Source of the DNA: Modestobacter sp. VKM Ac-2986
GTDB taxonomy: Bacteria > Actinomycetota > Actinomycetes > Mycobacteriales > Geodermatophilaceae
Assembly (NCBI RefSeq): GCF_026967795.1
Contig: NZ_JAPVBH010000007.1
Span: 1 to 64,000 of the forward strand
Direction: 5' to 3'
Length of the DNA: 64,000 nucleotides
Numbering within the stretch: the first letter of the stretch is position 1; every line of letters begins with the position of its first letter. The notes beneath the pieces are model-generated. The model was not told where the DNA came from. It saw only the letters and a program-made list of their open reading frames with translations, and searched no databases. A program made the position numbers and the translations under genes. Shown here piece after piece: positions 1-64,000 of the stretch.

Positions 1-44
1 GGGGGGGGGGGGGGGGGGCCCCCCCCCCCCCCCCCCCCCCCCCC
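1..44. repeat. G18-C26 homopolymer pair at sequence start
   Basis: Eighteen G are followed directly by twenty-six C, an 18-bp perfect inverted repeat with no loop. Nothing similar occurs elsewhere in the window. It most resembles a contig-end or low-quality read artefact rather than a functional element. Confidence 0.85.
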
Positions 45-525
45 GGCCGACGACCACCTCACCCACGAGGACGGGGTCCCCCGAAACGGCGTCCCCCGCC
101 CGGGTCCCCCACCAGCACGACCCGTTCCTCCTGCACGTCCCGACCGGCCGCGAGCAGCCGCCGCAGAGCCCGCTGCTCGCCCGTCCGGCGACGGGTCCAC
201 GCCCGCGCACAGCCCCGGGGACCCTCGCGCGACCGGGCTCCTGCCGCCGGTCGCCCTGCCCGTCCGCTGCCGCCACCGCCGCGACCACCAGCCGACCGCC
301 CACGGGGCAGGCCGGCACCCGCTGGGACCACGGGCGTGGGGCCGCCCTCCGGGTCACCCGGCCGCCTCCCCTCGTCGTGTCCCGGCGGTCGTGCCGGGGC
401 GGGTCCCCCCGAGGGGTGAGTCCAGGACGCCACGGCTCACGAACACCGGCCGTGCGCCCGATCCCTCCTGCACACGACCCGGTCCCGGCAGCTGCCACCG
501 GATCCCCCCGACCCCTGGACGTCCC
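45..525. other. gene-poor stretch upstream of the SipW-type gene
   Basis: I see no gene I can support here. A minus-strand frame (433 down to 59) stays open for 124 codons, but its translation is low-complexity Gly/Arg/Pro typical of an out-of-frame GC-rich read. The 3' remnant of a minus-strand gene cut by the sequence end is possible. The last 100 bases must hold the promoter of the gene starting at 526, but no clear motif stands out. Confidence 0.5.
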
Positions 526-1128
526 ATGAGCTCGCACCTCGCCGCACCCACCTCGCGCCGGCCGGCCCGCCTCGGCGCCGCCGTCGCCGCAGTCGTCGGC
601 CTGCTGCTGTCCGGTGTGCTGACCTGGTCGACGTCCTACGCCGCCTTCAGCGCCCGGGCGGACAACGCCGGCAACTCCTGGACCACCGGCACCGTCGAGT
701 TGCACACCGGCCGCACCAGCGCGCTGTTCCAGGCCACCGAGCTGTGGCCGGGCGCCAGCGGGAGCCGCTGCCTCACCGTCACCTCCGGCGGCTCGGTGCC
801 CGGCGAGGTGCGGCTGTACGGCGCCGACCTCGCCGGACCGCTGCTGCTGACCCAGAGCGTGCGGCTCGACGTCGTCCAGGGCACCGGCACCGCGGTCGAC
901 TGCACCGACTTCGTGGCCGCCACGGGTGCGCCGGTCGACACCAGCACCCTCGCCGAGTACCCGACCACGTACAGCGCCGGCGGCGCGCCGTGGGTGCTGG
1001 CCGGCGACGTGGGCGAGCAGCGCACCTACCGGGTCACCTACCGGGTCGACCCGAACACGGGCAACGCGACGCAGGAGTCCACCGCGACCATGAGCCTCGT
1101 CTGGGAGGTCAGGTCCACGGCGCCCTGA
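526..1128 (+). CDS. SipW-dependent-type secreted protein (TasA/camelysin-like)
   Basis: A 200-residue exported protein. After a basic N-terminus (residues 1-17) there is a hydrophobic helix (about 18-36) followed by a TSYAAFSARADNAGNSW segment and then TGTVEL. This layout, signal peptide then A-x-F then NxGNxxxTGTV, is typical of proteins processed by SipW-type (ER-type) signal peptidases, such as camelysin and TasA. The mature part is a compact beta-rich domain with a Cys pair. The first ATG placing the signal at the N-terminus is 526; the frame is open further upstream. The next gene on the same strand encodes a SipW-like peptidase, so the pair is probably enzyme and substrate. The mature function (surface fibre or matrix component) is inferred from family only. 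Confidence 0.75.
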   Translation: MSSHLAAPTSRRPARLGAAVAAVVGLLLSGVLTWSTSYAAFSARADNAGNSWTTGTVELHTGRTSALFQATELWPGASGSRCLTVTSGGSVPGEVRLYGADLAGPLLLTQSVRLDVVQGTGTAVDCTDFVAATGAPVDTSTLAEYPTTYSAGGAPWVLAGDVGEQRTYRVTYRVDPNTGNATQESTATMSLVWEVRSTAP

Positions 1129-1181
1129 GCGCCGCGTCCCTGACCAGCCCCCGACCCGACCCGATGAGCCAGGAGAGCCCC

Positions 1182-2636
1182 GTGAGCGCACCGCAGGCCG
1201 ACGGCCCGTCCGCGGGTCACGGCGTCCGGGACAGCTGGGTCGCCGCCGCGGTCACCCCCCTGGCCCGCGGCGCCCTGACGCTGCTGGTCGGGCTGCTGAT
1301 GTGGGCGCAGCTCCCGGTCCTGCTGGGCTGGGAGACGACCGTGGTGATGAGCGGGTCGATGGCCCCCGCCGTCGTCACCGGCGACGTGGTGGTCGTCCGC
1401 CCCCTCCCCGGCTCCCCGGAGGTGGGCCGGGTCCTGCTCGTCGACGACCCCGACCGGCCCGGCACGGCGCGGCTGCACCGGTTGACCGCGGTCGAGGACG
1501 GCGGACTGCGCCTGCAGGGCGACGCGAACGCCGACCCCGACAGCTCCCTGGTCGCGCCGTCGGCCGTCCACGGCGCCGGCGTCCTGCGCGTCCCCTTCGT
1601 CGGGCTGCCGGTGGTCTGGGCGGCCGGGCAGCGCTGGCTGCCGCTGGCCCTCACCGCCGGGGCACTGGTGGCGCTGGTCGCGGCCGCCGGGTGGTACCGC
1701 CCGGCGGGCACCGCGACCGCCGGCCGCACCCGCCGGCTCCTCGGCCGCGGACGGCACGCCGTGCCAGGCACGCCCCGCGCCGTCCAGGTCCGACGCGCGG
1801 CGGCGGTGGGCGTCCTCGTCGTCGGCTGCCCGCTGCTGCTGCAGCAGCCGACGCCCGCCCAGGCGACCTACTCGACCACGAGCGCCAACACGGCCAACAG
1901 CGTCACGATGGACGAGGTGCTCGCCTGGGGGTGCGTGCACGAGACCGCCACGGTCGCCGCCACCCGCTTCTGGTCGCTGCGCGAGACGACCGGGACGACG
2001 TTCTACAACACCGGGACCGTGGCCGTCCCGACCGCCCAGTTCAAGGGGAACGCCCGGCTGCGGGGCGGCGTCACGCAGGGCGCGGTCGGCCCCGACTGCG
2101 GACGCGGCGCCACCGGCGCGGTCACCCTCGACGGCTCCTCGGGCTGGATCAGCACGAACCTCTCGGCCCCCGCCTCCGACGACATGACGACGCAGGTCTG
2201 GTTCCGGACGACGGTGCGCGGCGGCGTGCTGTTCGGGCTGAACAACCTCGAGGTCGACACCGGCCAGCACGACCGGCACGTGTACATGACCGACGACGGC
2301 CAGCTCGCGTTCGGCGTCTACTCCGGCGGGACGCACACGGTGGTCAGCCCGCTCGGCAAGGACTACGCCGACGGCGTCTGGCACCTGGCCACCGCCACGC
2401 TCGGGGCCACGGGCATGCGGCTCTTCGTCGACGGCGCCCAGGTCGCCGCCGACGCCACGCAGAAGGTCGGCGAGCCGATGGACCACGCCACCTGGCGGTT
2501 CGGCTGGACGGCGCTGGGCAACTGGACGAAGAAGCCGACGAACACCTACTTCACCGGCGACCTGGCCTCGGCGGCGGTGTTCGGTCGCGCGCTCACCGCC
2601 GCCGAGGTCGCGGAGCAGTACCTGCTGAGGCGCTGA
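1182..2636 (+). CDS. SipW-like signal peptidase fused to a LamG-type domain
   Basis: A 484-residue protein with two halves. Residues about 27-45 form a membrane segment, followed by an ER-type signal peptidase core: catalytic Ser59 in SGSMAP and His99 in RLHRL, with no Lys general base. A second membrane helix (about 153-171) returns to the cytoplasm, then comes a basic linker (173-206). A third hydrophobic stretch (206-220) ends in PAQATYSTTSANTANS, itself a SipW-style signal and cleavage site. The C-terminal half (about 260-480) resembles a concanavalin-like LamG fold (LDGSSGWIS, LFVDG, FTGDLASAAVFGRALTAAEV). GTG 1182 is preferred because AGGAG lies 6 bases upstream; an in-frame ATG at 1164 lacks a ribosome site. 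It probably processes the protein encoded upstream and perhaps its own C-terminal half. Confidence 0.75.
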   Translation: MSAPQADGPSAGHGVRDSWVAAAVTPLARGALTLLVGLLMWAQLPVLLGWETTVVMSGSMAPAVVTGDVVVVRPLPGSPEVGRVLLVDDPDRPGTARLHRLTAVEDGGLRLQGDANADPDSSLVAPSAVHGAGVLRVPFVGLPVVWAAGQRWLPLALTAGALVALVAAAGWYRPAGTATAGRTRRLLGRGRHAVPGTPRAVQVRRAAAVGVLVVGCPLLLQQPTPAQATYSTTSANTANSVTMDEVLAWGCVHETATVAATRFWSLRETTGTTFYNTGTVAVPTAQFKGNARLRGGVTQGAVGPDCGRGATGAVTLDGSSGWISTNLSAPASDDMTTQVWFRTTVRGGVLFGLNNLEVDTGQHDRHVYMTDDGQLAFGVYSGGTHTVVSPLGKDYADGVWHLATATLGATGMRLFVDGAQVAADATQKVGEPMDHATWRFGWTALGNWTKKPTNTYFTGDLASAAVFGRALTAAEVAEQYLLRR

Positions 2637-2657
2637 CCGGCCAGCGCCCGCCGGTCA
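2634..2657. terminator. short inverted repeat spanning two convergent stop codons
   Basis: TGACCGGC (2634-2641) and GCCGGTCA (2650-2657) form an 8-bp stem with an 8-base loop. The left arm begins with the TGA of the plus-strand gene and the right arm contains the TGA of the minus-strand gene, so this may end both transcripts. Confidence 0.45.
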
Positions 2658-2942
2658 GTCCTCGTCGTCCTCGAAGCCGGCGATCAGCTCGTCCGCCGTG
2701 CCCGGGACGTGCAGCGGGAGGACCGAGATCGTCCAGTCCGGCCGCCGGTCGTCCAGCTCGACGCCCAGCTCGAAGGCGGCCGGCGCCGACATCGGGCCGA
2801 AGGACACGCCCTCGTCGTCCTCGTCGGCCTCGATCTGGACGAGCCAGGTGTCGGACAGCTCGGCCGCGAGCTCCTCGAACGCGGGCTCCGAGTCCTCGTC
2901 GGGCTCGGGAGCGTCGGCCTGGATCGGGTAGATGAGCGCCAT
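2655..2942 (-). CDS. small acidic protein of unknown function
   Basis: A 95-residue protein, strongly acidic, with Asp/Glu clusters near both ends (PEPDEDSEP, ADEDDEG, GFEDDED). No signal peptide, membrane segment or Cys motif is visible, so it is probably cytosolic. I do not recognise the family. A TAGCGT hexamer ends 6 bases before the ATG on the minus strand, which fits a leaderless transcript and supports the start. It lies convergent with the SipW-LamG gene and downstream of the S9 peptidase gene, from which it is separated by about 158 bases and its own promoter-like hexamer. Confidence 0.65.
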   Translation of the reverse strand: MALIYPIQADAPEPDEDSEPAFEELAAELSDTWLVQIEADEDDEGVSFGPMSAPAAFELGVELDDRRPDWTISVLPLHVPGTADELIAGFEDDED

Positions 2943-2948
2943 GCCTGC

Positions 2949-2954
2949 ACGCTA
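2949..2954 (-). promoter_or_regulatory. -10-like TAGCGT, leaderless start
   Basis: On the minus strand TAGCGT is followed by six bases and then the ATG at 2942. The same hexamer and spacing occur before the gene starting at 5131. Confidence 0.5.
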
Positions 2955-3100
2955 GGGCCTCGGTCGCCCATCCGACGAACGGAACGCCCAGGGCGCCGGG
3001 TCGAGGTGCGGCAGGGCGTGGGCGGCCGGCCGGTGCTCGACCGTGCGGTGGCTGCCGCCGGGCTGTGGCGGGCGTGCCGCGGCCACCAGCTCCGGCGTGG

Positions 3101-5131
3101 TCACGACAGCCGGGTGGCCTGGACCGCCAGCGGCTGCCCGGCGCCCGAGGACCCCGCCGGCAGCTCGGCCACCGCGGAGGTGTTCCGCGACGTCGGCAGC
3201 CACCGGCCCCACCAGCGCAGCACGTGCTCCAGCCGGGCGCGGCGGTGCCCCGGCGTCCCCGACCGCGACAGCTCGTGCCCCTCCCCCGGGAAGAGCAGCA
3301 GCTCGGTCGGCACGCCGCGGCGCTTGAGCTCGACGTAGAGCCGGGTGCCCTGCTCCAGCGGGCAGCGCCAGTCCTCCTCCGAGTGGATGACCAGCGTGGG
3401 CGTGGTGATCCGGTGCGCGTGCGCCATCGGCGACTGGGCGGCGATCCGCTCGGGGTCGGTGCCCACGTACTCGTCGGGGAAGAAGAACCCGATGTCGGAG
3501 GACCCCACGAAGCTGACCGGGTCGTTGAACCCGCGCTCGCTGATCCCGGCGACGAAGCGGTCGGTGCGGCCCAGCAGCAGCGTGGTCATGAAGCCGCCGT
3601 ACGAGCCGCCCATCAGCCCCACCCGCGTGGCGTCGAGCGTGGGGTCGGCCAGCGCGGCGTCGAGGAAGGCGAGGACGTCGTCGGCGTCCAGCTCCCCCAT
3701 GCGCTCCTTGACGGCCCGCCCGTGCGCCTGCCCGTAGCCCGAGGAGCCCCGCGGGTTGCACATCAGCACCGCGTAGCCGGCCTCCACGTAGGCCTGGGTC
3801 TCGTCGAACAGCGTCCAGCCGTACTGGGCGAACGGGCCGCCGTGCACGGTGAGCAGCACCGGGTGCGGACCGGGACCGGGCGGGGTGGTGACCCAGCCGT
3901 GGACCGGGTAGCCGTCCGGCGCGGTGGCCGTGGTCTCCCGCATCCGGTGCAGCCGGCCGGTGGCCTGCAGCGGTGCACCGAAGCCGGTGAGCAGCCGGCG
4001 GCGTCCCGGGGTGATCGCGATCAGCTCTCCGGCGGACCGGTCGTGCGCCACGGTCGCGACGACGACGCCGCCGCCGGCACCGATGCCGCGCACCGTGTAC
4101 GGCCCGTCGACCAGCGCCTCCGGCGCACCACCGTCCAGCGGCACCCGCAGCAGCTCGACGGCGCCGCGGCGCTGGACGCCGAAGAACACCGCCCCGTCGG
4201 CCACCACCGTCGCCGGCGTCTCGTCGCCGCGGTCGTGGTCCTCCGGGTCCAGCAGCGGCACCAGCGGTCCCCCGGCGGCGTCGACCCGCACCAGGGTGGA
4301 GTTGCGGCCGACGAAGTCCCGGCCGGCCGGCCCCAGGTCCGGGACCGCCGTCGCGTAGATCGTGCTGCCGGTCGGGTCGTAGGCCGGGTGCGAGACCGCG
4401 GCCCGGGAGTCGGTGACCCGGCGCAGCCCCGAGCCGTCGGGCCGGACGGCGTACACGTCGCTGACCCGGTCGGTGTCGGCCCCCTCGTGCCGGGCGGAGA
4501 CGAACGCCAGCTCGGCGCCGTCCGGGCTCCAGGTGACGTCGGAGTCGTCGACGTCGCCGCCGGTGACCTGGAACGGCGCGGCCGGGGCGGTGAGGTCCTC
4601 GGCGGTGTCGGCCGGCAGGTCGACGACGAAGACGTGCGGGCGCCGGTCGGTGGTGAACCCGACACCGTCGGCGCGGTACTTCAGGGTGGTGATCAGCCGC
4701 GGCGCCTCGGCGGCCGGGGCGACGTCGGGGTCGGTGCCGTAGCGGCCCGCCTCGGGGACCCGGGCGGTGTACGCGATCCGGCGGGAGTCCGGGGACCAGA
4801 CCGGGGCCCCGGCACCCAGGTGGTGGTCGGTCAGCCTGCGGGCCGCTCCCCCGGCGGTGGCCAGGACGTGCAGCTGCGGCGCGCCCTCCCGCCCGGCGGA
4901 GAGGTAGGCCAGCCAGCGCCCGTCCGGGGAGAACGCCGGGGCGGAGTCGCGGTGGCCGTGGGTGAGCGGCCGGGCCGGCGCGGAAGCGTCGGTGGGCACG
5001 GTCCACAGCTGGCTGCGGTACTCGTCGGCCGCCAGGTCCAGCCGGCTGACGGCGACGACGGCCGTCGTCCCGTCCGGGGACACCGCCGCGACGCCGGGGG
5101 TGCGCAGCAGGGACAGGTCGGTGGGCCGCAT
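3101..5131 (-). CDS. S9-family prolyl oligopeptidase / acylaminoacyl-peptidase-like enzyme
   Basis: A 676-residue serine peptidase. The N-terminal two thirds carry repeated beta-propeller blades of the TolB/WD40-like kind (SPDGRWLAYLS, WSPDSRRIAY, WSPDGAELAFVS). The C-terminal alpha/beta-hydrolase domain holds the nucleophile in GGSYGG, an acid in HSEEDWRCP and the catalytic His in GEGHELSRSG. No signal peptide is seen, so it probably cleaves short peptides in the cytosol. The ATG at 5131 follows a minus-strand TAGCGT hexamer by six bases, suggesting leaderless translation, and it is divergent from the amidohydrolase gene at 5206. Substrate preference (dipeptidyl versus acylaminoacyl) cannot be read from the sequence. 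Confidence 0.9.
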   Translation of the reverse strand: MRPTDLSLLRTPGVAAVSPDGTTAVVAVSRLDLAADEYRSQLWTVPTDASAPARPLTHGHRDSAPAFSPDGRWLAYLSAGREGAPQLHVLATAGGAARRLTDHHLGAGAPVWSPDSRRIAYTARVPEAGRYGTDPDVAPAAEAPRLITTLKYRADGVGFTTDRRPHVFVVDLPADTAEDLTAPAAPFQVTGGDVDDSDVTWSPDGAELAFVSARHEGADTDRVSDVYAVRPDGSGLRRVTDSRAAVSHPAYDPTGSTIYATAVPDLGPAGRDFVGRNSTLVRVDAAGGPLVPLLDPEDHDRGDETPATVVADGAVFFGVQRRGAVELLRVPLDGGAPEALVDGPYTVRGIGAGGGVVVATVAHDRSAGELIAITPGRRRLLTGFGAPLQATGRLHRMRETTATAPDGYPVHGWVTTPPGPGPHPVLLTVHGGPFAQYGWTLFDETQAYVEAGYAVLMCNPRGSSGYGQAHGRAVKERMGELDADDVLAFLDAALADPTLDATRVGLMGGSYGGFMTTLLLGRTDRFVAGISERGFNDPVSFVGSSDIGFFFPDEYVGTDPERIAAQSPMAHAHRITTPTLVIHSEEDWRCPLEQGTRLYVELKRRGVPTELLLFPGEGHELSRSGTPGHRRARLEHVLRWWGRWLPTSRNTSAVAELPAGSSGAGQPLAVQATRLS

Positions 5132-5137
5132 GACGGC

Positions 5138-5143
5138 ACGCTA
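5138..5143 (-). promoter_or_regulatory. -10-like TAGCGT for the S9 peptidase gene
   Basis: TAGCGT on the minus strand lies six bases before the ATG at 5131, matching a leaderless actinobacterial promoter. Confidence 0.5.
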
Positions 5144-5193
5144 ACCCAGGCGGCAGGCACGCAAGTGATGAGCACCGCTAACGGGTGACGCCC

Positions 5194-5199
5194 TAGGCT
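5194..5199 (+). promoter_or_regulatory. -10-like TAGGCT for the amidohydrolase gene
   Basis: TAGGCT is followed by six bases and the ATG at 5206. There is no ribosome-binding site in between, so a leaderless mRNA is likely. Confidence 0.5.
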
Positions 5200-5205
5200 G
5201 CCGCC

Positions 5206-6450
5206 ATGACCCGACGCGTGTTCTCCGGTGGCCAGGTCCTCGACGGCACGGGCGCCCCCGCGGCCCGCGGTGACGTCGCCGTCGAGGACGGCCGGGTCGT
5301 CGACGTCGGCGTCGGGCTGGACGGCGACGAGGTCGTCGACTGCACCGGCGCGACCGTGCTGCCGGGGCTGTTCGACTGCCACGTGCACGTGATGATGAGC
5401 GGCGTCGACCTGATGCGGACGCTGCAGACGCCGTTCAGCTACGGCTTCTACGAGGCGCTGCACAACCTGCGCCGCACCCTCGCCCTCGGCATCACCTCGG
5501 TGCGCGACGCCGGCGGCGCCGACCTGGGCGTGGCCGAGGCCGTGCGGAAGGGCCTGATCAGCGGACCGCGGATGCAGATCGCGATCAGCATGCTGTCCCA
5601 GACCGGTGGGCACGGCGACGGCTGGCACGTCTGCGGCGCGGAGTTCCCGCTGATGGGGCCGCACCCCGGCCGGCCGCGGACCGTCGTCGACGGACCCGAC
5701 GAGATGCGCCGCACCGTCCGCGAGCTGCTGCGGGCCGGCGCCGACGTGATCAAGGTGGCCACCAGCGGCGGCGTCCTCTCCGCCCGGGACGACCCACGGC
5801 ACGCCCACTTCCGCCCGGCCGAGCTGGCGGCACTGGTCGAGGAGGCCGACGCCGCGCACGTGGCCGTGATGTCGCACGCCCAGGGCGCCGACGGGATCAA
5901 GAACGCCGTCCGGGCCGGCATCCGGTCGATCGAGCACGGCATCTTCCTCGACGACGAGGGGATCGAGCTGATGCTGGCGCACGGCACCTGGCTGGTGCCC
6001 ACGCTGGCCGCTCCCCGCGCGGTGCTCGCCGCCGCGGACGCCGGCGCCTCGCTGCCCACCGCGGTGGTGGACAAGGCGCGGGCGGTCCAGGCGGTGCACG
6101 ACGAGGCGGTGACCCGGGCGATCGCCGCCGGCGTCAAGGTCGCCATGGGCACCGACAGCGGGGTCGGGCCGCACGGGGACAACCTCGTCGAGCTGGGGCT
6201 GATGGCCGGCTGCGGCATGACGCCGGAGCAGGCCTGGCACGCGACCACCCTGTCCGCCGCCGAGTTGATGGGCGTGGCCGGCGAGCTGGGCAGCCTGGAG
6301 CCGGGCAAGCGCGCCGACGTCGTCGTCCTGGACGGCGACGCCGGTGACCTGACCGGGCTCGCCGGGCGGGTGCGCGAGGTCTGGCGGGACGGCGAGCTGG
6401 TCGCCGCCGGCGGCGCGACCGTCGAGCGTGGGGTCATCGCCCCGCGCTGA
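5206..6450 (+). CDS. metal-dependent amidohydrolase (imidazolonepropionase / Xaa-Pro dipeptidase-like)
   Basis: A 414-residue member of the amidohydrolase superfamily. The first metal-binding strand is visible as LPGLFDCHVHVMMSG (about residues 58-72), a Lys in VIKVATSGG may be the bridging ligand, two further His occur in VMSHAQGADGI and SIEHGIFLDDE, and the last-strand Asp is in MGTDSGVGPHGDN. The C-terminus closes with the usual urease-like beta segment (EPGKRADVVVLDGD). It is probably cytosolic and hydrolyses an amide or peptide-like bond. These enzymes often act on peptidyl-prolines or cyclic imides, but the substrate is not determined. It stands divergent from the S9 peptidase, so a joint role in peptide turnover is possible. 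Confidence 0.88.
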   Translation: MTRRVFSGGQVLDGTGAPAARGDVAVEDGRVVDVGVGLDGDEVVDCTGATVLPGLFDCHVHVMMSGVDLMRTLQTPFSYGFYEALHNLRRTLALGITSVRDAGGADLGVAEAVRKGLISGPRMQIAISMLSQTGGHGDGWHVCGAEFPLMGPHPGRPRTVVDGPDEMRRTVRELLRAGADVIKVATSGGVLSARDDPRHAHFRPAELAALVEEADAAHVAVMSHAQGADGIKNAVRAGIRSIEHGIFLDDEGIELMLAHGTWLVPTLAAPRAVLAAADAGASLPTAVVDKARAVQAVHDEAVTRAIAAGVKVAMGTDSGVGPHGDNLVELGLMAGCGMTPEQAWHATTLSAAELMGVAGELGSLEPGKRADVVVLDGDAGDLTGLAGRVREVWRDGELVAAGGATVERGVIAPR

Positions 6451-6468
6451 CGGCCGCACCGGGGACGG

Positions 6469-7266
6469 TCAGCGCCGCGCGCTGCCCTCGGACTCCTCGG
6501 CCTGGCTGGGCTCCTGGCCCTTGGCCAGGAACCGCGCGTAGAAGAACGCTGCGGCGACGCCCCCGAGTACCGGCCCGAGCACGTAGGCCCAGGCGCCGTT
6601 GAACTGGCCCGAGACGATCATCGGGCCCAGTGCCCGGGCGGGGTTGACGGCGCCGCCGGACAGCGGGCCGGCGATGAGGACGCAGACGGCGAGGGTGAAC
6701 CCGACCGACAGCCCCGCCACCGACTGCGGCACCCGGTCGTCGGTGGCGACCGAGACGATGGTCAGCACCAGGAAGAAGGTCACCAGCGCCTCGATCACCA
6801 GCACGGTGGCCGGGGCGGCGTCGGGCGCCGGCAGGGTGGCCGCCAGGTTCGCTCCGTCCCGGGCGGCGTCCCCGAAGGTCGCCCAGACGGTCAGGGCGGC
6901 CAGGACCGCCCCGAGGAGCTGCGCGACCAGGTACGCCGGGACGTACCTCCAGGGGAACGTCCCGGTGGCGGCCAGCCCGAGGGTGACCGCCGGGTTGAAG
7001 TGCGCCCCGGAGACGTGCCCGAGGGCGTTGACCAGGGCCACCAGCGCCAGCCCGAAGGTCAGGGCCACCGCCAGCGAGTCCGCCGGCCCGCCGGCGATCG
7101 GCCGCCCCAGCGAGGCGGAGACGGCCACCGACGTGCCGGCGAAGACCAGGAAGTACGTGCCGATGAGCTCGGCGAGGGCGACCCTCGGGATGTTCTGGGT
7201 GGTGCTGCTGCCGTAGAGGCCGGCCATCTGCGTCGTGCTCGCTCTCAGTGACGTCGTGTCCGCCAC
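6469..7266 (-). CDS. MIP-family aquaporin
   Basis: A 265-residue channel with six membrane segments and the two half-helix motifs HFNPAVTLG and VNPARALGP. These dual NPA boxes define the aquaporin/glycerol facilitator family. Selectivity for water versus glycerol cannot be decided here. The GTG at 7266 is used; an ATG at 7227 (MAGLYGSS) would shorten the protein by 13 residues, and neither start has a good ribosome site. It begins 16 bases after the stop of the downstream TerC paralogue on the same strand, so they may be co-transcribed. A soluble charged tail follows the last helix. Confidence 0.9.
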   Translation of the reverse strand: MADTTSLRASTTQMAGLYGSSTTQNIPRVALAELIGTYFLVFAGTSVAVSASLGRPIAGGPADSLAVALTFGLALVALVNALGHVSGAHFNPAVTLGLAATGTFPWRYVPAYLVAQLLGAVLAALTVWATFGDAARDGANLAATLPAPDAAPATVLVIEALVTFFLVLTIVSVATDDRVPQSVAGLSVGFTLAVCVLIAGPLSGGAVNPARALGPMIVSGQFNGAWAYVLGPVLGGVAAAFFYARFLAKGQEPSQAEESEGSARR

Positions 7267-7282
7267 TGCTCAGCGGGCCGTG

Positions 7283-8374
7283 TCAGTCTCGGTGGTCACC
7301 GATCAGTTCGCCCGACGAGTCCTCGACCCGGCCGCCGACCGGGGTGGTGCGCCCGGTGCGGTCGGTGCCCACCTCGGGGGCGCCCGCCGGCGTCTCGTCG
7401 TCCGCTGCGGTCTCGCCGCGGGTCTTCAGCAGGCTGGCCACCGTGGCGACCACGAGGACACCGAGGATCACCGTCAGTGACAGCCAGGTCGGGATCGTGG
7501 GCACGCTGTCCAGGGCCTCGCGCTCGCCCATGAACGGGTACTGGTTCTCGTGCAGGGCCTCGAGGATCAGCTTGACGCCGATGAAGGCCAGGATGACCGC
7601 GAGCCCCAGGGACAGGTAGACCAGCCGCTTGAGCAGGCCACCGAGCAGGAAGTAGAGCTGACGCAGGCCCATCAGCGCGAAGATGTTCGCGGTGAAGACG
7701 ATGAACGGCTCGCGGGTGAGGCCGAAGATCGCCGGGATGCTGTCCAGCGCGAAGAGCAGGTCGGTCGTGCCCAGGGCCAGGAACACCACGATCATCGGCG
7801 TCCACAGCTTCTTGCCGTCCTGGACGACCCGGATCTTGTTCTCGTGGAAGCCCTGGGTCATCGGCAGGACCTTGCGCATCCGCCGGATGAGGCCGTTCTC
7901 CTCGTAGTCCTCGTCCTCGTCGCGGTTCTTCACCAGGTTGATCGCGGTGTAGACGAGGAAGGCGCCGAAGAGGAAGAAGACCCAGATGAACCGCTCGATC
8001 ACCGCGGCGCCGGCCAGGATGAACAGACCGCGCAGCACCAGCGCGATGATGATCCCGACCATCAGGACCTCTTGCTGCAGCTTCCGCGGCACCTGGAAGC
8101 GGGCCATGATGATCACGAAGACGAACAGGTTGTCGACCGAGAGCGAGTACTCGGTCAGCCAGCCCGCGTAGAACTCCGTGGCGAACTGGCCGTTCGTGAC
8201 GGCCAGGACGATCAGGCCGAACGCCAGCGCCAACGCGACGTAGAAGGCGACCCACGCCGTCGCCTCCTTCACGGAGGGCTCGTGGGGACGGCGGACGACG
8301 AGGGCGAGGTCGGCGACCAGCAGGACGGCCAGCCCCACGAACGACGCGATCTCGAACCAGACAGGGAGTTCCAC
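7283..8374 (-). CDS. TerC-family integral membrane protein (second paralogue)
   Basis: A 363-residue multi-spanning protein of the TerC/Alx family. Diagnostic acidic membrane motifs are SLSVDNLFVFVIIM and FALDSIPAIFG, each placing an Asp inside a helix for metal-ion handling. Alx/TerC proteins are linked to manganese export and to metalation of secreted proteins. The start is set at GTG 8374 (VELPVWFEI), aligning with its neighbour's MNVPLWVWG; the frame stays open 14 codons further up. A TACAGT hexamer eight bases before this GTG suggests a leaderless transcript of its own. The hydrophilic C-terminal tail is rich in Glu, Gly and Thr. No riboswitch fits in the short gap upstream. Confidence 0.88.
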   Translation of the reverse strand: MELPVWFEIASFVGLAVLLVADLALVVRRPHEPSVKEATAWVAFYVALALAFGLIVLAVTNGQFATEFYAGWLTEYSLSVDNLFVFVIIMARFQVPRKLQQEVLMVGIIIALVLRGLFILAGAAVIERFIWVFFLFGAFLVYTAINLVKNRDEDEDYEENGLIRRMRKVLPMTQGFHENKIRVVQDGKKLWTPMIVVFLALGTTDLLFALDSIPAIFGLTREPFIVFTANIFALMGLRQLYFLLGGLLKRLVYLSLGLAVILAFIGVKLILEALHENQYPFMGEREALDSVPTIPTWLSLTVILGVLVVATVASLLKTRGETAADDETPAGAPEVGTDRTGRTTPVGGRVEDSSGELIGDHRD

Positions 8375-8382
8375 GAGGGGCG

Positions 8383-8388
8383 ACTGTA
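8383..8388 (-). promoter_or_regulatory. -10-like TACAGT for the second terC-like gene
   Basis: On the minus strand TACAGT precedes GTG 8374 by eight bases, downstream of the strong hairpin at 8453-8494. This suggests a separate promoter for this gene. Confidence 0.4.
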
Positions 8389-8452
8389 CTGCGCTCTGGT
8401 TGGGTGCAGGATCCAACTCTGGCGTTGCGTCGAGCCTGCCGGCGCAGGACGG

Positions 8453-8494
8453 CCCGCGGGCCGGGGACGACGTCTGTCGTCCCCGGCCCGCGGG
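8453..8494 (-). terminator. perfect 19-bp hairpin after the riboswitch-controlled terC-like gene
   Basis: Arms 8453-8471 and 8476-8494 are perfectly complementary with a four-base loop. The hairpin lies immediately 3' of the minus-strand stop at 8498. No T-run follows, as is common for actinobacterial terminators. Confidence 0.8.
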
Positions 8495-8497
8495 TGA

Positions 8498-9622
8498 TCA
8501 GTCGGTGCTGGACCTGCGCTGGGTCACCGGGACGTCCCGCGGCTGCGGCGGACCGTCGCCTGACCTGGTGTCCGGGTCTCCGGGGGCCCCGATGTGCCGC
8601 CCGGCGCTGTCGGCACCGGGGTCGCCGGCACCGGTCCGCTGCTCGGCGGCAGCGACCTTCTTGTTCTTCCGCAGACTGGCCCACGTGGTGACCGCCAGAG
8701 TGAGCAGGATCACCAGCAGCGACAGCCAGGTCGGGATCTCGGGGATCACGGTGACGTGCTCACCGCTGTTGATGAACGGCAGCTCGTTCTCGTGCAGGGC
8801 GTGGATGACCAGCTTGATCCCGATGAACCCCAGGATCACCGCCAGGCCGTAGGCCAGGTAGACCAGCTTGTCCAGCAGCCCGTCGAGCAGGAAGAACAGC
8901 TGCCGCAGCCCCAGCAGGGCGAACGCGTTGGCGGCGAAGACGAGGTAGGTCTCCTGGGTGAGACCGAAGATCGCCGGGATCGAGTCGACGGCGAAGAGGA
9001 TGTCGGCGCTGCCGATGGCGATCAGTGCGATGGCCAGCGGGGTGATGTGCCGCTTGCCGTCGATCTTCGCGGTGAGCCGGTCGGAGTGGTACTCGCTGGT
9101 CGTCGGCATCACCTTGCGGGTGAGCTTCAGGACGGAGTTCTCCTTGAACTCCTCGTCCTCGTCGTGGCCGCTGCTGCGCGCCTGCGCCCAGGCGGTGTAG
9201 ATGAGGAACCCGCCGAAGACGTAGAAGATCCAGCTGAAGTTCGCGATGAACGCGGCGCCGGCGAAGATGAAGATCGTCCGGAGCACCAGGGCGAAGGCGA
9301 TGCCGAACAGCAGCACCTTCTGCTGCAGCTCCCGGGGCACCGCGAAGCTGGCCATGATCAGGACGAAGACGAACAGGTTGTCGACCGAGAGGCTCTTCTC
9401 GGTGACCCAGCCCGCGAAGTACTCACCGGCGTAGGTGCCGCCGGCGAAGAACAGCACGAGCAGGCCGAACAGCAGAGCGATGCCGACGTACACCGCCGAC
9501 CAGGTCGCTGATTCCTTCAGGGTCGGCGCGTGCGGGGTGCGCACGTGGCCGATGAAGTCGAAGACGAGCATCCCGACGATCACCGCGACGGTGATCCCCC
9601 AGACCCACAACGGAACGTTCAT
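8498..9622 (-). CDS. TerC-family protein under a Mn2+ riboswitch
   Basis: A 374-residue TerC/Alx-type membrane protein. It carries SLSVDNLFVFVLIM and FAVDSIPAIFG, the family's paired acidic membrane motifs, and a cytosolic loop rich in Glu/Asp (GHDEDEEFKEN). ATG 9622 (MNVPLWVWG) is chosen because GGAGGA lies six bases upstream on the minus strand; the frame is open further up but that would run into the riboswitch leader. A yybP-ykoY leader (9654-9755) precedes it, which points to manganese efflux or manganese-dependent control. A perfect hairpin terminator follows it, separating it from its tandem paralogue. Confidence 0.92.
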   Translation of the reverse strand: MNVPLWVWGITVAVIVGMLVFDFIGHVRTPHAPTLKESATWSAVYVGIALLFGLLVLFFAGGTYAGEYFAGWVTEKSLSVDNLFVFVLIMASFAVPRELQQKVLLFGIAFALVLRTIFIFAGAAFIANFSWIFYVFGGFLIYTAWAQARSSGHDEDEEFKENSVLKLTRKVMPTTSEYHSDRLTAKIDGKRHITPLAIALIAIGSADILFAVDSIPAIFGLTQETYLVFAANAFALLGLRQLFFLLDGLLDKLVYLAYGLAVILGFIGIKLVIHALHENELPFINSGEHVTVIPEIPTWLSLLVILLTLAVTTWASLRKNKKVAAAEQRTGAGDPGADSAGRHIGAPGDPDTRSGDGPPQPRDVPVTQRRSSTD

Positions 9623-9653
9623 GCACATCCTCCGGTGCTGGCGCGTGTCAGAA

Positions 9654-9755
9654 CCGGAGGTCTCTCCCGCCGACCGTCGCTGGTCGACCGACAACGCCGG
9701 AGGTCATGGGACCTCGTGCTGACGACGCTGCCGCGCAGGGATACTCCCCTCCACG
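9654..9755 (-). ncRNA. yybP-ykoY (manganese) riboswitch
   Basis: Read on the minus strand, the leader begins GGAGGGGAGTAT (9744-9755), continues with GTCGTCAGCACG and a CGGCGTTGTCGG arm, and closes with GAGAGACCTCCGG (9654-9666). The GGAGG/CCTCC pairing forms the basal stem, and the GGGGAGTA and GAGACC-side elements match the conserved yybP-ykoY core. This class binds Mn2+ and commonly controls TerC/Alx proteins, as here. The 3' strand of the basal stem is also complementary to the downstream Shine-Dalgarno region (9629-9636), so control of translation initiation is likely. Confidence 0.88.
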
Positions 9756-9853
9756 TGACTGCCTCCTGGGCGCGAGTCACTGACACCTCACCCAGGCGGT
9801 TCAGGGGGGTGAACGACCGGGCTGCGGACTGAGTTCCCGGCACCGCCCACGAA

Positions 9854-9884
9854 CTCCCACCCGACCCCGGGGGCCGGGCGGGAG
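9854..9884 (-). terminator. uvrB terminator hairpin
   Basis: Arms 9854-9868 and 9870-9884 pair over 15 positions. In the minus-strand RNA the two imperfect positions are G-U wobbles; in the plus-strand RNA they would be A-C mismatches. This fits termination of uvrB, whose stop is at 9892. Confidence 0.6.
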
Positions 9885-9891
9885 CCACGGG

Positions 9892-12009
9892 TCAGGCGTG
9901 CGCCGCGTCGAACTGGCGCAGCTCCCGCTTGAGCTCGTTGAGCTCGTCGCGCAGCCGGGCCGCCACCTCGAACTGCAGTTCGCGCGCGGCGGCGAGCATC
10001 TGCTCGTTCATGGTGGTGATCATGTCGGCCAGCTCGTTGCGCGGCAGGCCCTGGACGTCGATCGACCCGGCCTTGGCGCGGCTCTTGGACGACAGGCCCG
10101 GCACCGGCGACTTGCCCCGCGACTGCTGCCGCCCCGACCCGCCGAGCAGCTCGGTGGCACCCTCGGCCTCCTCCGAGGCCTGGTAGATGCCGTCGAGGAT
10201 GTCGACGATCTTCTTCCGCAGCGGCGTGGGGTCGATCCCGTGCTCGGTGTTGTAGGCGATCTGCCGTTCGCGGCGCCGCGTCGTCTCGTCGATGGCCTGC
10301 GCCATCGACGGGGTGATCTTGTCGGCGTACATGTGCACCTCGCCCGACACGTTGCGCGCCGCGCGCCCGATGGTCTGGATCAGCGACGTGGCCGAGCGGA
10401 GGAAGCCCTCCTTGTCCGCGTCGAGGATCGCCACGAGCGAGACCTCGGGCAGGTCGAGCCCCTCACGCAGCAGGTTGATCCCGACCAGCACGTCGTACTC
10501 GCCCTGCCGCAGCTCGCGGAGCAGCTCGACCCGGCGCAGGGTGTCGACCTCGGAGTGCAGGTAGCGCACCTTGATGCCCAGCTCGAGGAGGTAGTCCGTC
10601 AGGTCCTCGGACATCTTCTTGGTCAGCGTGGTGACCAGGATCCGCTCGTCCTTCTCGGTGCGGGTGCGGATCTCGTGCACCAGGTCGTCGATCTGGCCCT
10701 TCGTCGGCTTCACGACCACCTGCGGGTCGACCAGGCCGGTGGGGCGGATGACCTGCTCGACGACGTCGCCCTGCACCTTGCCCAGCTCGTAGTGCCCGGG
10801 CGTGGCGGACAGGTAGACGCTCTGGTGGATGCGGTCGGTGAACTCCTCCCACTTCAGCGGGCGGTTGTCCATCGCCGAGGGCAGCCGGAAGCCGTGCTCG
10901 ACCAGCGTGCGCTTGCGGCTCATGTCGCCCTCGTACATGCCGCCGATCTGCGGCACGGTCACGTGCGACTCGTCGATGACGAGCAGGAAGTCGTCGGGGA
11001 AGTAGTCGATGAGGCAGGCGCCGGCACTGCCGGGGGCGCGGCCGTCGATGTGCCGGGAGTAGTTCTCGATCCCGGAGCAGAAGCCGACCTGGCGCATCAT
11101 CTCGATGTCGTAGGTCGTGCGCATGCGCAGCCGCTGGGACTCCAGAAGCTTGCCCTGCTTGTCCAGCTCGGCCAGCCGCGTCTCCAGCTCGGCCTCGATG
11201 TTGCCGATCGCCCGCTCCATGCGCTCGGGGCCGGCGACGTAGTGGGTGGCGGGGAAGACGAAGAGCTCGTCGACCTCGCGGACCACCTCACCGGTCAGCG
11301 GGTGCAGGTAGTACAGCCGCTCGATCTCGTCGCCGAACATCTCGATCCGGCAGGCGAGCTCCTCGTACACGGGGAAGATCTCGATGGTGTCGCCCCGCAC
11401 CCGGAAGGTGCCGCGGGTGAAGGCGAGGTCGTTGCGGGTGTACTGCTCGGTGACCAGGGTGCGCAGCAGCTCCTCCTGGGACCGCTGCTCCCCCACCTTC
11501 ACCTTGAGCGCGCGCTCGACGTACTCCTGCGGCGTGCCCAGGCCGTAGATGCAGGACACCGTGGAGACCACGATGACGTCACGCCGGGTGAGCAGGCTGT
11601 TGGTCGCCGAGTGCCGCAGCCGCTCGACCTCCTCGTTGACCGAGGAGTCCTTCTCGATGTAGGTGTCCGTCTGCGGGACGTAGGCCTCGGGCTGGTAGTA
11701 GTCGTAGTAGGAGACGAAGTACTCGACGGCGGCGTCGGGCAGCAGCTCCTTGAACTCGTTGGCCAGCTGCGCGGCGAGGGTCTTGTTCGGCGCCATGACC
11801 AGCGTGGGCCGCTGCACCTGCTCGATCAGCCAGGCGGTGGTGGCCGACTTGCCGGTGCCGGTCGCGCCCAGCAGCACGGTGTCGGTCTCGCCCGAGTTGA
11901 CCCGCTCCGCGAGTGCCTTGATCGCGGTGGGCTGGTCGCCCGAGGGCTGGAACTCGCTGACGACGCGGAACCGGCCCTTCGTGGGCCGGAGCTCGGTTGA
12001 TGCGGTCAC
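9892..12009 (-). CDS. uvrB: excinuclease ABC subunit B
   Basis: A 705-residue UvrB, the damage-verifying helicase of nucleotide excision repair. The Walker A motif is GATGTGKS near residue 45. The beta-hairpin region follows with [23 protein letters not shown] features, the DEAD-like box is DESHV, and helicase motif VI is [10 protein letters not shown]. The C-terminal UVR domain ([32 protein letters not shown]) contacts UvrA/UvrC. GTG 12009 ([14 protein letters not shown]) is chosen as start; the frame is open 40 codons further up but that segment is Cys/His/Arg-rich and unlike UvrB. No LexA/SOS palindrome is obvious upstream. It is divergent from glgX. Confidence 0.97.
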
Positions 12010-12467
12010 GCGGACGACGGTACGACGACCCTGCGACAGAACGTCCCGCGTCGCGTGCGCGCACTCCTGCTGCGCCTGGGACGGGTGGTGTGCCGGCGCG
12101 GCGCGACACAGCGGGGCCGACTTGATCACCGGGCACCCGGCGGCCTACCGTGCTCCTCGCAGCACGCACGCGACGGTGCCCACCAGCGCCACCCGGACCC
12201 CGGGCGAGGTCAGTGGGACCGACGTCCTGAGCACTGCGTACGACGCCCTCCGTGACCGTGTCACGGAGGGCGTCGTCGTGTCCGGACCGTCTCGCGCCGG
12301 CGTCGGGCGGCGCGCTGTCCGGGGCCGGCCGGCGGTCATGTCGTTGATCACCCCAGGTGTGCGGAGGCCCCCGCGCGGGCATGCGGTGGCCGACCCCCAC
12401 AGGACCGCGCCCGAGCGGTCCCGGCCCCGGGACACGGGGCCACCCAGCGCAGGAGGAAACACAGCCC
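12010..12467. other. divergent uvrB-glgX intergenic region
   Basis: A gap of 458 bases between divergent genes. I see no protein gene I would defend. It contains one perfect 17-bp hairpin (12240-12276), described separately, and AGGAGG at 12451-12456 belonging to glgX. No tRNA-like cloverleaf or T-loop consensus was found. Confidence 0.6.
12240..12276. terminator. orphan perfect hairpin between divergent genes
   Basis: Arms 12240-12256 and 12260-12276 form a perfect 17-bp stem with a three-base loop. It looks like a terminator, yet both flanking genes point away from it. Confidence 0.55.
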
Positions 12468-14572
<2,105 letters not shown>

Positions 14573-14576
<4 letters not shown>

Positions 14577-16900
14577 CCGCGCCGGCCACCGACTCGAGCC
14601 GGCGCCGCTCGGTGCCCGCGGGCACCTACCGGCTGCAGGTGACCGCCGACTTCACCCTCGACGACGCCGCGGCGGTGGCCGGCTACCTGGCCGACCTCGG
14701 CGTCACCCACGCGTACTCCTCGCCGCTGCTGCGGTCGGCGGCGGGGAGCACGCACGGGTACGACACCACCGATCACGCGCACGTCGACGAACCGCGCGGC
14801 GGGCGGGAGGGCTTCGACCGGTTCGTGGCCCAGCTGCACGAGTACGGCCTCGGCCTGGTGCTGGACCTCGTCCCCAACCACATGGGCGTGGCCGACGCGC
14901 ACGAGTCCGGCTGGTGGTGGGACGTGCTCCAGCACGGCCGGGACAGCGCGCACGCCGACGCGTTCGACATCGACTGGGACTTCGGCGGCGGGAAGATCCG
15001 CATCCCGACCCTGGGCAGCGCGGACGACGTCTCCGAGCTCCAGGTCGTCGACGGGGAGCTGCGCTACTACGACAACCGCTTCCCGATCGCACCCGGCACC
15101 GAGGGCGGCACGCCGCAGGAGGTGCACGGCCGCCAGCACTACGAACTGGTCGACTGGCGCCGCGCCGACGACCAGCTCAACTACCGCCGGTTCTTCGCCA
15201 TCAACACCCTCGCCGGTCTGCGGGTGGAGGACCCGGAGGTCTTCCGGGCCACCCACGCGCTGATCGTCGAGCTGGTCGAGAACGGCTCGGTCGACGCGCT
15301 GCGGATCGACCACCCCGACGGCCTGGCGGACCCCAAGGGCTACCTGGACCGGCTCGCGGAGGCCACCGGCGACCGGTGGACCGTGGTGGAGAAGATCCTG
15401 GAGCCGGGCGAGGAGCTGCCCGACTCCTGGAAGACCGCTGGGACGACGGGCTACGACGCGCTGTCCGAGGTCGACGAGGTGCTGGTCGACCCGGCCGGTG
15501 AGGCGGCGTTCACCGCGCTGGACACCGAGCTGGCCGGGCACCCGGTCGACTACGCCGAGCTGGTGCGGATGTGCAAGCGCGAGGTCACCGACGGCATGCT
15601 CGGCTCGGAGGTGGCCCGGCTCCAGCGCATCGTCGGCCACCTGTCGGGCGTGCCGGCCGAGCAGGTGACCGAGGGCCTGGCCGAGCTGCTCGCCAGCTTC
15701 CCGGTGTACCGCAGCTACCTGCCCGACGGCCGCGCCCACCTCGACGACACGGTGGCTGCGGTCAAGGCCCGTCGTCCGGAGCTGACCGCCGCCGTCGACG
15801 CCCTGCACCCGCTCCTGGGCAGTGCCGGGACGGAGCTGGCCACCCGGTTCGAGCAGACCTCGGGCCCGGTCATGGCCAAGGGCGTGGAGGACAGCGCCTA
15901 CTACCGGTGGTCGCGGTTCGTCATGCTCAACGAGGTGGGCGGCGACCCGGCCGAGTTCGGGACGCCGGTGGCCGACTTCCACGAGGCGCAGCAGCGTCGC
16001 GCGGAGCGCCGTCCGGCGTCGATGACGACGCTGTCCACCCACGACACCAAGCGCAGCGAGGACGTGCGCAGCCGGCTGGCGGTGCTGGCCGAGCTGCCCG
16101 AGGAGTGGGCGCAGCTGGTCCGCGGCCTCATCGCCCGGCACCCGCTGGCCGACGCCTCGCTGGCGCACCTGGTGTGGCAGAACCTGGTGGGCGCCTGGCC
16201 ACTGACCAAGGAGCGGGCGCACGCCTACGTGGAGAAGGCCGCCCGTGAGGCCGGCACCTCGACCACCTGGACCAACCCGGTGCAGGAGTTCGAGGACCAG
16301 CTGCACGCACTGGTCGACGCCGCCTTCGACGACGCCACCACGAACGCCGAGATCACCGCGTTCGTCGAGCGGATCGCACCGCTGGGGTACGTCAACTCGC
16401 TGTCGCAGAAGCTGCTGCAGCTGACCATCGCCGGGGTCCCGGACGTCTACCAGGGCACCGAGCTGTGGGACTTCTCCCTGGTCGACCCGGACAACCGCCG
16501 TCCGGTCGACTACGACCTGCGCCGGGAGCTGCTCGCCCGGCTCGACGGCGGCTGGGTGCCCGGGGTCGACGAGACCGGTGCGGCCAAGCTGCTGGTGGTC
16601 TCCCGGGCGCTGCGGCACCGGCGCGACCACCCCGAGGCCTTCGCCGGGTACACCCCGCTGACGGCCACCGGGGCAGCGGCCGACCACGTCGTGGCCTTTG
16701 ACCGCGGCGGCGTCGTGACCGTCGCGACCCGCCTGCCCGCGCAGCTGGCCGGCACCGGCTGGGGTGACACCGCGCTCCCGCTGTCCACCGGTGCGTGGCG
16801 CGACCTGCTCACCGGCGCGCGGGTCGTCTCCGACGCATCCGGCGTCCAGCTGGCGGAACTGCTGTCCGCACTGCCCGTGGCGCTGCTCGTCCGCGACTGA
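14573..16900 (+). CDS. treY: malto-oligosyltrehalose synthase
   Basis: A 775-residue GH13 enzyme that isomerises the reducing-end alpha-1,4 link of malto-oligosaccharides to the alpha,alpha-1,1 link of trehalose. Family motifs are AGTYRLQ-like PAGTYRLQVTADFTLDDA at the N-terminus, the THGYDTTDH block, DLVPNHMG, the nucleophile region DALRIDHPDGL, the acid/base region VVEKILEPGE, and the STHDTKRSEDVRSRL block specific to TreY. The GTG start overlaps the glgX stop. It works with TreZ, whose gene lies 1.4 kb further on beyond an unrelated cell-wall gene. Confidence 0.96.
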
Positions 16901-16907
16901 CGCGAGC

Positions 16908-16948
16908 CCCCTCGCCGCTCGTCAGCTCGTGACGGGTCCGGCGAGGGG
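16908..16948 (+). terminator. treY terminator-like hairpin
   Basis: CCCCTCGCCG (16908-16917) pairs perfectly with CGGCGAGGGG (16939-16948) just after the treY stop; TT follows the right arm. Confidence 0.55.
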
Positions 16949-17022
16949 TTCCGGCCGTCCCCAGCCCGGCCCCTCGACCACACCGGTCGGGGGGCCGGTC
17001 TGCGTTCCACCCCGGACAGGCC

Positions 17023-17044
17023 TGTCGACATGTCGATCTGTCGA
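17023..17044 (+). repeat. three TGTCGA direct repeats at 8-base period
   Basis: TGTCGA occurs at 17023, 17031 and 17039, exactly eight bases apart, and the first copy is within the palindrome TGTCGACA. This is operator-like and sits upstream of the rpf riboswitch leader. Confidence 0.5.
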
Positions 17045-17217
17045 CGGAGCGTGACCAGTCAGTCTCGGAACGCGTCGACGACTAGGCATGTCGCCACATT
17101 CTCGCTGCGACGCGCCGCCGATCCGCGACACGCCGCTCGCCAGTTGGCACTTGTCCACCTACCGTCGTCCTCGCGTTCGGGCCTTCCTGGCCGGACGCGG
17201 CACCGGACCGCTCAGCC

Positions 17218-18077
<860 letters not shown>

Positions 18078-18113
18078 CCCACCCGCCGGGGCATGCCCCG
18101 GCACCTGCACGAC

Positions 18114-18157
18114 ACGAACGGCCGGGCACCCCAGCGTGGGGGTGCCCGGCCGTTCGT
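18114..18157 (+). terminator. rpf terminator hairpin, 19-bp perfect stem
   Basis: Arms 18114-18132 and 18139-18157 pair perfectly around a six-base loop, 36 bases after the rpf stop. Confidence 0.85.
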
Positions 18158-18258
18158 CGTCCGGGCACCGGGTGACCGGGACGACGGTTCAGACCCGGCT
18201 GGGCGGGCATGATCGGTCCGCTCTGCCCACCCCCGCACCACCGCTCCGGAGGTCCTCC

Positions 18259-20016
18259 ATGCCCCAGCCCGTCGAGTTCTCCGTCTGGGCCCCGCTCCCC
18301 GAGCGGGTGCGCCTCTCACTCGACGGGCAGGTGCACGACATGCAGCGGGACGACGCCGGCTGGTGGCGGGTCACCGCGCCGGCCGAGCCCGAGTCCGACT
18401 ACGGCTTCCTGCTCGACGACACCGAGCCGGCGCGCCCGGACCCGCGGTCGCGCCGCCAGCCCGACGGCGTGCACGGCCTCTCCCGCCGGTACGACCCCTC
18501 CTCCTACAGCTGGGGCGACCGCGCCTGGACGGGGCGCCCGCTCGCCGGCGGCGTCGTCTACGAGCTGCACGTGGGCACCTTCACCCGCGAGGGCACCTTC
18601 GACGCGGTCGTCCGCAACCTCGACCACCTCGTCGACCTGGGCGTGGACTTCATCGAGCTGCTGCCGGTCAACGGCTTCAACGGCACGCACAACTGGGGCT
18701 ACGACGGCGTCGCCTGGTACGCGGTGCAGGAGACCTACGGTGGCCCGGCCGGCTACCAGCGCCTCGTCGACGCCTGCCACCAGCGCGGCATCGGCGTCAT
18801 CCAGGACGTCGTCTACAACCACCTCGGGCCCTCGGGCAACTACCTGCCGGAGTTCTTCCCGATCTTCGCCGAGGGCGGGGCGAACAGCTGGGGCAACTCG
18901 ATCAACCTGGCCGGCCCGGACTCCGACGAGGTGCGCCGCTACATCATCGACAACGCGCTGATGTGGCTGCGGGACATGCACGTCGACGGGCTGCGGCTCG
19001 ACGCCGTCCACGCGCTGGTCGACGAGCGGGCAACCCACGTGCTCGAGGAGATGGCGCAGGAGGTGGAGAAGCTGTCGGTCGCCGAGGGCCGCCCGCTGAC
19101 GCTGATCGCCGAGAGCGACCTCAACGACCCGGGCATGGTCACCCCGCGGGTGGCCGGCGGCAAGGGCCTGGACGCGCAGTGGAGCGACGACTTCCACCAC
19201 TCGCTGCACACCCAGCTGACCGGTGAGGGGCAGGGCTACTACGCCGACTTCGCCGCCGGCGGCCTGGGTGGCCTGGCCAAGGTGCTCACCGGGGCCTACT
19301 TCCACGCCGGCGACTGGTCCAGCTTCCGGCGCCGGCACCACGGCCGCCCGGTCGACACGAACGCCCTGCCCGGCTGGAAGTTCGTGGGGTACCTGCAGGA
19401 CCACGACCAGATCGGCAACCGCGCGGTCGGCGACCGGATCTCCGCGACCCTCTCCCCCGGCCTCCTGGGCGTCGGCGCCACCCTGGTGCTGACCAGCCCG
19501 TTCACGCCGATGCTGTTCATGGGCGAGGAGTGGGGCGCCTCGACGCCGTGGCAGTTCTTCACCAGCCACCCCGAGCCCGAGCTGGGCAAGGCCACCGCCG
19601 AGGGGCGGATCGGCGAGTTCGCCGAGCACGGCTGGGACGCCGAGGTCGTGCCCGACCCGCAGGACCCGGAGACCTTCACCCGCTCCAAGCTGGACTGGGC
19701 CGAGCTCACCGAGGAGCCGCACGCGCACGTCCTCGCCGTGCACAAGGCGCTGATCGCGCTGCGCCGGGCGCACCCGGACCTGGTCGACCCCGACCTGACC
19801 GCCGTCGCGGTCAGCTGGGACGACGCCGACCGCTGGCTGGTGGTCCGCCGCGGCTCGCTGCGCGTGGTCGCCAACCTGTCCGACTCCCCGCGCGAGATCG
19901 ATCTGGACGTCGACGCCGACGAGGTGCTGTTCGCCAGCGGTGAGATGCCCACCCTCGACGGCGGTGTGGTGACCCTCCCGGCGGAGAGCGCCGCGGTGCT
20001 GTCCACCCGCCGCTGA
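18259..20016 (+). CDS. treZ: malto-oligosyltrehalose trehalohydrolase
   Basis: A 585-residue GH13 enzyme that releases trehalose from malto-oligosyltrehalose. An N-terminal CBM48-like domain ([17 protein letters not shown]) is followed by the barrel with [22 protein letters not shown] (a TreZ hallmark), nucleophile in [12 protein letters not shown], acid/base in IAESDLNDP and [15 protein letters not shown] 18259 has GGAGG upstream (18248-18252). It completes the TreY-TreZ pathway begun at glgX-treY but has its own transcription start because the strong rpf terminator intervenes. The ribD-like gene follows after three bases. Confidence 0.96.
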
Positions 20017-20019
20017 CCC

Positions 20020-20748
20020 GTGCACCGGCTGCTGCCCGACCCCGGCCCGCTCGATGGTGACACCGAGCTGGCCGGGGCCTACCGGCTGCCGGCGGGGCGG
20101 CACCTGCGCGTCAACTTCGTGGCCTCCCTCGACGGCGCGATCAGCGTCGACGGGCGCAGTGGCGGGCTGGGCTCCCCCGGTGACCGGCGCGTGTTCCAGA
20201 CCCTCCGCGCCCTGTCGGACGCAGTGCTGGTCGGCGCGGGCACCGCGGCGGCGGAGGGCTACCGGCCGGTGCTGCCCGACTCGGCAGTCGGGCGGCTCCG
20301 TTCCGTGCTCGGGCGCCCACCGGTGGCCCCGGTCGCGGTCGTGTCCCGGCGGGCGTCGCTGTCCCCGGTCGACCAGCTGGTGACCGACGCCGTCGTCCCG
20401 ACCCTGCTGGTGACCTGCGCGGCCGCCGACCCCGACCAGCGCGCAGCCCTGGCCGCCGCCGGCGTGGTGGTGCTGGTCTGCGGGGACGACGACGTCGACC
20501 TGCCGACCGCGCTCGACGCCCTGGCCGAGCGCGGCCACGAGCAGGTGCTCTGCGAGGGCGGCCCCGCGCTGTTCGCCGCCGCGCTGGCCGCCGGCGTGGT
20601 CGACGAGCTGGACCTGTCGATCGCCCCGCTGCTGGTCGGCGGCGGCGCCGGGCTGCTGCCCGCGGTCCTGCCCTCCCCGGCGGGCGGAGAACTGGTGCAG
20701 CTGCTGACCGAGGACGACGTCCTGTTCACCCGTTGGGCGCTGCGCTGA
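20020..20748 (+). CDS. pyrimidine reductase family protein (RibD C-terminal domain)
   Basis: A 242-residue single-domain protein of the RibD-C/DHFR-like fold. The substrate loop RVNFVASLDGAISVDGRSG and the NADPH-binding motifs DAVLVGAGTAAAEGYRP and VLCEGGPALFAAALAAGVVDEL are clear. It probably reduces the ribosyl moiety in riboflavin synthesis or a related aminopyrimidine. No deaminase domain is present, unlike full RibD. The GTG start lies three bases after the treZ stop, so the two are likely co-transcribed. No other rib gene is nearby, so whether it serves riboflavin synthesis or another small-molecule reduction is open. Confidence 0.85.
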   Translation: MHRLLPDPGPLDGDTELAGAYRLPAGRHLRVNFVASLDGAISVDGRSGGLGSPGDRRVFQTLRALSDAVLVGAGTAAAEGYRPVLPDSAVGRLRSVLGRPPVAPVAVVSRRASLSPVDQLVTDAVVPTLLVTCAAADPDQRAALAAAGVVVLVCGDDDVDLPTALDALAERGHEQVLCEGGPALFAAALAAGVVDELDLSIAPLLVGGGAGLLPAVLPSPAGGELVQLLTEDDVLFTRWALR

Positions 20749-20815
20749 CCCACCGGCACCCGATCGGGTCCACGCGGCACCCGTCCACCGGCCGGTCAGC
20801 TGCTTGACTGAGGTC

Positions 20816-21889
20816 ATGGACCTGCCCGTGATGCCCCCGGTCAAGCCGATGCTCGCCAAGCCCACGGCGACGCTGCCGGTGGGCGAGGACTGGTTCTACG
20901 AGCCCAAGTGGGACGGGTTCCGCTGCATCGTCTTCCGCGACGGCGGCGAGGTGGAGCTGGGCAGCCGCAACGAGCGCCCGCTCACCCGCTACTTCCCCGA
21001 CGTCGTCGCCGCGGCGCTGGAGCACCTGCCCGAGCGCTGCGTCGTGGACGGCGAGATCGTCGTCCCGCGCGGCGACCGGCTGGACTTCGAGTCGCTGCTG
21101 CAGCGCATCCACCCCGCGGCGTCCCGGGTGACGAAGCTGGCCGCGGAGACCCCGGCGTCCTTCGTCGCCTTCGACCTGCTGGCCCTGGGCGAGGAGTCGC
21201 TGATGGACACCCCCTACGCGCAGCGGCAGCTGCGGCTGCGCGAGGCGCTGGCCGGGGTGCGGGCACCGGTGTACGTCAGCACCGTCACCGCCGACCCCGC
21301 CGTGGGGCAGCGGTGGTTCCGCGAGTTCGAGGGCGCTGGCCTGGACGGGGTCATCGCCAAGCGCGGCGACCAGCCCTACTCCCCCGACCAGCGGGTGCTG
21401 GCCAAGGTCAAGCACGTCCGGACGGCGGACGCCGTGGTCGCCGGGTTCCGCTGGCACAAGAGCGGGCCGGTCGTCGGCTCGCTGCTGCTGGGCCTCTACG
21501 ACGACGCGGGCACCCTGCAGCACATCGGCGTCGCGGCGTCCTTCCCGATGAAGCGGCGGGCCGAGCTGGTCGAGGAGCTGGCCCCCTACCGGGCCGAGGC
21601 TCTGGACGGCCACCCGTGGCAGGACTGGGCCAACGCCGTCACCGGCGAGGACGGCGAGCACCGGATGCCCGGGGCGACCAGCCGCTGGAACGCCGGCAAG
21701 GACCTGTCCTGGGTGCCGCTGCGCCCGGAGCTGGTGGTCGAGATCCGCTACGACCAGCTGGAGGGCAGCCGGCTGCGGCACACCGGCCAGTTCCAGCGGT
21801 GGCGCCCGGACCGCGACGCCCGCTCCTGCACCTACGAGCAGCTGGAGGTCCCGGTCCGCTACGACCTCGCCGAGGTCCTGGGCGGCTGA
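20816..21889 (+). CDS. ATP-dependent DNA ligase (LigC-type)
   Basis: A 357-residue ATP-dependent DNA ligase lacking extra domains. The adenylation motif I is EPKWDGFR with the nucleophilic Lys31; motif III-like FVAFDLLALG, motif IV DGVIAKR and motif V LAKVKHVR follow, then a C-terminal OB-fold (VVAGFRWHKSGPVVGSLLLG). This compact architecture is that of LigC proteins, which act in excision or end-joining repair beside Ku and Pol domains. ATG 20816 is used; a TTG four codons upstream is also in frame. A stand-alone LigD-type polymerase domain is encoded 1.6 kb downstream on the same strand, supporting a repair role. Ku is not in the window. Confidence 0.92.
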   Translation: MDLPVMPPVKPMLAKPTATLPVGEDWFYEPKWDGFRCIVFRDGGEVELGSRNERPLTRYFPDVVAAALEHLPERCVVDGEIVVPRGDRLDFESLLQRIHPAASRVTKLAAETPASFVAFDLLALGEESLMDTPYAQRQLRLREALAGVRAPVYVSTVTADPAVGQRWFREFEGAGLDGVIAKRGDQPYSPDQRVLAKVKHVRTADAVVAGFRWHKSGPVVGSLLLGLYDDAGTLQHIGVAASFPMKRRAELVEELAPYRAEALDGHPWQDWANAVTGEDGEHRMPGATSRWNAGKDLSWVPLRPELVVEIRYDQLEGSRLRHTGQFQRWRPDRDARSCTYEQLEVPVRYDLAEVLGG

Positions 21890-21941
21890 AGGGCCGGGGT
21901 GCGCTGACGTGCACAGCTCCGCCTCCTACCCTGGGGTGATC

Positions 21942-23489
21942 ATGACCGGACACCGCCGCCTGGCCGCTGCCGCCGTCCTGCTCGCCGTGACCCTCTCCGG
22001 GTGCACCTCCGGCGAGCCCGACGAGACGGCCGCGCCCTCCTCCCCGGCGGCGCCGGCCACCCCGGTCGCCCAGCCGATCGAGTGGACCGACTGCGACGCC
22101 GACATCGACCAGATCATCGCCGGGCGCCCCGGTGCCGACCGGGACCTGGCGTTCTCCTGCGGGACGACGAGCGTGCCGGCCAGCTACGACGACCTCGCCG
22201 GCGGCCCGCTGGAGCTGTTCCTGGTGCGCGCCACGCTGGCCGGCCAGACGGAGCGGATCGGCTCGCTGCTGGTGAACCCCGGCGGCCCGGGCCAGTCGGC
22301 CACCGACGCGGCGGTCCAGTCGGCGCTCACCCTGCCCGAGGACGTGCTGCGCCGGTTCGACGTCGTCGGGCTCGACCCCCGCGGCGCCGGGCTGTCGACC
22401 CCGGTCGAGTGCATCACCGACGAGCAGAAGGACGCACTCTTCGCCGTCGACCCGCGCACCGCGGACGCCGCAGCGCTCACCACCGCCTTCGGCCAGGTCG
22501 ACGCCGTGGCCGCGGGCTGCGCGGAGAAGTACAAGGAGGCCCTGGGCGCCTTCGCCACCGTCGACAGCGCCCGGGACATGGACCTGGTGCGGCAGTCCCT
22601 GGGCGACGAGCAGCTGACGTTCCTCGGGTACTCCTACGGCACCACCCTGGGCTCGACCTACGCCGAGCTGTTCCCCGAGCGGGTGCGCGCGCTGGTGCTC
22701 GACGGCGCCGTCGACCCCGACGCCACCGCGGAGGAGTTCGCCGAGCAGCAGGCGCAGGCCTTTGAGGTGGCCTTCGACGCGTTCGCGGCCAACTGCACCG
22801 CACTGCTGGCCGGGTGCCCGATCGGCGCGGACCCCCGCACCTTCGTCACCGACCTGCTGACCCAGGCCGCCACCACCCCGGTGCCCAGCAGCCGGGCCGG
22901 CGAGACCCGGCAGGCGACCCCCGGCCTGGTGCTCACCGGCATCCGGTCGGCGCTGTACCAGCCCAGTGCCTGGCCGCAGCTGGCCCAGTCGCTGGCCGCG
23001 GCCCGCAACGGCGACGCCGCCGGCGTCCTCACCCTCGCCGACACCTACACCGGCCGCAACGACGACGGCACCTACACCAACGTCGTCGACGCCAACGTGG
23101 CCGTGACCTGCGCCGACACCGAGGAGCGGTTCACCGCCGACCAGGTGCGCACCCGGCTCACGGAGTGGGGCACGCAGTACCCGCTGTTCGGCGCCGACGC
23201 CGCGCTGGGCCTCTACACCTGCTCGCCGTGGCAGGCCCCGCGCACGCCGCTGCCCGCGCGGGACGCCGCCGGCAGTGCCCCGATCCTGGTCGTGGGCACC
23301 CAGGGCGACCCGGTGACCCCGCTGCCCGGCGCGCAGGACATGGCCGCGGACCTGACGAGCGGCGCGCTGCTCACCTGGGCGGGCAACGGGCACACTGCCT
23401 ACCCGAAGACCGACTGCGTGACGGCGGCGGTGAACGCCTACCTGATCGACCTGGTCGTGCCCGCCGAGGGGACGGTCTGCCCCGCCTGA
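21942..23489 (+). CDS. secreted lipoprotein alpha/beta-hydrolase with TAP-like domain
   Basis: A 515-residue exported enzyme. The signal peptide ends in a lipobox LSGC with Cys21, so it is probably lipid-anchored outside the membrane. The hydrolase core shows the oxyanion NPGGPGQS motif, the nucleophile elbow GYSYGTTLG, an acid in GTQGDPVTP and the catalytic His in GNGHTAYP. The C-terminal segment with paired Cys (CADTEERF, LYTCSPW, DCVTAAV, VCPA) matches the TAP-like domain of tripeptidyl-aminopeptidases from Streptomyces and SlpD/SlpE. It likely trims peptides at the cell surface. A TACCCT hexamer lies nine bases before the ATG. It sits between two DNA-repair genes with no obvious functional link. 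Confidence 0.9.
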   Translation: MTGHRRLAAAAVLLAVTLSGCTSGEPDETAAPSSPAAPATPVAQPIEWTDCDADIDQIIAGRPGADRDLAFSCGTTSVPASYDDLAGGPLELFLVRATLAGQTERIGSLLVNPGGPGQSATDAAVQSALTLPEDVLRRFDVVGLDPRGAGLSTPVECITDEQKDALFAVDPRTADAAALTTAFGQVDAVAAGCAEKYKEALGAFATVDSARDMDLVRQSLGDEQLTFLGYSYGTTLGSTYAELFPERVRALVLDGAVDPDATAEEFAEQQAQAFEVAFDAFAANCTALLAGCPIGADPRTFVTDLLTQAATTPVPSSRAGETRQATPGLVLTGIRSALYQPSAWPQLAQSLAAARNGDAAGVLTLADTYTGRNDDGTYTNVVDANVAVTCADTEERFTADQVRTRLTEWGTQYPLFGADAALGLYTCSPWQAPRTPLPARDAAGSAPILVVGTQGDPVTPLPGAQDMAADLTSGALLTWAGNGHTAYPKTDCVTAAVNAYLIDLVVPAEGTVCPA

Positions 23490-23514
23490 CCCCGAGAGAC
23501 CCGATCGGAGCCGC

Positions 23515-24582
23515 ATGGCCAGCAGCAAGGACGCCGTCGTCCTCGAGCTCGACGGGCACGAGGTGCGGGTCAGCAGCCCGGAGAAGCCGTACTTCGGCGA
23601 CAAGGGCGTGCGCAAGATCGACGTCGTCAACTACTTCGTCTCCGTCGGCGAGGGCATCCTGTTCGCCCTGCGCGACCGGCCGACGACGCTGGAGCGCTGG
23701 CCCGGCGGGGTGTTCGAGGGCGCCCGGCTCTCGACCCGGATGGACAACACCGGCGACGCGTTCTACCAGAAGCGGGTGCCCAAGAACGCCCCCGACTGGG
23801 TGCCGACGGCGCACATCACCTTCCCCAGCGGGCGCACCGCCGACGAGATCGCACCGGACTCGGTCGCCGTCGTGGCCTGGTGCGCGAACCTGGGCACGCT
23901 GACCTTCCACCCCTGGCCGGTGACCAAGGCAGACGTCGAGCAGCCGAACCAGATCCGCATCGACCTGGACCCCCAGCCCGGCACCGACTTCTCCGACGCC
24001 GTGTGGGTGGCCCCGCACGTGCGCGAGCTGCTGCACGAGTTCGGCATGGAGGGCTGGCCGAAGACCTCGGGCGGTCGGGGCGTGCACGTCTACGTGCCGA
24101 TCCTGCCGCGCTGGACCTTCCCCGAGGTGCGCCGGGCGGTGATCGCCTTCGGCCGGGAGCTGGAGCGCCGCATCCCCGACCGCGTGACGATGAACTGGTG
24201 GAAGGAGGAGCGCGGCGAGAAGATCTTCATCGACTACAACCAGATGGCCCGGGACCGCACCATCGCCTCGGCGTACTCCATCCGCGCGAGGTCGCACGCC
24301 CCGGTCAGCGCCCCGGTCGACTGGGACGAGCTGCCCGACGTCACCCCGTTCGACTTCGACGTCCTCACCATGCCCGCCCGCTTCGCCGCCGTCGGTGACA
24401 AGCACGCCGGGCTGGCCGACCACGCCTACGACCTGACGCCGCTGGTCGAGCTGGCCGACCGGCAGGAGCGCGACCTCGGTCTGGGCGAGCTGCCCTATCC
24501 CCCGGACTACCCGAAGATGCCCGGCGAGCCGATGCGTGTGCAGCCCAGCCGGGCGCGGAAGGTGACCGCGGAGGACGGCTGA
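23515..24582 (+). CDS. stand-alone LigD-type polymerase (primase) domain protein
   Basis: A 355-residue archaeo-eukaryotic primase-like polymerase of the LigD PolDom family. Visible signatures are LSSPEK-like VSSPEKPYF near the N-terminus, the metal-binding DLDP motif (IRIDLDPQPG), the nucleotide-binding SGGRGVHVYVP and a later FIDYNQMARDRTIASAYSIRAR. It extends primers with dNTP/rNTP during end joining or gap filling. The ligase and nuclease domains of full LigD are absent; the ATP-dependent ligase at 20816 may be its partner. ATG 23515 lies 25 bases after the lipoprotein stop. Confidence 0.93.
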   Translation: MASSKDAVVLELDGHEVRVSSPEKPYFGDKGVRKIDVVNYFVSVGEGILFALRDRPTTLERWPGGVFEGARLSTRMDNTGDAFYQKRVPKNAPDWVPTAHITFPSGRTADEIAPDSVAVVAWCANLGTLTFHPWPVTKADVEQPNQIRIDLDPQPGTDFSDAVWVAPHVRELLHEFGMEGWPKTSGGRGVHVYVPILPRWTFPEVRRAVIAFGRELERRIPDRVTMNWWKEERGEKIFIDYNQMARDRTIASAYSIRARSHAPVSAPVDWDELPDVTPFDFDVLTMPARFAAVGDKHAGLADHAYDLTPLVELADRQERDLGLGELPYPPDYPKMPGEPMRVQPSRARKVTAEDG

Positions 24583-24684
24583 CCGGTGGTCGGACGACGC
24601 GCGCACCGTCACGCGTGCATGGTCCGCGTCGACGGACCCCGCACGGCGCAGGTGTCGTGCGCGCTGCGCGGGTAGACCCCGGTC

Positions 24685-25020
24685 ATGGACCCCGAGCAGA
24701 ACACCCCTGAGACCGTGAGCAAGGATGAGGCCCCGACCGGCCCGATGGGCCAGCGGTTCCTGGCCGGCACGGACACCGTGGCGCTGCGGCTGTGGGACGC
24801 CCGGCAGCCGGGCGAGGCGGAGCCGCCGGTCGCCCGCGACTACGAGACCGTCGGCTACGTCGTGTCCGGTCGCGTCGAGCTCACGGTGGGCACGTCCGTG
24901 CTCGACCTCGGCCCGGGTGACTCCTGGACGGTGCCGCGCGGCGCCGAGCACAGCTACCGGGTGGTCGAGGCGCTCACGGCGGTCGAGGCGACGTCACCGC
25001 CCGCACCGACCCGGCTCTGA
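24685..25020 (+). CDS. small cupin-fold protein
   Basis: A 111-residue single-domain cupin. The second cupin motif is clear as LGPGDSWTVPRGAEHSYRV (about residues 76-94). The first motif, normally carrying two His and a Glu, reads YETVGYVVSGRVELTVG and has no His, so only the His in AEHSY remains; a catalytic metal site is doubtful. It may be a ligand-binding or structural cupin. It stands alone between the LigD-type gene and the MoxR gene. A TAGACC element six bases before the ATG is a weak leaderless -10. Confidence 0.75.
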   Translation: MDPEQNTPETVSKDEAPTGPMGQRFLAGTDTVALRLWDARQPGEAEPPVARDYETVGYVVSGRVELTVGTSVLDLGPGDSWTVPRGAEHSYRVVEALTAVEATSPPAPTRL

Positions 25021-25269
25021 GCGGCCCGACGCCGCGGCCGGCGAGCAGCCCGGGCACCGCCGTCGTCCGGAGGTGGACGTGACCTCTCCGAGGACGACCG
25101 GCACCCGGTGCGGCCGAGCCGTCGCCGGAGGGTGGCCGGCGACGGCGTGACGCCGGTGGGCAGGCCGGTCACCCGCCGACCCGCTCCCCCGACGGCCGGC
25201 CGGGGTGCTCGGCCGGGTCGCCGGGCACGCGCCCGGTCGACCGCCGCGCGGCGGTGGGATGCTCCCGCT

Positions 25270-26151
25270 GTGGACCAGCTCACCGACCCCGCCGCCGTCG
25301 CCGCCGCGCTGGAGGCGACCGGCTACCTGCCCGACGAGGGCCTGGCCACGGCGGCGTACCTGGCGCTGGCCCTGCACCGGCCGCTGTTCCTGGAGGGCGA
25401 GGCGGGCGTCGGGAAGACCGCGCTGGCCCACGCGCTGGCCGAGGTCACCGGCCGCCCGCTGTACCGGCTGCAGTGCTACGAGGGGCTGGAGGCCAGCTCC
25501 GCCCTCTACGACTGGGACTTCGGCCGCCAGCTGCTGCACCTGCGCGCCGCGGAGGCCGCCGGCACCGCCACCGACGCCGCCGAGCTCGAGGCCGGCCTCT
25601 ACGACCGCCGGTTCCTGCTGGCCCGCCCCCTGCTCCAGGCGCTGGAGGACTCCCCGGCGGTGCTGCTCATCGACGAGGTGGACCGGGCCGACGACGAGTT
25701 CGAGGCGTTCCTGCTCGAGGTGCTCAGCGACTTCGCCATCACCATCCCGGAGCTGGGCACGGTGCGGGCACAGACCCCGCCGCTGGTGCTGCTCACCTCC
25801 AACCGCACCCGCGAGGTGCACGACGCGCTCAAGCGCCGCTGCCTCTACCACTGGCTCGAGCACCCGGACTTCGCCCGCGAGGTGGCCATCCTGCGGCGCC
25901 GGCTGCCCGAGGTCACCGAGACCCTCGCCCGCCAGGTCGCCTCCGCCACCGCCCGGCTGCGCGAGCTGGACCTGCTCAAGCCCCCCGGTGTCGCCGAGGC
26001 GATGGACTGGGCCAGCGCACTGCACGCCCTCGGCGCCCGCGAGCTCGACCCCGACACCGCGGCCCGCACGCTAGGCGCGGTGCTCAAGTACCGCGAGGAC
26101 GGCGAGCGGGTGCGCGCCGCAGGACCCGGGGTGCTGTTCGGTGCCGGCTGA
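25270..26151 (+). CDS. MoxR-family AAA+ ATPase (CoxD-like)
   Basis: A 293-residue AAA+ ATPase. Walker A is LEGEAGVGKTALA, Walker B is VLLIDEVDRADDEFEAFLLEVLSD, sensor 1 is LLTSNRTREVHDALKRRC, and the C-terminal lid follows. MoxR proteins act with VWA proteins as chaperone pairs that mature metalloenzymes; CoxD and CoxE do this for molybdenum hydroxylases. The next genes are VWA and XdhC proteins, and a molybdenum hydroxylase lies downstream, so this is probably its maturation ATPase. GTG 25270 is chosen as the first start consistent with the family; no strong ribosome site is visible. The stop lies at the edge of a repeated 58-bp element. Confidence 0.9.
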   Translation: MDQLTDPAAVAAALEATGYLPDEGLATAAYLALALHRPLFLEGEAGVGKTALAHALAEVTGRPLYRLQCYEGLEASSALYDWDFGRQLLHLRAAEAAGTATDAAELEAGLYDRRFLLARPLLQALEDSPAVLLIDEVDRADDEFEAFLLEVLSDFAITIPELGTVRAQTPPLVLLTSNRTREVHDALKRRCLYHWLEHPDFAREVAILRRRLPEVTETLARQVASATARLRELDLLKPPGVAEAMDWASALHALGARELDPDTAARTLGAVLKYREDGERVRAAGPGVLFGAG

Positions 26152-26209
26152 TGAAGGACCCCGTCCCCCTCACCCTTCGCGAGCTCAGGGCGAGCCTCTG
26201 GACGGGGCC
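26152..26209 (+). repeat. intergenic repeat element, copy 1
   Basis: A 58-bp element beginning TGAAGGACCCCGTCC and ending CTCTGGACGGGGCC; 49 of 57 aligned bases from GAAGG onward match copy 2 at 27395-27452. Outer arms GGACCCCGTCC and GGACGGGGCC are near-complementary, giving a fold-back element. It fills the whole gap between the MoxR stop and the VWA gene. Confidence 0.75.
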
Positions 26210-26212
26210 ACC

Positions 26213-27397
26213 ATGACGCAGCCGCCGCGGGACGTGGTCACGAGCGTGCTCGGGTTCGCCCGCACGCTGCGGCACGCCGGGGTCGCCGCCTCCCCCGAGC
26301 GGGTCGCGGTGATGCTGGACGCCGTCGCGCACCTCGACGTGCTCGACCCCGTCGCCGTGTACTGGGCCGGCCGGCTGACCCTGTGCGGCGGCCCCGACGA
26401 CCTGGACCGCTACGACGCCGCCTTCCCCGCCTGGTTCGGCGGCGAGGTCCCACGTGCCCGCGCCTCGGCGCCGGCCGTGCGGCCGCGGGTGGTGCGCTCT
26501 GCGCCGCTGGAGACCGGCGCGGGGACACCGGACGGCGAGGAGCCCGACGACCTCGCGACGCGGGCCAGCGGCGCGGAGGCGCTGCGCCACCGGGACGTCG
26601 GCGAGCTCACCGCCGCCGAGCGCGCGCAGCTGCGGCGGCTGTTCGCCCTGCTCGCCCCGGCCGCCCCGATGCGGCCCTCGCGCCGCCGGCGGCCGGCCCC
26701 GCACGGCTCGGTGCACGTCGGGCGCACCGTGCGGGGCGCGCTGCGCAGCGGCGGCGAGGTCACCCGGCTGGTGCACCACCGGGCCCGCCCGCGACCGCGC
26801 CGGGTGGTGCTGCTGGTCGACGTCTCCGGCTCGATGACCCCCTACGCCGACGCGCTGCTGCGGTTCGCGCACGCCGCCGTCCGGGCCCGGCCGACCTCCA
26901 CCGAGGTGTTCACCATCGGCACCCGGCTGACCCGGGTCACCCGGGAGCTGCGGCTGCGCGACGCCGACCGGGCGCTGGCCGCGAGTGGGCAGGCGATCCC
27001 CGACTGGTCCGGCGGCACCCGGATCGGCGAGGTGCTCAAGGCGTTCCTGGACCGGTGGGGTCAGCGGGGCACCGCCCGCGGCGCGGTGGTCGTGGTCTGC
27101 AGCGACGGCTGGGAGCGGGGCGGCGCCGAGCTGCTGGGCGAGCAGATGGCCCGCCTGCGGCGGCTGGCCCACGCGGTGGTCTGGGTCAACCCGCACAAGG
27201 GGCGGCCCGGCTACGAGCCGCTCGCGGCCGGGATGGTCGCGGCGCTGCCGAGCGTGGACGCCTTCGTGTCCGGGCACAGCATGGCCGCCTTCGAGGAGCT
27301 GGTGGACGTGATCGAGCACGTCCCGACCCCGGCAGCACCCCCACCGCGCGTCCCGGCTCAGGGCCGCCCACTGCAGGAGGACCGCGATGCGTGCTGA
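26213..27397 (+). CDS. VWA-domain protein, CoxE-like
   Basis: A 394-residue protein with a variable N-terminal helical region and a C-terminal von Willebrand A domain. The MIDAS metal site is VLLVDVSGSMTPYADALL (DxSxS), with a Thr in WSGGTRIGEVLKAF and an Asp in VVVCSDGWERGG. CoxE-type VWA proteins pair with MoxR ATPases to insert or rearrange the active-site cofactor of molybdenum hydroxylases. ATG 26213 directly follows a repeat element that replaces a normal intergenic spacer. It is in the cytosol and part of the MoxR-VWA-XdhC set. Confidence 0.9.
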   Translation: MTQPPRDVVTSVLGFARTLRHAGVAASPERVAVMLDAVAHLDVLDPVAVYWAGRLTLCGGPDDLDRYDAAFPAWFGGEVPRARASAPAVRPRVVRSAPLETGAGTPDGEEPDDLATRASGAEALRHRDVGELTAAERAQLRRLFALLAPAAPMRPSRRRRPAPHGSVHVGRTVRGALRSGGEVTRLVHHRARPRPRRVVLLVDVSGSMTPYADALLRFAHAAVRARPTSTEVFTIGTRLTRVTRELRLRDADRALAASGQAIPDWSGGTRIGEVLKAFLDRWGQRGTARGAVVVVCSDGWERGGAELLGEQMARLRRLAHAVVWVNPHKGRPGYEPLAAGMVAALPSVDAFVSGHSMAAFEELVDVIEHVPTPAAPPPRVPAQGRPLQEDRDAC

Positions 27398-27452
27398 AGG
27401 ACCCCGTCCCCCTCGTCCCTCGCTGGCTCGGGACGAGCCTCTGGACGGCGCC
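27395..27452 (+). repeat. intergenic repeat element, copy 2
   Basis: The second copy of the element at 26152-26209. Its first three bases are the TGA stop of the VWA gene, and it ends 17 bases before the XdhC start, followed by GGAGGAGG. Confidence 0.75.
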
Positions 27453-27469
27453 GGAGGAGGAGCAGTCGG

Positions 27470-28591
27470 ATGAGGGACGTCTTGTCCGACCTCCTCGGGT
27501 GGTGGCAGGCCGGGGAGACCGTCGGGGTCGGCACCGTGGTGGACACCTGGCGCTCGGCCCCCCGGCCGGCCGGGGCCGCGATGCTGGTCGGCCCGGGCGG
27601 GACGGCGGTGGGCAGCGTGTCCGGCGGCTGCGTCGAGGGCGCGGTCTACGCCGAGGCCGAGGAGGTCGCCGACACCGGGGAGCCGGTGCTGCGGCGTTAC
27701 GGCGTGAGCGACGACGACGCCCTCGCCGTGGGCCTGACCTGCGGCGGCATCCTGGACGTGTTCGTGGAGGCGGTGTCGCAGCAGACCTTCCCCGAGCTGG
27801 GTGAGGTGGCCGCCGCGGTGGCCGCGCACGAGCCGGTCGCGGTGGTCACCTGCGTGCGCGGCCCGGCCGGGCGGCTGGGCAACCGGCTGGTGCTGTGGCC
27901 GGACCGGACGGCGGGGTCGCTGGGCAGCGCGCGGCTGGACGAGGCGGTGGCCGACGACGCCCGGGGCATGCTCGCCGCTGGCCGCACCGCGACGCTGGCC
28001 TACGGCTCCGACGGCGAGCGGCGCGGGGACGAGCTGACCCTGTTCGTCGCCTCCTACGCCCCGCCGGCCCGGATGATCGTCTTCGGCGCCATCGACTTCG
28101 CCGCCGCGGTCGCCCGGGTGGGGTCCTTCCTCGGCCACCGGGTGACCGTCTGCGACGCCCGGCCGGTGTTCGCCACCGCCCGCCGCTTCCCCGACGCCGA
28201 CGAGGTGGTCGTCGACTGGCCGCACCGCTACCTGCAGGCCGAGGCCGACGCCGGACGGGTCGACGAGCGCACCGTGCTGTGCGTGCTCACCCACGACCCG
28301 AAGTTCGACGTCCCGCTGCTGGAGGTCGCGTTGCGGCTGCCGGTGGCCTACGTCGGCGCGATGGGCTCCCGGCGCACCCACGACGAGCGGACGGAGCGGC
28401 TGCGCGAGGCCGGGCTGACCGAGACCGAGCTGGCCCGGCTGTCCTCCCCCATCGGGCTGGACCTGGGCGCCCGCACACCGGAGGAGACCGCGATCAGCAT
28501 CGCCGCGGAGATCGTCGCCGGCCGCTGGGGCGGGTCCGGGGAGCGGCTGACCGGCGGCGACGGCCCGGTCCACCGCACCGTCGACAGGTGA
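27470..28591 (+). CDS. xdhC: XdhC/CoxI-family molybdenum cofactor maturation factor
   Basis: A 373-residue protein of the XdhC/CoxI family. The N-terminal domain carries VDTWRSAPRPAGAAMLV, GSVSGGCVEGAVY with the cofactor-contacting Cys, and LTCGGILDVFVE with a second Cys. The C-terminal Rossmann-like domain has VIVFGAIDFAAAVARVG and YVGAMGSRRTHDERTERL. XdhC binds Mo cofactor, helps sulfurate it and delivers it to xanthine-dehydrogenase-type enzymes. Strong GGAGGAGG lies 11 bases before the ATG. It is the last gene of the maturation set upstream of the barbiturase gene. Confidence 0.93.
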   Translation: MRDVLSDLLGWWQAGETVGVGTVVDTWRSAPRPAGAAMLVGPGGTAVGSVSGGCVEGAVYAEAEEVADTGEPVLRRYGVSDDDALAVGLTCGGILDVFVEAVSQQTFPELGEVAAAVAAHEPVAVVTCVRGPAGRLGNRLVLWPDRTAGSLGSARLDEAVADDARGMLAAGRTATLAYGSDGERRGDELTLFVASYAPPARMIVFGAIDFAAAVARVGSFLGHRVTVCDARPVFATARRFPDADEVVVDWPHRYLQAEADAGRVDERTVLCVLTHDPKFDVPLLEVALRLPVAYVGAMGSRRTHDERTERLREAGLTETELARLSSPIGLDLGARTPEETAISIAAEIVAGRWGGSGERLTGGDGPVHRTVDR

Positions 28592-28613
28592 CCGCGGCCA
28601 CCTCCGTCGACCG

Positions 28614-28636
28614 GAAGTAGTTCACTGCTAAGGGAA
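28614..28636 (+). promoter_or_regulatory. pyrimidine-cluster operator box A
   Basis: GAAGTAGTTCACTGCTAAGG matches the shared box GARGTAYCTCASYRCTAAGG found before three other transcription units. A TAGGGT -10-like hexamer follows at 28644-28649, upstream of the barbiturase-family gene. Confidence 0.7.
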
Positions 28637-28753
28637 TCGGGGCTAGGGTGGCCGACGAGGTCGCCGACGGTGGGAGCACCGCGGCAGCCCACCTCGACGA
28701 CGGCGTCGGCGCCGTCGGTGACCGCAGCCCCACCTCACCCCCTGGAGAGCGCC

Positions 28754-29857
28754 GTGCCCGCACCGATCGAGGTCCGCAAGGTCCCCCTGCACAACGTCAG
28801 CGACGCCTCCGAGCTGGCGAAGCTGATCGACGACGGCGTCATGGACGCCGACCGGGTGGTCGCCGTCATCGGCAAGACCGAGGGCAACGGCGGCGTCAAC
28901 GACTACACCCGGATCATCGCCGACCGCGCGTTCCGCGAGGTGCTGCTGGCCAAGGGCACCCGCTCCGCCGCCGAGGTCGGGGAGGTCCCGATCGTGTGGT
29001 CCGGTGGCACCGACGGCGTGATCAGCCCGCACGCGACGATCTTCGCGACCCTGCCCGAGGACTCGGTCGAGAAGACCGACGAGCCGCGGCTGACCGTGGG
29101 CTTCGCGATGAGCGAGACGCTGCTGCCGGAGGACATCGGCCGGCTCACGATGGTCGAGAAGGTCGCCGAGGGCGTGCGGCGGGCGATGGCCGAGGCGGGC
29201 ATCACCGACCCGGCCGACGTCCACTACGTGCAGACCAAGACGCCGCTGCTGACCATCGAGACGATCCGTGAGGCGAAGTCGCGCGGCCAGGAGACCTACT
29301 ACGACGAGCCGCACGGCTCGATGGACCTCTCCAACGGCACGACGGCGCTGGGCATCGCGCTGGCGCTGGGCGAGATCGAGATGCCGGAGCAGAAGCAGGT
29401 CATGCGCGACTTCGACCTGTTCAGCGCGGTCGCCTCCTGCTCCTCGGGCGTGGAGCTGGACCGGGCGCAGATCGTCGTCGTCGGCAACGCCCGCGGCCAC
29501 GGCGGCGCCTACCGGATCGGCCACTCGGTCATGACCGACGCGCTGGACTCCGACGGCATCTGGAGCGCCATCCGCAACGCCGGGCTGGACCTGCCCGAGC
29601 GGCCGCACACCAGCGACCTGGGCGACCGGTTGGTCAACGTCTTCCTCAAGTGCGAGGCCGACCCGACCGGCTACGTGCGCGGCCGGCGCAACGCGATGCT
29701 CGACGACTCCGACGTGTTCTGGCACCGGCAGATCAAGGCCACCGTGGGTGGGGTGGCCGCGGCGGTCACCGGCGACCCGGCGGTGTTCGTGTCGGTGGCC
29801 GCGGTGCACCAGGGCCCCTCCGGTGGCGGCCCGGTCGCCGCGATCGTCACGGCCTGA
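28754..29857 (+). CDS. ring-opening amidohydrolase (barbiturase / cyanuric acid hydrolase family)
   Basis: A 367-residue member of the AtzD/barbiturase family, a rare fold built of three similar units each bearing a Ser-Lys pair. Recognisable blocks are [56 protein letters not shown] with one Ser nucleophile, and the C-terminal [12 protein letters not shown]. It hydrolyses a cyclic imide ring; barbiturate to ureidomalonate is favoured over cyanurate because of the neighbouring nucleobase permease and molybdenum hydroxylase. GTG 28754 is chosen with GGAGAG at 28744-28749; the longer open frame has a low-complexity N-terminus. Operator box A lies upstream and a perfect 16-bp terminator follows. 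Confidence 0.9.
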
Positions 29858-29876
29858 CCACCCCGCACGACCCCGC

Positions 29877-29911
29877 CCCGGACCCGGCTGCACGGTGCAG
29901 CCGGGTCCGGG
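29877..29911 (+). terminator. barbiturase-gene terminator
   Basis: Arms 29877-29892 and 29896-29911 are perfectly complementary (16 bp) around CGG, 20 bases after the stop. Confidence 0.8.
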
Positions 29912-30006
29912 CCGTGCCCACCCCGCCGGCCGGCGGTCGCGCAGCACGTCCGGACGACCGTGTCCGGGACGTGTCCTCGCCGGACCGGACCGCGGCAAAC
30001 TGCGAG

Positions 30007-30029
30007 AAGATTTAGCACTGAGGTACTTC
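30007..30029 (-). promoter_or_regulatory. pyrimidine-cluster operator box B (inverted)
   Basis: Read on the minus strand it is GAAGTACCTCAGTGCTAAAT, matching boxes A, C and D. A TAACGT hexamer follows on the plus strand at 30035-30040, so the box sits just upstream of the permease -10. Confidence 0.7.
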
Positions 30030-30160
30030 CCCCGTAACGTGAGCTGTGACACCTTCCGGTGTGCGGCGATCGACGCCCCGGAACCCGCGCCCAGGACCTG
30101 CCTGCGGCGAGCTCCGGACCCCGGTGTCGAGTCCGGTGTCGCACCTGTCGAGGAGGACCT

Positions 30161-31633
30161 GTGGCGTTGGGACTGGGCTGGAAGCTCTACGAGGGCGGCA
30201 AGACCCCGCCGGTGGACGGGGCGGTCGCACCGGACGAGCGGCTGTCGTGGCCGCGCACCATCGGCATCGGCGCCCAGCACGTCGTGTCGATGTTCGGCGC
30301 GACGTTCGTCTTCCCACTGATCATGGGCCTGGACGCCAACCTGGCGATCATGATGAGCGGCGTCGCCACGATCATCTTCCTGCTGGTCGTGCAGGGGAAG
30401 GTGCCCAGCTACCTGGGCACCAGCGCCGCCTTCGTCGGCGGCGTCGTGGCCATCCGGGCCAGCGGCGGCGACTCCGGCGACGTGCTGGGCGCGATCCTGG
30501 TCTCCGGGATCGTGCTGGCGCTCGTCGGTGTGCTGATCAGCGCCCTGGGCCCTCGGATGGTCAACGCCGTGCTCCCCCCGGCGGTCACCGGCGCGGTCGT
30601 CCTGATCATCGGCTTCAACCTCGCACCCGTGGTGGCGAACACCTACTGGCCCCAGGACCAGTGGGTCGGCCTGGCCACGATGACCTTCGTCATCGTCGCG
30701 GCCCTGCTGCTGCGCGGGTTCTGGGCACGCATCTCGATCCTGCTGGGCCTGGTCTTCGGGTACCTGCTGTCCGCGCTGCTGGACGCCACGGCCGGGCCGA
30801 TCACCTCGGTCCTCGGCGGCGCCACGGAGGCCACCACCCACGACCGGCTGGACCTCTCCGGCGTCGGGACGGCGCCCTGGATCGGGCTGCCGACCTTCAC
30901 CGCACCGAGCTTCTCGTTCAACTTCACCCTGCTCGTGCTGCCGGCGGTCATCGCCCTGGTCGCGGAGAACGCCGGCCACGTCAAGGCGGTCGCGGCGATG
31001 ACCAAGCGCGACCTCGACCCGGTCATGGGCCGGGCGATCTTCGCCGACGGCGTGGCCACGGTCGTCGCCACCTCGGTCGGCGGCTCCCCGACGACCACGT
31101 ACGCCGAGAACATCGGCGTCATGGCCGCCACCCGGATCTACTCGACCGCGGCCTACTACGTCGCCGCCGTCGTCGCGCTCCTGCTGGGGCTGTGCCCGAA
31201 GTTCGGCGCCCTGGTCAACGCCGTCCCCGGCGGCGTCCTCGGCGGGATCACGGTGATCCTCTACGGCATGATCGGCCTGCTCGGCGTGAAGATCTGGAAG
31301 GAGAACCGGGTCGACTTCGCCAACCCGATCAACCTGGTGCCGCTGGCCGCCGGGATCATCATCGGGATCGGCAACGTGAACCTGGTGTTCAGCGAGAACT
31401 ACTCCCTCGGCGGCATCGCGCTCGGGTCGATCGTGGCCGTCGCCGGCTGGCACCTGGCCCGGGTCCTGGCCCCCGCCGAGATGCGCACCGCCCTGCTGGC
31501 CGAGGCCGGCCCCTACGGCAGCGGTGAGCCGCTGGCCGACCAGTTCGGCGAGCGGCAGGAGAGCCCCGACCCCTCCTCGCTCGACCAGACCGGCCGCCGG
31601 CGGACGCCCGGTGAGGGCACGGTCGGCAGGTGA
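30161..31633 (+). CDS. NCS2-family nucleobase permease (uracil/xanthine type)
   Basis: A 490-residue membrane transporter with about 14 hydrophobic segments. Family features are QHVVSMFGATFVFPLIMG at the first helix, VPSYLGTSAAFVGG, LPPAVTGAVVLIIGFNLAP, the substrate-binding stretch ALVAENAGHVKAV and the GGSPTTTYAENIGVMAATRIYS signature. These belong to UraA/PbuX-type proton-coupled nucleobase importers; the Glu in VAENAGH and in TYAENIG are the expected ligands. GTG 30161 follows AGGAGG by four bases. Its stop overlaps the start of the FAD-subunit gene (GTGA), linking uptake to the molybdenum hydroxylase. It probably imports uracil or thymine. Confidence 0.94.
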   Translation: MALGLGWKLYEGGKTPPVDGAVAPDERLSWPRTIGIGAQHVVSMFGATFVFPLIMGLDANLAIMMSGVATIIFLLVVQGKVPSYLGTSAAFVGGVVAIRASGGDSGDVLGAILVSGIVLALVGVLISALGPRMVNAVLPPAVTGAVVLIIGFNLAPVVANTYWPQDQWVGLATMTFVIVAALLLRGFWARISILLGLVFGYLLSALLDATAGPITSVLGGATEATTHDRLDLSGVGTAPWIGLPTFTAPSFSFNFTLLVLPAVIALVAENAGHVKAVAAMTKRDLDPVMGRAIFADGVATVVATSVGGSPTTTYAENIGVMAATRIYSTAAYYVAAVVALLLGLCPKFGALVNAVPGGVLGGITVILYGMIGLLGVKIWKENRVDFANPINLVPLAAGIIIGIGNVNLVFSENYSLGGIALGSIVAVAGWHLARVLAPAEMRTALLAEAGPYGSGEPLADQFGERQESPDPSSLDQTGRRRTPGEGTVGR

Positions 31634-32505
31634 AGCCGGCCCCCTTCGCCTACGCCGACCCGCGCACCCTCGACGAGGCCCTGGCGGTCCTGTCGGAGGA
31701 GGGCGAGGGCGCCAAGGTGCTGGCCGGCGGGCAGTCACTGCTGCCGCTGCTCAACATGCGGCTGGCCGCACCCACCACGCTCGTCGACATCAACCGGGTC
31801 CCCGGCCTCGACCGGATCGAGGCCGGGGAGGCCGGGGTCCGGGTGGGCGCCCTGGTGCGGCACGCCGCGTTGCTGCGGTCGGCCGAGGCCAGCGCCGTCC
31901 AGCCGCTGCTGGCCCGGGCGACGGCCAACGTCGCGCACCCCGCCATCCGCAACCGCGGGACGACGGTCGGCTCGATCGCGCACGCGGACCCCTCCGGGGA
32001 GATGACCGCGGTGCTCGCGCTCACCGGCGGCTCGGTGACCGTGGCCACGCCCGACGGGTCGTCGTCGGTGGACTGGGCGGACTTCTTCCTCGGGCCGCTG
32101 GAGACCGCGGTGCACGGCCCGGCCGTGGTGACCTCGGCCTTCTTCCCCGCGCTGGCGCCCCGGTCGGGCACGGCGTTCGCCGAGGTGTCGCGGCGCAAGG
32201 GCGACTACGCCGTCTGCGGGACCGGCGTCGTGGTGACCCTGGACGAGGACCGGCGGGTGGCCTCGGCCCGGGTCGCCCACATCTCCGTGGGGCTGGTGCC
32301 CGAGGTGCACGACCTGACCGACGCCGTGGCCGGCCGACCGGTGGACACCGCCGACTGGGCCGCCGCAGGGGCGATGGCACAGGGACTGGTCGACCCCGAC
32401 GGCGACCTGCACGCCAGCGCCGACTACCGCCGGCTGCTGGTCGGCGCCCTCACCACCCGCACCCTGGCCTCGGCGGCGGCCGAGGCGCTGGAGCGCTCCG
32501 CGTGA
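31630..32505 (+). CDS. molybdenum hydroxylase FAD-binding subunit (CoxM-like)
   Basis: A 291-residue medium subunit. FAD motifs are AGGQSLLPLLNMRLA and HPAIRNRGTTVGSIAHADPSGE, both typical of CoxM/XdhB-type proteins. It passes electrons from the 2Fe-2S subunit to an acceptor. Its GTG overlaps the permease stop, and the small and large subunits follow, in M-S-L order. In this context it is proposed to serve a uracil/thymine dehydrogenase rather than CO dehydrogenase. Confidence 0.93.
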   Translation: MKPAPFAYADPRTLDEALAVLSEEGEGAKVLAGGQSLLPLLNMRLAAPTTLVDINRVPGLDRIEAGEAGVRVGALVRHAALLRSAEASAVQPLLARATANVAHPAIRNRGTTVGSIAHADPSGEMTAVLALTGGSVTVATPDGSSSVDWADFFLGPLETAVHGPAVVTSAFFPALAPRSGTAFAEVSRRKGDYAVCGTGVVVTLDEDRRVASARVAHISVGLVPEVHDLTDAVAGRPVDTADWAAAGAMAQGLVDPDGDLHASADYRRLLVGALTTRTLASAAAEALERSA

Positions 32506-32566
32506 CACCTGCACCCCCCACCGCACTGCACCGCACCACACCGCTCGAGCAGCCAGGAGGCCGGCC

Positions 32567-33091
32567 ATGAGCACCACCACCGAACGGACCGTCACGGTGA
32601 CGGTCAACGGGGTCCCGCAGCAGGTCACCGTCCCGGTCCGGCGGCTGCTGTCGGACGCGCTGCGCCACGACCTGGGCCTGACCGGCACCCACTCCGGTTG
32701 CGAGCACGGCGTCTGCGGGTCCTGCACCGTGCTGGTCGACGGCGCACCGGTGCGGTCCTGCCTGGTGCTCGCCGTGCAGGTCGACGGTTCCTCGGTGACC
32801 ACGGTCGAGGGGCTGAGCCGGTCCGACCACCAGGGGGGTGAGGTGCTGCACCCGATCCAGGAGGCGTTCCGCGAGTGCCACGCCCTGCAGTGCGGCTACT
32901 GCACGCCGGGCTTCCTCACCACCCTCGCCGCCGGACTGGACGCCCGCGACCCCGCGGTCCCGATCACCGAGGACGAGGTCGACGAGCTGGTCGGCGGCAA
33001 CCTCTGCCGCTGCACCGGCTACGCCAACATCAAGAAGGCCTGCCGGCACGCCGCCGAGCAGATGCGCACCGCCGCGGAGGCGACCCGGTGA
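32567..33091 (+). CDS. molybdenum hydroxylase 2Fe-2S subunit (CoxS-like)
   Basis: A 174-residue small subunit with two [2Fe-2S] domains. The N-terminal plant-type cluster uses CEHGVCGSC and a fourth Cys in VRSC; the C-terminal all-helical cluster uses CGYCTPGF and CRCTGYANI. It relays electrons from the molybdenum centre to FAD. ATG 32567 follows GGAGG with a short spacer. The stop overlaps the large-subunit start (GTGA). There is a 61-base gap after the FAD subunit. Confidence 0.95.
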   Translation: MSTTTERTVTVTVNGVPQQVTVPVRRLLSDALRHDLGLTGTHSGCEHGVCGSCTVLVDGAPVRSCLVLAVQVDGSSVTTVEGLSRSDHQGGEVLHPIQEAFRECHALQCGYCTPGFLTTLAAGLDARDPAVPITEDEVDELVGGNLCRCTGYANIKKACRHAAEQMRTAAEATR

Positions 33092-35502
33092 CCACCAAGC
33101 TGTTCGGCGAGCCGGTCCGCCGGCGCGAGGACGCCCGGCTGATCGTCGGTGCGGGCCGCTACCTCGACGACATCGGCGCCGACGCGTACGCCGCGGCCTT
33201 CGTCCGCAGCCCGTACGCGCACGCCCGCGTGGTCGACATCGACGTCTCCCCCGCGCTCGACGTCGACGGGCTGCTGGCGGTCTACACCTACGAGGACCTC
33301 ACCGGACCGATGGCCGAGCCGCTGCCGGTGCTCATCCCGCACCCGCAGCTCACCCACGCCCGCACCGGGTACACCCTCGTCCGCGACGTCGCCCACCACG
33401 TCGGGGAGGCCGTGGTCATGGTGGTCGCCGTCGACCGGTACGTCGCCGAGGACGCCGCCGCGCTGATCGAGGTCACCTGGGAGGAGCTGCCCGTGGTGGT
33501 CGGCGTCGACGCCGCCGAGGCCGCAGTGCACGCCGTCCACCCCGACGTCCCGGACAACGTGGCCGCCCGGCACCACCAGGAACGCGGGGACGTCGAGGCC
33601 GCGCTGGCCGCCTCGGCGCACACGCTGAGCTTCACCCAGTACTTCGAGCGCAGCGCGTCCATGCCGATGGAGGGCAAGGGCGTGCACGCCCGCTGGGACG
33701 CCGACGACTCCGCCCTGCGCGTGCACTCCAGCACCCAGGCCTCGACCTCGGTGCGGGCGGCGATCGCGGCCAAGCTGGAGCTGTCGCTGGAGAAGGTCGA
33801 GGTCATCGCCCCCGACGTCGGCGGCGGGTTCGGCGTCAAGATCATGCACCCGTGGCCCGAGGAGCTGCTGGTCCCGATGGCGGCCATCAAGCTCGGCCAC
33901 GAGGTGAAGTGGGTCGAGGACCGCCGGGAGCACTTCATCTCCAGCGCCCACGAGCGCCAGCAGCGCCAGGAGGTCGCCGTCGGCTACGACGACGACGGTC
34001 GGATCACCGCCTTGGACGTGCTGGTCTGGCACGACAACGGGGCGTACACGAACTACGGGATCATCGTCCCGATCAACACCGCGACCCAGCTGTGCGGGCC
34101 CTACGACGTCCCGGTCTACCGGGCACGGGTCAACAGCGTCTACACGAACACCGTGCTGGTCACCCCCTACCGCGGGGCCGGGCGGCCGCAGGGCACCTTC
34201 GTCATGGAACGCACCATGGACCGGATCGCCCAGGAGCGCGGCCTCGACCGGCTCGAGGTGCGGCGGCGCAACCTCATCCAGAACGACCAGTTCCCCTACG
34301 ACTGGGGCATGACGTTCCAGGACGGCCGGCCGCTGGTCTACGACTCCGGCAACTACCCCGGCCTGGTCGACAAGCTCGAGGCGCTGGTCGACTGGCCCGG
34401 CCTGGAGACCCGCCGGGCCGAGGCCGCCACCCGGGGGAAGCTGCTGGGCGCCGGCATGGCGATGTACGTCGAGGGCACCGGCCCCGGGCCCTACGAGGGC
34501 GCGCACGTGGAGGTGCTCGGCAGCGGCAAGGTGCTGGTCTCCACCGGGCTCACCTCGCAGGGCCAGGGCCACGAGACCGTGTTCGCCCAGCTGGCGGCGT
34601 CCGAGCTCGGCGTGCCACTGGAGGACGTCGAGGTGACCACCGGTGACACCCGGCGGTTCGGCTACGCGGTGGGCACCTTCGCCTCCCGGGCCGCGGTGGT
34701 CAGCGGCAACGCGGTCGCACTGGCGGCCAAGGGCGTGCGGGAGAAGGCGCTGCGGATCGCCGCGGAGCTGCTGGAGGCCGACCCCGGCGACCTGGAGATC
34801 GACGAGGGCCTGGTCCAGGTCAAGGGCACGCCGGGCGCCTCGATCCCGCTGCGCACCGTCGCCGTGCTGTCCAACCCGCTGCGGTACGCCTTCGACGAGG
34901 CGGCCCGGCAGGCCACCCAGTTCGCCGGACCGGGCGACGACTCCAAGCCGCCGATCGCGGTCGGGGACTCCCCCGGCCTGGAGTACACCGACTACTACTC
35001 CCCGCTGCGCTCGACGTTCGCCGCCGGCGCCCACGCGGCGGTGGTCGAGATCGACCCGGCGACCTGGGAGATCGACGTCGTCCAGTACGCCGTGGTGCAC
35101 GACTGCGGCAACGTGGTGAACCCGATGATCGTCGAGGGCCAGGTGCAGGGCGGGGTGGCCCAGGGCGTGGGCGGGGCGCTGTACGAGCGGATGGCCTACG
35201 ACCGCGACGGCCAGCTGCAGAACGCCTCGTTCATGGACTTCCTCATGCCCTACGCCAGCGAGGTGCCCGACGTCGACATCGACCACCAGGAGACGCCCTC
35301 GCCGCTGAACCCGCTGGGCATCAAGGGCGCCGGCGAGGCCGGGGTGATCCCCGGCTCGGCCGCGATCGCCTCGGCCATCGAGGACGCCGTGGGCCGGCGG
35401 ATCGCCGCGATGCCGATCAGCCCCACCGAGCTCTACGACCTGATGCGCTCCGACGGCGAACAGGTGCCCCGCCTCCCCACTGCGACAGGAGTCCCCGCGT
35501 GA
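33088..35502 (+). CDS. molybdopterin-binding large subunit of a xanthine-dehydrogenase-type hydroxylase
   Basis: An 804-residue catalytic subunit. The cofactor-binding blocks are FGEPVRRREDARLIVGAGRYLDD, GGGFGVKIMHPWPEE, the active-site loop TPYRGAGRPQGTFVMER and the C-terminal GIKGAGEAGVIPG carrying the catalytic Glu. True CO dehydrogenases (form I) have an AYRCSFR loop with a Cys that binds Cu; here the loop is PYRGAGR, so this is a form-II/xanthine-dehydrogenase-like hydroxylase. In an operon with a nucleobase permease and near a barbiturase-family gene, uracil/thymine hydroxylation to barbiturate is the best guess. Maturation genes are at 25270-28591. Confidence 0.92.
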   Translation: MTTKLFGEPVRRREDARLIVGAGRYLDDIGADAYAAAFVRSPYAHARVVDIDVSPALDVDGLLAVYTYEDLTGPMAEPLPVLIPHPQLTHARTGYTLVRDVAHHVGEAVVMVVAVDRYVAEDAAALIEVTWEELPVVVGVDAAEAAVHAVHPDVPDNVAARHHQERGDVEAALAASAHTLSFTQYFERSASMPMEGKGVHARWDADDSALRVHSSTQASTSVRAAIAAKLELSLEKVEVIAPDVGGGFGVKIMHPWPEELLVPMAAIKLGHEVKWVEDRREHFISSAHERQQRQEVAVGYDDDGRITALDVLVWHDNGAYTNYGIIVPINTATQLCGPYDVPVYRARVNSVYTNTVLVTPYRGAGRPQGTFVMERTMDRIAQERGLDRLEVRRRNLIQNDQFPYDWGMTFQDGRPLVYDSGNYPGLVDKLEALVDWPGLETRRAEAATRGKLLGAGMAMYVEGTGPGPYEGAHVEVLGSGKVLVSTGLTSQGQGHETVFAQLAASELGVPLEDVEVTTGDTRRFGYAVGTFASRAAVVSGNAVALAAKGVREKALRIAAELLEADPGDLEIDEGLVQVKGTPGASIPLRTVAVLSNPLRYAFDEAARQATQFAGPGDDSKPPIAVGDSPGLEYTDYYSPLRSTFAAGAHAAVVEIDPATWEIDVVQYAVVHDCGNVVNPMIVEGQVQGGVAQGVGGALYERMAYDRDGQLQNASFMDFLMPYASEVPDVDIDHQETPSPLNPLGIKGAGEAGVIPGSAAIASAIEDAVGRRIAAMPISPTELYDLMRSDGEQVPRLPTATGVPA

Positions 35503-36221
35503 ACCTCGACGGCAGTGCGGTGCTCAGTGCCCCACCCGAGGACGTGTGGTCGGTGATCACCGACCCGGCCGTGCTGGCCCGCACCATCCCCGGCTGCCTG
35601 TCCCTCGACCAGGTCGGCGAGGACAGCTACACGATGACCGTCTCGGCGGGGGTGGGCGCCATCCGCGGCACCTACGCCGGCGAGGTGCGGCTGGCCGACA
35701 TGCAGCGGCCCAGCTCCTACGTCATGCACGCCAGCGGGTCCGGCGGACCGGGGTCGGTGCGGGCGACGGTGCAGATCGGGCTCGCCCCCGCCGGCGAGGG
35801 CACCGAGCTGACCTGGTCGGCGGACGCCGTCGTCGGCGGCGCGGTCGCCGGGGTCGGCCAGCGGATGATCTCCGGGGTCGCCAAGCGGATGGCCGGACAG
35901 TTCTTCTCCGCGATCGACGGGGAGCTCACGGACCCGGGTCAGGCGGCCGAGGCCGCGTCCGACAGCGGGTCGGAGCCGTCGGCGGTGGCGAGCGCGGCGG
36001 CGGTCTCCTCGACCGACGTGGCGGGGCAGCCCCCGTCGTCCCAGCCCTCGTCGTCGCCGTCCGCTCCCCCGGCCCGGCGCGCGCCGTCGGCCCGGCCGGT
36101 GGCGGCCTCGGGCGGGTGGGTGCCCGGCGAGGCGCGGCCGCTGCTGGTCGGCGCGGCCGGCGGCGGGCTGCTGACGCTGCTCGGCGTCTGGGTGGGCTCG
36201 CGCCTCGGCCGCAGCCGCTGA
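35499..36221 (+). CDS. CoxG-like SRPBCC protein with C-terminal membrane anchor
   Basis: A 240-residue protein. Residues about 1-150 form an SRPBCC/CoxG domain (LDGSAVLSAPPEDVWSVITDPAVLARTIPGCLSLDQVGED). A Ser/Pro/Ala-rich linker (about 150-205) then leads to a hydrophobic anchor LLVGAAGGGLLTLLGVWVGSRLGRSR at the C-terminus. CoxG is known to recruit CO dehydrogenase to the membrane; this may do the same for the hydroxylase here. The GTG overlaps the large-subunit stop. A perfect hairpin follows, ending the permease-to-CoxG unit. Confidence 0.88.
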   Translation: MNLDGSAVLSAPPEDVWSVITDPAVLARTIPGCLSLDQVGEDSYTMTVSAGVGAIRGTYAGEVRLADMQRPSSYVMHASGSGGPGSVRATVQIGLAPAGEGTELTWSADAVVGGAVAGVGQRMISGVAKRMAGQFFSAIDGELTDPGQAAEAASDSGSEPSAVASAAAVSSTDVAGQPPSSQPSSSPSAPPARRAPSARPVAASGGWVPGEARPLLVGAAGGGLLTLLGVWVGSRLGRSR

Positions 36222-36224
36222 CGC

Positions 36225-36260
36225 GGTCCGGTGCGGCCGCCCACGCGGCCGCACCGGACC
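36225..36260 (+). terminator. terminator after the CoxG-like gene
   Basis: Arms 36225-36240 and 36245-36260 form a perfect 16-bp stem with a CCAC loop, four bases after the stop. Confidence 0.8.
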
Positions 36261-36286
36261 GGCAGTCCCCGCGCCCCCTTCCGCCC

Positions 36287-36309
36287 GAGGTATCTCACCA
36301 CTAAGGTAA
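36287..36309 (+). promoter_or_regulatory. pyrimidine-cluster operator box C
   Basis: GAGGTATCTCACCACTAAGG, the shared box. TAAGGT (36302-36307) within it lies seven bases before the ATG at 36315, so the box likely overlaps a leaderless promoter. Confidence 0.7.
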
Positions 36310-36314
36310 ATCCC

Positions 36315-38399
36315 ATGGGGACACCCGCCCGCGCACGTCAGATCCGCATCGGCATCGACACCGGCGGGACGTTCACCGACGTCGTCGCCGTGGACGAGGA
36401 GACCGGCCGCACGGCCACGACCAAGACGCCCTCCACCCCGGCCGACCCGGCCGAGGGCTTCCTCACCGGCGTCCGCAAGGTGCTGGACCTGCTGGGGCTG
36501 GACGGCTCGAGCGTCACCGCGGTCAGCCACGGGACGACGGTGGCCACCAACCAGCTGCTGGAGGGCAAGCTCGACCGGATCGGCTTCATCACCACCGAGG
36601 GCTACGAGTCGGTGCTGGAGATCGCCCGGCAGTCGGTGCCCGACGGCTACGGCAACAGCTACTTCTGGGTCAAGCCGCCGCGGATCGTCCCGGCCGACCT
36701 GGTGCGCACGGTGCGCGGCCGGCTCGACGTCACCGGCGCCGAGGTGCGCCCCTTCTCCCGCGAGGACGCCGTCGCGGCCGCCCGGTTCTTCCGCGACGCT
36801 GGCATCACCACCCTCGGCGTCTGCTTCCTGCACTCCTACGCCGACGACGCCCACGAGCGCGCGATGCTCGAGGTGCTGCGCGAGGAGTGCCCGGACGCCG
36901 TCGTGTCGATCTCCAGCCAGGTGCTGCGCGAGTACCGCGAGTACGAGCGGTCGGTCACCACGCTGGTCGACGCCGCGGTGAAGCCGAAGGTCGGCGCCTA
37001 CGTGCGCAACATCCGGCACCGGCTGGACGAGCTCGCGCCGGGCGTGCCGTTCTACGTGATGAAGAGCAACGGCGGCGTGCTGTCGGCCGCAGAGGTGGTG
37101 CACCAGCCGATCACCACGATGCTGTCGGGGCCTGCCGCCGGCGCGCTGGGCGCGGCCCTGATCGCCGGGGTCGCCGGCTTCGACCGGGTGCTCACCTGCG
37201 ACGGCGGCGGCACCTCGACCGACGTCACGGTGGTCGTCGACGGCCAGCCCACGCTCACCACCGAGGGCTCGGTCGGTGACTACCCGAGCAAGATCCCGAT
37301 GATCGACGTCGTCACCGTCGGCGCCGGTGGCGGGTCGATCGCCTGGCTGTCGCCGGAGGGCACGCTCAAGGTGGGGCCGAAGTCGGCGGGCGCCGACCCG
37401 GGCCCGATCTGCTACGCCAACGGCGGCGACCAGCCCACCGTCACCGACGCGCACGTCGTCCTGGGCCGGATCCCCCCGCACCTGCTCGGCGGGGAGATCC
37501 CGCTGTCGGTCGACGCGGCCCGCACCGGGCTCGAGGCGCTCGGCGCCACGCTCGGGCTCACGGTCGAGCAGGCCGCGACCGGCATCCTGGAGATCTCGGC
37601 GTGGAACCAGGCCAACGCGCTGCGGCAGGTGACCGTGGCCCGCGGCCTCGACGTCCGCGACTTCACCCTCACCACCTTCGGCGGCTCGGGCTCGCTGCTG
37701 GCCTGCCGGCTGATGGACGTCCTCGGCCTGCCGCGCACGCTGGTGCCGCCCAACCCGGGCAACGTCAGTGCCTTCGGCCTGCTCACCGTCGACGTCCGCA
37801 ACGACTACGTGCAGACGATGGTCTCCCGGCACACCGACCTGGACCTCGACCGGCTGCGGTCGATCTACGTCGACCTCGAGGCGCAGGCGGCCGCCGCCCT
37901 CGCCGGGGAGGGCTTCGGGCCCGACGCCCAGCGGCTACAGCGCAACGCCGACCTGCGCTACGTCGGGCAGGCCTTCGAGGTGCGGGTGCCCGTCGCCGAC
38001 GGCGTGCTGGACGCCGCGGCCGTCGAGCAGGCGGCGCAGGCCTTCCACGCCGCGCACCGCCAGCTGTACGGCTACGACTTCTCGGCCGACCCGCGCCAGG
38101 CGGTGGAGTGGGTGAACCTGCGGGTGACCGGCATCGGCCCGATCCGCCGTCCCGACGTCGTCGAGCTGCCGGCCCGGGACGGCGGGCCCGACCGGGCGGT
38201 CACCGGACGGCGCCCGGTCTTCTTCGACGACTGGGTCGACACCCCGACCTACGACCGGACGGCACTGGCCCCCGGTGACGTGGTCCCGGGCCCGGCGATC
38301 GTCGAGGAGTTCGGCTCGACCGTGCCGGTGCACCCCGGCTTCTCCGCCGCCGTCGACGCCCACGGCAACCTGCTGCTGACCCGAGAGGACGTGCGATGA
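36315..38399 (+). CDS. hydantoinase/oxoprolinase family protein, A subunit
   Basis: A 694-residue ATP-binding subunit of the HyuA/5-oxoprolinase family. The phosphate-binding motif IGIDTGGTFTDVVAVDEETG is at the N-terminus, followed by VSHGTTVATNQLLEGK, a middle block YVMKSNGGVLSAAEV, and DGGGTSTDVTVV. These enzymes cleave cyclic amides with ATP and need the B subunit encoded next (ATGA overlap). In this cluster the substrate could be a pyrimidine-derived ring or a ureido compound, but that is inference. The start is supported by the leaderless TAAGGT element in operator box C. Confidence 0.92.
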   Translation: MGTPARARQIRIGIDTGGTFTDVVAVDEETGRTATTKTPSTPADPAEGFLTGVRKVLDLLGLDGSSVTAVSHGTTVATNQLLEGKLDRIGFITTEGYESVLEIARQSVPDGYGNSYFWVKPPRIVPADLVRTVRGRLDVTGAEVRPFSREDAVAAARFFRDAGITTLGVCFLHSYADDAHERAMLEVLREECPDAVVSISSQVLREYREYERSVTTLVDAAVKPKVGAYVRNIRHRLDELAPGVPFYVMKSNGGVLSAAEVVHQPITTMLSGPAAGALGAALIAGVAGFDRVLTCDGGGTSTDVTVVVDGQPTLTTEGSVGDYPSKIPMIDVVTVGAGGGSIAWLSPEGTLKVGPKSAGADPGPICYANGGDQPTVTDAHVVLGRIPPHLLGGEIPLSVDAARTGLEALGATLGLTVEQAATGILEISAWNQANALRQVTVARGLDVRDFTLTTFGGSGSLLACRLMDVLGLPRTLVPPNPGNVSAFGLLTVDVRNDYVQTMVSRHTDLDLDRLRSIYVDLEAQAAAALAGEGFGPDAQRLQRNADLRYVGQAFEVRVPVADGVLDAAAVEQAAQAFHAAHRQLYGYDFSADPRQAVEWVNLRVTGIGPIRRPDVVELPARDGGPDRAVTGRRPVFFDDWVDTPTYDRTALAPGDVVPGPAIVEEFGSTVPVHPGFSAAVDAHGNLLLTREDVR

Positions 38400-40267
38400 G
38401 CGAGACGTCGAGCAAGGTCCAGGCCGACCCGGTGCTCGTCGAGATCGTCGCGGGGACGCTGGCGGCGATCGAGCGCGAGGTGGAGACGTCGATCGGGCGC
38501 ACCTCCCGCTCGCCGATGATCCGGGACGCGCACGACTTCCGGGCCGGCATCCACGACCGGCAGATGCGCAAGCTCACCGGGCGGTCGTACTCCGCGCTCG
38601 TGCAGCCGGTGGTGCGCGACTACCCGATCGCGACGATGGCCCCCGGCGACGTCTACTTCCACAACGACGTCTACCTCTCCGAGGGCGGGATCGGCCACCT
38701 GCCCGACCTGTGCGTCACGGTGCCGGTGTTCGCCGACGTCGACGGCGAGCCCACCGTCGTGGCGTTCGTGCAGGCCTTCGGCCACCACGACGACATCGGC
38801 GGCGCGGTGCCCGGCTCCATGCCGTCGGCGGCGACCAGCGTGTTCGAGGAGGGGCTGATGGTCCCGCCGATCAAGCTGTGGGACCGCGGGGTGCCCAACG
38901 AGAGCGCGCTGAAGATCATGACCCGCAACTCGCGGATGCCGGACTCGCTGGCCGCGGACCTGGACGCGGAGTGCTCGGCCTGCCTGGCCGGCGCCCGGCG
39001 GCTCGGCGAGCTGTTCGACCGCTACGGCGTCGAGGCGATCGAGGCCTGCTTCGAGGCCGGCCTGACCAGTTCGACGGAGGTCTACCGACGGGAGGTGCTG
39101 TCCCAGATCCCCGACGGCACCTACGTCTGGGAGGACTACGCCGAGCACGACGGCGTCGACGAACCGCAGCTGCACCGGCAGCGGATCACCCTGACCATGG
39201 ACTCGGCCGCCGACGTCCCGCTGGTCATCGACTTCACCGGCACCGGGCCGCAGGCCAAGGGCCCGATCAACCACTGCGGCGACTACGCCGACGGCAACTT
39301 CCTGAAGAAGTGGCTGGCCCCGATCCTGCGCAACCTCGCCGCCACGCCGGAGCGGATGGCGCAGCTGGACGTCAACGAGGGCGTCGTCCCGCTGATCGAG
39401 ATGCGCTTCCCGGAGAAGGGCACGCTGCTCACGCCGATCTTCCCGGCACCCACCAATGCCAGGACCTTCGTCATCCTGCGCCTGCTCGGGGTGCTGGCCG
39501 GGGTGCTGGCCAAGGCCACGGGGGGGAGGATGCCGGCCGACCAGGAGACGATCCGCTACACCGGCGTCTACGGCACCGACGCCGACGGCGAGCCCTACCT
39601 GATGCGCGAGGTGCTCGGCGGCGGGTCGGGCGGGCGCTACTACGCCGACGGGGAGGACACGATCCACGTCGTCCCCGACTCCCGGAACCTGCCCACGGAG
39701 TTCACCGAGTCGCGGTTCCCGCTGCGGATCGAGCGGCTCGCGCTGGCGCAGGACTCCGGCGGGCCGGGCCGGTACCGCGGTGGTTGTGGCTACGAGAAGG
39801 ACATCCGGGTGCTGCGCGACGCGCACTTCATGTCCATCGCCGACCGCTCGATCCTGTCCTGCTGGGGCGTCAACGGCGGCAGGGCGGGCCGGCCGTTCTC
39901 GATCACCGTCGACCCCGGCGGGCCCGACGAGCACGAGGTCGACGCACTCGCCGACGCCGAACCGCTCAAGGCCGGCACCGTGGTGCGGGTGCGGACGACG
40001 GGCGGCGGTGGCTGGGGCGACCCGCTGGAGCGCCCGGTCGACGAGGTGCTCCAGGACATCGCCTGGCGCAAGATCAGCGTCGCCGGTGCCCGCCGCGACT
40101 ACGGCGTGGTGGTGGCCGAGGACGGCTCGGTCGACCAGGCGGCCACCGACCGGCTGCGGGCCGAGGTCCGGGACGGCCGGACCGACGTCGAGCCGTTCTT
40201 CGACCGCGGCCCCGGCTACGCGCTGCTGTCCGGCGGCGCCTCGGCCAACGAGTACGACTTCCTCTGA
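38396..40267 (+). CDS. hydantoinase B/oxoprolinase family protein, B subunit
   Basis: A 623-residue HyuB-type subunit. Typical blocks are GRTSRSPMIRDAHDFRAGI, AMAPGDVYFHNDVYLSEGGIGHLPDL, FGHHDDIGGAVPGSM and the C-terminal GGGSGGRYYADGEDT and RGGCGYEKDI. It forms the catalytic complex with the A subunit, whose stop it overlaps. Closely related complexes include N-methylhydantoinase and acetophenone carboxylase; sequence alone does not decide among them. An NmrA-like gene follows after four bases. Confidence 0.92.
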   Translation: MSETSSKVQADPVLVEIVAGTLAAIEREVETSIGRTSRSPMIRDAHDFRAGIHDRQMRKLTGRSYSALVQPVVRDYPIATMAPGDVYFHNDVYLSEGGIGHLPDLCVTVPVFADVDGEPTVVAFVQAFGHHDDIGGAVPGSMPSAATSVFEEGLMVPPIKLWDRGVPNESALKIMTRNSRMPDSLAADLDAECSACLAGARRLGELFDRYGVEAIEACFEAGLTSSTEVYRREVLSQIPDGTYVWEDYAEHDGVDEPQLHRQRITLTMDSAADVPLVIDFTGTGPQAKGPINHCGDYADGNFLKKWLAPILRNLAATPERMAQLDVNEGVVPLIEMRFPEKGTLLTPIFPAPTNARTFVILRLLGVLAGVLAKATGGRMPADQETIRYTGVYGTDADGEPYLMREVLGGGSGGRYYADGEDTIHVVPDSRNLPTEFTESRFPLRIERLALAQDSGGPGRYRGGCGYEKDIRVLRDAHFMSIADRSILSCWGVNGGRAGRPFSITVDPGGPDEHEVDALADAEPLKAGTVVRVRTTGGGGWGDPLERPVDEVLQDIAWRKISVAGARRDYGVVVAEDGSVDQAATDRLRAEVRDGRTDVEPFFDRGPGYALLSGGASANEYDFL

Positions 40268-40271
40268 GCCG

Positions 40272-41111
40272 ATGATCGTCGTCACCGCCGCCGGGGGACG
40301 CACGGGGCTGGCCGTGGTCGCCGCGCTGCGCGCCCGCGGTTGCGCCGTCCGCGCCCTGGTGTCGTCCCCGCGCGCCTCGGCGGCGCTGACGGCACTGGGC
40401 GCGGAGGTGGTGCAGGCCGACCTCACCGACGTCGACTCCCTGCCGGCGCGGCTGGCCGGGGCACGGGCGGTCCACCTGGTCTGGCCCAACTTCGACGTCC
40501 GGGAGGAGTCGGGCTCCCTCGCCGTCCTCGCCGCCGCCCGGCGGGCCGGCGTGGGCCGGCTGGTCCACCACTCGGTCCTGCACCCGCAGGTCCGGGCCAT
40601 GCCCCACCACGCCGCCAAGGAACGGGTCGAGGAGGCGGTCGTGGCCGGCGGGGTGCCCTGGCGCATCCTGCGGCCCTGCGCCTACGCCGACAACCTCGAC
40701 GCGGGGCTGGCCGACGTCGCCGCGACCGGGCGCTTCCCGAGCCCCTGGGGGCTCACCCGCGGTCAGTCGCTGGTCGACCTGCGCGACGTCGCCGAGGTGG
40801 CCGCCGTGCTGCTCACCGAGGACGGCCTGGACGGCGGCACCGTCGAGGTGGCCGGCCCTGAACCGCTCACCGCCCCGGCGATCGCCCGGCTGCTCGCCGA
40901 GCGGCTGGACCGCGAGGTCACCGCGGTGGACGTCGTCCCCGCCGGGCCGGTGCCCCCGGTGTCGGAGTACGCCGCGCACTGCCGCCGGCTGATGTTCGAC
41001 TGGTACCGGGAGCACGGGTTCGCCGGCAGCCCCTGGGCACTCGAGGCCCTGCTGGGCCGCCCGGCCCGGACGCTGGCCGACCACCTCGCCGACCAGCAGA
41101 TCTCTCGGTGA
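40272..41111 (+). CDS. NmrA-like NAD(P)-binding oxidoreductase
   Basis: A 279-residue atypical short-chain dehydrogenase. The N-terminal Rossmann motif is MIVVTAAGGRTGLAVVAAL; the mid region has RLVHHSVLHPQ and the C-terminal domain resembles NmrA/TMR sensors (MFDWYREHGFAGSPWALEALLGRPARTLADHL). The catalytic Tyr-x-x-x-Lys of classical SDRs is not evident, so it may be a redox sensor or a reductase on a small substrate. It follows hyuB by four bases and probably belongs to that transcript. Confidence 0.85.
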   Translation: MIVVTAAGGRTGLAVVAALRARGCAVRALVSSPRASAALTALGAEVVQADLTDVDSLPARLAGARAVHLVWPNFDVREESGSLAVLAAARRAGVGRLVHHSVLHPQVRAMPHHAAKERVEEAVVAGGVPWRILRPCAYADNLDAGLADVAATGRFPSPWGLTRGQSLVDLRDVAEVAAVLLTEDGLDGGTVEVAGPEPLTAPAIARLLAERLDREVTAVDVVPAGPVPPVSEYAAHCRRLMFDWYREHGFAGSPWALEALLGRPARTLADHLADQQISR

Positions 41112-41151
41112 CCACCCCCGCCGAACGGGCCGGACCCGGGCACCGCGTCGT

Positions 41152-41157
41152 TAGCAT
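41152..41157 (+). promoter_or_regulatory. -10-like TAGCAT for the MarR gene
   Basis: TAGCAT ends seven bases before ATG 41165, with no ribosome site between. A leaderless promoter is likely, giving MarR its own transcript. Confidence 0.45.
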
Positions 41158-41164
41158 GACCGCC

Positions 41165-41680
41165 ATGGCGCAGGCGGACGCGGACGCGGTGGACCTGATC
41201 CTGGAGCAGTGGGGGCGGGAACGGCCGGACCTGGACTGCTCCCCCATGGGCGTCATCGCCCGCGTCACCCAGGCCCAGCGCGAGGTCTACCTCGCCCAGC
41301 GGGAGACCTTCGCCCGGCACGGCCTCGACGCCGCCGCCTTCGACGTCCTGGCCGCGCTGCGCCGGGCGGGACGGCCCTACCAGCTCACCCCGACGGCGCT
41401 CATGCGCACCGCGCTGGTCACCTCGGGTGCGATCACGCAGCGGCTGGACCGGCTCGAGGAGAAGGGCCTCATCTCCCGTGAGCCCAGCGAGGACGACGGC
41501 CGCGCGGTCCTGGTCACGCTGACCGAGCTCGGCGGGCAGGCCCTGGACGCCGCGCTGCCCGACCACCTGGAGACCGAGCGCCGCCTCCTCGCCGGCCTGA
41601 GCGCGGAGGACCAGCAGCAGCTGGCCGGCCTGCTGCGCCGGCTGCTCGTCACCCTCGGGCGCACGCCCGCCGCGCCCTGA
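41165..41680 (+). CDS. MarR-family transcriptional regulator
   Basis: A 171-residue winged-helix regulator. The DNA-binding region shows AAFDVLAALRRAGRPYQLTPTALMRTALVTSGAITQRLDRLEEKGLISREPSEDDGRAVLVTLTELG, the standard MarR helix-turn-helix and wing (DGR motif). MarR dimers bind short palindromes and are released by small phenolic or metabolite ligands. It sits inside the pyrimidine region, between the hyuAB unit and the amidase, and the shared box there contains the near-palindrome ACCTCAGCGCTAAGGT. It is therefore the best regulator candidate for those boxes, by inference. Confidence 0.93.
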   Translation: MAQADADAVDLILEQWGRERPDLDCSPMGVIARVTQAQREVYLAQRETFARHGLDAAAFDVLAALRRAGRPYQLTPTALMRTALVTSGAITQRLDRLEEKGLISREPSEDDGRAVLVTLTELGGQALDAALPDHLETERRLLAGLSAEDQQQLAGLLRRLLVTLGRTPAAP

Positions 41681-41706
41681 CCCGGTCGGCGTCCCGAACC
41701 CCGCGC

Positions 41707-41729
41707 GAGGTACCTCAGCGCTAAGGTGT
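41707..41729 (+). promoter_or_regulatory. pyrimidine-cluster operator box D
   Basis: GAGGTACCTCAGCGCTAAGG, the most symmetric of the four boxes: ACCTCAGCGCTAAGGT matches its reverse complement at 14 of 16 positions. TAAGGT at 41722-41727 may be the -10, giving a leader of about 50 bases before the amidase gene. Confidence 0.75.
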
Positions 41730-41781
41730 CGGGGCGACCCGCTCCGGGCCCGGCACTGCCGACTGACCAGGGATGCCGACG

Positions 41782-43206
41782 ATGACTCCAGTCCACGAAG
41801 ACCTGTGCACCCGACCGGCGACCGAGCTGGCCGCCCTCCTCCGGGACGGGCAGGTGTCCGCGCGTGAGCTGATGGACGCCCACCTGGACCGGATCGACCA
41901 GCTGAACCCCGGGCTCAACGCGATCGTGACGCTGGACGCCGACGGCGCCCGGGCCGCGGCCGACGCCGCCGACGCCGCGCTGGCCGCCGGCGAGGACGTC
42001 GGCCCGCTGCACGGCCTGCCGGTGGCCCACAAGGACACCCACCTCACCGGCGGGATGCGCACGACGTTCGGCTCGCCGCTGCACGCCGACACCGTGCCCG
42101 CCCACGACGAGCTCGTCGTCGCCCGGCTCAGGGCCGCCGGCGCCATCCGGGTCGGCAAGACCAACACCCCCGAGTTCGCGGCCGGCTCGCACACCTTCAA
42201 CACCGTCTTCGGCGTGACGCACAACCCCTACCGCCACGGCCTGTCCGCCGGCGGCTCCTCCGGCGGGGCAGCCGCCTCGCTGGCCGCCGGCCTGGTGCCC
42301 CTGGCCGAGGGCGGCGACATGGGCGGGTCGCTGCGCAACCCGGCGGCCTTCAACAACGTCGTCGGGCTGCGGCCCACGCCCGGCCGGGTGCCCTCGCATC
42401 CCGCGGCGGTCGGGTGGTCGCAGATGCAGGTGCAGGGCCCGCTGGGCCGCACCGTGGCCGACGTGGCGCTGCAGCTGTCGGCCCTGGCCGGGCCCGACCC
42501 GCGCGTCCCCATCTCCCTCGGCGACGACGGGGCCTCCTTCGCGGCGGCGCTGCCCGAGCGACTGGACGGCCTGCGGATCGGCTGGGCACCGGACCTGGGC
42601 GGCCGCATCCCGGTCGACCCGGCGATCCTGGAGGTCCTGGGCGCCTCGGTCCGGGTGTTCGAGGACCTCGGCGCCCGGGTGGACGAGGCGTGCCCCGACC
42701 TGACCGACGCCCAGCAGGTGTTCGAGGTGCTGCGCAGCTGGCAGTTCCAGGCCACCTTCGGCGAGCGGGTGCGCCGCACGCCCGAGTCGTTCAAGGAGTC
42801 GATCCGCTGGAACGTCGAGGTCGGCGCGAAGCTGACCGGTGCCGACGTGGGCCGCGCCGAGCTCGCGCACACGAAGCTGTACGAGCGCGTCGTCGCCTGG
42901 TTCGACCGGTACGACGTCCTGCTCGCCCCCACCACGCAGGTGCTCCCCTTCCCGGTGGAGGTGGAGTACCCGACCGAGGTCGCCGGCGTGCCGCAGGAGG
43001 ACTACCTGGGGTGGATGCGCTCGTGCACGCTCATCACCCCGACCGGCTGCCCGGCGCTGTCGGTGCCCGGCGGCTTCACCGCCGACGGCCTGCCCGTGGG
43101 CCTGCAGGTCGTCGGCCCGCCGCGGGGCGACCGGCGGGTGCTGGAGGTCGGCCACGCGTTCGAGCAGGCCACCGGCTTCGGACGACGCCGCCCCCCGCTG
43201 GGGTGA
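41782..43206 (+). CDS. amidase-signature family hydrolase (candidate ureidomalonase)
   Basis: A 474-residue amidase-signature enzyme with the Ser-cisSer-Lys triad: Lys in GLPVAHKDTHLTGG and Ser residues in LSAGGSSGGAAASLAAGLVPLAEGGDMGGSLRNPAAF. ATG 41782 is preferred because AGGG sits nine bases upstream; ATG 41773 is in frame but too close to it. It is cytosolic and hydrolyses a linear amide or ureide. Shared operator box D links it to the barbiturase gene. The next pathway step after barbiturase is hydrolysis of ureidomalonate to urea and malonate, so a ureidomalonase role is proposed but not demonstrated. Confidence 0.88.
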   Translation: MTPVHEDLCTRPATELAALLRDGQVSARELMDAHLDRIDQLNPGLNAIVTLDADGARAAADAADAALAAGEDVGPLHGLPVAHKDTHLTGGMRTTFGSPLHADTVPAHDELVVARLRAAGAIRVGKTNTPEFAAGSHTFNTVFGVTHNPYRHGLSAGGSSGGAAASLAAGLVPLAEGGDMGGSLRNPAAFNNVVGLRPTPGRVPSHPAAVGWSQMQVQGPLGRTVADVALQLSALAGPDPRVPISLGDDGASFAAALPERLDGLRIGWAPDLGGRIPVDPAILEVLGASVRVFEDLGARVDEACPDLTDAQQVFEVLRSWQFQATFGERVRRTPESFKESIRWNVEVGAKLTGADVGRAELAHTKLYERVVAWFDRYDVLLAPTTQVLPFPVEVEYPTEVAGVPQEDYLGWMRSCTLITPTGCPALSVPGGFTADGLPVGLQVVGPPRGDRRVLEVGHAFEQATGFGRRRPPLG

Positions 43207-43216
43207 GCACCGCCGG

Positions 43217-44005
43217 TCAGCGGGCGGTCCACCCGCCGTCGACCACGAGCACCGTCCCGGTCACCAGCCGGGAGGCCGGGGCGGACAGGTAGACCACCGC
43301 CCCGGCGACGTCGGCGGGCGTGCCCAGCACCCCGAGCGGGATCCGGGCGAGCACCTCGTCCCGCAACCCCGGGCCGTCGAGCAACGGCGCCGTGCCGGGC
43401 GTGCGCACGAACGTCGGCGCGACCGTGTTGACGGTGATGCCGTGCTCGGCCCACTCCAGGGCCAGCACCTTGCCGAGCTGGTGGACCCCGCCCTTGCTGG
43501 CGCAGTAGACCGCGGCGTCGGGCAGCCCGACCAGTCCGCCCTGCGAGCCGATCATCACGATCCGGCCGCCGCCGCGCGGGACCATGACCCGGGCGACGGC
43601 CTGGCTGACGAAGAAGGTGCCCCGCAGGTTCACCGCCATCATGTCGTCGAAGTCGTCCTCGGTGACGTCGAGCGCGCGGTGGGCGGTGCCGAGCCCGGCG
43701 TTGTTGACCAGGACGTCGATCCGGCCGTGCCGCGCGACGACCTCGGCCACGGCGGTGCCGATCGAGCCCACGTCCCGCACGTCGAGCAGCACCGAGGTCA
43801 CCGGCAGCCCCCGGTCCGCGGCCTCCGCCTCGATCGCGGCGGCGTCCTGCGCCGTCCGCGCCGTCGCCACGACCTCTCCCCCGGCCTGCGCCAGGTGGAA
43901 CGCCAGCTCCCGGCCGATGCCCCGGGTCGCCCCGGTGACCAGGACCACGCGGCCGGTCAGGTCGAACCAGCCGGGCACCGGCGTCCGGTCCGGGCTCTGG
44001 GTCAT
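43217..44005 (-). CDS. short-chain dehydrogenase/reductase
   Basis: A 262-residue classical SDR. The cofactor motif is VLVTGATRGIGREL, the NAG structural motif is VNNAGLG, and the catalytic residues are Ser in IGSQGG and Tyr-Lys in YCASKGG; the C-terminal VVDGGWTAR is typical. The residue after strand 2 (ATARTAQDAA) suggests NADP preference. ATG 44005 has GGAGG six bases upstream on the minus strand. It is convergent with the amidase and follows the ROK regulator on the same strand with a 29-base gap, so both may share a transcript. The substrate is unknown. Confidence 0.92.
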   Translation of the reverse strand: MTQSPDRTPVPGWFDLTGRVVLVTGATRGIGRELAFHLAQAGGEVVATARTAQDAAAIEAEAADRGLPVTSVLLDVRDVGSIGTAVAEVVARHGRIDVLVNNAGLGTAHRALDVTEDDFDDMMAVNLRGTFFVSQAVARVMVPRGGGRIVMIGSQGGLVGLPDAAVYCASKGGVHQLGKVLALEWAEHGITVNTVAPTFVRTPGTAPLLDGPGLRDEVLARIPLGVLGTPADVAGAVVYLSAPASRLVTGTVLVVDGGWTAR

Positions 44006-44034
44006 CGGTGCCTCCGTGGTCGTGCGGCTGCAGG

Positions 44035-45252
44035 TCAGGACGCGGTGGCCGGGCCGGCGGCACCGGAGCCGACGGTGGCGTTGACCCGGGTAGGCTCGAA
44101 GAGGTGCTCCAGGGCCAGGTGCGCCCCGCCGATCACGCCGGCCAGCGGACCGGCGCGGGTCACCGTGACCTGCAGGGCGTCGGTGGCCAACGGCAGGCAC
44201 CGCTCGTAGACGACGGCGCGCAGGCCCGCGACGTAAGGCTCGGCCTGGCTCAGCCGGCCACCGAGCACGAGGGTGTCGGGGTTGAAGAAGTTCAGCACGC
44301 TGGCCAGCACCTCCCCGGTGGCCCGCCCGGCGGAGCGCAGCAGCTGGGCGGAGACCGGCTCACCGTCGGCGGCCAGCCGCAGGACGTCGGTGGTGTCGGT
44401 GACCGGCAGGCCGGCGGCGGCTGCGTCCCGGGTGACGGCGGCACCGCTGGCCACGGCGTCCAGGCAGCCGATGCGCCCGCACGAGCACGGGACGTCGGAG
44501 TCGGTGCCGACCGAGGCGTGGCTGATGTCGCCCGCGGCCCCGCGCGCCCCGCGGTGCAGGTGCCCGTCGATGACGACACCACAGCCGATGCCCGACCCCG
44601 CCTTGAGGAACACCAGGTGGCTCCCCGGCTCCGGGGTCGCCGCGTACTCCCCCACCGCCATCAGGTTGGCGTCGTTCTCCACCAGCACCGGGACGTCGAC
44701 CAGCCGTCCCAGCAGCGCGCGGACGTCGACGCCGTGCCAGCCCGGCATCCGGGCCGGGGTGACGACCCGGCCGGCCTGCGCGTCCACCGGCCCGGGCACG
44801 CCGACGGTCACCGCGCGCAGCGGCGCGGGCCCTTCCAGCCCGTCGAGCATCTCCGCCAGCTGGCCGTGCACCCAGCCCAGCACCGACTCGGGGCCGTCCT
44901 GCACCCGGAGGGATGCCGAGCGGTCGACCAGCAGCCGGCCCCCGAGGTCGAACAGCGCCAGCGCAGCGTGTGAGCCACCCAGGTCCGCCGCGGCGACCAC
45001 CCCGCCGGTGGTGCGCAGCCGCACCTGCCGCGGCCGGCGTCCGCCGAGCGACACGCCCTCCCCGGCCTCCTCGAGGTAGCCGTGGTCGAGCAGGGCCTGC
45101 ACGCGGGTGGCCGCGGTCGTGGCGGAGATGCCGGTCAGCCGGGCGATCTCCGAGCGGGACGAGGCGTGCGCGGTGCGGACCAGCTGGAGCACCGCCCCGG
45201 GCGAGTCCGGCGACACCAGGCCGCTGGGCGTCCAGGGAAAGACGGGGGCCAC
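44035..45252 (-). CDS. ROK-family transcriptional repressor (NagC/XylR type)
   Basis: A 405-residue protein with an N-terminal winged helix ([33 protein letters not shown]) and a C-terminal sugar-kinase-like ROK domain. The ROK Zn site is [15 protein letters not shown]. The ATP loop [16 protein letters not shown] deviates from the kinase DxGxT, as expected for a repressor. It lies divergent from the ABC transporter/NagB operon, whose sigma-A promoter is in the shared gap. By analogy with NagC it probably senses a sugar or sugar-phosphate and represses that operon. The GTG start at 45252 is the earliest compatible one. Confidence 0.92.
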
Positions 45253-45288
45253 ATCTCAGTGTGTACCAGGTCCGCCGGCTTTGCCCAG

Positions 45289-45313
45289 ATTTCCGTTGAC
45301 ATACTCCAGAAAT
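45289..45313. promoter_or_regulatory. ATTTC/GAAAT dyad over the ABC-operon promoter
   Basis: ATTTC (45289-45293) and GAAAT (45309-45313) form an inverted repeat with a 15-base spacer that encloses the -35 hexamer. It is unusually AT-rich for this DNA and is a plausible operator for the divergent ROK repressor. Confidence 0.45.
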
Positions 45314-45324
45314 TGGACTTACCT
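45296..45324 (+). promoter_or_regulatory. sigma-A promoter of the ABC/NagB operon
   Basis: A perfect TTGACA (45296-45301), a 17-base spacer and TTACCT (45319-45324). The transcript would start near 45331 and the first gene, with AGGAGG at 45350-45355, starts at 45365. Confidence 0.7.
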
Positions 45325-45364
45325 CTGCACCCATCGGAGTGAGACGGGTGAGGAGGGACACACG

Positions 45365-46102
45365 ATGGCAGCGATGATCACGGTCTCCGCGGTCAACAAG
45401 TACTTCGGCGACCTGCACGTGCTACGCGACATCGACCTCGAGATCGCCCCCCGCGAGGTCGTCGTCGTCGTCGGGCCCTCGGGCTCAGGCAAGTCGACGC
45501 TGTGCCGGTGCCTCAACCGGCTGGAGACGATCGACTCCGGTCACATCGAGATCGACGGCCGGCCCCTGCCCGAGGAGGGCAGCGAACTGGCCCGGCTGCG
45601 TTCCGAGGTCGGGATGGTGTTCCAGTCCTTCAACCTCTTCGGGCACCGCACCGTGCTGGAGAACCTGGTGATGGCACCGGTCGCCGTCCGCAAGGTGCCC
45701 AAGGCCGTCGCCCGCGACCGCGCGCTGGAGCTGCTCGACCGGGTAGGGCTGGCCGGCAAGGCCGACGCGCTGCCCGCGCAGCTGTCCGGCGGCCAGCAGC
45801 AGCGGGCCGCGATCGCCCGGGCGCTGGCCATGGAGCCGAAGGTGATGCTCTTCGACGAGCCCACCTCGGCCCTGGACCCCGAGCTGGTCAGCGGCGTTCT
45901 CGACGTCATGGCCGACCTGGCCGCCGAGGGCATGACGATGGTCGTGGTGACCCACGAGATGGGGTTCGCCCGCCGCGTCGCCGACCGCGTGGTCTTCATG
46001 GACGCCGGAGAGGTCGTCGAGCAGTCGACGCCCGCGGAGTTCTTCGCCGGCGCCCGCACCGAGCGCGCCCGGTCCTTCCTGTCCAAGGTGCTGGCGCACT
46101 GA
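45365..46102 (+). CDS. polar amino-acid ABC transporter ATP-binding protein
   Basis: A 245-residue ABC ATPase of the GlnQ/HisP type. Walker A is [12 protein letters not shown]-loop [17 protein letters not shown], signature [15 protein letters not shown], Walker [15 protein letters not shown], and the H-loop [28 protein letters not shown], all characteristic of polar amino-acid transporters. ATG 45365 has AGGAGG upstream. It is the first gene of an operon with a binding protein and two permeases, and then asparaginase, CutC, ROK kinase and NagB. Confidence 0.95.
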
Positions 46103-46182
46103 GCCCGCACCCGGCGGCACCGCACCACCGCACGGCCCCCGCAGGACCCACGACCCCGCGCAGGCGGGACAGGAGGAACCTC

Positions 46183-47145
46183 ATGTCGACGACCCGTTCC
46201 CGGCTGCGCCCCCGTGCGCTGGTGGGCCCCACCATCGGCGCCACCGTGCTCGCCCTGGCACTCACCGGGTGCGGTGGGAGCTCAGAGTCGGCCTCCTCCG
46301 CGGTGCCCGGCGGCGCCCCGTCGTCGGGCACCGCGGTCGACGTGCTCGCCGACGCCCCGGTGGCCGAGGCCGCCGCGATCCTGCCCGGCTCGACCATGGA
46401 GCGGATCAAGGAGCGCGGCGAGCTGGTCGTGGCCGAGGCGCTGGACGCCCCGCTGCTGAGCCAGCAGGACCCGGCGAACCCCGACCAGGTCACCGGCTTC
46501 GACGCCGACATGGCCAAGGCCCTGGCCACCTACATCCTCGGCGAGCCGAAGGTGAAGATCGTGCCGCCCGCGACCGAGACCCGCGAGGCGCTGCTGGCCA
46601 ACGGCACCGTCGATGTCGTCTTCAACACCTACACGATCACCCCGGAGCGGGCCGAGCAGGTCGACTTCGCCGGGCCGTACTTCTCCTCCGGGCTGTCCAT
46701 CGCGGTCAAGACCGGGAACACCGACATCAAGACGGTGGACGACCTCGACGGCAAGAAGGTCATCGTCGGGGCCAACACCCCTGCCGTCACCGCCGTGCCG
46801 GAGCTGGCGCCGAACGCCGAGATCATCACCTTCGGCACCGATCCGCAGGCGGTGCAGGCGCTGACCCAGGGCCGCGGCGACGCCTACGTCCAGGACGTCA
46901 CGCTGCTGGCCAGCAACGCGGTGAGCAACAAGGACATCACCGTGGTGGGGAGCCCCTTCACCTCCGAGCCCTACGGCATCGGCCTGAAGCACGACGACCC
47001 GCAGATGAAGCAGTTCGTCAACGACTGGCTCGAACAGATCTACGCCGACGGCACCTGGACGGAGATCTGGGAGAACTCCCTCGGCACCGTCGTCCAGGGC
47101 GACGCCCCGACCCCGCCGGAGATCGGCTCAGTCCCCGGCTCCTGA
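46183..47145 (+). CDS. amino-acid ABC transporter substrate-binding lipoprotein
   Basis: A 320-residue extracytoplasmic binding protein of family 3 (SBP_bac_3). The signal peptide ends in LTGC with Cys30, the lipid-anchored residue. The fold shows GFDADMAKALATYILGEPKVKIVP, DVVFNTYTITPERAEQVDFAGPYFSSGLSIAV and SEPYGIGLKHDDPQMKQFVNDWL, as in glutamine/glutamate-type binders. The Arg normally contacting the amino-acid carboxylate region is within TITPERAE. ATG 46183 has AGGAGGA upstream. The ligand is probably an amino acid or a modified amino acid. Confidence 0.93.
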   Translation: MSTTRSRLRPRALVGPTIGATVLALALTGCGGSSESASSAVPGGAPSSGTAVDVLADAPVAEAAAILPGSTMERIKERGELVVAEALDAPLLSQQDPANPDQVTGFDADMAKALATYILGEPKVKIVPPATETREALLANGTVDVVFNTYTITPERAEQVDFAGPYFSSGLSIAVKTGNTDIKTVDDLDGKKVIVGANTPAVTAVPELAPNAEIITFGTDPQAVQALTQGRGDAYVQDVTLLASNAVSNKDITVVGSPFTSEPYGIGLKHDDPQMKQFVNDWLEQIYADGTWTEIWENSLGTVVQGDAPTPPEIGSVPGS

Positions 47146-47229
47146 CGCCTGCGCACCCCGGCCCGGTCCACTCGACCGGGCCGGGCGTGTGCCCCCACCG
47201 GATCCCGCCGCCCCTGAGGACACCCGCCC

Positions 47230-47874
47230 GTGGAAGCCCTGCTCGACAACGCCGGCCCGCTGCTGCAGGGCCTGCTGACCACGCTGTGGATCGCCGCGGT
47301 CTCCGGCGTCGGCGCCCTGGTGCTCGGCGTGCTCGTCGCCGCCGCCCGGGTGAGCCCGGTGCCGGTGCTGCGAGGCGTCGCCTTCGGCTACGTCCAGCTG
47401 TTCCTCAACGTGCCGCTGCTGGCACTGCTGGTGCTCTTCGTCTTCGCCCTGCCCGACGTCGGCCTGCTCATGCCGCTGACCACGACCGTCGTGGTCGTGC
47501 TGGTCGTCTACGAGGCCGCCTACGTCGCCGAGGCGGTGCGCAGCGGGGTCAACACCGTCCCCCTGGGCCAGGCAGAGGCCGCCCGCGCGCTGGGCCTGAC
47601 CTTCCTGCAGAGCCTGCGGCTGGTGGTGCTGCCGCAGGCCGTGCGCGCCGTCGTCCAGCCGCTGGGCAACGTGCTGATCGCGCTGGTGATGAACACGGCG
47701 CTGGCCGCGGCGGTCGGCGTCGTGGAGCTGACCTCGGCCACGAACAAGGTGAACCTGGTGGAAGCCCAACCGATCCCGATCTTCGCCGGCGCCGGCGTGC
47801 TCTACATGCTGGTCGCGCTCACCATCGGGCTGCTCAGCGGCGTGGTCGAGCGCCGGGTGGCGATCGTCCGATGA
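47230..47874 (+). CDS. amino-acid ABC transporter permease 1
   Basis: A 214-residue permease with about five membrane helices. The cytoplasmic coupling loop reads EAVRSGVNTVPLGQAEAARALGLTFLQSLRLVVLPQAVRAVVQPLGN, the EAA motif of HisM/GlnP-type permeases. GTG 47230 is the first start. Its stop overlaps the start of the second permease (ATGA). Confidence 0.93.
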   Translation: MEALLDNAGPLLQGLLTTLWIAAVSGVGALVLGVLVAAARVSPVPVLRGVAFGYVQLFLNVPLLALLVLFVFALPDVGLLMPLTTTVVVVLVVYEAAYVAEAVRSGVNTVPLGQAEAARALGLTFLQSLRLVVLPQAVRAVVQPLGNVLIALVMNTALAAAVGVVELTSATNKVNLVEAQPIPIFAGAGVLYMLVALTIGLLSGVVERRVAIVR

Positions 47875-48737
47875 GCGCGCGCCGCACCCCGACCGCGAGC
47901 GTCCTCTACGACGCCCCCGGCCCCCGCACCCGCCGCCGCATCGCGATCGCCTCCGCCGTCACCGTCATCGTGGTCGGTGCCGCCCTGGTCCTCGCACTGC
48001 GGGAGTTCGCCTCGCACGGGCAGCTGGACGCCGAGCGCTGGGCGCCGTTCGCCAGCTGGCCGATCTGGTCCTACCTGCTCGTCGGGCTGCGCGGCACCCT
48101 GCAGGCGGCCGCCGTCACCGCGGTGCTGTCGGCCGCGGTCGGGGTGCTTCTGGCCCTGGGCCGGCTCAGCCGCGCGCGGCTGGTGCGCTGGCCGGCCACC
48201 GCCTACATCGAGGTCGCCCGCTCGCTGCCGGTGCTGCTGCTCATCTACGTCACGCTGTTCGGCCTGCCCCGCTACGGCATCGACCTGCCGCTGCTGTGGA
48301 AGCTCGTCCTCCCGCTGACCGTGGCCAACTCCGCGGCCTTCGCCGAGATCTTCCGGGCCGGCATCCTCAGCCTGCCCCGCGGGCAGGACGAGGCCGCCCG
48401 CAGCCTGGGCATGAGCGGCGCCCAGTCGATGCGGCTGGTCGTGCTGCCCCAGGCGGTCCGCCGGGTCACCCCCTCGGTGGTCACCCAGCTGGTCAGCCTG
48501 CTCAAGGACACCTCGCTGGGCTACGTCGTCGCCTTCACCGAGCTGCTGTTCCGGGCGCAGGTGCTGGCCTCCTACAACCGCCTCCTGGTGCAGACCTTCC
48601 TGGTCGTCACCCTCATGTACCTCGTCGTCAACGGGCTGCTGTCGGCCCTGGCCAGCCGGCTGCAGGACGCCAGCCGGCGGCGCACGCCGACCACCCCGGA
48701 CGTCCCCCTGCTCGCCGCCAAGGAGATCCATGCCTGA
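47871..48737 (+). CDS. amino-acid ABC transporter permease 2
   Basis: A 288-residue permease. A basic cytoplasmic N-terminus precedes the first helix (about 27-45), and the EAA loop is EIFRAGILSLPRGQDEAARSLGMSGAQSMRLVVLPQAVRRVTPSVV. It forms a heterodimer with permease 1. Its last bases overlap the asparaginase start by eight bases, so the downstream catabolic genes are translated with the transporter. Confidence 0.93.
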   Translation: MSARRTPTASVLYDAPGPRTRRRIAIASAVTVIVVGAALVLALREFASHGQLDAERWAPFASWPIWSYLLVGLRGTLQAAAVTAVLSAAVGVLLALGRLSRARLVRWPATAYIEVARSLPVLLLIYVTLFGLPRYGIDLPLLWKLVLPLTVANSAAFAEIFRAGILSLPRGQDEAARSLGMSGAQSMRLVVLPQAVRRVTPSVVTQLVSLLKDTSLGYVVAFTELLFRAQVLASYNRLLVQTFLVVTLMYLVVNGLLSALASRLQDASRRRTPTTPDVPLLAAKEIHA

Positions 48738-49713
48738 GCACCCGTACGCCGAGCTCGCCGTGCTCGAGCGCAACGGCTTCCCCGAGAGCCGACACCTGGG
48801 CACCCTGGTCGGCCTGGCCGCCGACGGCACCGTCGCGCTGCGGCTGGGCGACGCGGACACCGCCGTGCTGCCCCGGTCCTCGACCAAGCCGTGGCAGGCG
48901 CTGGCCTGCCGCACCGCCGGGCTGCACCTGTCCACCGAGGCCACCGCCCTGTCGGCCGGCAGCCACACCGGCGAGGACCGGCACGTCGCCGTCGTCCGGG
49001 AGGTGCTGGCCGCGGCCGGGCTGGACGAGTCCGCGCTGGGCTGCCCGGTCGACTGGCCCGAGGACGAACCCACCCGCGAGCGGCTGATCGCCGCCGGCGA
49101 GCAGCGCAGCCGGGTGCGGATGAACTGCTCGGGCAAGCACGCCGCGATGCTGGCCGCCAGCGTGCACAACGGATGGGACGTCGCCGGCTACCTCGACCCC
49201 GCCCACCCGCTGCAGCAGCTGGTGGCCGAGACGGTCGCCGGGGCCAGCGGCGGGCCGGTCACCGCGACCGCGGTCGACGGCTGCGGCGCGCCGCTGTTCG
49301 GCACCACCGTGCTCGGGCTGGCCCGCGCCGTCCGGTCGATGGTGCTCAGCCCGGGGGGGTCCGACGCCCGCGCGGTGGCCGACGCGATGCGCGCGGCCCC
49401 GGAGTTCGTCGGCGGCACCGGACACGTCAACACCCAGGTCATGCAGCTGCTGCCCGGTGTGCTCGCCAAGGGCGGCGCCGAGGGTGTGCTGGTGACCGCG
49501 GCGGCCACCGGCCAGGCGGTCGCGATGAAGGTCGTCGACGGCTCGCCCCGGGCGACCACGGTGCTCGCGCTGGCGGCGCTGCGGCACCTGGGGGTCGACA
49601 CCTCCCCGGCCGCGGCGCTCACCGAGGTGCCGGTGCTCGGTGGCGGCCGCCCGGTCGGCCGGCTGCAGCTCGGTGCCGACCTGCGGACCGCCCTCGGGGA
49701 CGCGACCGCGTGA
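48730..49713 (+). CDS. asparaginase II family protein
   Basis: A 327-residue enzyme of the plant/Rhizobium-type asparaginase II family (not the E. coli type). Family motifs are LPRSSTKPWQALA, LSAGSHTGEDRHVAVV, VRMNCSGKHAAMLAASVHNGWD with conserved Cys and His, and the TAVDGCGAPLFGTT segment. It would release ammonia from L-asparagine or a modified asparagine. It overlaps the permease gene and is followed by cutC with a four-base overlap, so the compound imported by this ABC system probably carries an asparagine-type amide. Confidence 0.88.
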   Translation: MPEHPYAELAVLERNGFPESRHLGTLVGLAADGTVALRLGDADTAVLPRSSTKPWQALACRTAGLHLSTEATALSAGSHTGEDRHVAVVREVLAAAGLDESALGCPVDWPEDEPTRERLIAAGEQRSRVRMNCSGKHAAMLAASVHNGWDVAGYLDPAHPLQQLVAETVAGASGGPVTATAVDGCGAPLFGTTVLGLARAVRSMVLSPGGSDARAVADAMRAAPEFVGGTGHVNTQVMQLLPGVLAKGGAEGVLVTAAATGQAVAMKVVDGSPRATTVLALAALRHLGVDTSPAAALTEVPVLGGGRPVGRLQLGADLRTALGDATA

Positions 49714-50414
49714 CCCTGGTCGAGATCTGCGTCGACGACGTCGCCGGGGCCCGGAGCGCCGAGGCCGCCGGCGCGGACCGCGTCGAGCTGTGCGCCGACC
49801 TGCTCGAGGGCGGCATCACCCCCAGCGCCGGCATGCTCGAGCGCACGCTGGCCGCAGTGACCCGGGTGAGCGTGCAGGTGCTCGTCCGGCCTCGCGGCGG
49901 GGACTTCCGCTACGACGCCGACGAGGTCGCGGTCATGCGCGCGGACATCCGCACCGCCCGCACCCTGGGCGCCGGTGCCACCGTGCCGGTCGGCTTCGTG
50001 CTCAGCGGCCTGACCGCCGACGGCCGGGTCGACCGGGCGGTGCTCGCCGCGCTGCTCGAGGAGTGCGGCGACGCACCGACCACCTTCAGCAAGGCCTTCG
50101 ACGAGGTGCCCGATCGTCGGGCCGCACTCGACGACCTGGCGGCGCTGGGCGTGCACCGCGTGCTCACCTCCGGCGGCGCCGCCACGGCCGCGGCCGGCGC
50201 CGAGGAGCTGCGGGCCCTGGCCGCCGACGGACGGGTGACCGTGCTGGCCGGAGGGTCGGTGCGGTCGAACAACGTGGGCGCGCTGCTCACGCGCACCGGC
50301 GTACCGGAGGTGCACCTGCGCGCGCCCGGGCCCGCCGGCGGCCGACCCCGCACCTCTCCGGCGGAGGTCGCGGCCGTGGTGGCGGCGGTCCGGGCCACCC
50401 GGGACGACGCGTGA
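49710..50414 (+). CDS. cutC: CutC-family TIM-barrel protein
   Basis: A 234-residue CutC homologue: LVEICVDDVAGARSAEAAGADRVELCADLLEGGITPS at the N-terminus, VLVRPRGGDFRYDADEV, and TSGGAATAAAGAEELRALAADGRVTVLAGGSVRSNNV at the C-terminus. Despite the copper-homeostasis name, the family's role is unsettled and it often sits with sugar genes. Here it lies between an asparaginase and a sugar kinase with GTGA overlaps on both sides, which favours a catabolic role in this operon over copper resistance. Confidence 0.92.
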   Translation: MTLVEICVDDVAGARSAEAAGADRVELCADLLEGGITPSAGMLERTLAAVTRVSVQVLVRPRGGDFRYDADEVAVMRADIRTARTLGAGATVPVGFVLSGLTADGRVDRAVLAALLEECGDAPTTFSKAFDEVPDRRAALDDLAALGVHRVLTSGGAATAAAGAEELRALAADGRVTVLAGGSVRSNNVGALLTRTGVPEVHLRAPGPAGGRPRTSPAEVAAVVAAVRATRDDA

Positions 50415-51448
50415 CCGGCGCGCCGCCGGCCGAGGTGGCCGCTATCGCCGTCGACGTGGGCGGGACGACGGTCAAGGGCGCGCTCGTCGACGCCGCCGGC
50501 CGGCCGCTGCACGAGCTGGCCGCACCCACCTCCCCCGCCGACGGGACCCCGGTCGCCGACGTGCTGACCGCGGTGCTCGCCGGGCTGGCCGGCCGCGCCG
50601 CGGCGTCGGGGCTGCGCGTGGTCGGTGCCGGTGTCGTCACCCCGGGCACCGTCGACGAGACCACCGGCCGGGTCGGGTTCGCGGCCAACCTGGGCTGGCG
50701 GGACTTCGACCTGCGCACCCACCTGGAGCAGCGGGTCGCCGTGCCGGTGGCCGTCGGCCACGACGTGCGGGCCGCGGGAGCCGCCGAGGCGCTGCTGGGC
50801 GCCGGCCGCGGCGCACGCGACCTCGCCTTCGTCGCACTGGGCACCGGCATCGCTGCGGCCCTGGTCACCGGCGGGGCCGTGGTGAGCGGGGCCACCCGCG
50901 CGGCCGGGGAGATCGGGCACATGCCCGTCCACCCTGGCGGACGACCGTGCACCTGCGGCCAGGTCGGCTGCCTGGAGGCCTACGCCTCCGGCGCCGCCGT
51001 GGCGCGCCGCTACGCCGAGCTCGGCGGCCGGCCCGGCAGCACGGCCGGGGACGTCGCTGCGGCGCTGGGCACCGACCCGGCGGCCGACCGGGCGTGGCAG
51101 GAGGCGGTGCAGGCGCTCGCGCTGGCGTCGAGCACGCTGACCATGGCCCTGGACCCGGCGCTGCTGGTCTTCGGTGGCGGGCTGGGCCGGGCCGGGGAGC
51201 GGCTGCTCGCCCCGCTGCGCTGGGAGCTGGCCGGGCTGCTCGCCTGGCGGGCCGCGCCCCGGCTCGCCGCTGCCGAGCTGGGCCAGGACGCCGGCCGGGT
51301 GGGCGCGGCGATGCTGGCCTACCGCGCCGCCGGGCACGGCGCCGTCGTCGAGCGCTGGACCACCGGCGACGTGCTCGGCCGCCGCGCCACGTCCCCGGGC
51401 CCCACGACCGTCCCCCCGGCTGCCCGCCGGGTCCGAGAGGAGAGCTGA
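50411..51448 (+). CDS. ROK-family sugar kinase
   Basis: A 345-residue ROK kinase. The ATP loop AIAVDVGGTTVKGALVDAAG keeps DxGxT, the catalytic Asp is in VAVGHDVRAAG, and the Zn site is HPGGRPCTCGQVGCLEAYASG. No DNA-binding domain is present, unlike the upstream ROK repressor. It phosphorylates a hexose or amino sugar. NagB, three bases downstream, uses glucosamine-6-phosphate, so glucosamine or a derived sugar is a likely substrate. GTG 50411 overlaps the cutC stop. Confidence 0.93.
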   Translation: MTGAPPAEVAAIAVDVGGTTVKGALVDAAGRPLHELAAPTSPADGTPVADVLTAVLAGLAGRAAASGLRVVGAGVVTPGTVDETTGRVGFAANLGWRDFDLRTHLEQRVAVPVAVGHDVRAAGAAEALLGAGRGARDLAFVALGTGIAAALVTGGAVVSGATRAAGEIGHMPVHPGGRPCTCGQVGCLEAYASGAAVARRYAELGGRPGSTAGDVAAALGTDPAADRAWQEAVQALALASSTLTMALDPALLVFGGGLGRAGERLLAPLRWELAGLLAWRAAPRLAAAELGQDAGRVGAAMLAYRAAGHGAVVERWTTGDVLGRRATSPGPTTVPPAARRVREES

Positions 51449-51450
51449 CC

Positions 51451-52248
51451 GTGGAGGTCGTCCTGCTGCCCACCCCCACCGACTGCGGGCGGGTGGTCGC
51501 CGACGCGCTGCAGGCTGGGCTGGCCCGGGCCCGCGTGCGGGGCGCCCCCGCCGTGCTCGGCCTGGCCACCGGGTCCTCGCCGCTGCTGGCCTACCGCGAG
51601 CTCGTCCGCCGGCACGCCGAGGAGGGGTTGTCCTTCGCCGACGTCGAGGCGTTCCTGCTCGACGAGTACGTCGGCCTGCCCGCCGGGCACCCGGAGTCCT
51701 ACCGGGAGGTCATCCGCCGGGAGCTCACCGACGCGGTGGGGATCGACCCGGCCCGGGTGCACGGCCCCGACGGCGCCGCACCGGACCCGCTGGCGGCGGC
51801 ACTCGCGTACGAGGAGCGGCTGCAGGCGGCCGGCCCGGTCGTGGTGCAGCTGCTGGGGATCGGCACGAACGGACACGTCGGCTTCAACGAGCCCGGCTCG
51901 TCGCTGTCCAGCCGCACCCGGGTGAAGACGCTCACCGAGCAGACCCGCGCCGACAACGCGCGGTTCTTCGCCGACGACGTCGACGCGGTGCCCCGGCACG
52001 TGCTGACCCAGGGGCTGGGCACCATCCTGCGTGCCGAGCACCTGGTGCTGGTGGCCACCGGCGAGCAGAAGGCCGCCCCCGTGGCCGCCGCGCTCGAGGG
52101 CCCGCTCACCGCGTCGGTGCCCGGGTCGGTCCTCCAGCTGCACCCGCACGTCACCGTCGTGGTCGACGAGGCGGCCGGCAGCCGGCTGGCGCTGGCCGAC
52201 CACCACCGCCACGCGCTCACGCACAAGCCGGCCGACCAGGGCTGGTGA
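51451..52248 (+). CDS. nagB: glucosamine-6-phosphate deaminase
   Basis: A 265-residue NagB. Motifs are LGLATGSSPLLAYREL, FLLDEYVGLPAGHPESY with the catalytic Asp, and LLGIGTNGHVGFNEPGSSLSSRTRVKTLTEQTR with the ring-opening His; the Asn in TNGH is the usual form in Gram-positive NagB. It converts glucosamine-6-phosphate to fructose-6-phosphate and ammonia. GTG 51451 has GAGAGGAGAG upstream. It is the last gene of the operon and is followed by a hairpin. No NagA deacetylase is present in the window. Confidence 0.94.
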   Translation: MEVVLLPTPTDCGRVVADALQAGLARARVRGAPAVLGLATGSSPLLAYRELVRRHAEEGLSFADVEAFLLDEYVGLPAGHPESYREVIRRELTDAVGIDPARVHGPDGAAPDPLAAALAYEERLQAAGPVVVQLLGIGTNGHVGFNEPGSSLSSRTRVKTLTEQTRADNARFFADDVDAVPRHVLTQGLGTILRAEHLVLVATGEQKAAPVAAALEGPLTASVPGSVLQLHPHVTVVVDEAAGSRLALADHHRHALTHKPADQGW

Positions 52249-52258
52249 CCCGGGCCGG

Positions 52259-52288
52259 GGCAGCCGGTCGTCCCGGCGACCGGCTGCC
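52259..52288. terminator. hairpin between convergent nagB and amidase
   Basis: Arms 52259-52270 and 52277-52288 pair perfectly (12 bp) with a six-base loop, lying between the nagB stop and the minus-strand amidase stop at 52291. It probably serves both. Confidence 0.65.
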
Positions 52289-52290
52289 GG

Positions 52291-53703
52291 TCAGGCCGCC
52301 TGCGCCGGGTCGGCGAGCTGCGGCACCTGCAGGTGCCAGTCGGTGCGGCGCTGGAACGCCTCGCCCGCGCGCAGCACCGTCTGCTCCTCGAAGGGCCGCC
52401 CGGCGATCTGCAGGCCCAGCGGCAGCCCGCCGCCGGTGAACCCCATCGGGACCGACAGGACCGGGTTGCCGGTGGTGTTCCAGTAGCCGGCGCGCACCGT
52501 CGTGCCCCCGTCCAGCCGGTCCCACCGGGTCTGGACCAGTGGCGGGGCACCGGCGGTCACGGTCGGGGTGACCACCAGGTCGACCTGGGCGAACAGCTCG
52601 GCGACCCGGCGCATGCCGACGCGGCGGACCCGCTGGGCCTGCACGAAGTCGGTCGCGCTGTAGTACAGGCCCGCGGCGATCCGGCTGCGCGTGAGCTTCC
52701 CGTACCGCGTCCACTGCCGCTCGAAGTCCGGCTGGTGGTAGGTGGCGGCCTCGACGAACATGGTCATGACGTTGACCAGGTTCAGCTCCGCCCACAGCGG
52801 CAGCCGCACGTCCACGACCTCCGCCCCCGCCGCGCGCAGCACCTCGACGGCGGCCGCGAGCACCCCGGGCACCGCGGGGTCGTCGCCCCGGGCCGGGGCC
52901 GCCGTCATGTCGTCGACGCCGATCCGCAGCCCGGTCAGGTCCCCGGTCAGCGCGGCCGGGTAGTCGTCCACCGGCTCGCGCACCGAGGTGGGGTCGGAGT
53001 CGTCGGCGCCGGCGAGCACCGACAGCAGCAGGGCGCAGTCGGCGGCGCTGCGGGCCATCGGGCCGATGCGGTCCATGCTGTAGGCCAGCGGCACGCACCC
53101 GGACTTGGGCACCCGGCCGTAGGTGGGCATCAGCCCGGTGATGCCGCAGAACGCCGCGGGGATGCGGATGCTGCCGCCGGTGTCGGTGCCCAGGCCGGCG
53201 AGGAACTGCCCCGTCGCCACCCCGCTGCCGGTCCCGGAGCTGGACCCGCCGGGGTGGTGGCCGGCGTCCCAGGGGTTGCGCAGCACCGGGAACGGGCTGC
53301 CCTCGTCGGACTCCCCGATGGCGAACTCGGCGGTGGTCGTCTTGCCCATCACGATCCCGCCTGCATGGCGCAGCCGGGTGACCACGACGGCGTCGCGGCG
53401 GCCGTTCCACTCCGGGTCGTGCACCAGGCTCTGCGCCGTGGTCGGGCCCTCGGAGGTGGTGATCAGGTCCTTGACCCCCAGCGGGACCCCGGTGAGCGGG
53501 CCGACCGGGTCCCCGGAGGAGAGCCGGGCGTCCGCGGCGACCGCCGCCGCGCGGGCCTGGTCCACGTAGCGGTCGAGGAAGGTGCCGAACCGGGCGTCCA
53601 GCCGGTCGGCGGCGTCGATCGCCTGCTCCACCAGCTCGACGCTGGACACCTCCCCGGCGCGCAGCGCGGCCGCGGCGGCGGTGACGGTGAGCGGTGCGTC
53701 CAC
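52291..53703 (-). CDS. amidase-signature enzyme, AtzE-like
   Basis: A 470-residue amidase-signature hydrolase. The Lys is in PLGVKDLITTSEGP and the Ser pair in HHPGGSSSGTGSGVATGQFLAGLGTDTGGSIRIPAAFCGITGLMPTYGRV. A small GatC/AtzG-like protein is encoded immediately upstream on the same strand, an arrangement known for AtzE-AtzG (1-carboxybiuret hydrolase). Substrates of such pairs include ureides. It may act on a downstream product of ring-opening enzymes, but it is 11 kb away from the barbiturase cluster, with no shared operator seen. Confidence 0.88.
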   Translation of the reverse strand: MDAPLTVTAAAAALRAGEVSSVELVEQAIDAADRLDARFGTFLDRYVDQARAAAVAADARLSSGDPVGPLTGVPLGVKDLITTSEGPTTAQSLVHDPEWNGRRDAVVVTRLRHAGGIVMGKTTTAEFAIGESDEGSPFPVLRNPWDAGHHPGGSSSGTGSGVATGQFLAGLGTDTGGSIRIPAAFCGITGLMPTYGRVPKSGCVPLAYSMDRIGPMARSAADCALLLSVLAGADDSDPTSVREPVDDYPAALTGDLTGLRIGVDDMTAAPARGDDPAVPGVLAAAVEVLRAAGAEVVDVRLPLWAELNLVNVMTMFVEAATYHQPDFERQWTRYGKLTRSRIAAGLYYSATDFVQAQRVRRVGMRRVAELFAQVDLVVTPTVTAGAPPLVQTRWDRLDGGTTVRAGYWNTTGNPVLSVPMGFTGGGLPLGLQIAGRPFEEQTVLRAGEAFQRRTDWHLQVPQLADPAQAA

Positions 53704-53710
53704 GACCGGT

Positions 53711-53965
53711 TCAGGCCCGCGCGCTGAACAGCACAGCCGGCTCGTCGTAGCGTGCCCCGGGGACGGCGTAGAGCAGCCGCACCGCGGCCCGGGCTGCGCG
53801 GAAGCCGTCGACCAGGCCGGCCACCTCGTCCTCGGCCGGCGTCAGGTGGGCCATCGCCAGCAGCGCGCGGACCGCGGTCTCGGGGTCGGGCCCCGGCTCG
53901 GCGGGCAGCTCCGCGGCCAGCTCGGCAGCGAGCTCGACCGCCGCCGTCGCGTACATCTGGGTCAC
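53711..53965 (-). CDS. AtzG/GatC-like small subunit
   Basis: An 84-residue helical protein that ends seven bases before the AtzE-like amidase. Its second half ([44 protein letters not shown]) matches the GatC/AtzG pattern of two helices followed by a DEPAxxF tail that wraps the amidase partner. GTG 53965 is preferred since GGAGG lies five bases upstream on the minus strand. The frame is open upstream but Pro/Arg-rich. A role as partner of the amidase is inferred from neighbourhood. Confidence 0.7.
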   Translation of the reverse strand: MTQMYATAAVELAAELAAELPAEPGPDPETAVRALLAMAHLTPAEDEVAGLVDGFRAARAAVRLLYAVPGARYDEPAVLFSARA

Positions 53966-54067
53966 TCGTACCTCCGGTGCGAGGGGTGGGGACGCGACGC
54001 CTGGGAGGGCACGGCGGGGCGAGGGTATCCACGCGCCCGGCGCGGCGCCGGACACCCGCCCGTGTCG

Positions 54068-54994
54068 CTACCGCGTCGCGACCGTGGCCCGGCGGGCGAG
54101 CAGCTGGCTGGCCACGTTGGCGCCGACGATGGCCACGATGCCGGCCCACGCGTCCCAGCCCAGGCCCTCCCCCAGCACGACCAGCCCGACCACCGCGGCG
54201 AGCACCGGGTTGATGCTCATGAACACCCCGTAGGCCCCCGTGGCCACCCGGCGCAGCGCCTGCAGGTCGACGAACAGCGGCACCGCGGAGGCCAGCACCC
54301 CGGCGGTGACCGCGCACGCCGCCGTCGCCGCCGACGGCGGGTGCTGGCCGAGCACGACCAGCCCGACCGGCAGGAACACCAGCGCGGAGATCCCCGCCGC
54401 CGTCGCCGGGCCGGCCCCGCCGGGCACCCGGGCGCCGAGCTCCCGGTTGACCAGGATGTAGGCCGCCCAGCAGCCCGCGGCCAGCAGGCCGAGCCCGATG
54501 CCCACGTAGTCGGTGGTCGGCTGGGGACGGGTGAGGACGACGACCCCGCCGGCCGCCACCAGCGCGCACAGCAGCGGCCCTCGCCCCCGGGCGCCGCGCA
54601 GGGCCAGCGCGAGCGGGCCGAGGAACTCCAGCGTCACCGCCAGACCGAGCCCGACCCGGTCGACGGCGGTGTAGAGCGAGAGGTTCATCGTGGCGAAGAC
54701 GACGACCAGCAGCAGCACCGGCCGCCACTGCGCCGCGGTGAACCGCCAGGGCCGCGGCCGGGCGACGGCCACCAGCACCGCCCCGGCCACCCACTGCCGG
54801 ACGGCCACCACGCCCACCGCGCCGATCGCCGGGAACGCCAGCGCGCCGACGGCGGCGCCGACCTGGTTGGACAGCGCGCTGCCGGCCATCATCGCCACCC
54901 CGACCCACGCACCACCGGCCAGCGGGGTCACCGGTGCCACCGGCCGCTCGGCGGCCTGCTGCACGCCGTCCGCCAGGGGCTGCTCCGTGCGCAT
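54068..54994 (-). CDS. EamA-family exporter (RhtA-like)
   Basis: A 308-residue transporter with ten predicted helices arranged as two EamA repeats. Signatures are LEFLGPLALALRGARGRGPLL in the first and AAYILVNRELGARVPG/FMSINPVLAAVVGLVVLGEGL in the second, as in RhtA threonine/homoserine exporters. It exports an amino acid or metabolite across the membrane. ATG 54994 is used. It is divergent from the LysR gene and the intergenic space holds a T-N11-A box, so LysR probably controls it. Confidence 0.9.
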   Translation of the reverse strand: MRTEQPLADGVQQAAERPVAPVTPLAGGAWVGVAMMAGSALSNQVGAAVGALAFPAIGAVGVVAVRQWVAGAVLVAVARPRPWRFTAAQWRPVLLLVVVFATMNLSLYTAVDRVGLGLAVTLEFLGPLALALRGARGRGPLLCALVAAGGVVVLTRPQPTTDYVGIGLGLLAAGCWAAYILVNRELGARVPGGAGPATAAGISALVFLPVGLVVLGQHPPSAATAACAVTAGVLASAVPLFVDLQALRRVATGAYGVFMSINPVLAAVVGLVVLGEGLGWDAWAGIVAIVGANVASQLLARRATVATR

Positions 54995-55022
54995 GGGAGC
55001 ACTGTGCGGGACCGGGGTGCGA

Positions 55023-55035
55023 TGCACACAATGCA
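55023..55035. promoter_or_regulatory. T-N11-A LysR-type box
   Basis: TGCACACAATGCA is a T-N11-A dyad with TGCA half-sites, located between divergent EamA and LysR genes where LysR regulators usually bind. Confidence 0.5.
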
Positions 55036-55051
55036 ATCCACGCGTCAGCCA

Positions 55052-55057
55052 TACGCT
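55052..55057 (+). promoter_or_regulatory. -10-like TACGCT for the LysR gene
   Basis: TACGCT ends six bases before ATG 55064, suggesting leaderless transcription, 16 bases beyond the T-N11-A box. Confidence 0.45.
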
Positions 55058-55063
55058 GCACGC

Positions 55064-55918
55064 ATGGCACTCGAGCTGCGTTCTCTGCGCTGCCTGGTGG
55101 CGATCGTCGACGCCGGGACGCTGACCGACGCCGCGATCACGCTGGGTGTCTCGCAGGCGGCGGTGTCCCGCACGCTGGCCGGCCTGGAGACCGAGCTCGG
55201 CGTCCGGCTGCTGCACCGCACCGCCCGGCAGGTGACCCCGACCGCGGCCGGCTCCCGGGTGCTCCCCCGGGCCCGGCGGCTGCTGGCCGACGCCGACCAG
55301 CTGGTCGCCGACGCCGCCGGCGGCACCGGCCGGCTGCGCATCGGGCACGCCTGGTCGGCGATGGGCCGGCACACGCTGGACTTCCAACGCCGGTGGGCCG
55401 CCACGCACCCGGGCGTCGAGCTGCACCTGGTGCGCACCAACTCCCCCACCGCCGGGCTGGTGGAGGGCGCCTGCGACCTCGCCGTGCTGCGCACCGAGCC
55501 CGACGCCCGCCGCTTCGACAGCGCCCTGGTCGGGCTGGAGCGGCGGCTGGTCGCCGTGGCCGCCGACGACCCGTGGGCACGCCGCCGGTCGGTGCCGATG
55601 GCCGCGATCGGCGCGCGCACCTTGCTCATCGACCGGCGCACCGGCACCACGACCCCGGAGATGTGGCCCGCCGGCGCCCGCCCGACGGTCGAGTACACCA
55701 ACGACGTCGACGACTGGCTGACCGCGATCGCCACCGGGCGCTGCGTCGGCGTGACCGCGGCGGGCACGGCGGCCCAGTACCGCCGTCCGGAGGTGGTCTA
55801 CCGGCCGATCCGGGACGCCGAGCCGATCGCGGTCCGGCTGGCGTGGTGGCGCACCGACCCGCACCCGGCCGCGCCCGCCGCGGTCGCCCTGCTCACCGAG
55901 CTCTATGGACGGGGCTGA
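55064..55918 (+). CDS. LysR-family transcriptional regulator
   Basis: A 284-residue LysR-type regulator. The N-terminal winged helix is LRSLRCLVAIVDAGTLTDAAITLGVSQAAVSRTLAGLETELGVRLLHR, and the rest is a periplasmic-binding-like effector domain (LRIGHAWSAMGRHTL, DLAVLRTEPDARRF, VGVTAAGTAAQYRRPEVVYRPI). The ATG at 55064 puts the helix-turn-helix at the usual distance. It likely regulates the divergent EamA exporter. Confidence 0.94.
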   Translation: MALELRSLRCLVAIVDAGTLTDAAITLGVSQAAVSRTLAGLETELGVRLLHRTARQVTPTAAGSRVLPRARRLLADADQLVADAAGGTGRLRIGHAWSAMGRHTLDFQRRWAATHPGVELHLVRTNSPTAGLVEGACDLAVLRTEPDARRFDSALVGLERRLVAVAADDPWARRRSVPMAAIGARTLLIDRRTGTTTPEMWPAGARPTVEYTNDVDDWLTAIATGRCVGVTAAGTAAQYRRPEVVYRPIRDAEPIAVRLAWWRTDPHPAAPAAVALLTELYGRG

Positions 55919-55945
55919 CCGGGTCCTGACCCCGCCGGGGCCGGG

Positions 55946-57187
55946 GTGCTCTCGGGGAGGGACGATCGGGCGGTGCCGGTCCGCCCCCGTCCCCGTGACC
56001 GGCGCAGCCGGGTCTCGGTCTGCCTGCTGTTCGCCGCCCTCGGGCTCACCCAGGGCAGCTGGGCCGCCCGCATCCCCGACGTCCGGGACCAGCTGGCCGG
56101 GATGACCGACGCCCGGTGGGGCGTGCTGACCGTGTCGATGACGGCCGGCTCCCTGCTGGCACTGGCCGTGACCTTCCTCCTCGTCCGCCGGACCGGCGCC
56201 CGGCGGCTGAGCCGGATCGGGGTGGCGGTGCTGCTGGTCGACGCGCCGCTGCTGGCCGCGTCCTCCTCCACCCCCGCCCTGGTCGCCGGGCTGGTCGCCC
56301 AGGGGTTCGCCGGCAACCTCCTGGCCATGGCCATGAACGCGCAGGCGGTGCAGGTCGAGCGCGGCTACGCCCGGCGGATCATGTCCGGCTTCCACGCCAC
56401 CTACAGCGGCGGCCAGCTCGCCGGCGGCGTCCTCGGCACGGTCGCCGCCGGCGCCGGGGTCTCACCCGCCGTCCAGCTCACCGGCACCGGCCTGCTGCTC
56501 ACGGCCGCACTGCTGGCCACGTTGGGGTGGGCCCCGCCCGACGCCGGCGCCGCCCCGACGGCCGCGGGCGGGCGGCCGCTGCGCCGGCGGCTGTCGCCCC
56601 AGCTGCTGCTGCTGGCCGCGATCGGGCTGATGGTGAGCATCAACGAGGGCGCGGCGAGCCAGTGGAGCGCCACGTACACCTCGCACGCCCTGGACGCCGG
56701 TCCCGCAGCGGGCGCGGCCACCTTCAGCTGCTTCTCCGTGGCGATGCTGGTGTCCCGGCTGGCCGGGGACCGCGTCGTCCAGCGGGTCGGGCAACGGGCC
56801 TTCCTCACCTGGTCCTCCCTGGTCGCGGCGGCCGGGGTGGGGCTGGCCGTCGGCGTCGGCACCCCGGCCGCCGCCTTCGTCGGGTTCGCCCTGCTCGGCA
56901 TCGGCTCCGGCTGCGTCGCCCCCACCGTCTACGGCCTGGCGGGCAACCAGCCGCACCTGTCGGCCGGCGAGGGGGTGGCCGTCGCCGCGCTGGCCCAGTG
57001 GCCGGCCTTCCTGCTCGGACCCCCGCTGATCGGCGCGCTCGCCGGGGCCTTCGGCCTGCGGGCGGCGCTGCTGCTGCTGGTGCTGACCAGCCTGGCGATC
57101 GCGGTGTGCTCCCGCCGGGTCCTCGACTCCGGGCAGCCCGAGCGGACGGCGCAGCCGCCGGTCCCCGAGGCCACCACCCAGGCCTGA
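55946..57187 (+). CDS. MFS transporter
   Basis: A 413-residue major-facilitator protein with twelve predicted helices in two halves. It opens with SVCLLFAALGLTQGSWAARIPDVRDQLAGMTDARWGVLTVSM, typical of the DHA/sugar-like fucose-permease branch (WAARIP), followed by a mid-loop and a second half with SINEGAASQWSATYTS and FVGFALLGIGSGCVAPTVYGL. The start is GTG 55946 or GTG 55973; GGGAGGG lies upstream of the latter. The substrate is not determinable. It follows LysR by 27 bases on the same strand. Confidence 0.88.
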   Translation: MLSGRDDRAVPVRPRPRDRRSRVSVCLLFAALGLTQGSWAARIPDVRDQLAGMTDARWGVLTVSMTAGSLLALAVTFLLVRRTGARRLSRIGVAVLLVDAPLLAASSSTPALVAGLVAQGFAGNLLAMAMNAQAVQVERGYARRIMSGFHATYSGGQLAGGVLGTVAAGAGVSPAVQLTGTGLLLTAALLATLGWAPPDAGAAPTAAGGRPLRRRLSPQLLLLAAIGLMVSINEGAASQWSATYTSHALDAGPAAGAATFSCFSVAMLVSRLAGDRVVQRVGQRAFLTWSSLVAAAGVGLAVGVGTPAAAFVGFALLGIGSGCVAPTVYGLAGNQPHLSAGEGVAVAALAQWPAFLLGPPLIGALAGAFGLRAALLLLVLTSLAIAVCSRRVLDSGQPERTAQPPVPEATTQA

Positions 57188-57308
57188 GCGCACCTCCGCG
57201 CTCACCCCTGCGGGTGACCGCAGCCAGGGGAGACGGCTCCGCGGCTCGACCCACGGGCACCCGCTGTCGTTGGGACCTGGTCGGGTCGAGGAGACGGGAG
57301 CGCGGGCG

Positions 57309-57719
57309 ATGCGGGTGGCGATCGTGGTGTACGGCGTGCTGTACGTCGTCATCGAGGTCGTCGGGTACCAGCTGGAGCAGGTCAGCTGGCCGGCGATCAC
57401 CGCGCTGGACGTCGCGACCGCGCTCACCAACGCCTTCCTCACCGTCGCCGTCCTGGTCGGCGTGCTGGTGGGCGTCGACGTCCTGGGTCACCGCTGGCGC
57501 CGGACCCGGCAGCTGCGGCTGGTCGAGGAGGCCCGGCTGGCCACCGCCGAGTGGGCCGACCCCGGCACCCTCGACGTCCGGTCCTGGCGGGCCGAGCCGG
57601 TCACCCCGCAGCTGGCCCTCCCGGCGGCCCCGCGCCGGCGGCGCCGCAGCACCGGCGAGGAGGCCTACGCCGACAACGCCTACGCCCGCCCGGCGCCCCC
57701 GCCCGGTCGCCTGCTCTGA
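57309..57719 (+). CDS. small membrane protein of unknown function
   Basis: A 136-residue protein with two membrane helices (about residues 1-20 and 40-60) and a basic, Pro/Arg-rich cytoplasmic tail (PAAPRRRRRSTGEEAYADNAYARP). ATG 57309 is chosen, with GGGAG upstream; the open frame extends 13 codons before it. I do not recognise a family. It lies between the MFS gene and the cold-shock gene and has no clear partner. Confidence 0.65.
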   Translation: MRVAIVVYGVLYVVIEVVGYQLEQVSWPAITALDVATALTNAFLTVAVLVGVLVGVDVLGHRWRRTRQLRLVEEARLATAEWADPGTLDVRSWRAEPVTPQLALPAAPRRRRRSTGEEAYADNAYARPAPPPGRLL

Positions 57720-57804
57720 GCCCGGGAGGGCGGGACCGGACCACCGATTCCCGGATCATCGGAACTCTTTGCGCCCCGATCACCCACGGAGGGCCCGGAG
57801 CAGC

Positions 57805-57810
57805 TAGGGT
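57805..57810 (+). promoter_or_regulatory. -10-like TAGGGT for the cold-shock gene
   Basis: TAGGGT lies about 67 bases before ATG 57878, implying a leader of about 60 bases. Long leaders are common for cold-shock genes. No -35 of quality is visible. Confidence 0.4.
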
Positions 57811-57877
57811 CGTCCACGTCGGGAAGGCCCTGCGCACTGGCAGGACCCCGACGATCAGCCTCAGCTAGGAGCGCGCA

Positions 57878-58081
57878 ATGCCCGAAGGAACAGTGAAGTG
57901 GTTCAACGCCGAGAAGGGGTTCGGCTTCGCCACCCCTGATGGTGGCGGCCCGGACGTCTTCGTCCACTACTCGGCCATCCAGACCAGCGGTTACCGCTCG
58001 CTCGACGAGGGCCAGCGCATCTCGTTCGACATCGAGCAGGGCCAGAAGGGCCCGCAGGCCGCGAACGTCAACCCGGTCTGA
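57878..58081 (+). CDS. cspA: CspA-family cold-shock protein
   Basis: A 67-residue single OB-fold domain. RNP1 is [10 protein letters not shown] and RNP2 is VFVHYSAIQ; the start [14 protein letters not shown] is canonical. It binds single-stranded RNA and works as an RNA chaperone. TAGGAG is placed seven bases before ATG. A 60-base leader precedes it and a strong hairpin terminator follows. It is the only cold-shock gene in the window. Confidence 0.97.
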
Positions 58082-58120
58082 TCTTGGACCGGGCTGCGGA
58101 TGCAGCCCTCTGAACCACCG

Positions 58121-58158
58121 ACAGTGCCCTCGCCCGGGGAACCGGGCGGGGGCACTGT
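58121..58158 (+). terminator. cold-shock gene terminator hairpin
   Basis: Arms 58121-58137 and 58142-58158 form a 17-bp stem with a GGAA loop. The single imperfect pair is U-G in the plus-strand RNA and C-A in the minus-strand RNA, which favours use by the plus-strand cspA transcript. Confidence 0.8.
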
Positions 58159-58163
58159 CGCGT

Positions 58164-58622
58164 TCAGCGGGCTCGCGGGACGTAACCGCCGATGAGCGCG
58201 GACATCAGCAGCGCCCCGGCGTCCGGGCCGACCGCGGCCGCGGCGTCGGCGAAGGCCCGCCAGCGCTCCCGCTCCAGCTCCGACATCGCGCCGGTGGCGC
58301 GGGCCTCGAGCTGCTCGAGCAGCCGCTCCCACTCCGTCTGCGGGGTGGGCCATAGCCCGGTGAGCCGGCGGGCCTCGGCGGAGACCGTGGTGAACCGGAC
58401 GATCTTCCCGGCGTGGTTGGTCAGCGCCTGGACGTAGCCGGCGGTGACGAGGGCGTTCGCCGCGCCCACGACCTGCGGCTTGGGCAGGCCGCTGGCCGGC
58501 ACGACGGCACCGAGGTAGGGCGCGCTGCCGTGCGGCGGTTCGTCGATCAGGCGCGCGATGGCCCGCAGGACGGGCAGGTCGCGGGTGAACCAGGTGTCGG
58601 CCAGGGGCAGCGGGGTGGTCAT
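58164..58622 (-). CDS. winged-helix-like protein of unknown function
   Basis: A 152-residue cytosolic protein. The segment TRDLPVLRAIARLIDEP followed by GLPKPQVVGAANALVTAGYVQALTNHAGKIVRFTTVSAEARRL reads like a winged helix: recognition helix, then a beta-wing. No catalytic motif is seen. A regulatory role is possible, but I cannot name a family. Its ATG is followed by Thr-Thr-Pro, and the gene stands convergent with cspA across a shared hairpin. Confidence 0.65.
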   Translation of the reverse strand: MTTPLPLADTWFTRDLPVLRAIARLIDEPPHGSAPYLGAVVPASGLPKPQVVGAANALVTAGYVQALTNHAGKIVRFTTVSAEARRLTGLWPTPQTEWERLLEQLEARATGAMSELERERWRAFADAAAAVGPDAGALLMSALIGGYVPRAR

Positions 58623-58809
58623 GGGTCCTCACCGTGGACGTCGGCGCCCGCGGTCGCGGCGCCGGGTCCACGGTACGAGCCCGGCACCGGCAGACCACCA
58701 CGCAGAGGTGGAAGTCACCCTGGGCAGCAGGCCGGTGACCCGCCGCTGACCAGGGCGGACGGCGTCCGTGCCCGCCCGGTGAGGGGACGGCCCGGGTGGC
58801 GGGCCGCCG

Positions 58810-58815
58810 TACCGT
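58810..58815 (+). promoter_or_regulatory. -10-like TACCGT for msrB
   Basis: TACCGT ends six bases before ATG 58822, consistent with leaderless transcription of msrB. Confidence 0.5.
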
Positions 58816-58821
58816 GGGGTC

Positions 58822-59235
58822 ATGACCACTTCCGCCCACCAGCCCCAGGTCGTGAAGAGCGACGAGCAGTGGCGCGCCGAGCTGTCGCCGGAGGAGTACG
58901 CCGTCCTCCGCCAGGCCGGCACCGAGCGCCCGTACACCGGTGAGTACGTCGACACGAAGACCGTCGGCACCTACTCCTGCCGGGCGTGCGGCGCCGAGCT
59001 GTTCCGCTCCGAGACCAAGTTCGACTCCCACTGCGGCTGGCCCTCGTTCTACGAGCCGTCGGCGCAGGACAACGTCGTCCTCCGCGACGACACCCAGTAC
59101 GGGATGCTGCGCACTGAGGTCCTCTGCGGCAGCTGCCACAGCCACCTCGGCCACGTCTTCGCCGACGCCCCGCAGACCCCGACCGGCGACCGGTACTGCA
59201 TCAACTCGGTGAGCATCAGGCTCGACGAGGCCTGA
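58822..59235 (+). CDS. msrB: peptide-methionine (R)-S-oxide reductase
   Basis: A 137-residue MsrB, which reduces methionine-R-sulfoxide in proteins. The four Zn-binding Cys are in YSCRACG and LCGSCHSHLGHVF; the catalytic Cys is in DRYCINSVSIRL. The conserved KFDSHCGWPSFYEP block adds another Cys. The substrate Trp and His residues are in place. The ATG at 58822 follows a leaderless -10. A perfect 22-bp hairpin separates it from hemQ. Confidence 0.97.
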   Translation: MTTSAHQPQVVKSDEQWRAELSPEEYAVLRQAGTERPYTGEYVDTKTVGTYSCRACGAELFRSETKFDSHCGWPSFYEPSAQDNVVLRDDTQYGMLRTEVLCGSCHSHLGHVFADAPQTPTGDRYCINSVSIRLDEA

Positions 59236-59241
59236 CGCGCC

Positions 59242-59288
59242 GAACGCCAGGAGCCCAGGACCCGTCGGGTCCTGGGCTCCTGGCGTTC
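59242..59288. terminator. perfect 22-bp hairpin between msrB and hemQ
   Basis: Arms 59242-59263 and 59267-59288 are perfectly complementary with a three-base loop; the convergent stops of msrB (59235) and hemQ (59295) flank it, so it probably terminates both. Confidence 0.88.
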
Positions 59289-59294
59289 ACGGCG

Positions 59295-60011
59295 TCACGG
59301 CAGGTCGGCGACCAGCTCGATGACCTCCTTGCGGGTGCCGGTGTAGAACGGCACCTCCTCGCGCACGTGCCGGCGGGCGCGGCTGGCGCGCAGGTCGCGC
59401 ATGAGGTCGACGATCCGGTACAGCTCGTCGGCCTCGAAGGCGAGCATCCACTCGTAGTCGCCCAGGCCGAACGAGGACACGGTGTTGGCGCGCACGTCGG
59501 GGTAGGGCCGGGCCTGCATGCCGTGCTCCTTGAGCATGTCCCGCCGCTCCTCGTCGGGCAGCAGGTACCACTCGTAGGAGCGGACGAAGGGGTAGACGCA
59601 GACGAAGCGGCGCGCCTCCTCCTCGGCCAGGAAGGCCGGGATGTGGCTGCGGTTGAACTCCGCCGGGCGGTGCAGGGCCATCTGCGACCACACCGGGTCC
59701 AGCCGGCGGCCGAGCTCGGTGCGGCGGAACCGCCCGTAGGCCTCCTGCAGCGCCTCCGGGGCCTCGGCGTGCCACCAGATCATCAGGTCGGCGTCGGCCC
59801 GCAGCCCGGCGACGTCGTAGACCCCGCGGACGACGACGTCCTTGCCGGCGAGCTCCTCGAACAGTGCGGTGACCTCGGCGGCGGCGGCCGGGCGCTGGTC
59901 GTCGGCGAGCGGGCGCGCCAGCTTGAAGACCGACCACATCGTGTAGCGGATCCGGGCGTTCAACTCGTTCGCCCGCTTGCCGATGCTGCGCTCTTCGGTC
60001 TGCTCGCTCAT
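59295..60011 (-). CDS. hemQ: coproheme decarboxylase HemQ (chlorite dismutase-like)
   Basis: A 238-residue member of the chlorite-dismutase superfamily of the HemQ branch. It decarboxylates coproheme to haem b in the coproporphyrin-dependent pathway. The active-site segment reads [30 protein letters not shown], with the radical Tyr in VYP and the proximal His in [20 protein letters not shown] is a further family block. ATG 60011 is used; ATG 60020 gives three extra residues. cgoX and hemE lie downstream on the same strand, separated by one antiparallel gene. Confidence 0.93.
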
Positions 60012-60115
60012 GTCCCCCATTGTCGCCCGTGCGCGCGGGCAGGGGGCGCCGGGTCGGGGGCGCTGCGTCACACCACCCGACCCCGGCGGGGCGTCCGCCG
60101 TGGGAGGCTGCGCCG

Positions 60116-60499
60116 GTGCCGCGTCGCCGCCCGCCGACCGAGGACGACGGCACACCCCGTCGGCCCACCGTCGTCGTCCTCATGGCCGAGCACGGAGGGG
60201 GCCCGCTGTGGAACCGCTCGCCGCGGCACCAGCGAGGGTGGAACGACTACGTGGTGGACCCGGTCGAGCTCGGCGTGTCCCCCGGTCTGGTCGCGGCGAT
60301 GGACGAGTGGAACGACGAGTACGGGCGGCACAGCAGCCACGACCCGGACGCGCCGGAGGACCCGGTGACGGCCGCAGCGTGGCTGCGTCGCGGCCTGACC
60401 CTGGCGTACCGGCTGCAGCAGGAGCTCGGCGAGGACGTCGAGGTGCGCTACCACGACGACACCGACGAACGGCCGGTCCGCGGCCGCCGCGGACCTTGA
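60116..60499 (+). CDS. hypothetical protein antiparallel to the haem genes
   Basis: A 127-residue cytosolic protein with no membrane segment. It contains [54 protein letters not shown], rich in Trp, Asp and His, and an acidic tail. GTG 60116 is chosen, with GGAGG eight bases upstream; an earlier open frame is Pro/Arg-rich. Its stop ends one base before the cgoX stop on the other strand. I do not recognise a family. It is unlikely to be a shadow frame because its composition is balanced and it has a ribosome site. Confidence 0.6.
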
Positions 60500-60500
60500 C

Positions 60501-61883
60501 CTAGGCGGCCAGCGCCTGGACGGCGGCGCGGGCGTCGCGGATGCAGGACGGGACCCCGACCCCGCCGTAGGCGGCCCCGGCCACGGCCAGCCCCGGGACG
60601 GCGGCCACCGCGGAGCGGATCGTGGCGACCCGCTGCGGGTGCCCGACCAGGTACTGCGGCAGCCCGTCCACCCAGCGCACCAGCCGGGTCTGCACCGGCT
60701 CGGGCCGCTCGAGGTCCAGCAGGTCGGCCACGTCGGCCACGACCGCCGCGGTGAGGTCGGCGTCGGTGCGCTGCAGGGCGGCGTCGTCGCCGAACCGGCC
60801 CACCGAGGACCGCACCCGCAGCAGCCCGTCGCCGGACAGGTGCGGCCACTTCGACGACGAGATCGTCACGCCCTTGACCAGCCGCCCGGTCACCGGCGGC
60901 ACCAGCAGCCCGGAGCCCGCCGCGACCGGCTGCCCGGGGAAGGCCATCGCGACCACGGCCATCGAGGCGTACGGGATGCCCCGCAGCGGCTCGACGGCGT
61001 CGGGGGCGAGGTCGGCGAGCAGGTCGGCGGTCGGCCCGGCCGGGGTGGCCAGGACGACGGCGTCGGCGGTCAGCGTGCCGCTGTCGGCCAGGTCGAGCTC
61101 GAAGCCGGCGGTGGTGCGGCGCAGCGCGGTGACCCGGGTACGCAGCCGGACGTCGGCGCGGGAGGCCCGCACCAGCGCGCCGGGCAGCGAGCCGACGCCG
61201 TCCCGCACGGTGACGAAGACCGGGCCGTCGACGTCACCGCGGCTGCGGGCGCCGGCGTCCCGGGCGGCGATGGCGGCACCGAGCACGCTGGTGGCCGAGG
61301 GCAGCTGGGCGGCCAGCGCCGGCATGGTCGCGGCGAGGGACAGGTCGTCGGGCCGGCCGGCGTAGACCCCGCCGAGCAGCGGCTCGACCAGCCGGTCGAC
61401 CACCTCGTCACCGAGCCGCTCGCGCAGCAGCCCGCCCACGGTGACGTCGCCGTCCAGGTGCAGCGGGGGCAGGTCGACCTCGGCGCGCACCCGCTCGACC
61501 CCGGCCGGGGTGAGCACCCCGGCCAGCCCGTCGGCCGTGGTCGGCACGCCCTGCAGGGTGCCGGCGGGCAGCCGGTGGCGGCCGTCGGGCAGCACGATGG
61601 AGGCCTGGGTGGTGGCCGGGGCGACGAGCTGGTCGGCCAGCCCGAGCTGCTCGACCAGCTGCACGGCCTCGGGCACCCGGGCGAGCATCGCCTCCGGGCC
61701 GGTGTCGTAGCTCAGGCCGGCGAGGTCGACCGTGTCCAGCTTGCCGCCGACCCGGTCGCCGGCCTCGAGGACCACGACCTCGCCGTCGGGGTGGGTGCGC
61801 CGCCACTCGAAGGCGGCGGTGAGGCCGGTGATCCCGGCCCCGACCACCACGAGCCTCGTCGGGGTGGTGGGGCGGGGGGTCAT
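60501..61883 (-). CDS. cgoX: coproporphyrinogen III / protoporphyrinogen oxidase (CgoX/HemY type)
   Basis: A 460-residue FAD-dependent oxidase. The dinucleotide motif is [41 protein letters not shown], and the C-terminal FAD contact is [27 protein letters not shown]. It oxidises coproporphyrinogen III in the coproporphyrin-dependent pathway, matching the presence of HemQ. Its ATG overlaps the hemE stop (ATGA on the minus strand), so they are translationally coupled. Residues that separate CgoX from PgoX function cannot be judged by eye. Confidence 0.93.
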
Positions 61884-62926
61884 CGCGTGGTCAGCTCGTG
61901 GACCAGCTCCACCACGTGGGTCAGTGCGTCCGGGTCGGTCTCGGGCAGGACGCCGTGACCGAGGTTGAACACGTGCCCGCGGGCGGCCTTGCCCTGCTCG
62001 ACGATGCGGCGGACCTCGCGGTCGATGGTCTCCCGGTCCGACAGCAGCACGGCCGGGTCGAGGTTGCCCTGCAGCGAGTAGCCCGGGCCCACCCGGCGGG
62101 CGGCCTCGTCCAGCGGCACCCGCCAGTCGACACCGACCATGTCCGCGCCGGCGTCACCGATCAGCGCGAGCAGCTCGCCGGTGCCCACCCCGAAGTGGGT
62201 GCGCGGCACGTCGCGGTCACCGAGCCCGTCGAACACCGCGCGCGAGTGCGGCAGCACCCGCTCGGCGTAGTCGGCGGCCGACAGCACCCCGGCCCAGGAG
62301 TCGAACAGCTGGACGGCGCTGGCGCCGGCGTCGACCTGGGTGCGCAGGAAGGTGGCCGCGGAGACCGCCAGGTGGTCCAGCAGCCGGTGCCAGGCCTCGG
62401 GCTCGGCGTACATGAACGCCTTGGTGCGGGCGTGCTCCTTGGAGGGGCCGCCCTCGATCAGGTAGGTGGCCAGGGTGAACGGCGCCCCGGCGAAGCCGAT
62501 CAGCGGCGTCGCACCGAGCTCGGCGACCAGCCGGCCGACGGCGGTGGCCAGGAAGTCCAGCCGGTCGGGCTCCAACGGGGGCAGCGCGTCGACGTCGGCC
62601 ACGCTGCGGATCGGGTTCGCGATCACCGGCCCGACGCCGGCCTTGATCTCGATGTCGACGCCGGCGACCACCAGCGGCAGCACGATGTCGGAGAAGAGGA
62701 TGGCCGCGTCCACCCCGTGCCGGCGCACCGGCTGCAGGGTGATCTCGGTGACCAGGTCGGGGTCTTGGCAGGCCTGCAGCATCGCCGTCCCCTGGCGGAG
62801 CGCGCGGTACTCCGGCAGCGAGCGGCCGGCCTGGCGCATGAACCACACCGGGGTCCGCGTCACGGGGAGCCCGCGGGCGGCGCGGACGAGGTCGGAGTCG
62901 GCGGCCGGTCCTGCAGCTGTTCCCAC
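61880..62926 (-). CDS. hemE: uroporphyrinogen decarboxylase
   Basis: A 348-residue UroD. Signature 1 is [19 protein letters not shown] and signature 2 is [26 protein letters not shown]; the active-site Asp is in [12 protein letters not shown]. It decarboxylates uroporphyrinogen III to coproporphyrinogen III. GTG 62926 has GGGAGGA upstream on the minus strand; the longer open frame is not homologous. It is the first gene of the hemE-cgoX unit and is divergent from the DUF3000 gene. Confidence 0.96.
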
Positions 62927-63046
62927 GGCTGCCGATCCTCCCAGACGCACCGGCGGCCGGCTGAGGCCCACGGGCGGCCGGGTCACGACTGTGCGCCGGC
63001 TCACCGGCGGCGGCGCGTCGGGGTCGGCTACCGGTGAGGGGCGACC

Positions 63047-63052
63047 TACCCT
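63047..63052 (+). promoter_or_regulatory. -10-like TACCCT for the DUF3000 gene
   Basis: TACCCT ends six bases before GTG 63059, suggesting leaderless expression. Confidence 0.45.
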
Positions 63053-63058
63053 GCGGAC

Positions 63059-63679
63059 GTGGTGCAGCAGCGGACGGGCCCGGCGGACGGGACAGCGCCG
63101 ACCGCGCCGGTCCCCGCGGAGTTCCGGGCCGCCCTCGAGGCGCTGGCCGCCGTCCGGCCGCGCGCCGAGGTCGCGCTGGAGACCATCCCGGCGCCCAAGC
63201 GGCTCGCCCCGTGGTCGCACGCGATCGGCCTGAGCATCGCCGACCCCTCCGACGACGAGGAGGAGCTGGCCAGCGGCCGCTTCATCGTGCTGTTCGACCC
63301 CGCCGGGCATGACGCCTGGGAGGGCACGACCCGCTGCGTCGGCTACGTCTCGGCCCGCACCGACTCCGAGATGATCGACGACAGCATGTTCTCCGAGGTG
63401 GCCTGGAGCTGGCTGACCGAGGCCCTGGTCACCGCCGGCGCCGGCCACCATGCCGTCGGGGGCACCGTCACCCGCACCGCCTCCACCCGGTTCGGCTCCA
63501 TCGCCGCCCCCGAGCACTCCGTCGACGTGGAGATCCGGGCATCCTGGACGGCCGAGGGCACCGACCTCGACCGGCACCTCACCGCGTTCCTCGACGTCCT
63601 GGCCAACGCTGCGGGCCTCCCACCCGCCGGTGTCCACCTGCTGGGTGCGAGCGCGCAGCGGGCCGACGGCGGCGCATAG
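63059..63679 (+). CDS. DUF3000-family protein
   Basis: A 206-residue protein matching the actinobacterial DUF3000 family, which commonly neighbours hemE. Conserved features include [72 protein letters not shown] and a C-terminal [32 protein letters not shown]. It is cytosolic with no known function. The GTG start is supported by a leaderless -10. It is divergent from hemE and upstream of the gene truncated at the window edge. Confidence 0.85.
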
Positions 63680-63703
63680 ACTCCCGCCGTACTCCACTCG
63701 GCC

Positions 63704-63715
63704 CAACGCCCGTTG
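63704..63715. promoter_or_regulatory. CAACG/CGTTG palindrome upstream of the terminal gene
   Basis: CAACGCCCGTTG has two 5-base inverted half-sites around CC. It lies between the DUF3000 gene and the next start and could be an operator. Confidence 0.25.
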
Positions 63716-63804
63716 CGCCGGGTGCGCGGACACGCCGGTCCGTACGTCGGGTGTTCAGCTGCTGACCACCTCCTCGTCGGTCCGGTCCGACGACGGGAGG
63801 GTGC

Positions 63805-64000
63805 ATGCCGCTGGGCAGGTTGTGGTCGGACGACGTCCTGTTCGGCCCGCACGCCAGTGCCCTGGTCGTCGACCCCTCCCCCCTCCTGCGCGAGGCCCTC
63901 GCCGACCGGCTCCGCACCCTCGGGGCGCGCGACGTGGAGGAGGCCGCCGGACTGGAGGAGGCCCGGGTGCGGGCCCACGTGTCCGGCCCGCGGGCGCTGT
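63805..64000 (+). CDS. regulator-like protein, 5' part, truncated by window end
   Basis: The frame opens at ATG 63805 (GGGAGGG upstream) and stays open to the last base, giving 65 residues. After a short lead, ALVVDPSPLLREALADRLRTLGARDVEEAAGLEEARVRAH resembles the first strand and helix of a response-regulator receiver, with a single Asp in the VVDP position. A LuxR-type response regulator is a guess; the DNA-binding part would lie outside the window. Confidence 0.5.
   Translation, partial: MPLGRLWSDDVLFGPHASALVVDPSPLLREALADRLRTLGARDVEEAAGLEEARVRAHVSGPRAL

Follow-up and report, generated by a model that had tools for sequence, protein, structure and literature searches.

A barbiturase-linked CoxMSL-type molybdenum hydroxylase as a candidate uracil/thymine dehydrogenase in a probable pyrimidine catabolism operon of Modestobacter

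The oxidation of uracil and thymine to barbiturates has been known as an activity since the 1950s, the enzymes of the route including uracil/thymine dehydrogenase (EC 1.17.99.4) and ureidomalonase (EC 3.5.1.95), which converts ureidomalonate to malonate and urea. To our knowledge, uracil/thymine dehydrogenase has no known sequence, and in the part of the literature that was covered no gene is assigned to the first or the third step of the Rhodococcus pathway. Which genes carry out these steps is the question raised by an island in a 64,000-nucleotide stretch of DNA from Modestobacter sp. VKM Ac-2986 (contig NZ_JAPVBH010000007.1, positions 1 to 64,000; hereafter the window). The island genes named in a preliminary description are all found by ORF and profile evidence, and all lie on the plus strand (Table 1); the maturation set of CoxD/MoxR, the CoxE VWA protein and XdhC is present as well, but upstream of the span 28614..43206 in which it had been placed. 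An NmrA-type gene near HyuAB, as seen here, also occurs at loci L105 and L107. Gene content, protein families, specificity residues, linkage and co-inheritance make it probable, with good confidence, that the island is an operon for oxidative pyrimidine catabolism, each of its reactions being a prediction from these observations.

Table 1. Genes of the island, in window coordinates
Feature	Coordinates	Strand	Evidence
CoxD/MoxR-like AAA+ ATPase, presumed hydroxylase maturation	25108..26151	+	Pfam AAA_5; NCBIfam MadB_ATPase 271 bits, below cut-off 475
CoxE-like VWA protein, presumed maturation partner	26141..27397	+	Pfam VWA_CoxE, E=2e-54
XdhC/CoxI-type cofactor maturation factor	27470..28591	+	Pfam XdhC_C, XdhC_CoxI
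Barbiturase (Bar) ORF	28670..29857	+	PF09663 485 bits; start probably GTG at 28754
NCS2 nucleobase symporter, UraA/RutG-like, presumed uracil uptake	30059..31633	+	PDB and RutG model scores
CoxM, FAD subunit of Mo hydroxylase	31630..32505	+	Pfam FAD_binding_5, CO_deh_flav_C
CoxS, [2Fe-2S] subunit	32567..33091	+	Pfam Fer2_2, Fer2
CoxL, Mo subunit, candidate uracil/thymine dehydrogenase	33088..35502	+	PYRGAGR loop; Glu in GIKGAGEAG; ortholog linkage to Bar
CoxG-like protein, presumed membrane/menaquinone link	35499..36221	+	Pfam COXG 95.6 bits
HyuA, subunit of ATP-dependent cyclic-amide hydrolase	36231..38399	+	PDB 7hk5 475 bits; Pfam Hydantoinase_A
HyuB subunit	38396..40267	+	Pfam Hydantoinase_B
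NmrA-type NAD(P)-binding protein, start uncertain	40275..41111	+	Pfam NmrA in ORF 39780-41111
MarR-family regulator	41108..41680	+	Pfam MarR_2
Amidase-signature hydrolase, candidate ureidomalonase (or malonamidase)	41773..43206	+	Pfam Amidase 324 bits; PRK07486 515 bits

The ring-opening enzyme, previously placed only in the barbiturase/AtzD family, is by its sequence a barbiturase (Bar clade, Group VI of the AtzD/Bar family) and not a cyanuric acid hydrolase. Besides the Pfam family model, it matches TIGR02714 (567.7 bits), and it is 79.5% identical to the solved barbiturase 5hwe (632.7 bits), compared with at most 320.7 bits to solved cyanuric acid hydrolases. Bar-type enzymes are marked, in AtzD numbering, by Asn195, His321, Lys325, Val345 and Ser/Ala346 (PMC3758960), and the 395-residue window ORF carries all five (N222, H352, K356, V376, A377), a pattern of NHKV followed by A or S that recurs in 76 of 79 aligned rows, a count that takes in the window and duplicates of some loci. 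The Ser/Lys dyad is conserved, as judged by visual inspection of alignments with solved relatives, the FVSVAA columns among them, and the GTG start agrees with the starts of the homologues. The marks of cyanuric acid hydrolases, namely two conserved arginines (R194 and R324 of AtzD) and the motif SGGXEXQGPXGGGP (PMC9118981), were sought in the window protein and are absent, Asn and Lys replacing both arginines; the protein also lacks the glutamine described at the matching arginine position for the barbiturase subgroup (PMC4051656).

It is highly improbable that the island serves cyanuric acid or triazine catabolism instead, an AtzE-type amidase acting after ring opening of the AtzD type. The equivalog model for cyanuric acid hydrolase (NF052395) does pass on Bar (470.6 bits, cut-off 360), and the amidase scores 236 bits against the AtzE model, though below its cut-off of 425.75; yet the Bar signature and the barbiturase score contradict this reading, and the hydroxylase and the uracil permease would have no evident role on cyanurate, so it was rejected. 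The permease, formerly described simply as an NCS2 nucleobase transporter, proves closest to UraA, with 207 bits to the uracil permease in the PDB versus at most 56 bits to uric acid-xanthine permeases; the RutG model gives 370 bits, below its cut-off of 758.65. Uptake of uracil by this UraA-like protein is presumed from these scores.

The neighboring hydroxylase has the FAD, 2Fe-2S and Mo-binding subunits of the xanthine oxidase family and the Glu of the GE motif. Its large subunit carries VTPYRGAGRPQG at the place of the CO dehydrogenase AYRCSFR; the Form I Mo-Cu loop AYXCSFR with its Cu-binding Cys does not occur in the window CoxL, which has PYRGAGR instead, bearing out the original distinction of this three-subunit enzyme from CO dehydrogenase. 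Among 30 related sequences scanned, 26 contain PYRGAGR, three gave no motif of such form and one (L102) reads PYRGFGY. PMC4053681 singled out PYRGAGR as an atypical loop in two species, Saccharomonospora viridis and Streptosporangium roseum, which PMC3758960 lists in its Bar clade. That the enzyme is an aerobic CO dehydrogenase with an incidental neighborhood, as the NCBI name implies, has next to no likelihood: NF040766, a model of type 'exception', gives 1415 bits (cut-off 950), it is also the name carried by most of the NCBI-named entries in a listing of 120 homologues, and CoxD, CoxE and CoxG adjoin, but the copper-binding cysteine loop is missing, the equivalog TIGR02416 reaches 442 bits against a cut-off of 991, and CoxL is inherited almost perfectly with Bar. 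This assignment was also rejected.

The co-occurrence search proposed in the preliminary description found the two genes both linked and co-inherited. Of 396 genomes sampled across the phylum, including that of the window, 22 have Bar, 24 have the CoxL ortholog and 21 have both (Fisher p ~1e-30, kinship not corrected), and orthologs of CoxL are present in 69 of 71 Bar genomes. For the named Bar genomes the figure is 48 of 49, at 61–99% identity, with only two further matches reported (44% and 42%); bar and coxL share a contig in 46 of the 48 with both, 5.7–45.8 kb apart (median 12.6 kb), and the linkage is kept across many genera, beyond what chance would give. In the phylogeny, the CoxL clade (99/99 support) comprises 20 rows, 18 from Bar genomes and two from genomes in which no Bar was found. 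In G353, which lacks the ortholog, another coxMSL set lies a few kilobases downstream of bar. An exception is G044, a Bar genome: scoring of 20 of its 38 candidates gave no ortholog, and the genes called across 19 kb included no Mo hydroxylase. The three genomes with CoxL and no Bar are all assembled in many contigs.

Because bar and coxL are inherited together across actinobacteria, CoxMSL is very likely the uracil/thymine dehydrogenase; the identity of Bar, its tie to CoxL and the UraA-like permease make it the best gene candidate, on the basis of linkage. It is decidedly less probable that the hydroxylase acts on another N-heterocycle, such as xanthine, a hydantoin-like ring or a xenobiotic pyrimidine, converging on barbiturate or a similar ureide, with uracil a minor substrate. 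The best PDB match of CoxL is quinoline 2-oxidoreductase (1t3q, 470 bits), and a sister CoxL clade (G081, G184, G206) lies beside HyuAB and FdrA in three genomes where no Bar was found, so the substrate of the wider clade need not be uracil. Nevertheless, the well-supported clade is tied to a Bar with a barbiturate-type signature and to the UraA-like permease, and in R. erythropolis also to uracil phosphoribosyltransferase.

With CoxMSL as the dehydrogenase, uracil would enter through the NCS2 symporter, and CoxMSL, matured by CoxD, CoxE and XdhC, would hydroxylate it at C6, next to ring N1, with a water-derived oxygen to give barbiturate; thymine would probably yield 5-methylbarbiturate. Electrons would pass from Mo via [2Fe-2S] and FAD to menaquinone, probably through CoxG, and Bar would convert barbiturate to ureidomalonate.

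The third step is less secure. An amidase-signature gene is indeed present, and its product passes PRK07486 (cut-off 465), but its role as ureidomalonase, suggested earlier, is no more than plausible: matches (E ≤ 1e-75) occur in only 46 of 77 genomes, and in the 24 other Geodermatophilaceae (G002–G025) they lie hundreds of kilobases from bar or on another contig. An amidase-signature candidate lies close to Bar in the window, in G001 and in three genomes of Rhodococcus/Rhodococcoides, and the five genomes without AllG and carbamate kinase have an amidase inside the bar cluster; the Rhodococcus amidase next to bar reaches only 41–43% identity, and in G026 a stronger match (50%) is located elsewhere. 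Since the amidase also occurs in kinase-bearing islands (L051, L054, L058, L073, L074), it is no simple replacement of the AllG/kinase module.

AllG, which the preliminary description did not mention, is encoded in 66 of 71 Bar genomes and carbamate kinase in 65, the AllG search being genome-wide, so that some copies may serve allantoin. FdrA stands beside AllG in Bar genomes, and AllH beside AllG/kinase in seven Bar islands (L088, L090, L096, L101, L102, L103, L120); by contrast, none of the 31 Geodermatophilaceae loci retrieved yielded AllH. In the window's own genome neither AllG nor carbamate kinase has a match, leaving no AllFGH/AllK-type module, while urease is present. The association of urease with the lack of AllG and kinase is weak: it accompanies all five Bar genomes without them versus 30 of 66 others, one of these 30 by a faint match (p=0.025; two independent lineages only). 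The distribution of AllG and kinase suggests, as a new point, that ureidomalonate is phosphorolyzed with ATP recovery instead of urea release; given that the window lineage and Rhodococcus lack both, urea formation as described in textbooks may be exceptional. In most other Bar actinobacteria, AllFGH-like proteins would probably turn ureidomalonate and phosphate into malonamate and carbamoyl phosphate, from which carbamate kinase makes ATP, whereas in the window lineage the amidase would most likely form malonate and urea, with urease freeing ammonia.

The HyuAB pair, with both hydantoinase/oxoprolinase domains, is a core partner and not the mere add-on it had seemed, HyuB (E ≤ 1e-150) occurring in 67 of 71 Bar genomes. 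It might instead perform the third step in the window, the amidase serving an unrelated purpose, which is an unlikely arrangement: HyuB is more widespread than the amidase, but HyuA resembles cyclic-amide hydrolases (N-methylhydantoinase and 5-oxoprolinase), not linear-ureide hydrolases, and an amidase belongs to the cluster in the five genomes lacking AllG/kinase, though also in several with the kinase. HyuAB may, speculatively, open a second ring such as 5-methylbarbiturate. An apparent mutual exclusion of HyuAB and AllG/FdrA, perfect in 10 kb flanks (27 versus 28 loci, none shared, of 80), was discarded as a flank artefact, most genomes having both. Only tentatively can all this be joined into one scheme, in which most lineages use AllFGH-like phosphorolysis, not a urea-forming ureidomalonase, the CoxMSL clade feeds menaquinone as uracil/thymine dehydrogenase, HyuAB is an ATP-dependent 5-methylbarbiturate opener, and the phosphorolytic module disappeared from the window lineage, which brought amidase and HyuAB together in a compact operon and went back to urea; the failure to detect AllH in Geodermatophilaceae loci lowers its odds.

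Concrete candidate genes are available for the oxidation of uracil and thymine to barbiturates, and a testable function is given to a CODH-like clade whose CO dehydrogenase label in the NCBI model could inflate counts of CO oxidizers. A further suggestion is that many actinobacteria regain ATP, and supply the quinone pool, as they degrade pyrimidines.

The Rhodococcus erythropolis JCM 3132 pathway (uracil/thymine dehydrogenase, barbiturase, ureidomalonase) has its barbiturase in the same clade as that of the window. In R. erythropolis NBRC 15567, one stretch holds uracil phosphoribosyltransferase, bar, amidase, NCS2, coxMSLG and hyuAB, and, as in the window's genome, no AllG or carbamate kinase was found; the gene order differs, and PucR, CaiB and AccDA-like genes are absent from the window island, which has MarR. 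The AllFGH-AllK oxamate carbamoyltransferase module of E. coli (PMC11326118) shares AllG and carbamate kinase with most Bar genomes, though not with the window's, and acts on oxalurate, one CH2 shorter than ureidomalonate. Quinoline 2-oxidoreductase and other N-heterocycle Mo hydroxylases have domains and the catalytic Glu in common with the window CoxL but differ in substrate and gene neighbors. Form II, or CODH-like, CoxL enzymes share the CoxMSL subunit plan, the CoxD/E/G partners and a GAGR-type loop, whereas the window clade is set apart by a loop proline in place of alanine and by its tie to Bar.

The gene set that the preliminary description had placed in an island at 28614..43206 was recovered as one plus-strand run, although coxD, coxE and xdhC lie upstream of that span rather than inside it. 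The window forms the initial 64 kb of contig 13 in a genome totalling 4.19 Mb and has a G+C content of 74%; the closest named relative among those listed is Modestobacter muralis (Bar 97%, CoxL 99%).

Location and basis of the features discussed
Feature	Location	Strand	Basis or remark
coxD, coxE, xdhC, bar, ncs2, coxM, coxS, coxL, coxG, hyuA, hyuB, nmrA, marR, amidase		+	reading frames, family scans
coxL	window 33088-35502	+	NCBIfam NF040766, 'aerobic carbon-monoxide dehydrogenase large subunit'
LigD-type ligase and LigD-type primase-polymerase	window 20804-24582		separate genes, upstream of the island
kinase-bar	L012:3073-4592		close to a divergent rRNA operon
bar, AllH, AllG, distant coxMSL	L102:3248-11778		single run in G353 (another family)

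The reading of the ring-opening enzyme as a barbiturase (Bar), not a cyanuric acid hydrolase, held up. Its top solved match is 5hwe, 'Barbiturase' (632.7 bits; 294/370 residues identical), versus 320.7 bits for the best cyanuric acid hydrolase structure, and alignment to solved relatives places N, H, K, V and A at the five Bar-type positions (Asn195, His321, Lys325, Val345 and Ser/Ala346 in AtzD numbering; PMC3758960). The cyanuric acid hydrolase marks given in PMC9118981 are absent from the window protein, yet it exceeds the cut-off of NF052395, the NCBI cyanuric acid hydrolase model. NHKV followed by A or S recurs in 76/79 aligned rows, a set that includes the window itself and counts certain loci twice; one row has IHKVA, and two distant rows (41%) deviate. 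The AtzD-family enzyme encoded at loci L093 and L100 (genomes G230 and G346) is distant (41-42%) and, judged by the 79-row alignment, shows neither a Bar nor a cyanurate signature; in G230 its gene directly adjoins a PYRGAGR CoxL.

As described before, window CoxL carries a PYRGAGR loop at the site of the CO dehydrogenase AYRCSFR loop, and it retains the catalytic Glu. Its closest solved structure is quinoline 2-oxidoreductase (470 bits), followed by 6-hydroxypseudooxynicotine dehydrogenase (405 bits) and then CO dehydrogenases (<=403). CO dehydrogenase is the name of most NCBI-named rows among the 120 CoxL homologues listed of 7990, and the NF040766 label on the Bar-linked CoxL clade is likely a widespread misannotation. 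PMC13240472 treats form II enzyme activity as still unsettled and, with a citation, describes CoxG as binding menaquinone. An atypical PYRGAGR is noted for Saccharomonospora viridis and Streptosporangium roseum in PMC4053681, and both species stand on the Bar clade list of PMC3758960.

The proposed search for co-occurrence across genomes linked Bar closely to CoxL. Across 396 genomes drawn evenly from the phylum, with the window's own among them, Bar-clade proteins (>500 bits) occur in 22, CoxL orthologs (>1000 bits) in 24 and both in 21 (p ~1e-30, kinship ignored). From named genomes scanned with Bar, the best 80 of 562 relatives were taken, and 50 of these loci, chosen mostly as isolates or large contigs, gave 49 genomes for whole-genome searches; a CoxL ortholog (61-99% identity) is present in 48/49, and only two matches beyond the orthologs (44% and 42%) passed the same threshold. 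The two genes share a contig in 46/48 (median 12.6 kb, maximum 45.8 kb apart) and, in the phylum sample with the window excluded, in 10/20, all <=36 kb apart, the other 10 being many-contig assemblies. CoxL without Bar was found there in G062, G077 and G427, each in many contigs. Two Bar genomes, G044 and G353, are exceptions to the link with the CoxL ortholog. Pseudonocardia acaciae (G044, locus L101) is the only Bar genome examined in which no Mo hydroxylase was seen nearby: the genes called over the 19 kb surrounding bar include none, and its set comprises NCS2, PucR, AllG, FdrA, AllH, kinase and two amidohydrolase-family genes. In G353, bar is followed after a few kb by another coxMSL set, whose CoxL is 30% identical and has a PYRGFGY loop; a Mo hydroxylase may have been recruited independently there.

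N-methylhydantoinase and 5-oxoprolinase are ATP-dependent cyclic-amide hydrolases, and window HyuA matches their structures at 475 and 402 bits, respectively. In a sister CoxL clade of the tree (L111-L113; genomes G081, G184 and G206), the genes are arranged as CoxM-(S)-L-HyuAB-FdrA. AllG was seen in two of the three genomes, those two also gave AllH-like matches, and the phylum-sample search did not find Bar in any of the three. Pfam also identifies an AMP-binding ligase and an amidase in L112, and CoxG in L113. This order without Bar suggests that HyuAB opens a ring, and the operons possibly serve another N-heterocycle route with HyuAB as the ring opener. Since Bar is reported to be specific for barbiturate, 5-methylbarbiturate is, speculatively, a natural candidate substrate of HyuAB.

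In 24 other Geodermatophilaceae (G002-G025), the amidase is distant from bar and HyuB lies 21-79 kb from it or on a different contig; NmrA and MarR are near HyuAB in 2/4 HyuAB stretches of this type read, and MarR alone in a third. In Klenkia (L012) a 16S gene precedes bar, its near end at a distance of 5.4 kb. Upstream of bar, 24 draft Geodermatophilaceae contigs (e.g. L005, L017, L022) run out after 5.2-7.1 kb; L005 gave no rRNA match within its initial 1.5 kb, which is what a contig break at the rRNA operon would produce. Window bar is sited differently, near the LigD-type genes. The window lineage seems to have assembled the bar-island genes in a single run, with loss of AllG and the kinase.

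The classical route yields malonic acid and urea according to PMC3758960. A carbamate-kinase-like gene adjoins bar in 74/80 loci (best 80 of 562 relatives), another neighbour being AllG by Pfam, and genome-wide counts in 71 Bar-clade genomes give CoxL 69, HyuB 67, AllG 66 and kinase 65. E. coli AllFGH, paired with carbamate kinase, converts oxalurate and phosphate into oxamate and carbamoyl phosphate, as stated in PMC11326118; given that ureidomalonate is oxalurate plus one CH2, we infer by analogy that most Bar islands would produce malonamate and carbamoyl phosphate from it. A weak point of this phosphorolytic step is AllH: seven Bar islands gave a match (L102 and L103, plus L088, L090, L096, L101 and L120 by tblastn), against 0/31 Geodermatophilaceae loci, though most of the latter carry AllG and FdrA. 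Unlike in other Bar islands, AllG adjoins FdrA without detectable AllH in L003-L032, where AllH is either diverged, elsewhere or dispensable. AllG and the kinase were both not found, among the 71 genomes searched, in the window genome, M. muralis and three Rhodococcus/Rhodococcoides; urease is present in 5/5 of these versus 30/66 others, an association graded weak because only two independent lineages are involved. The window and M. muralis carry an amidase within the cluster; the closest solved structure to the window amidase is GatA, with malonamidase E2 at only 74 bits. The Rhodococcus amidase adjoins bar and is only 41-43% identical to the window amidase, and amidases also occur in kinase-bearing islands (e.g. 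L051, L054, L058, L073, L074).

Within the open-access papers searched on barbiturase and uracil dehydrogenase, as far as their text was available, no gene appears to be assigned to uracil dehydrogenase or ureidomalonase. G124 has a complete island in another family, with PucR, bar, NCS2 permease, coxM, coxL, amidase, kinase, AllH, FdrA, AllG, hyuA, hyuB and CaiB on two adjoining stretches (29 kb total). In R. erythropolis NBRC 15567, the stretch comprises uracil phosphoribosyltransferase, bar, amidase, ncs2, coxMSLG and hyuAB, and the barbiturase paper reportedly places a uracil phosphoribosyltransferase gene upstream of bar. PMC3961730 equates strain CCM2595 with JCM3132 and refers to the barbiturase paper on the strain's pyrimidine use.
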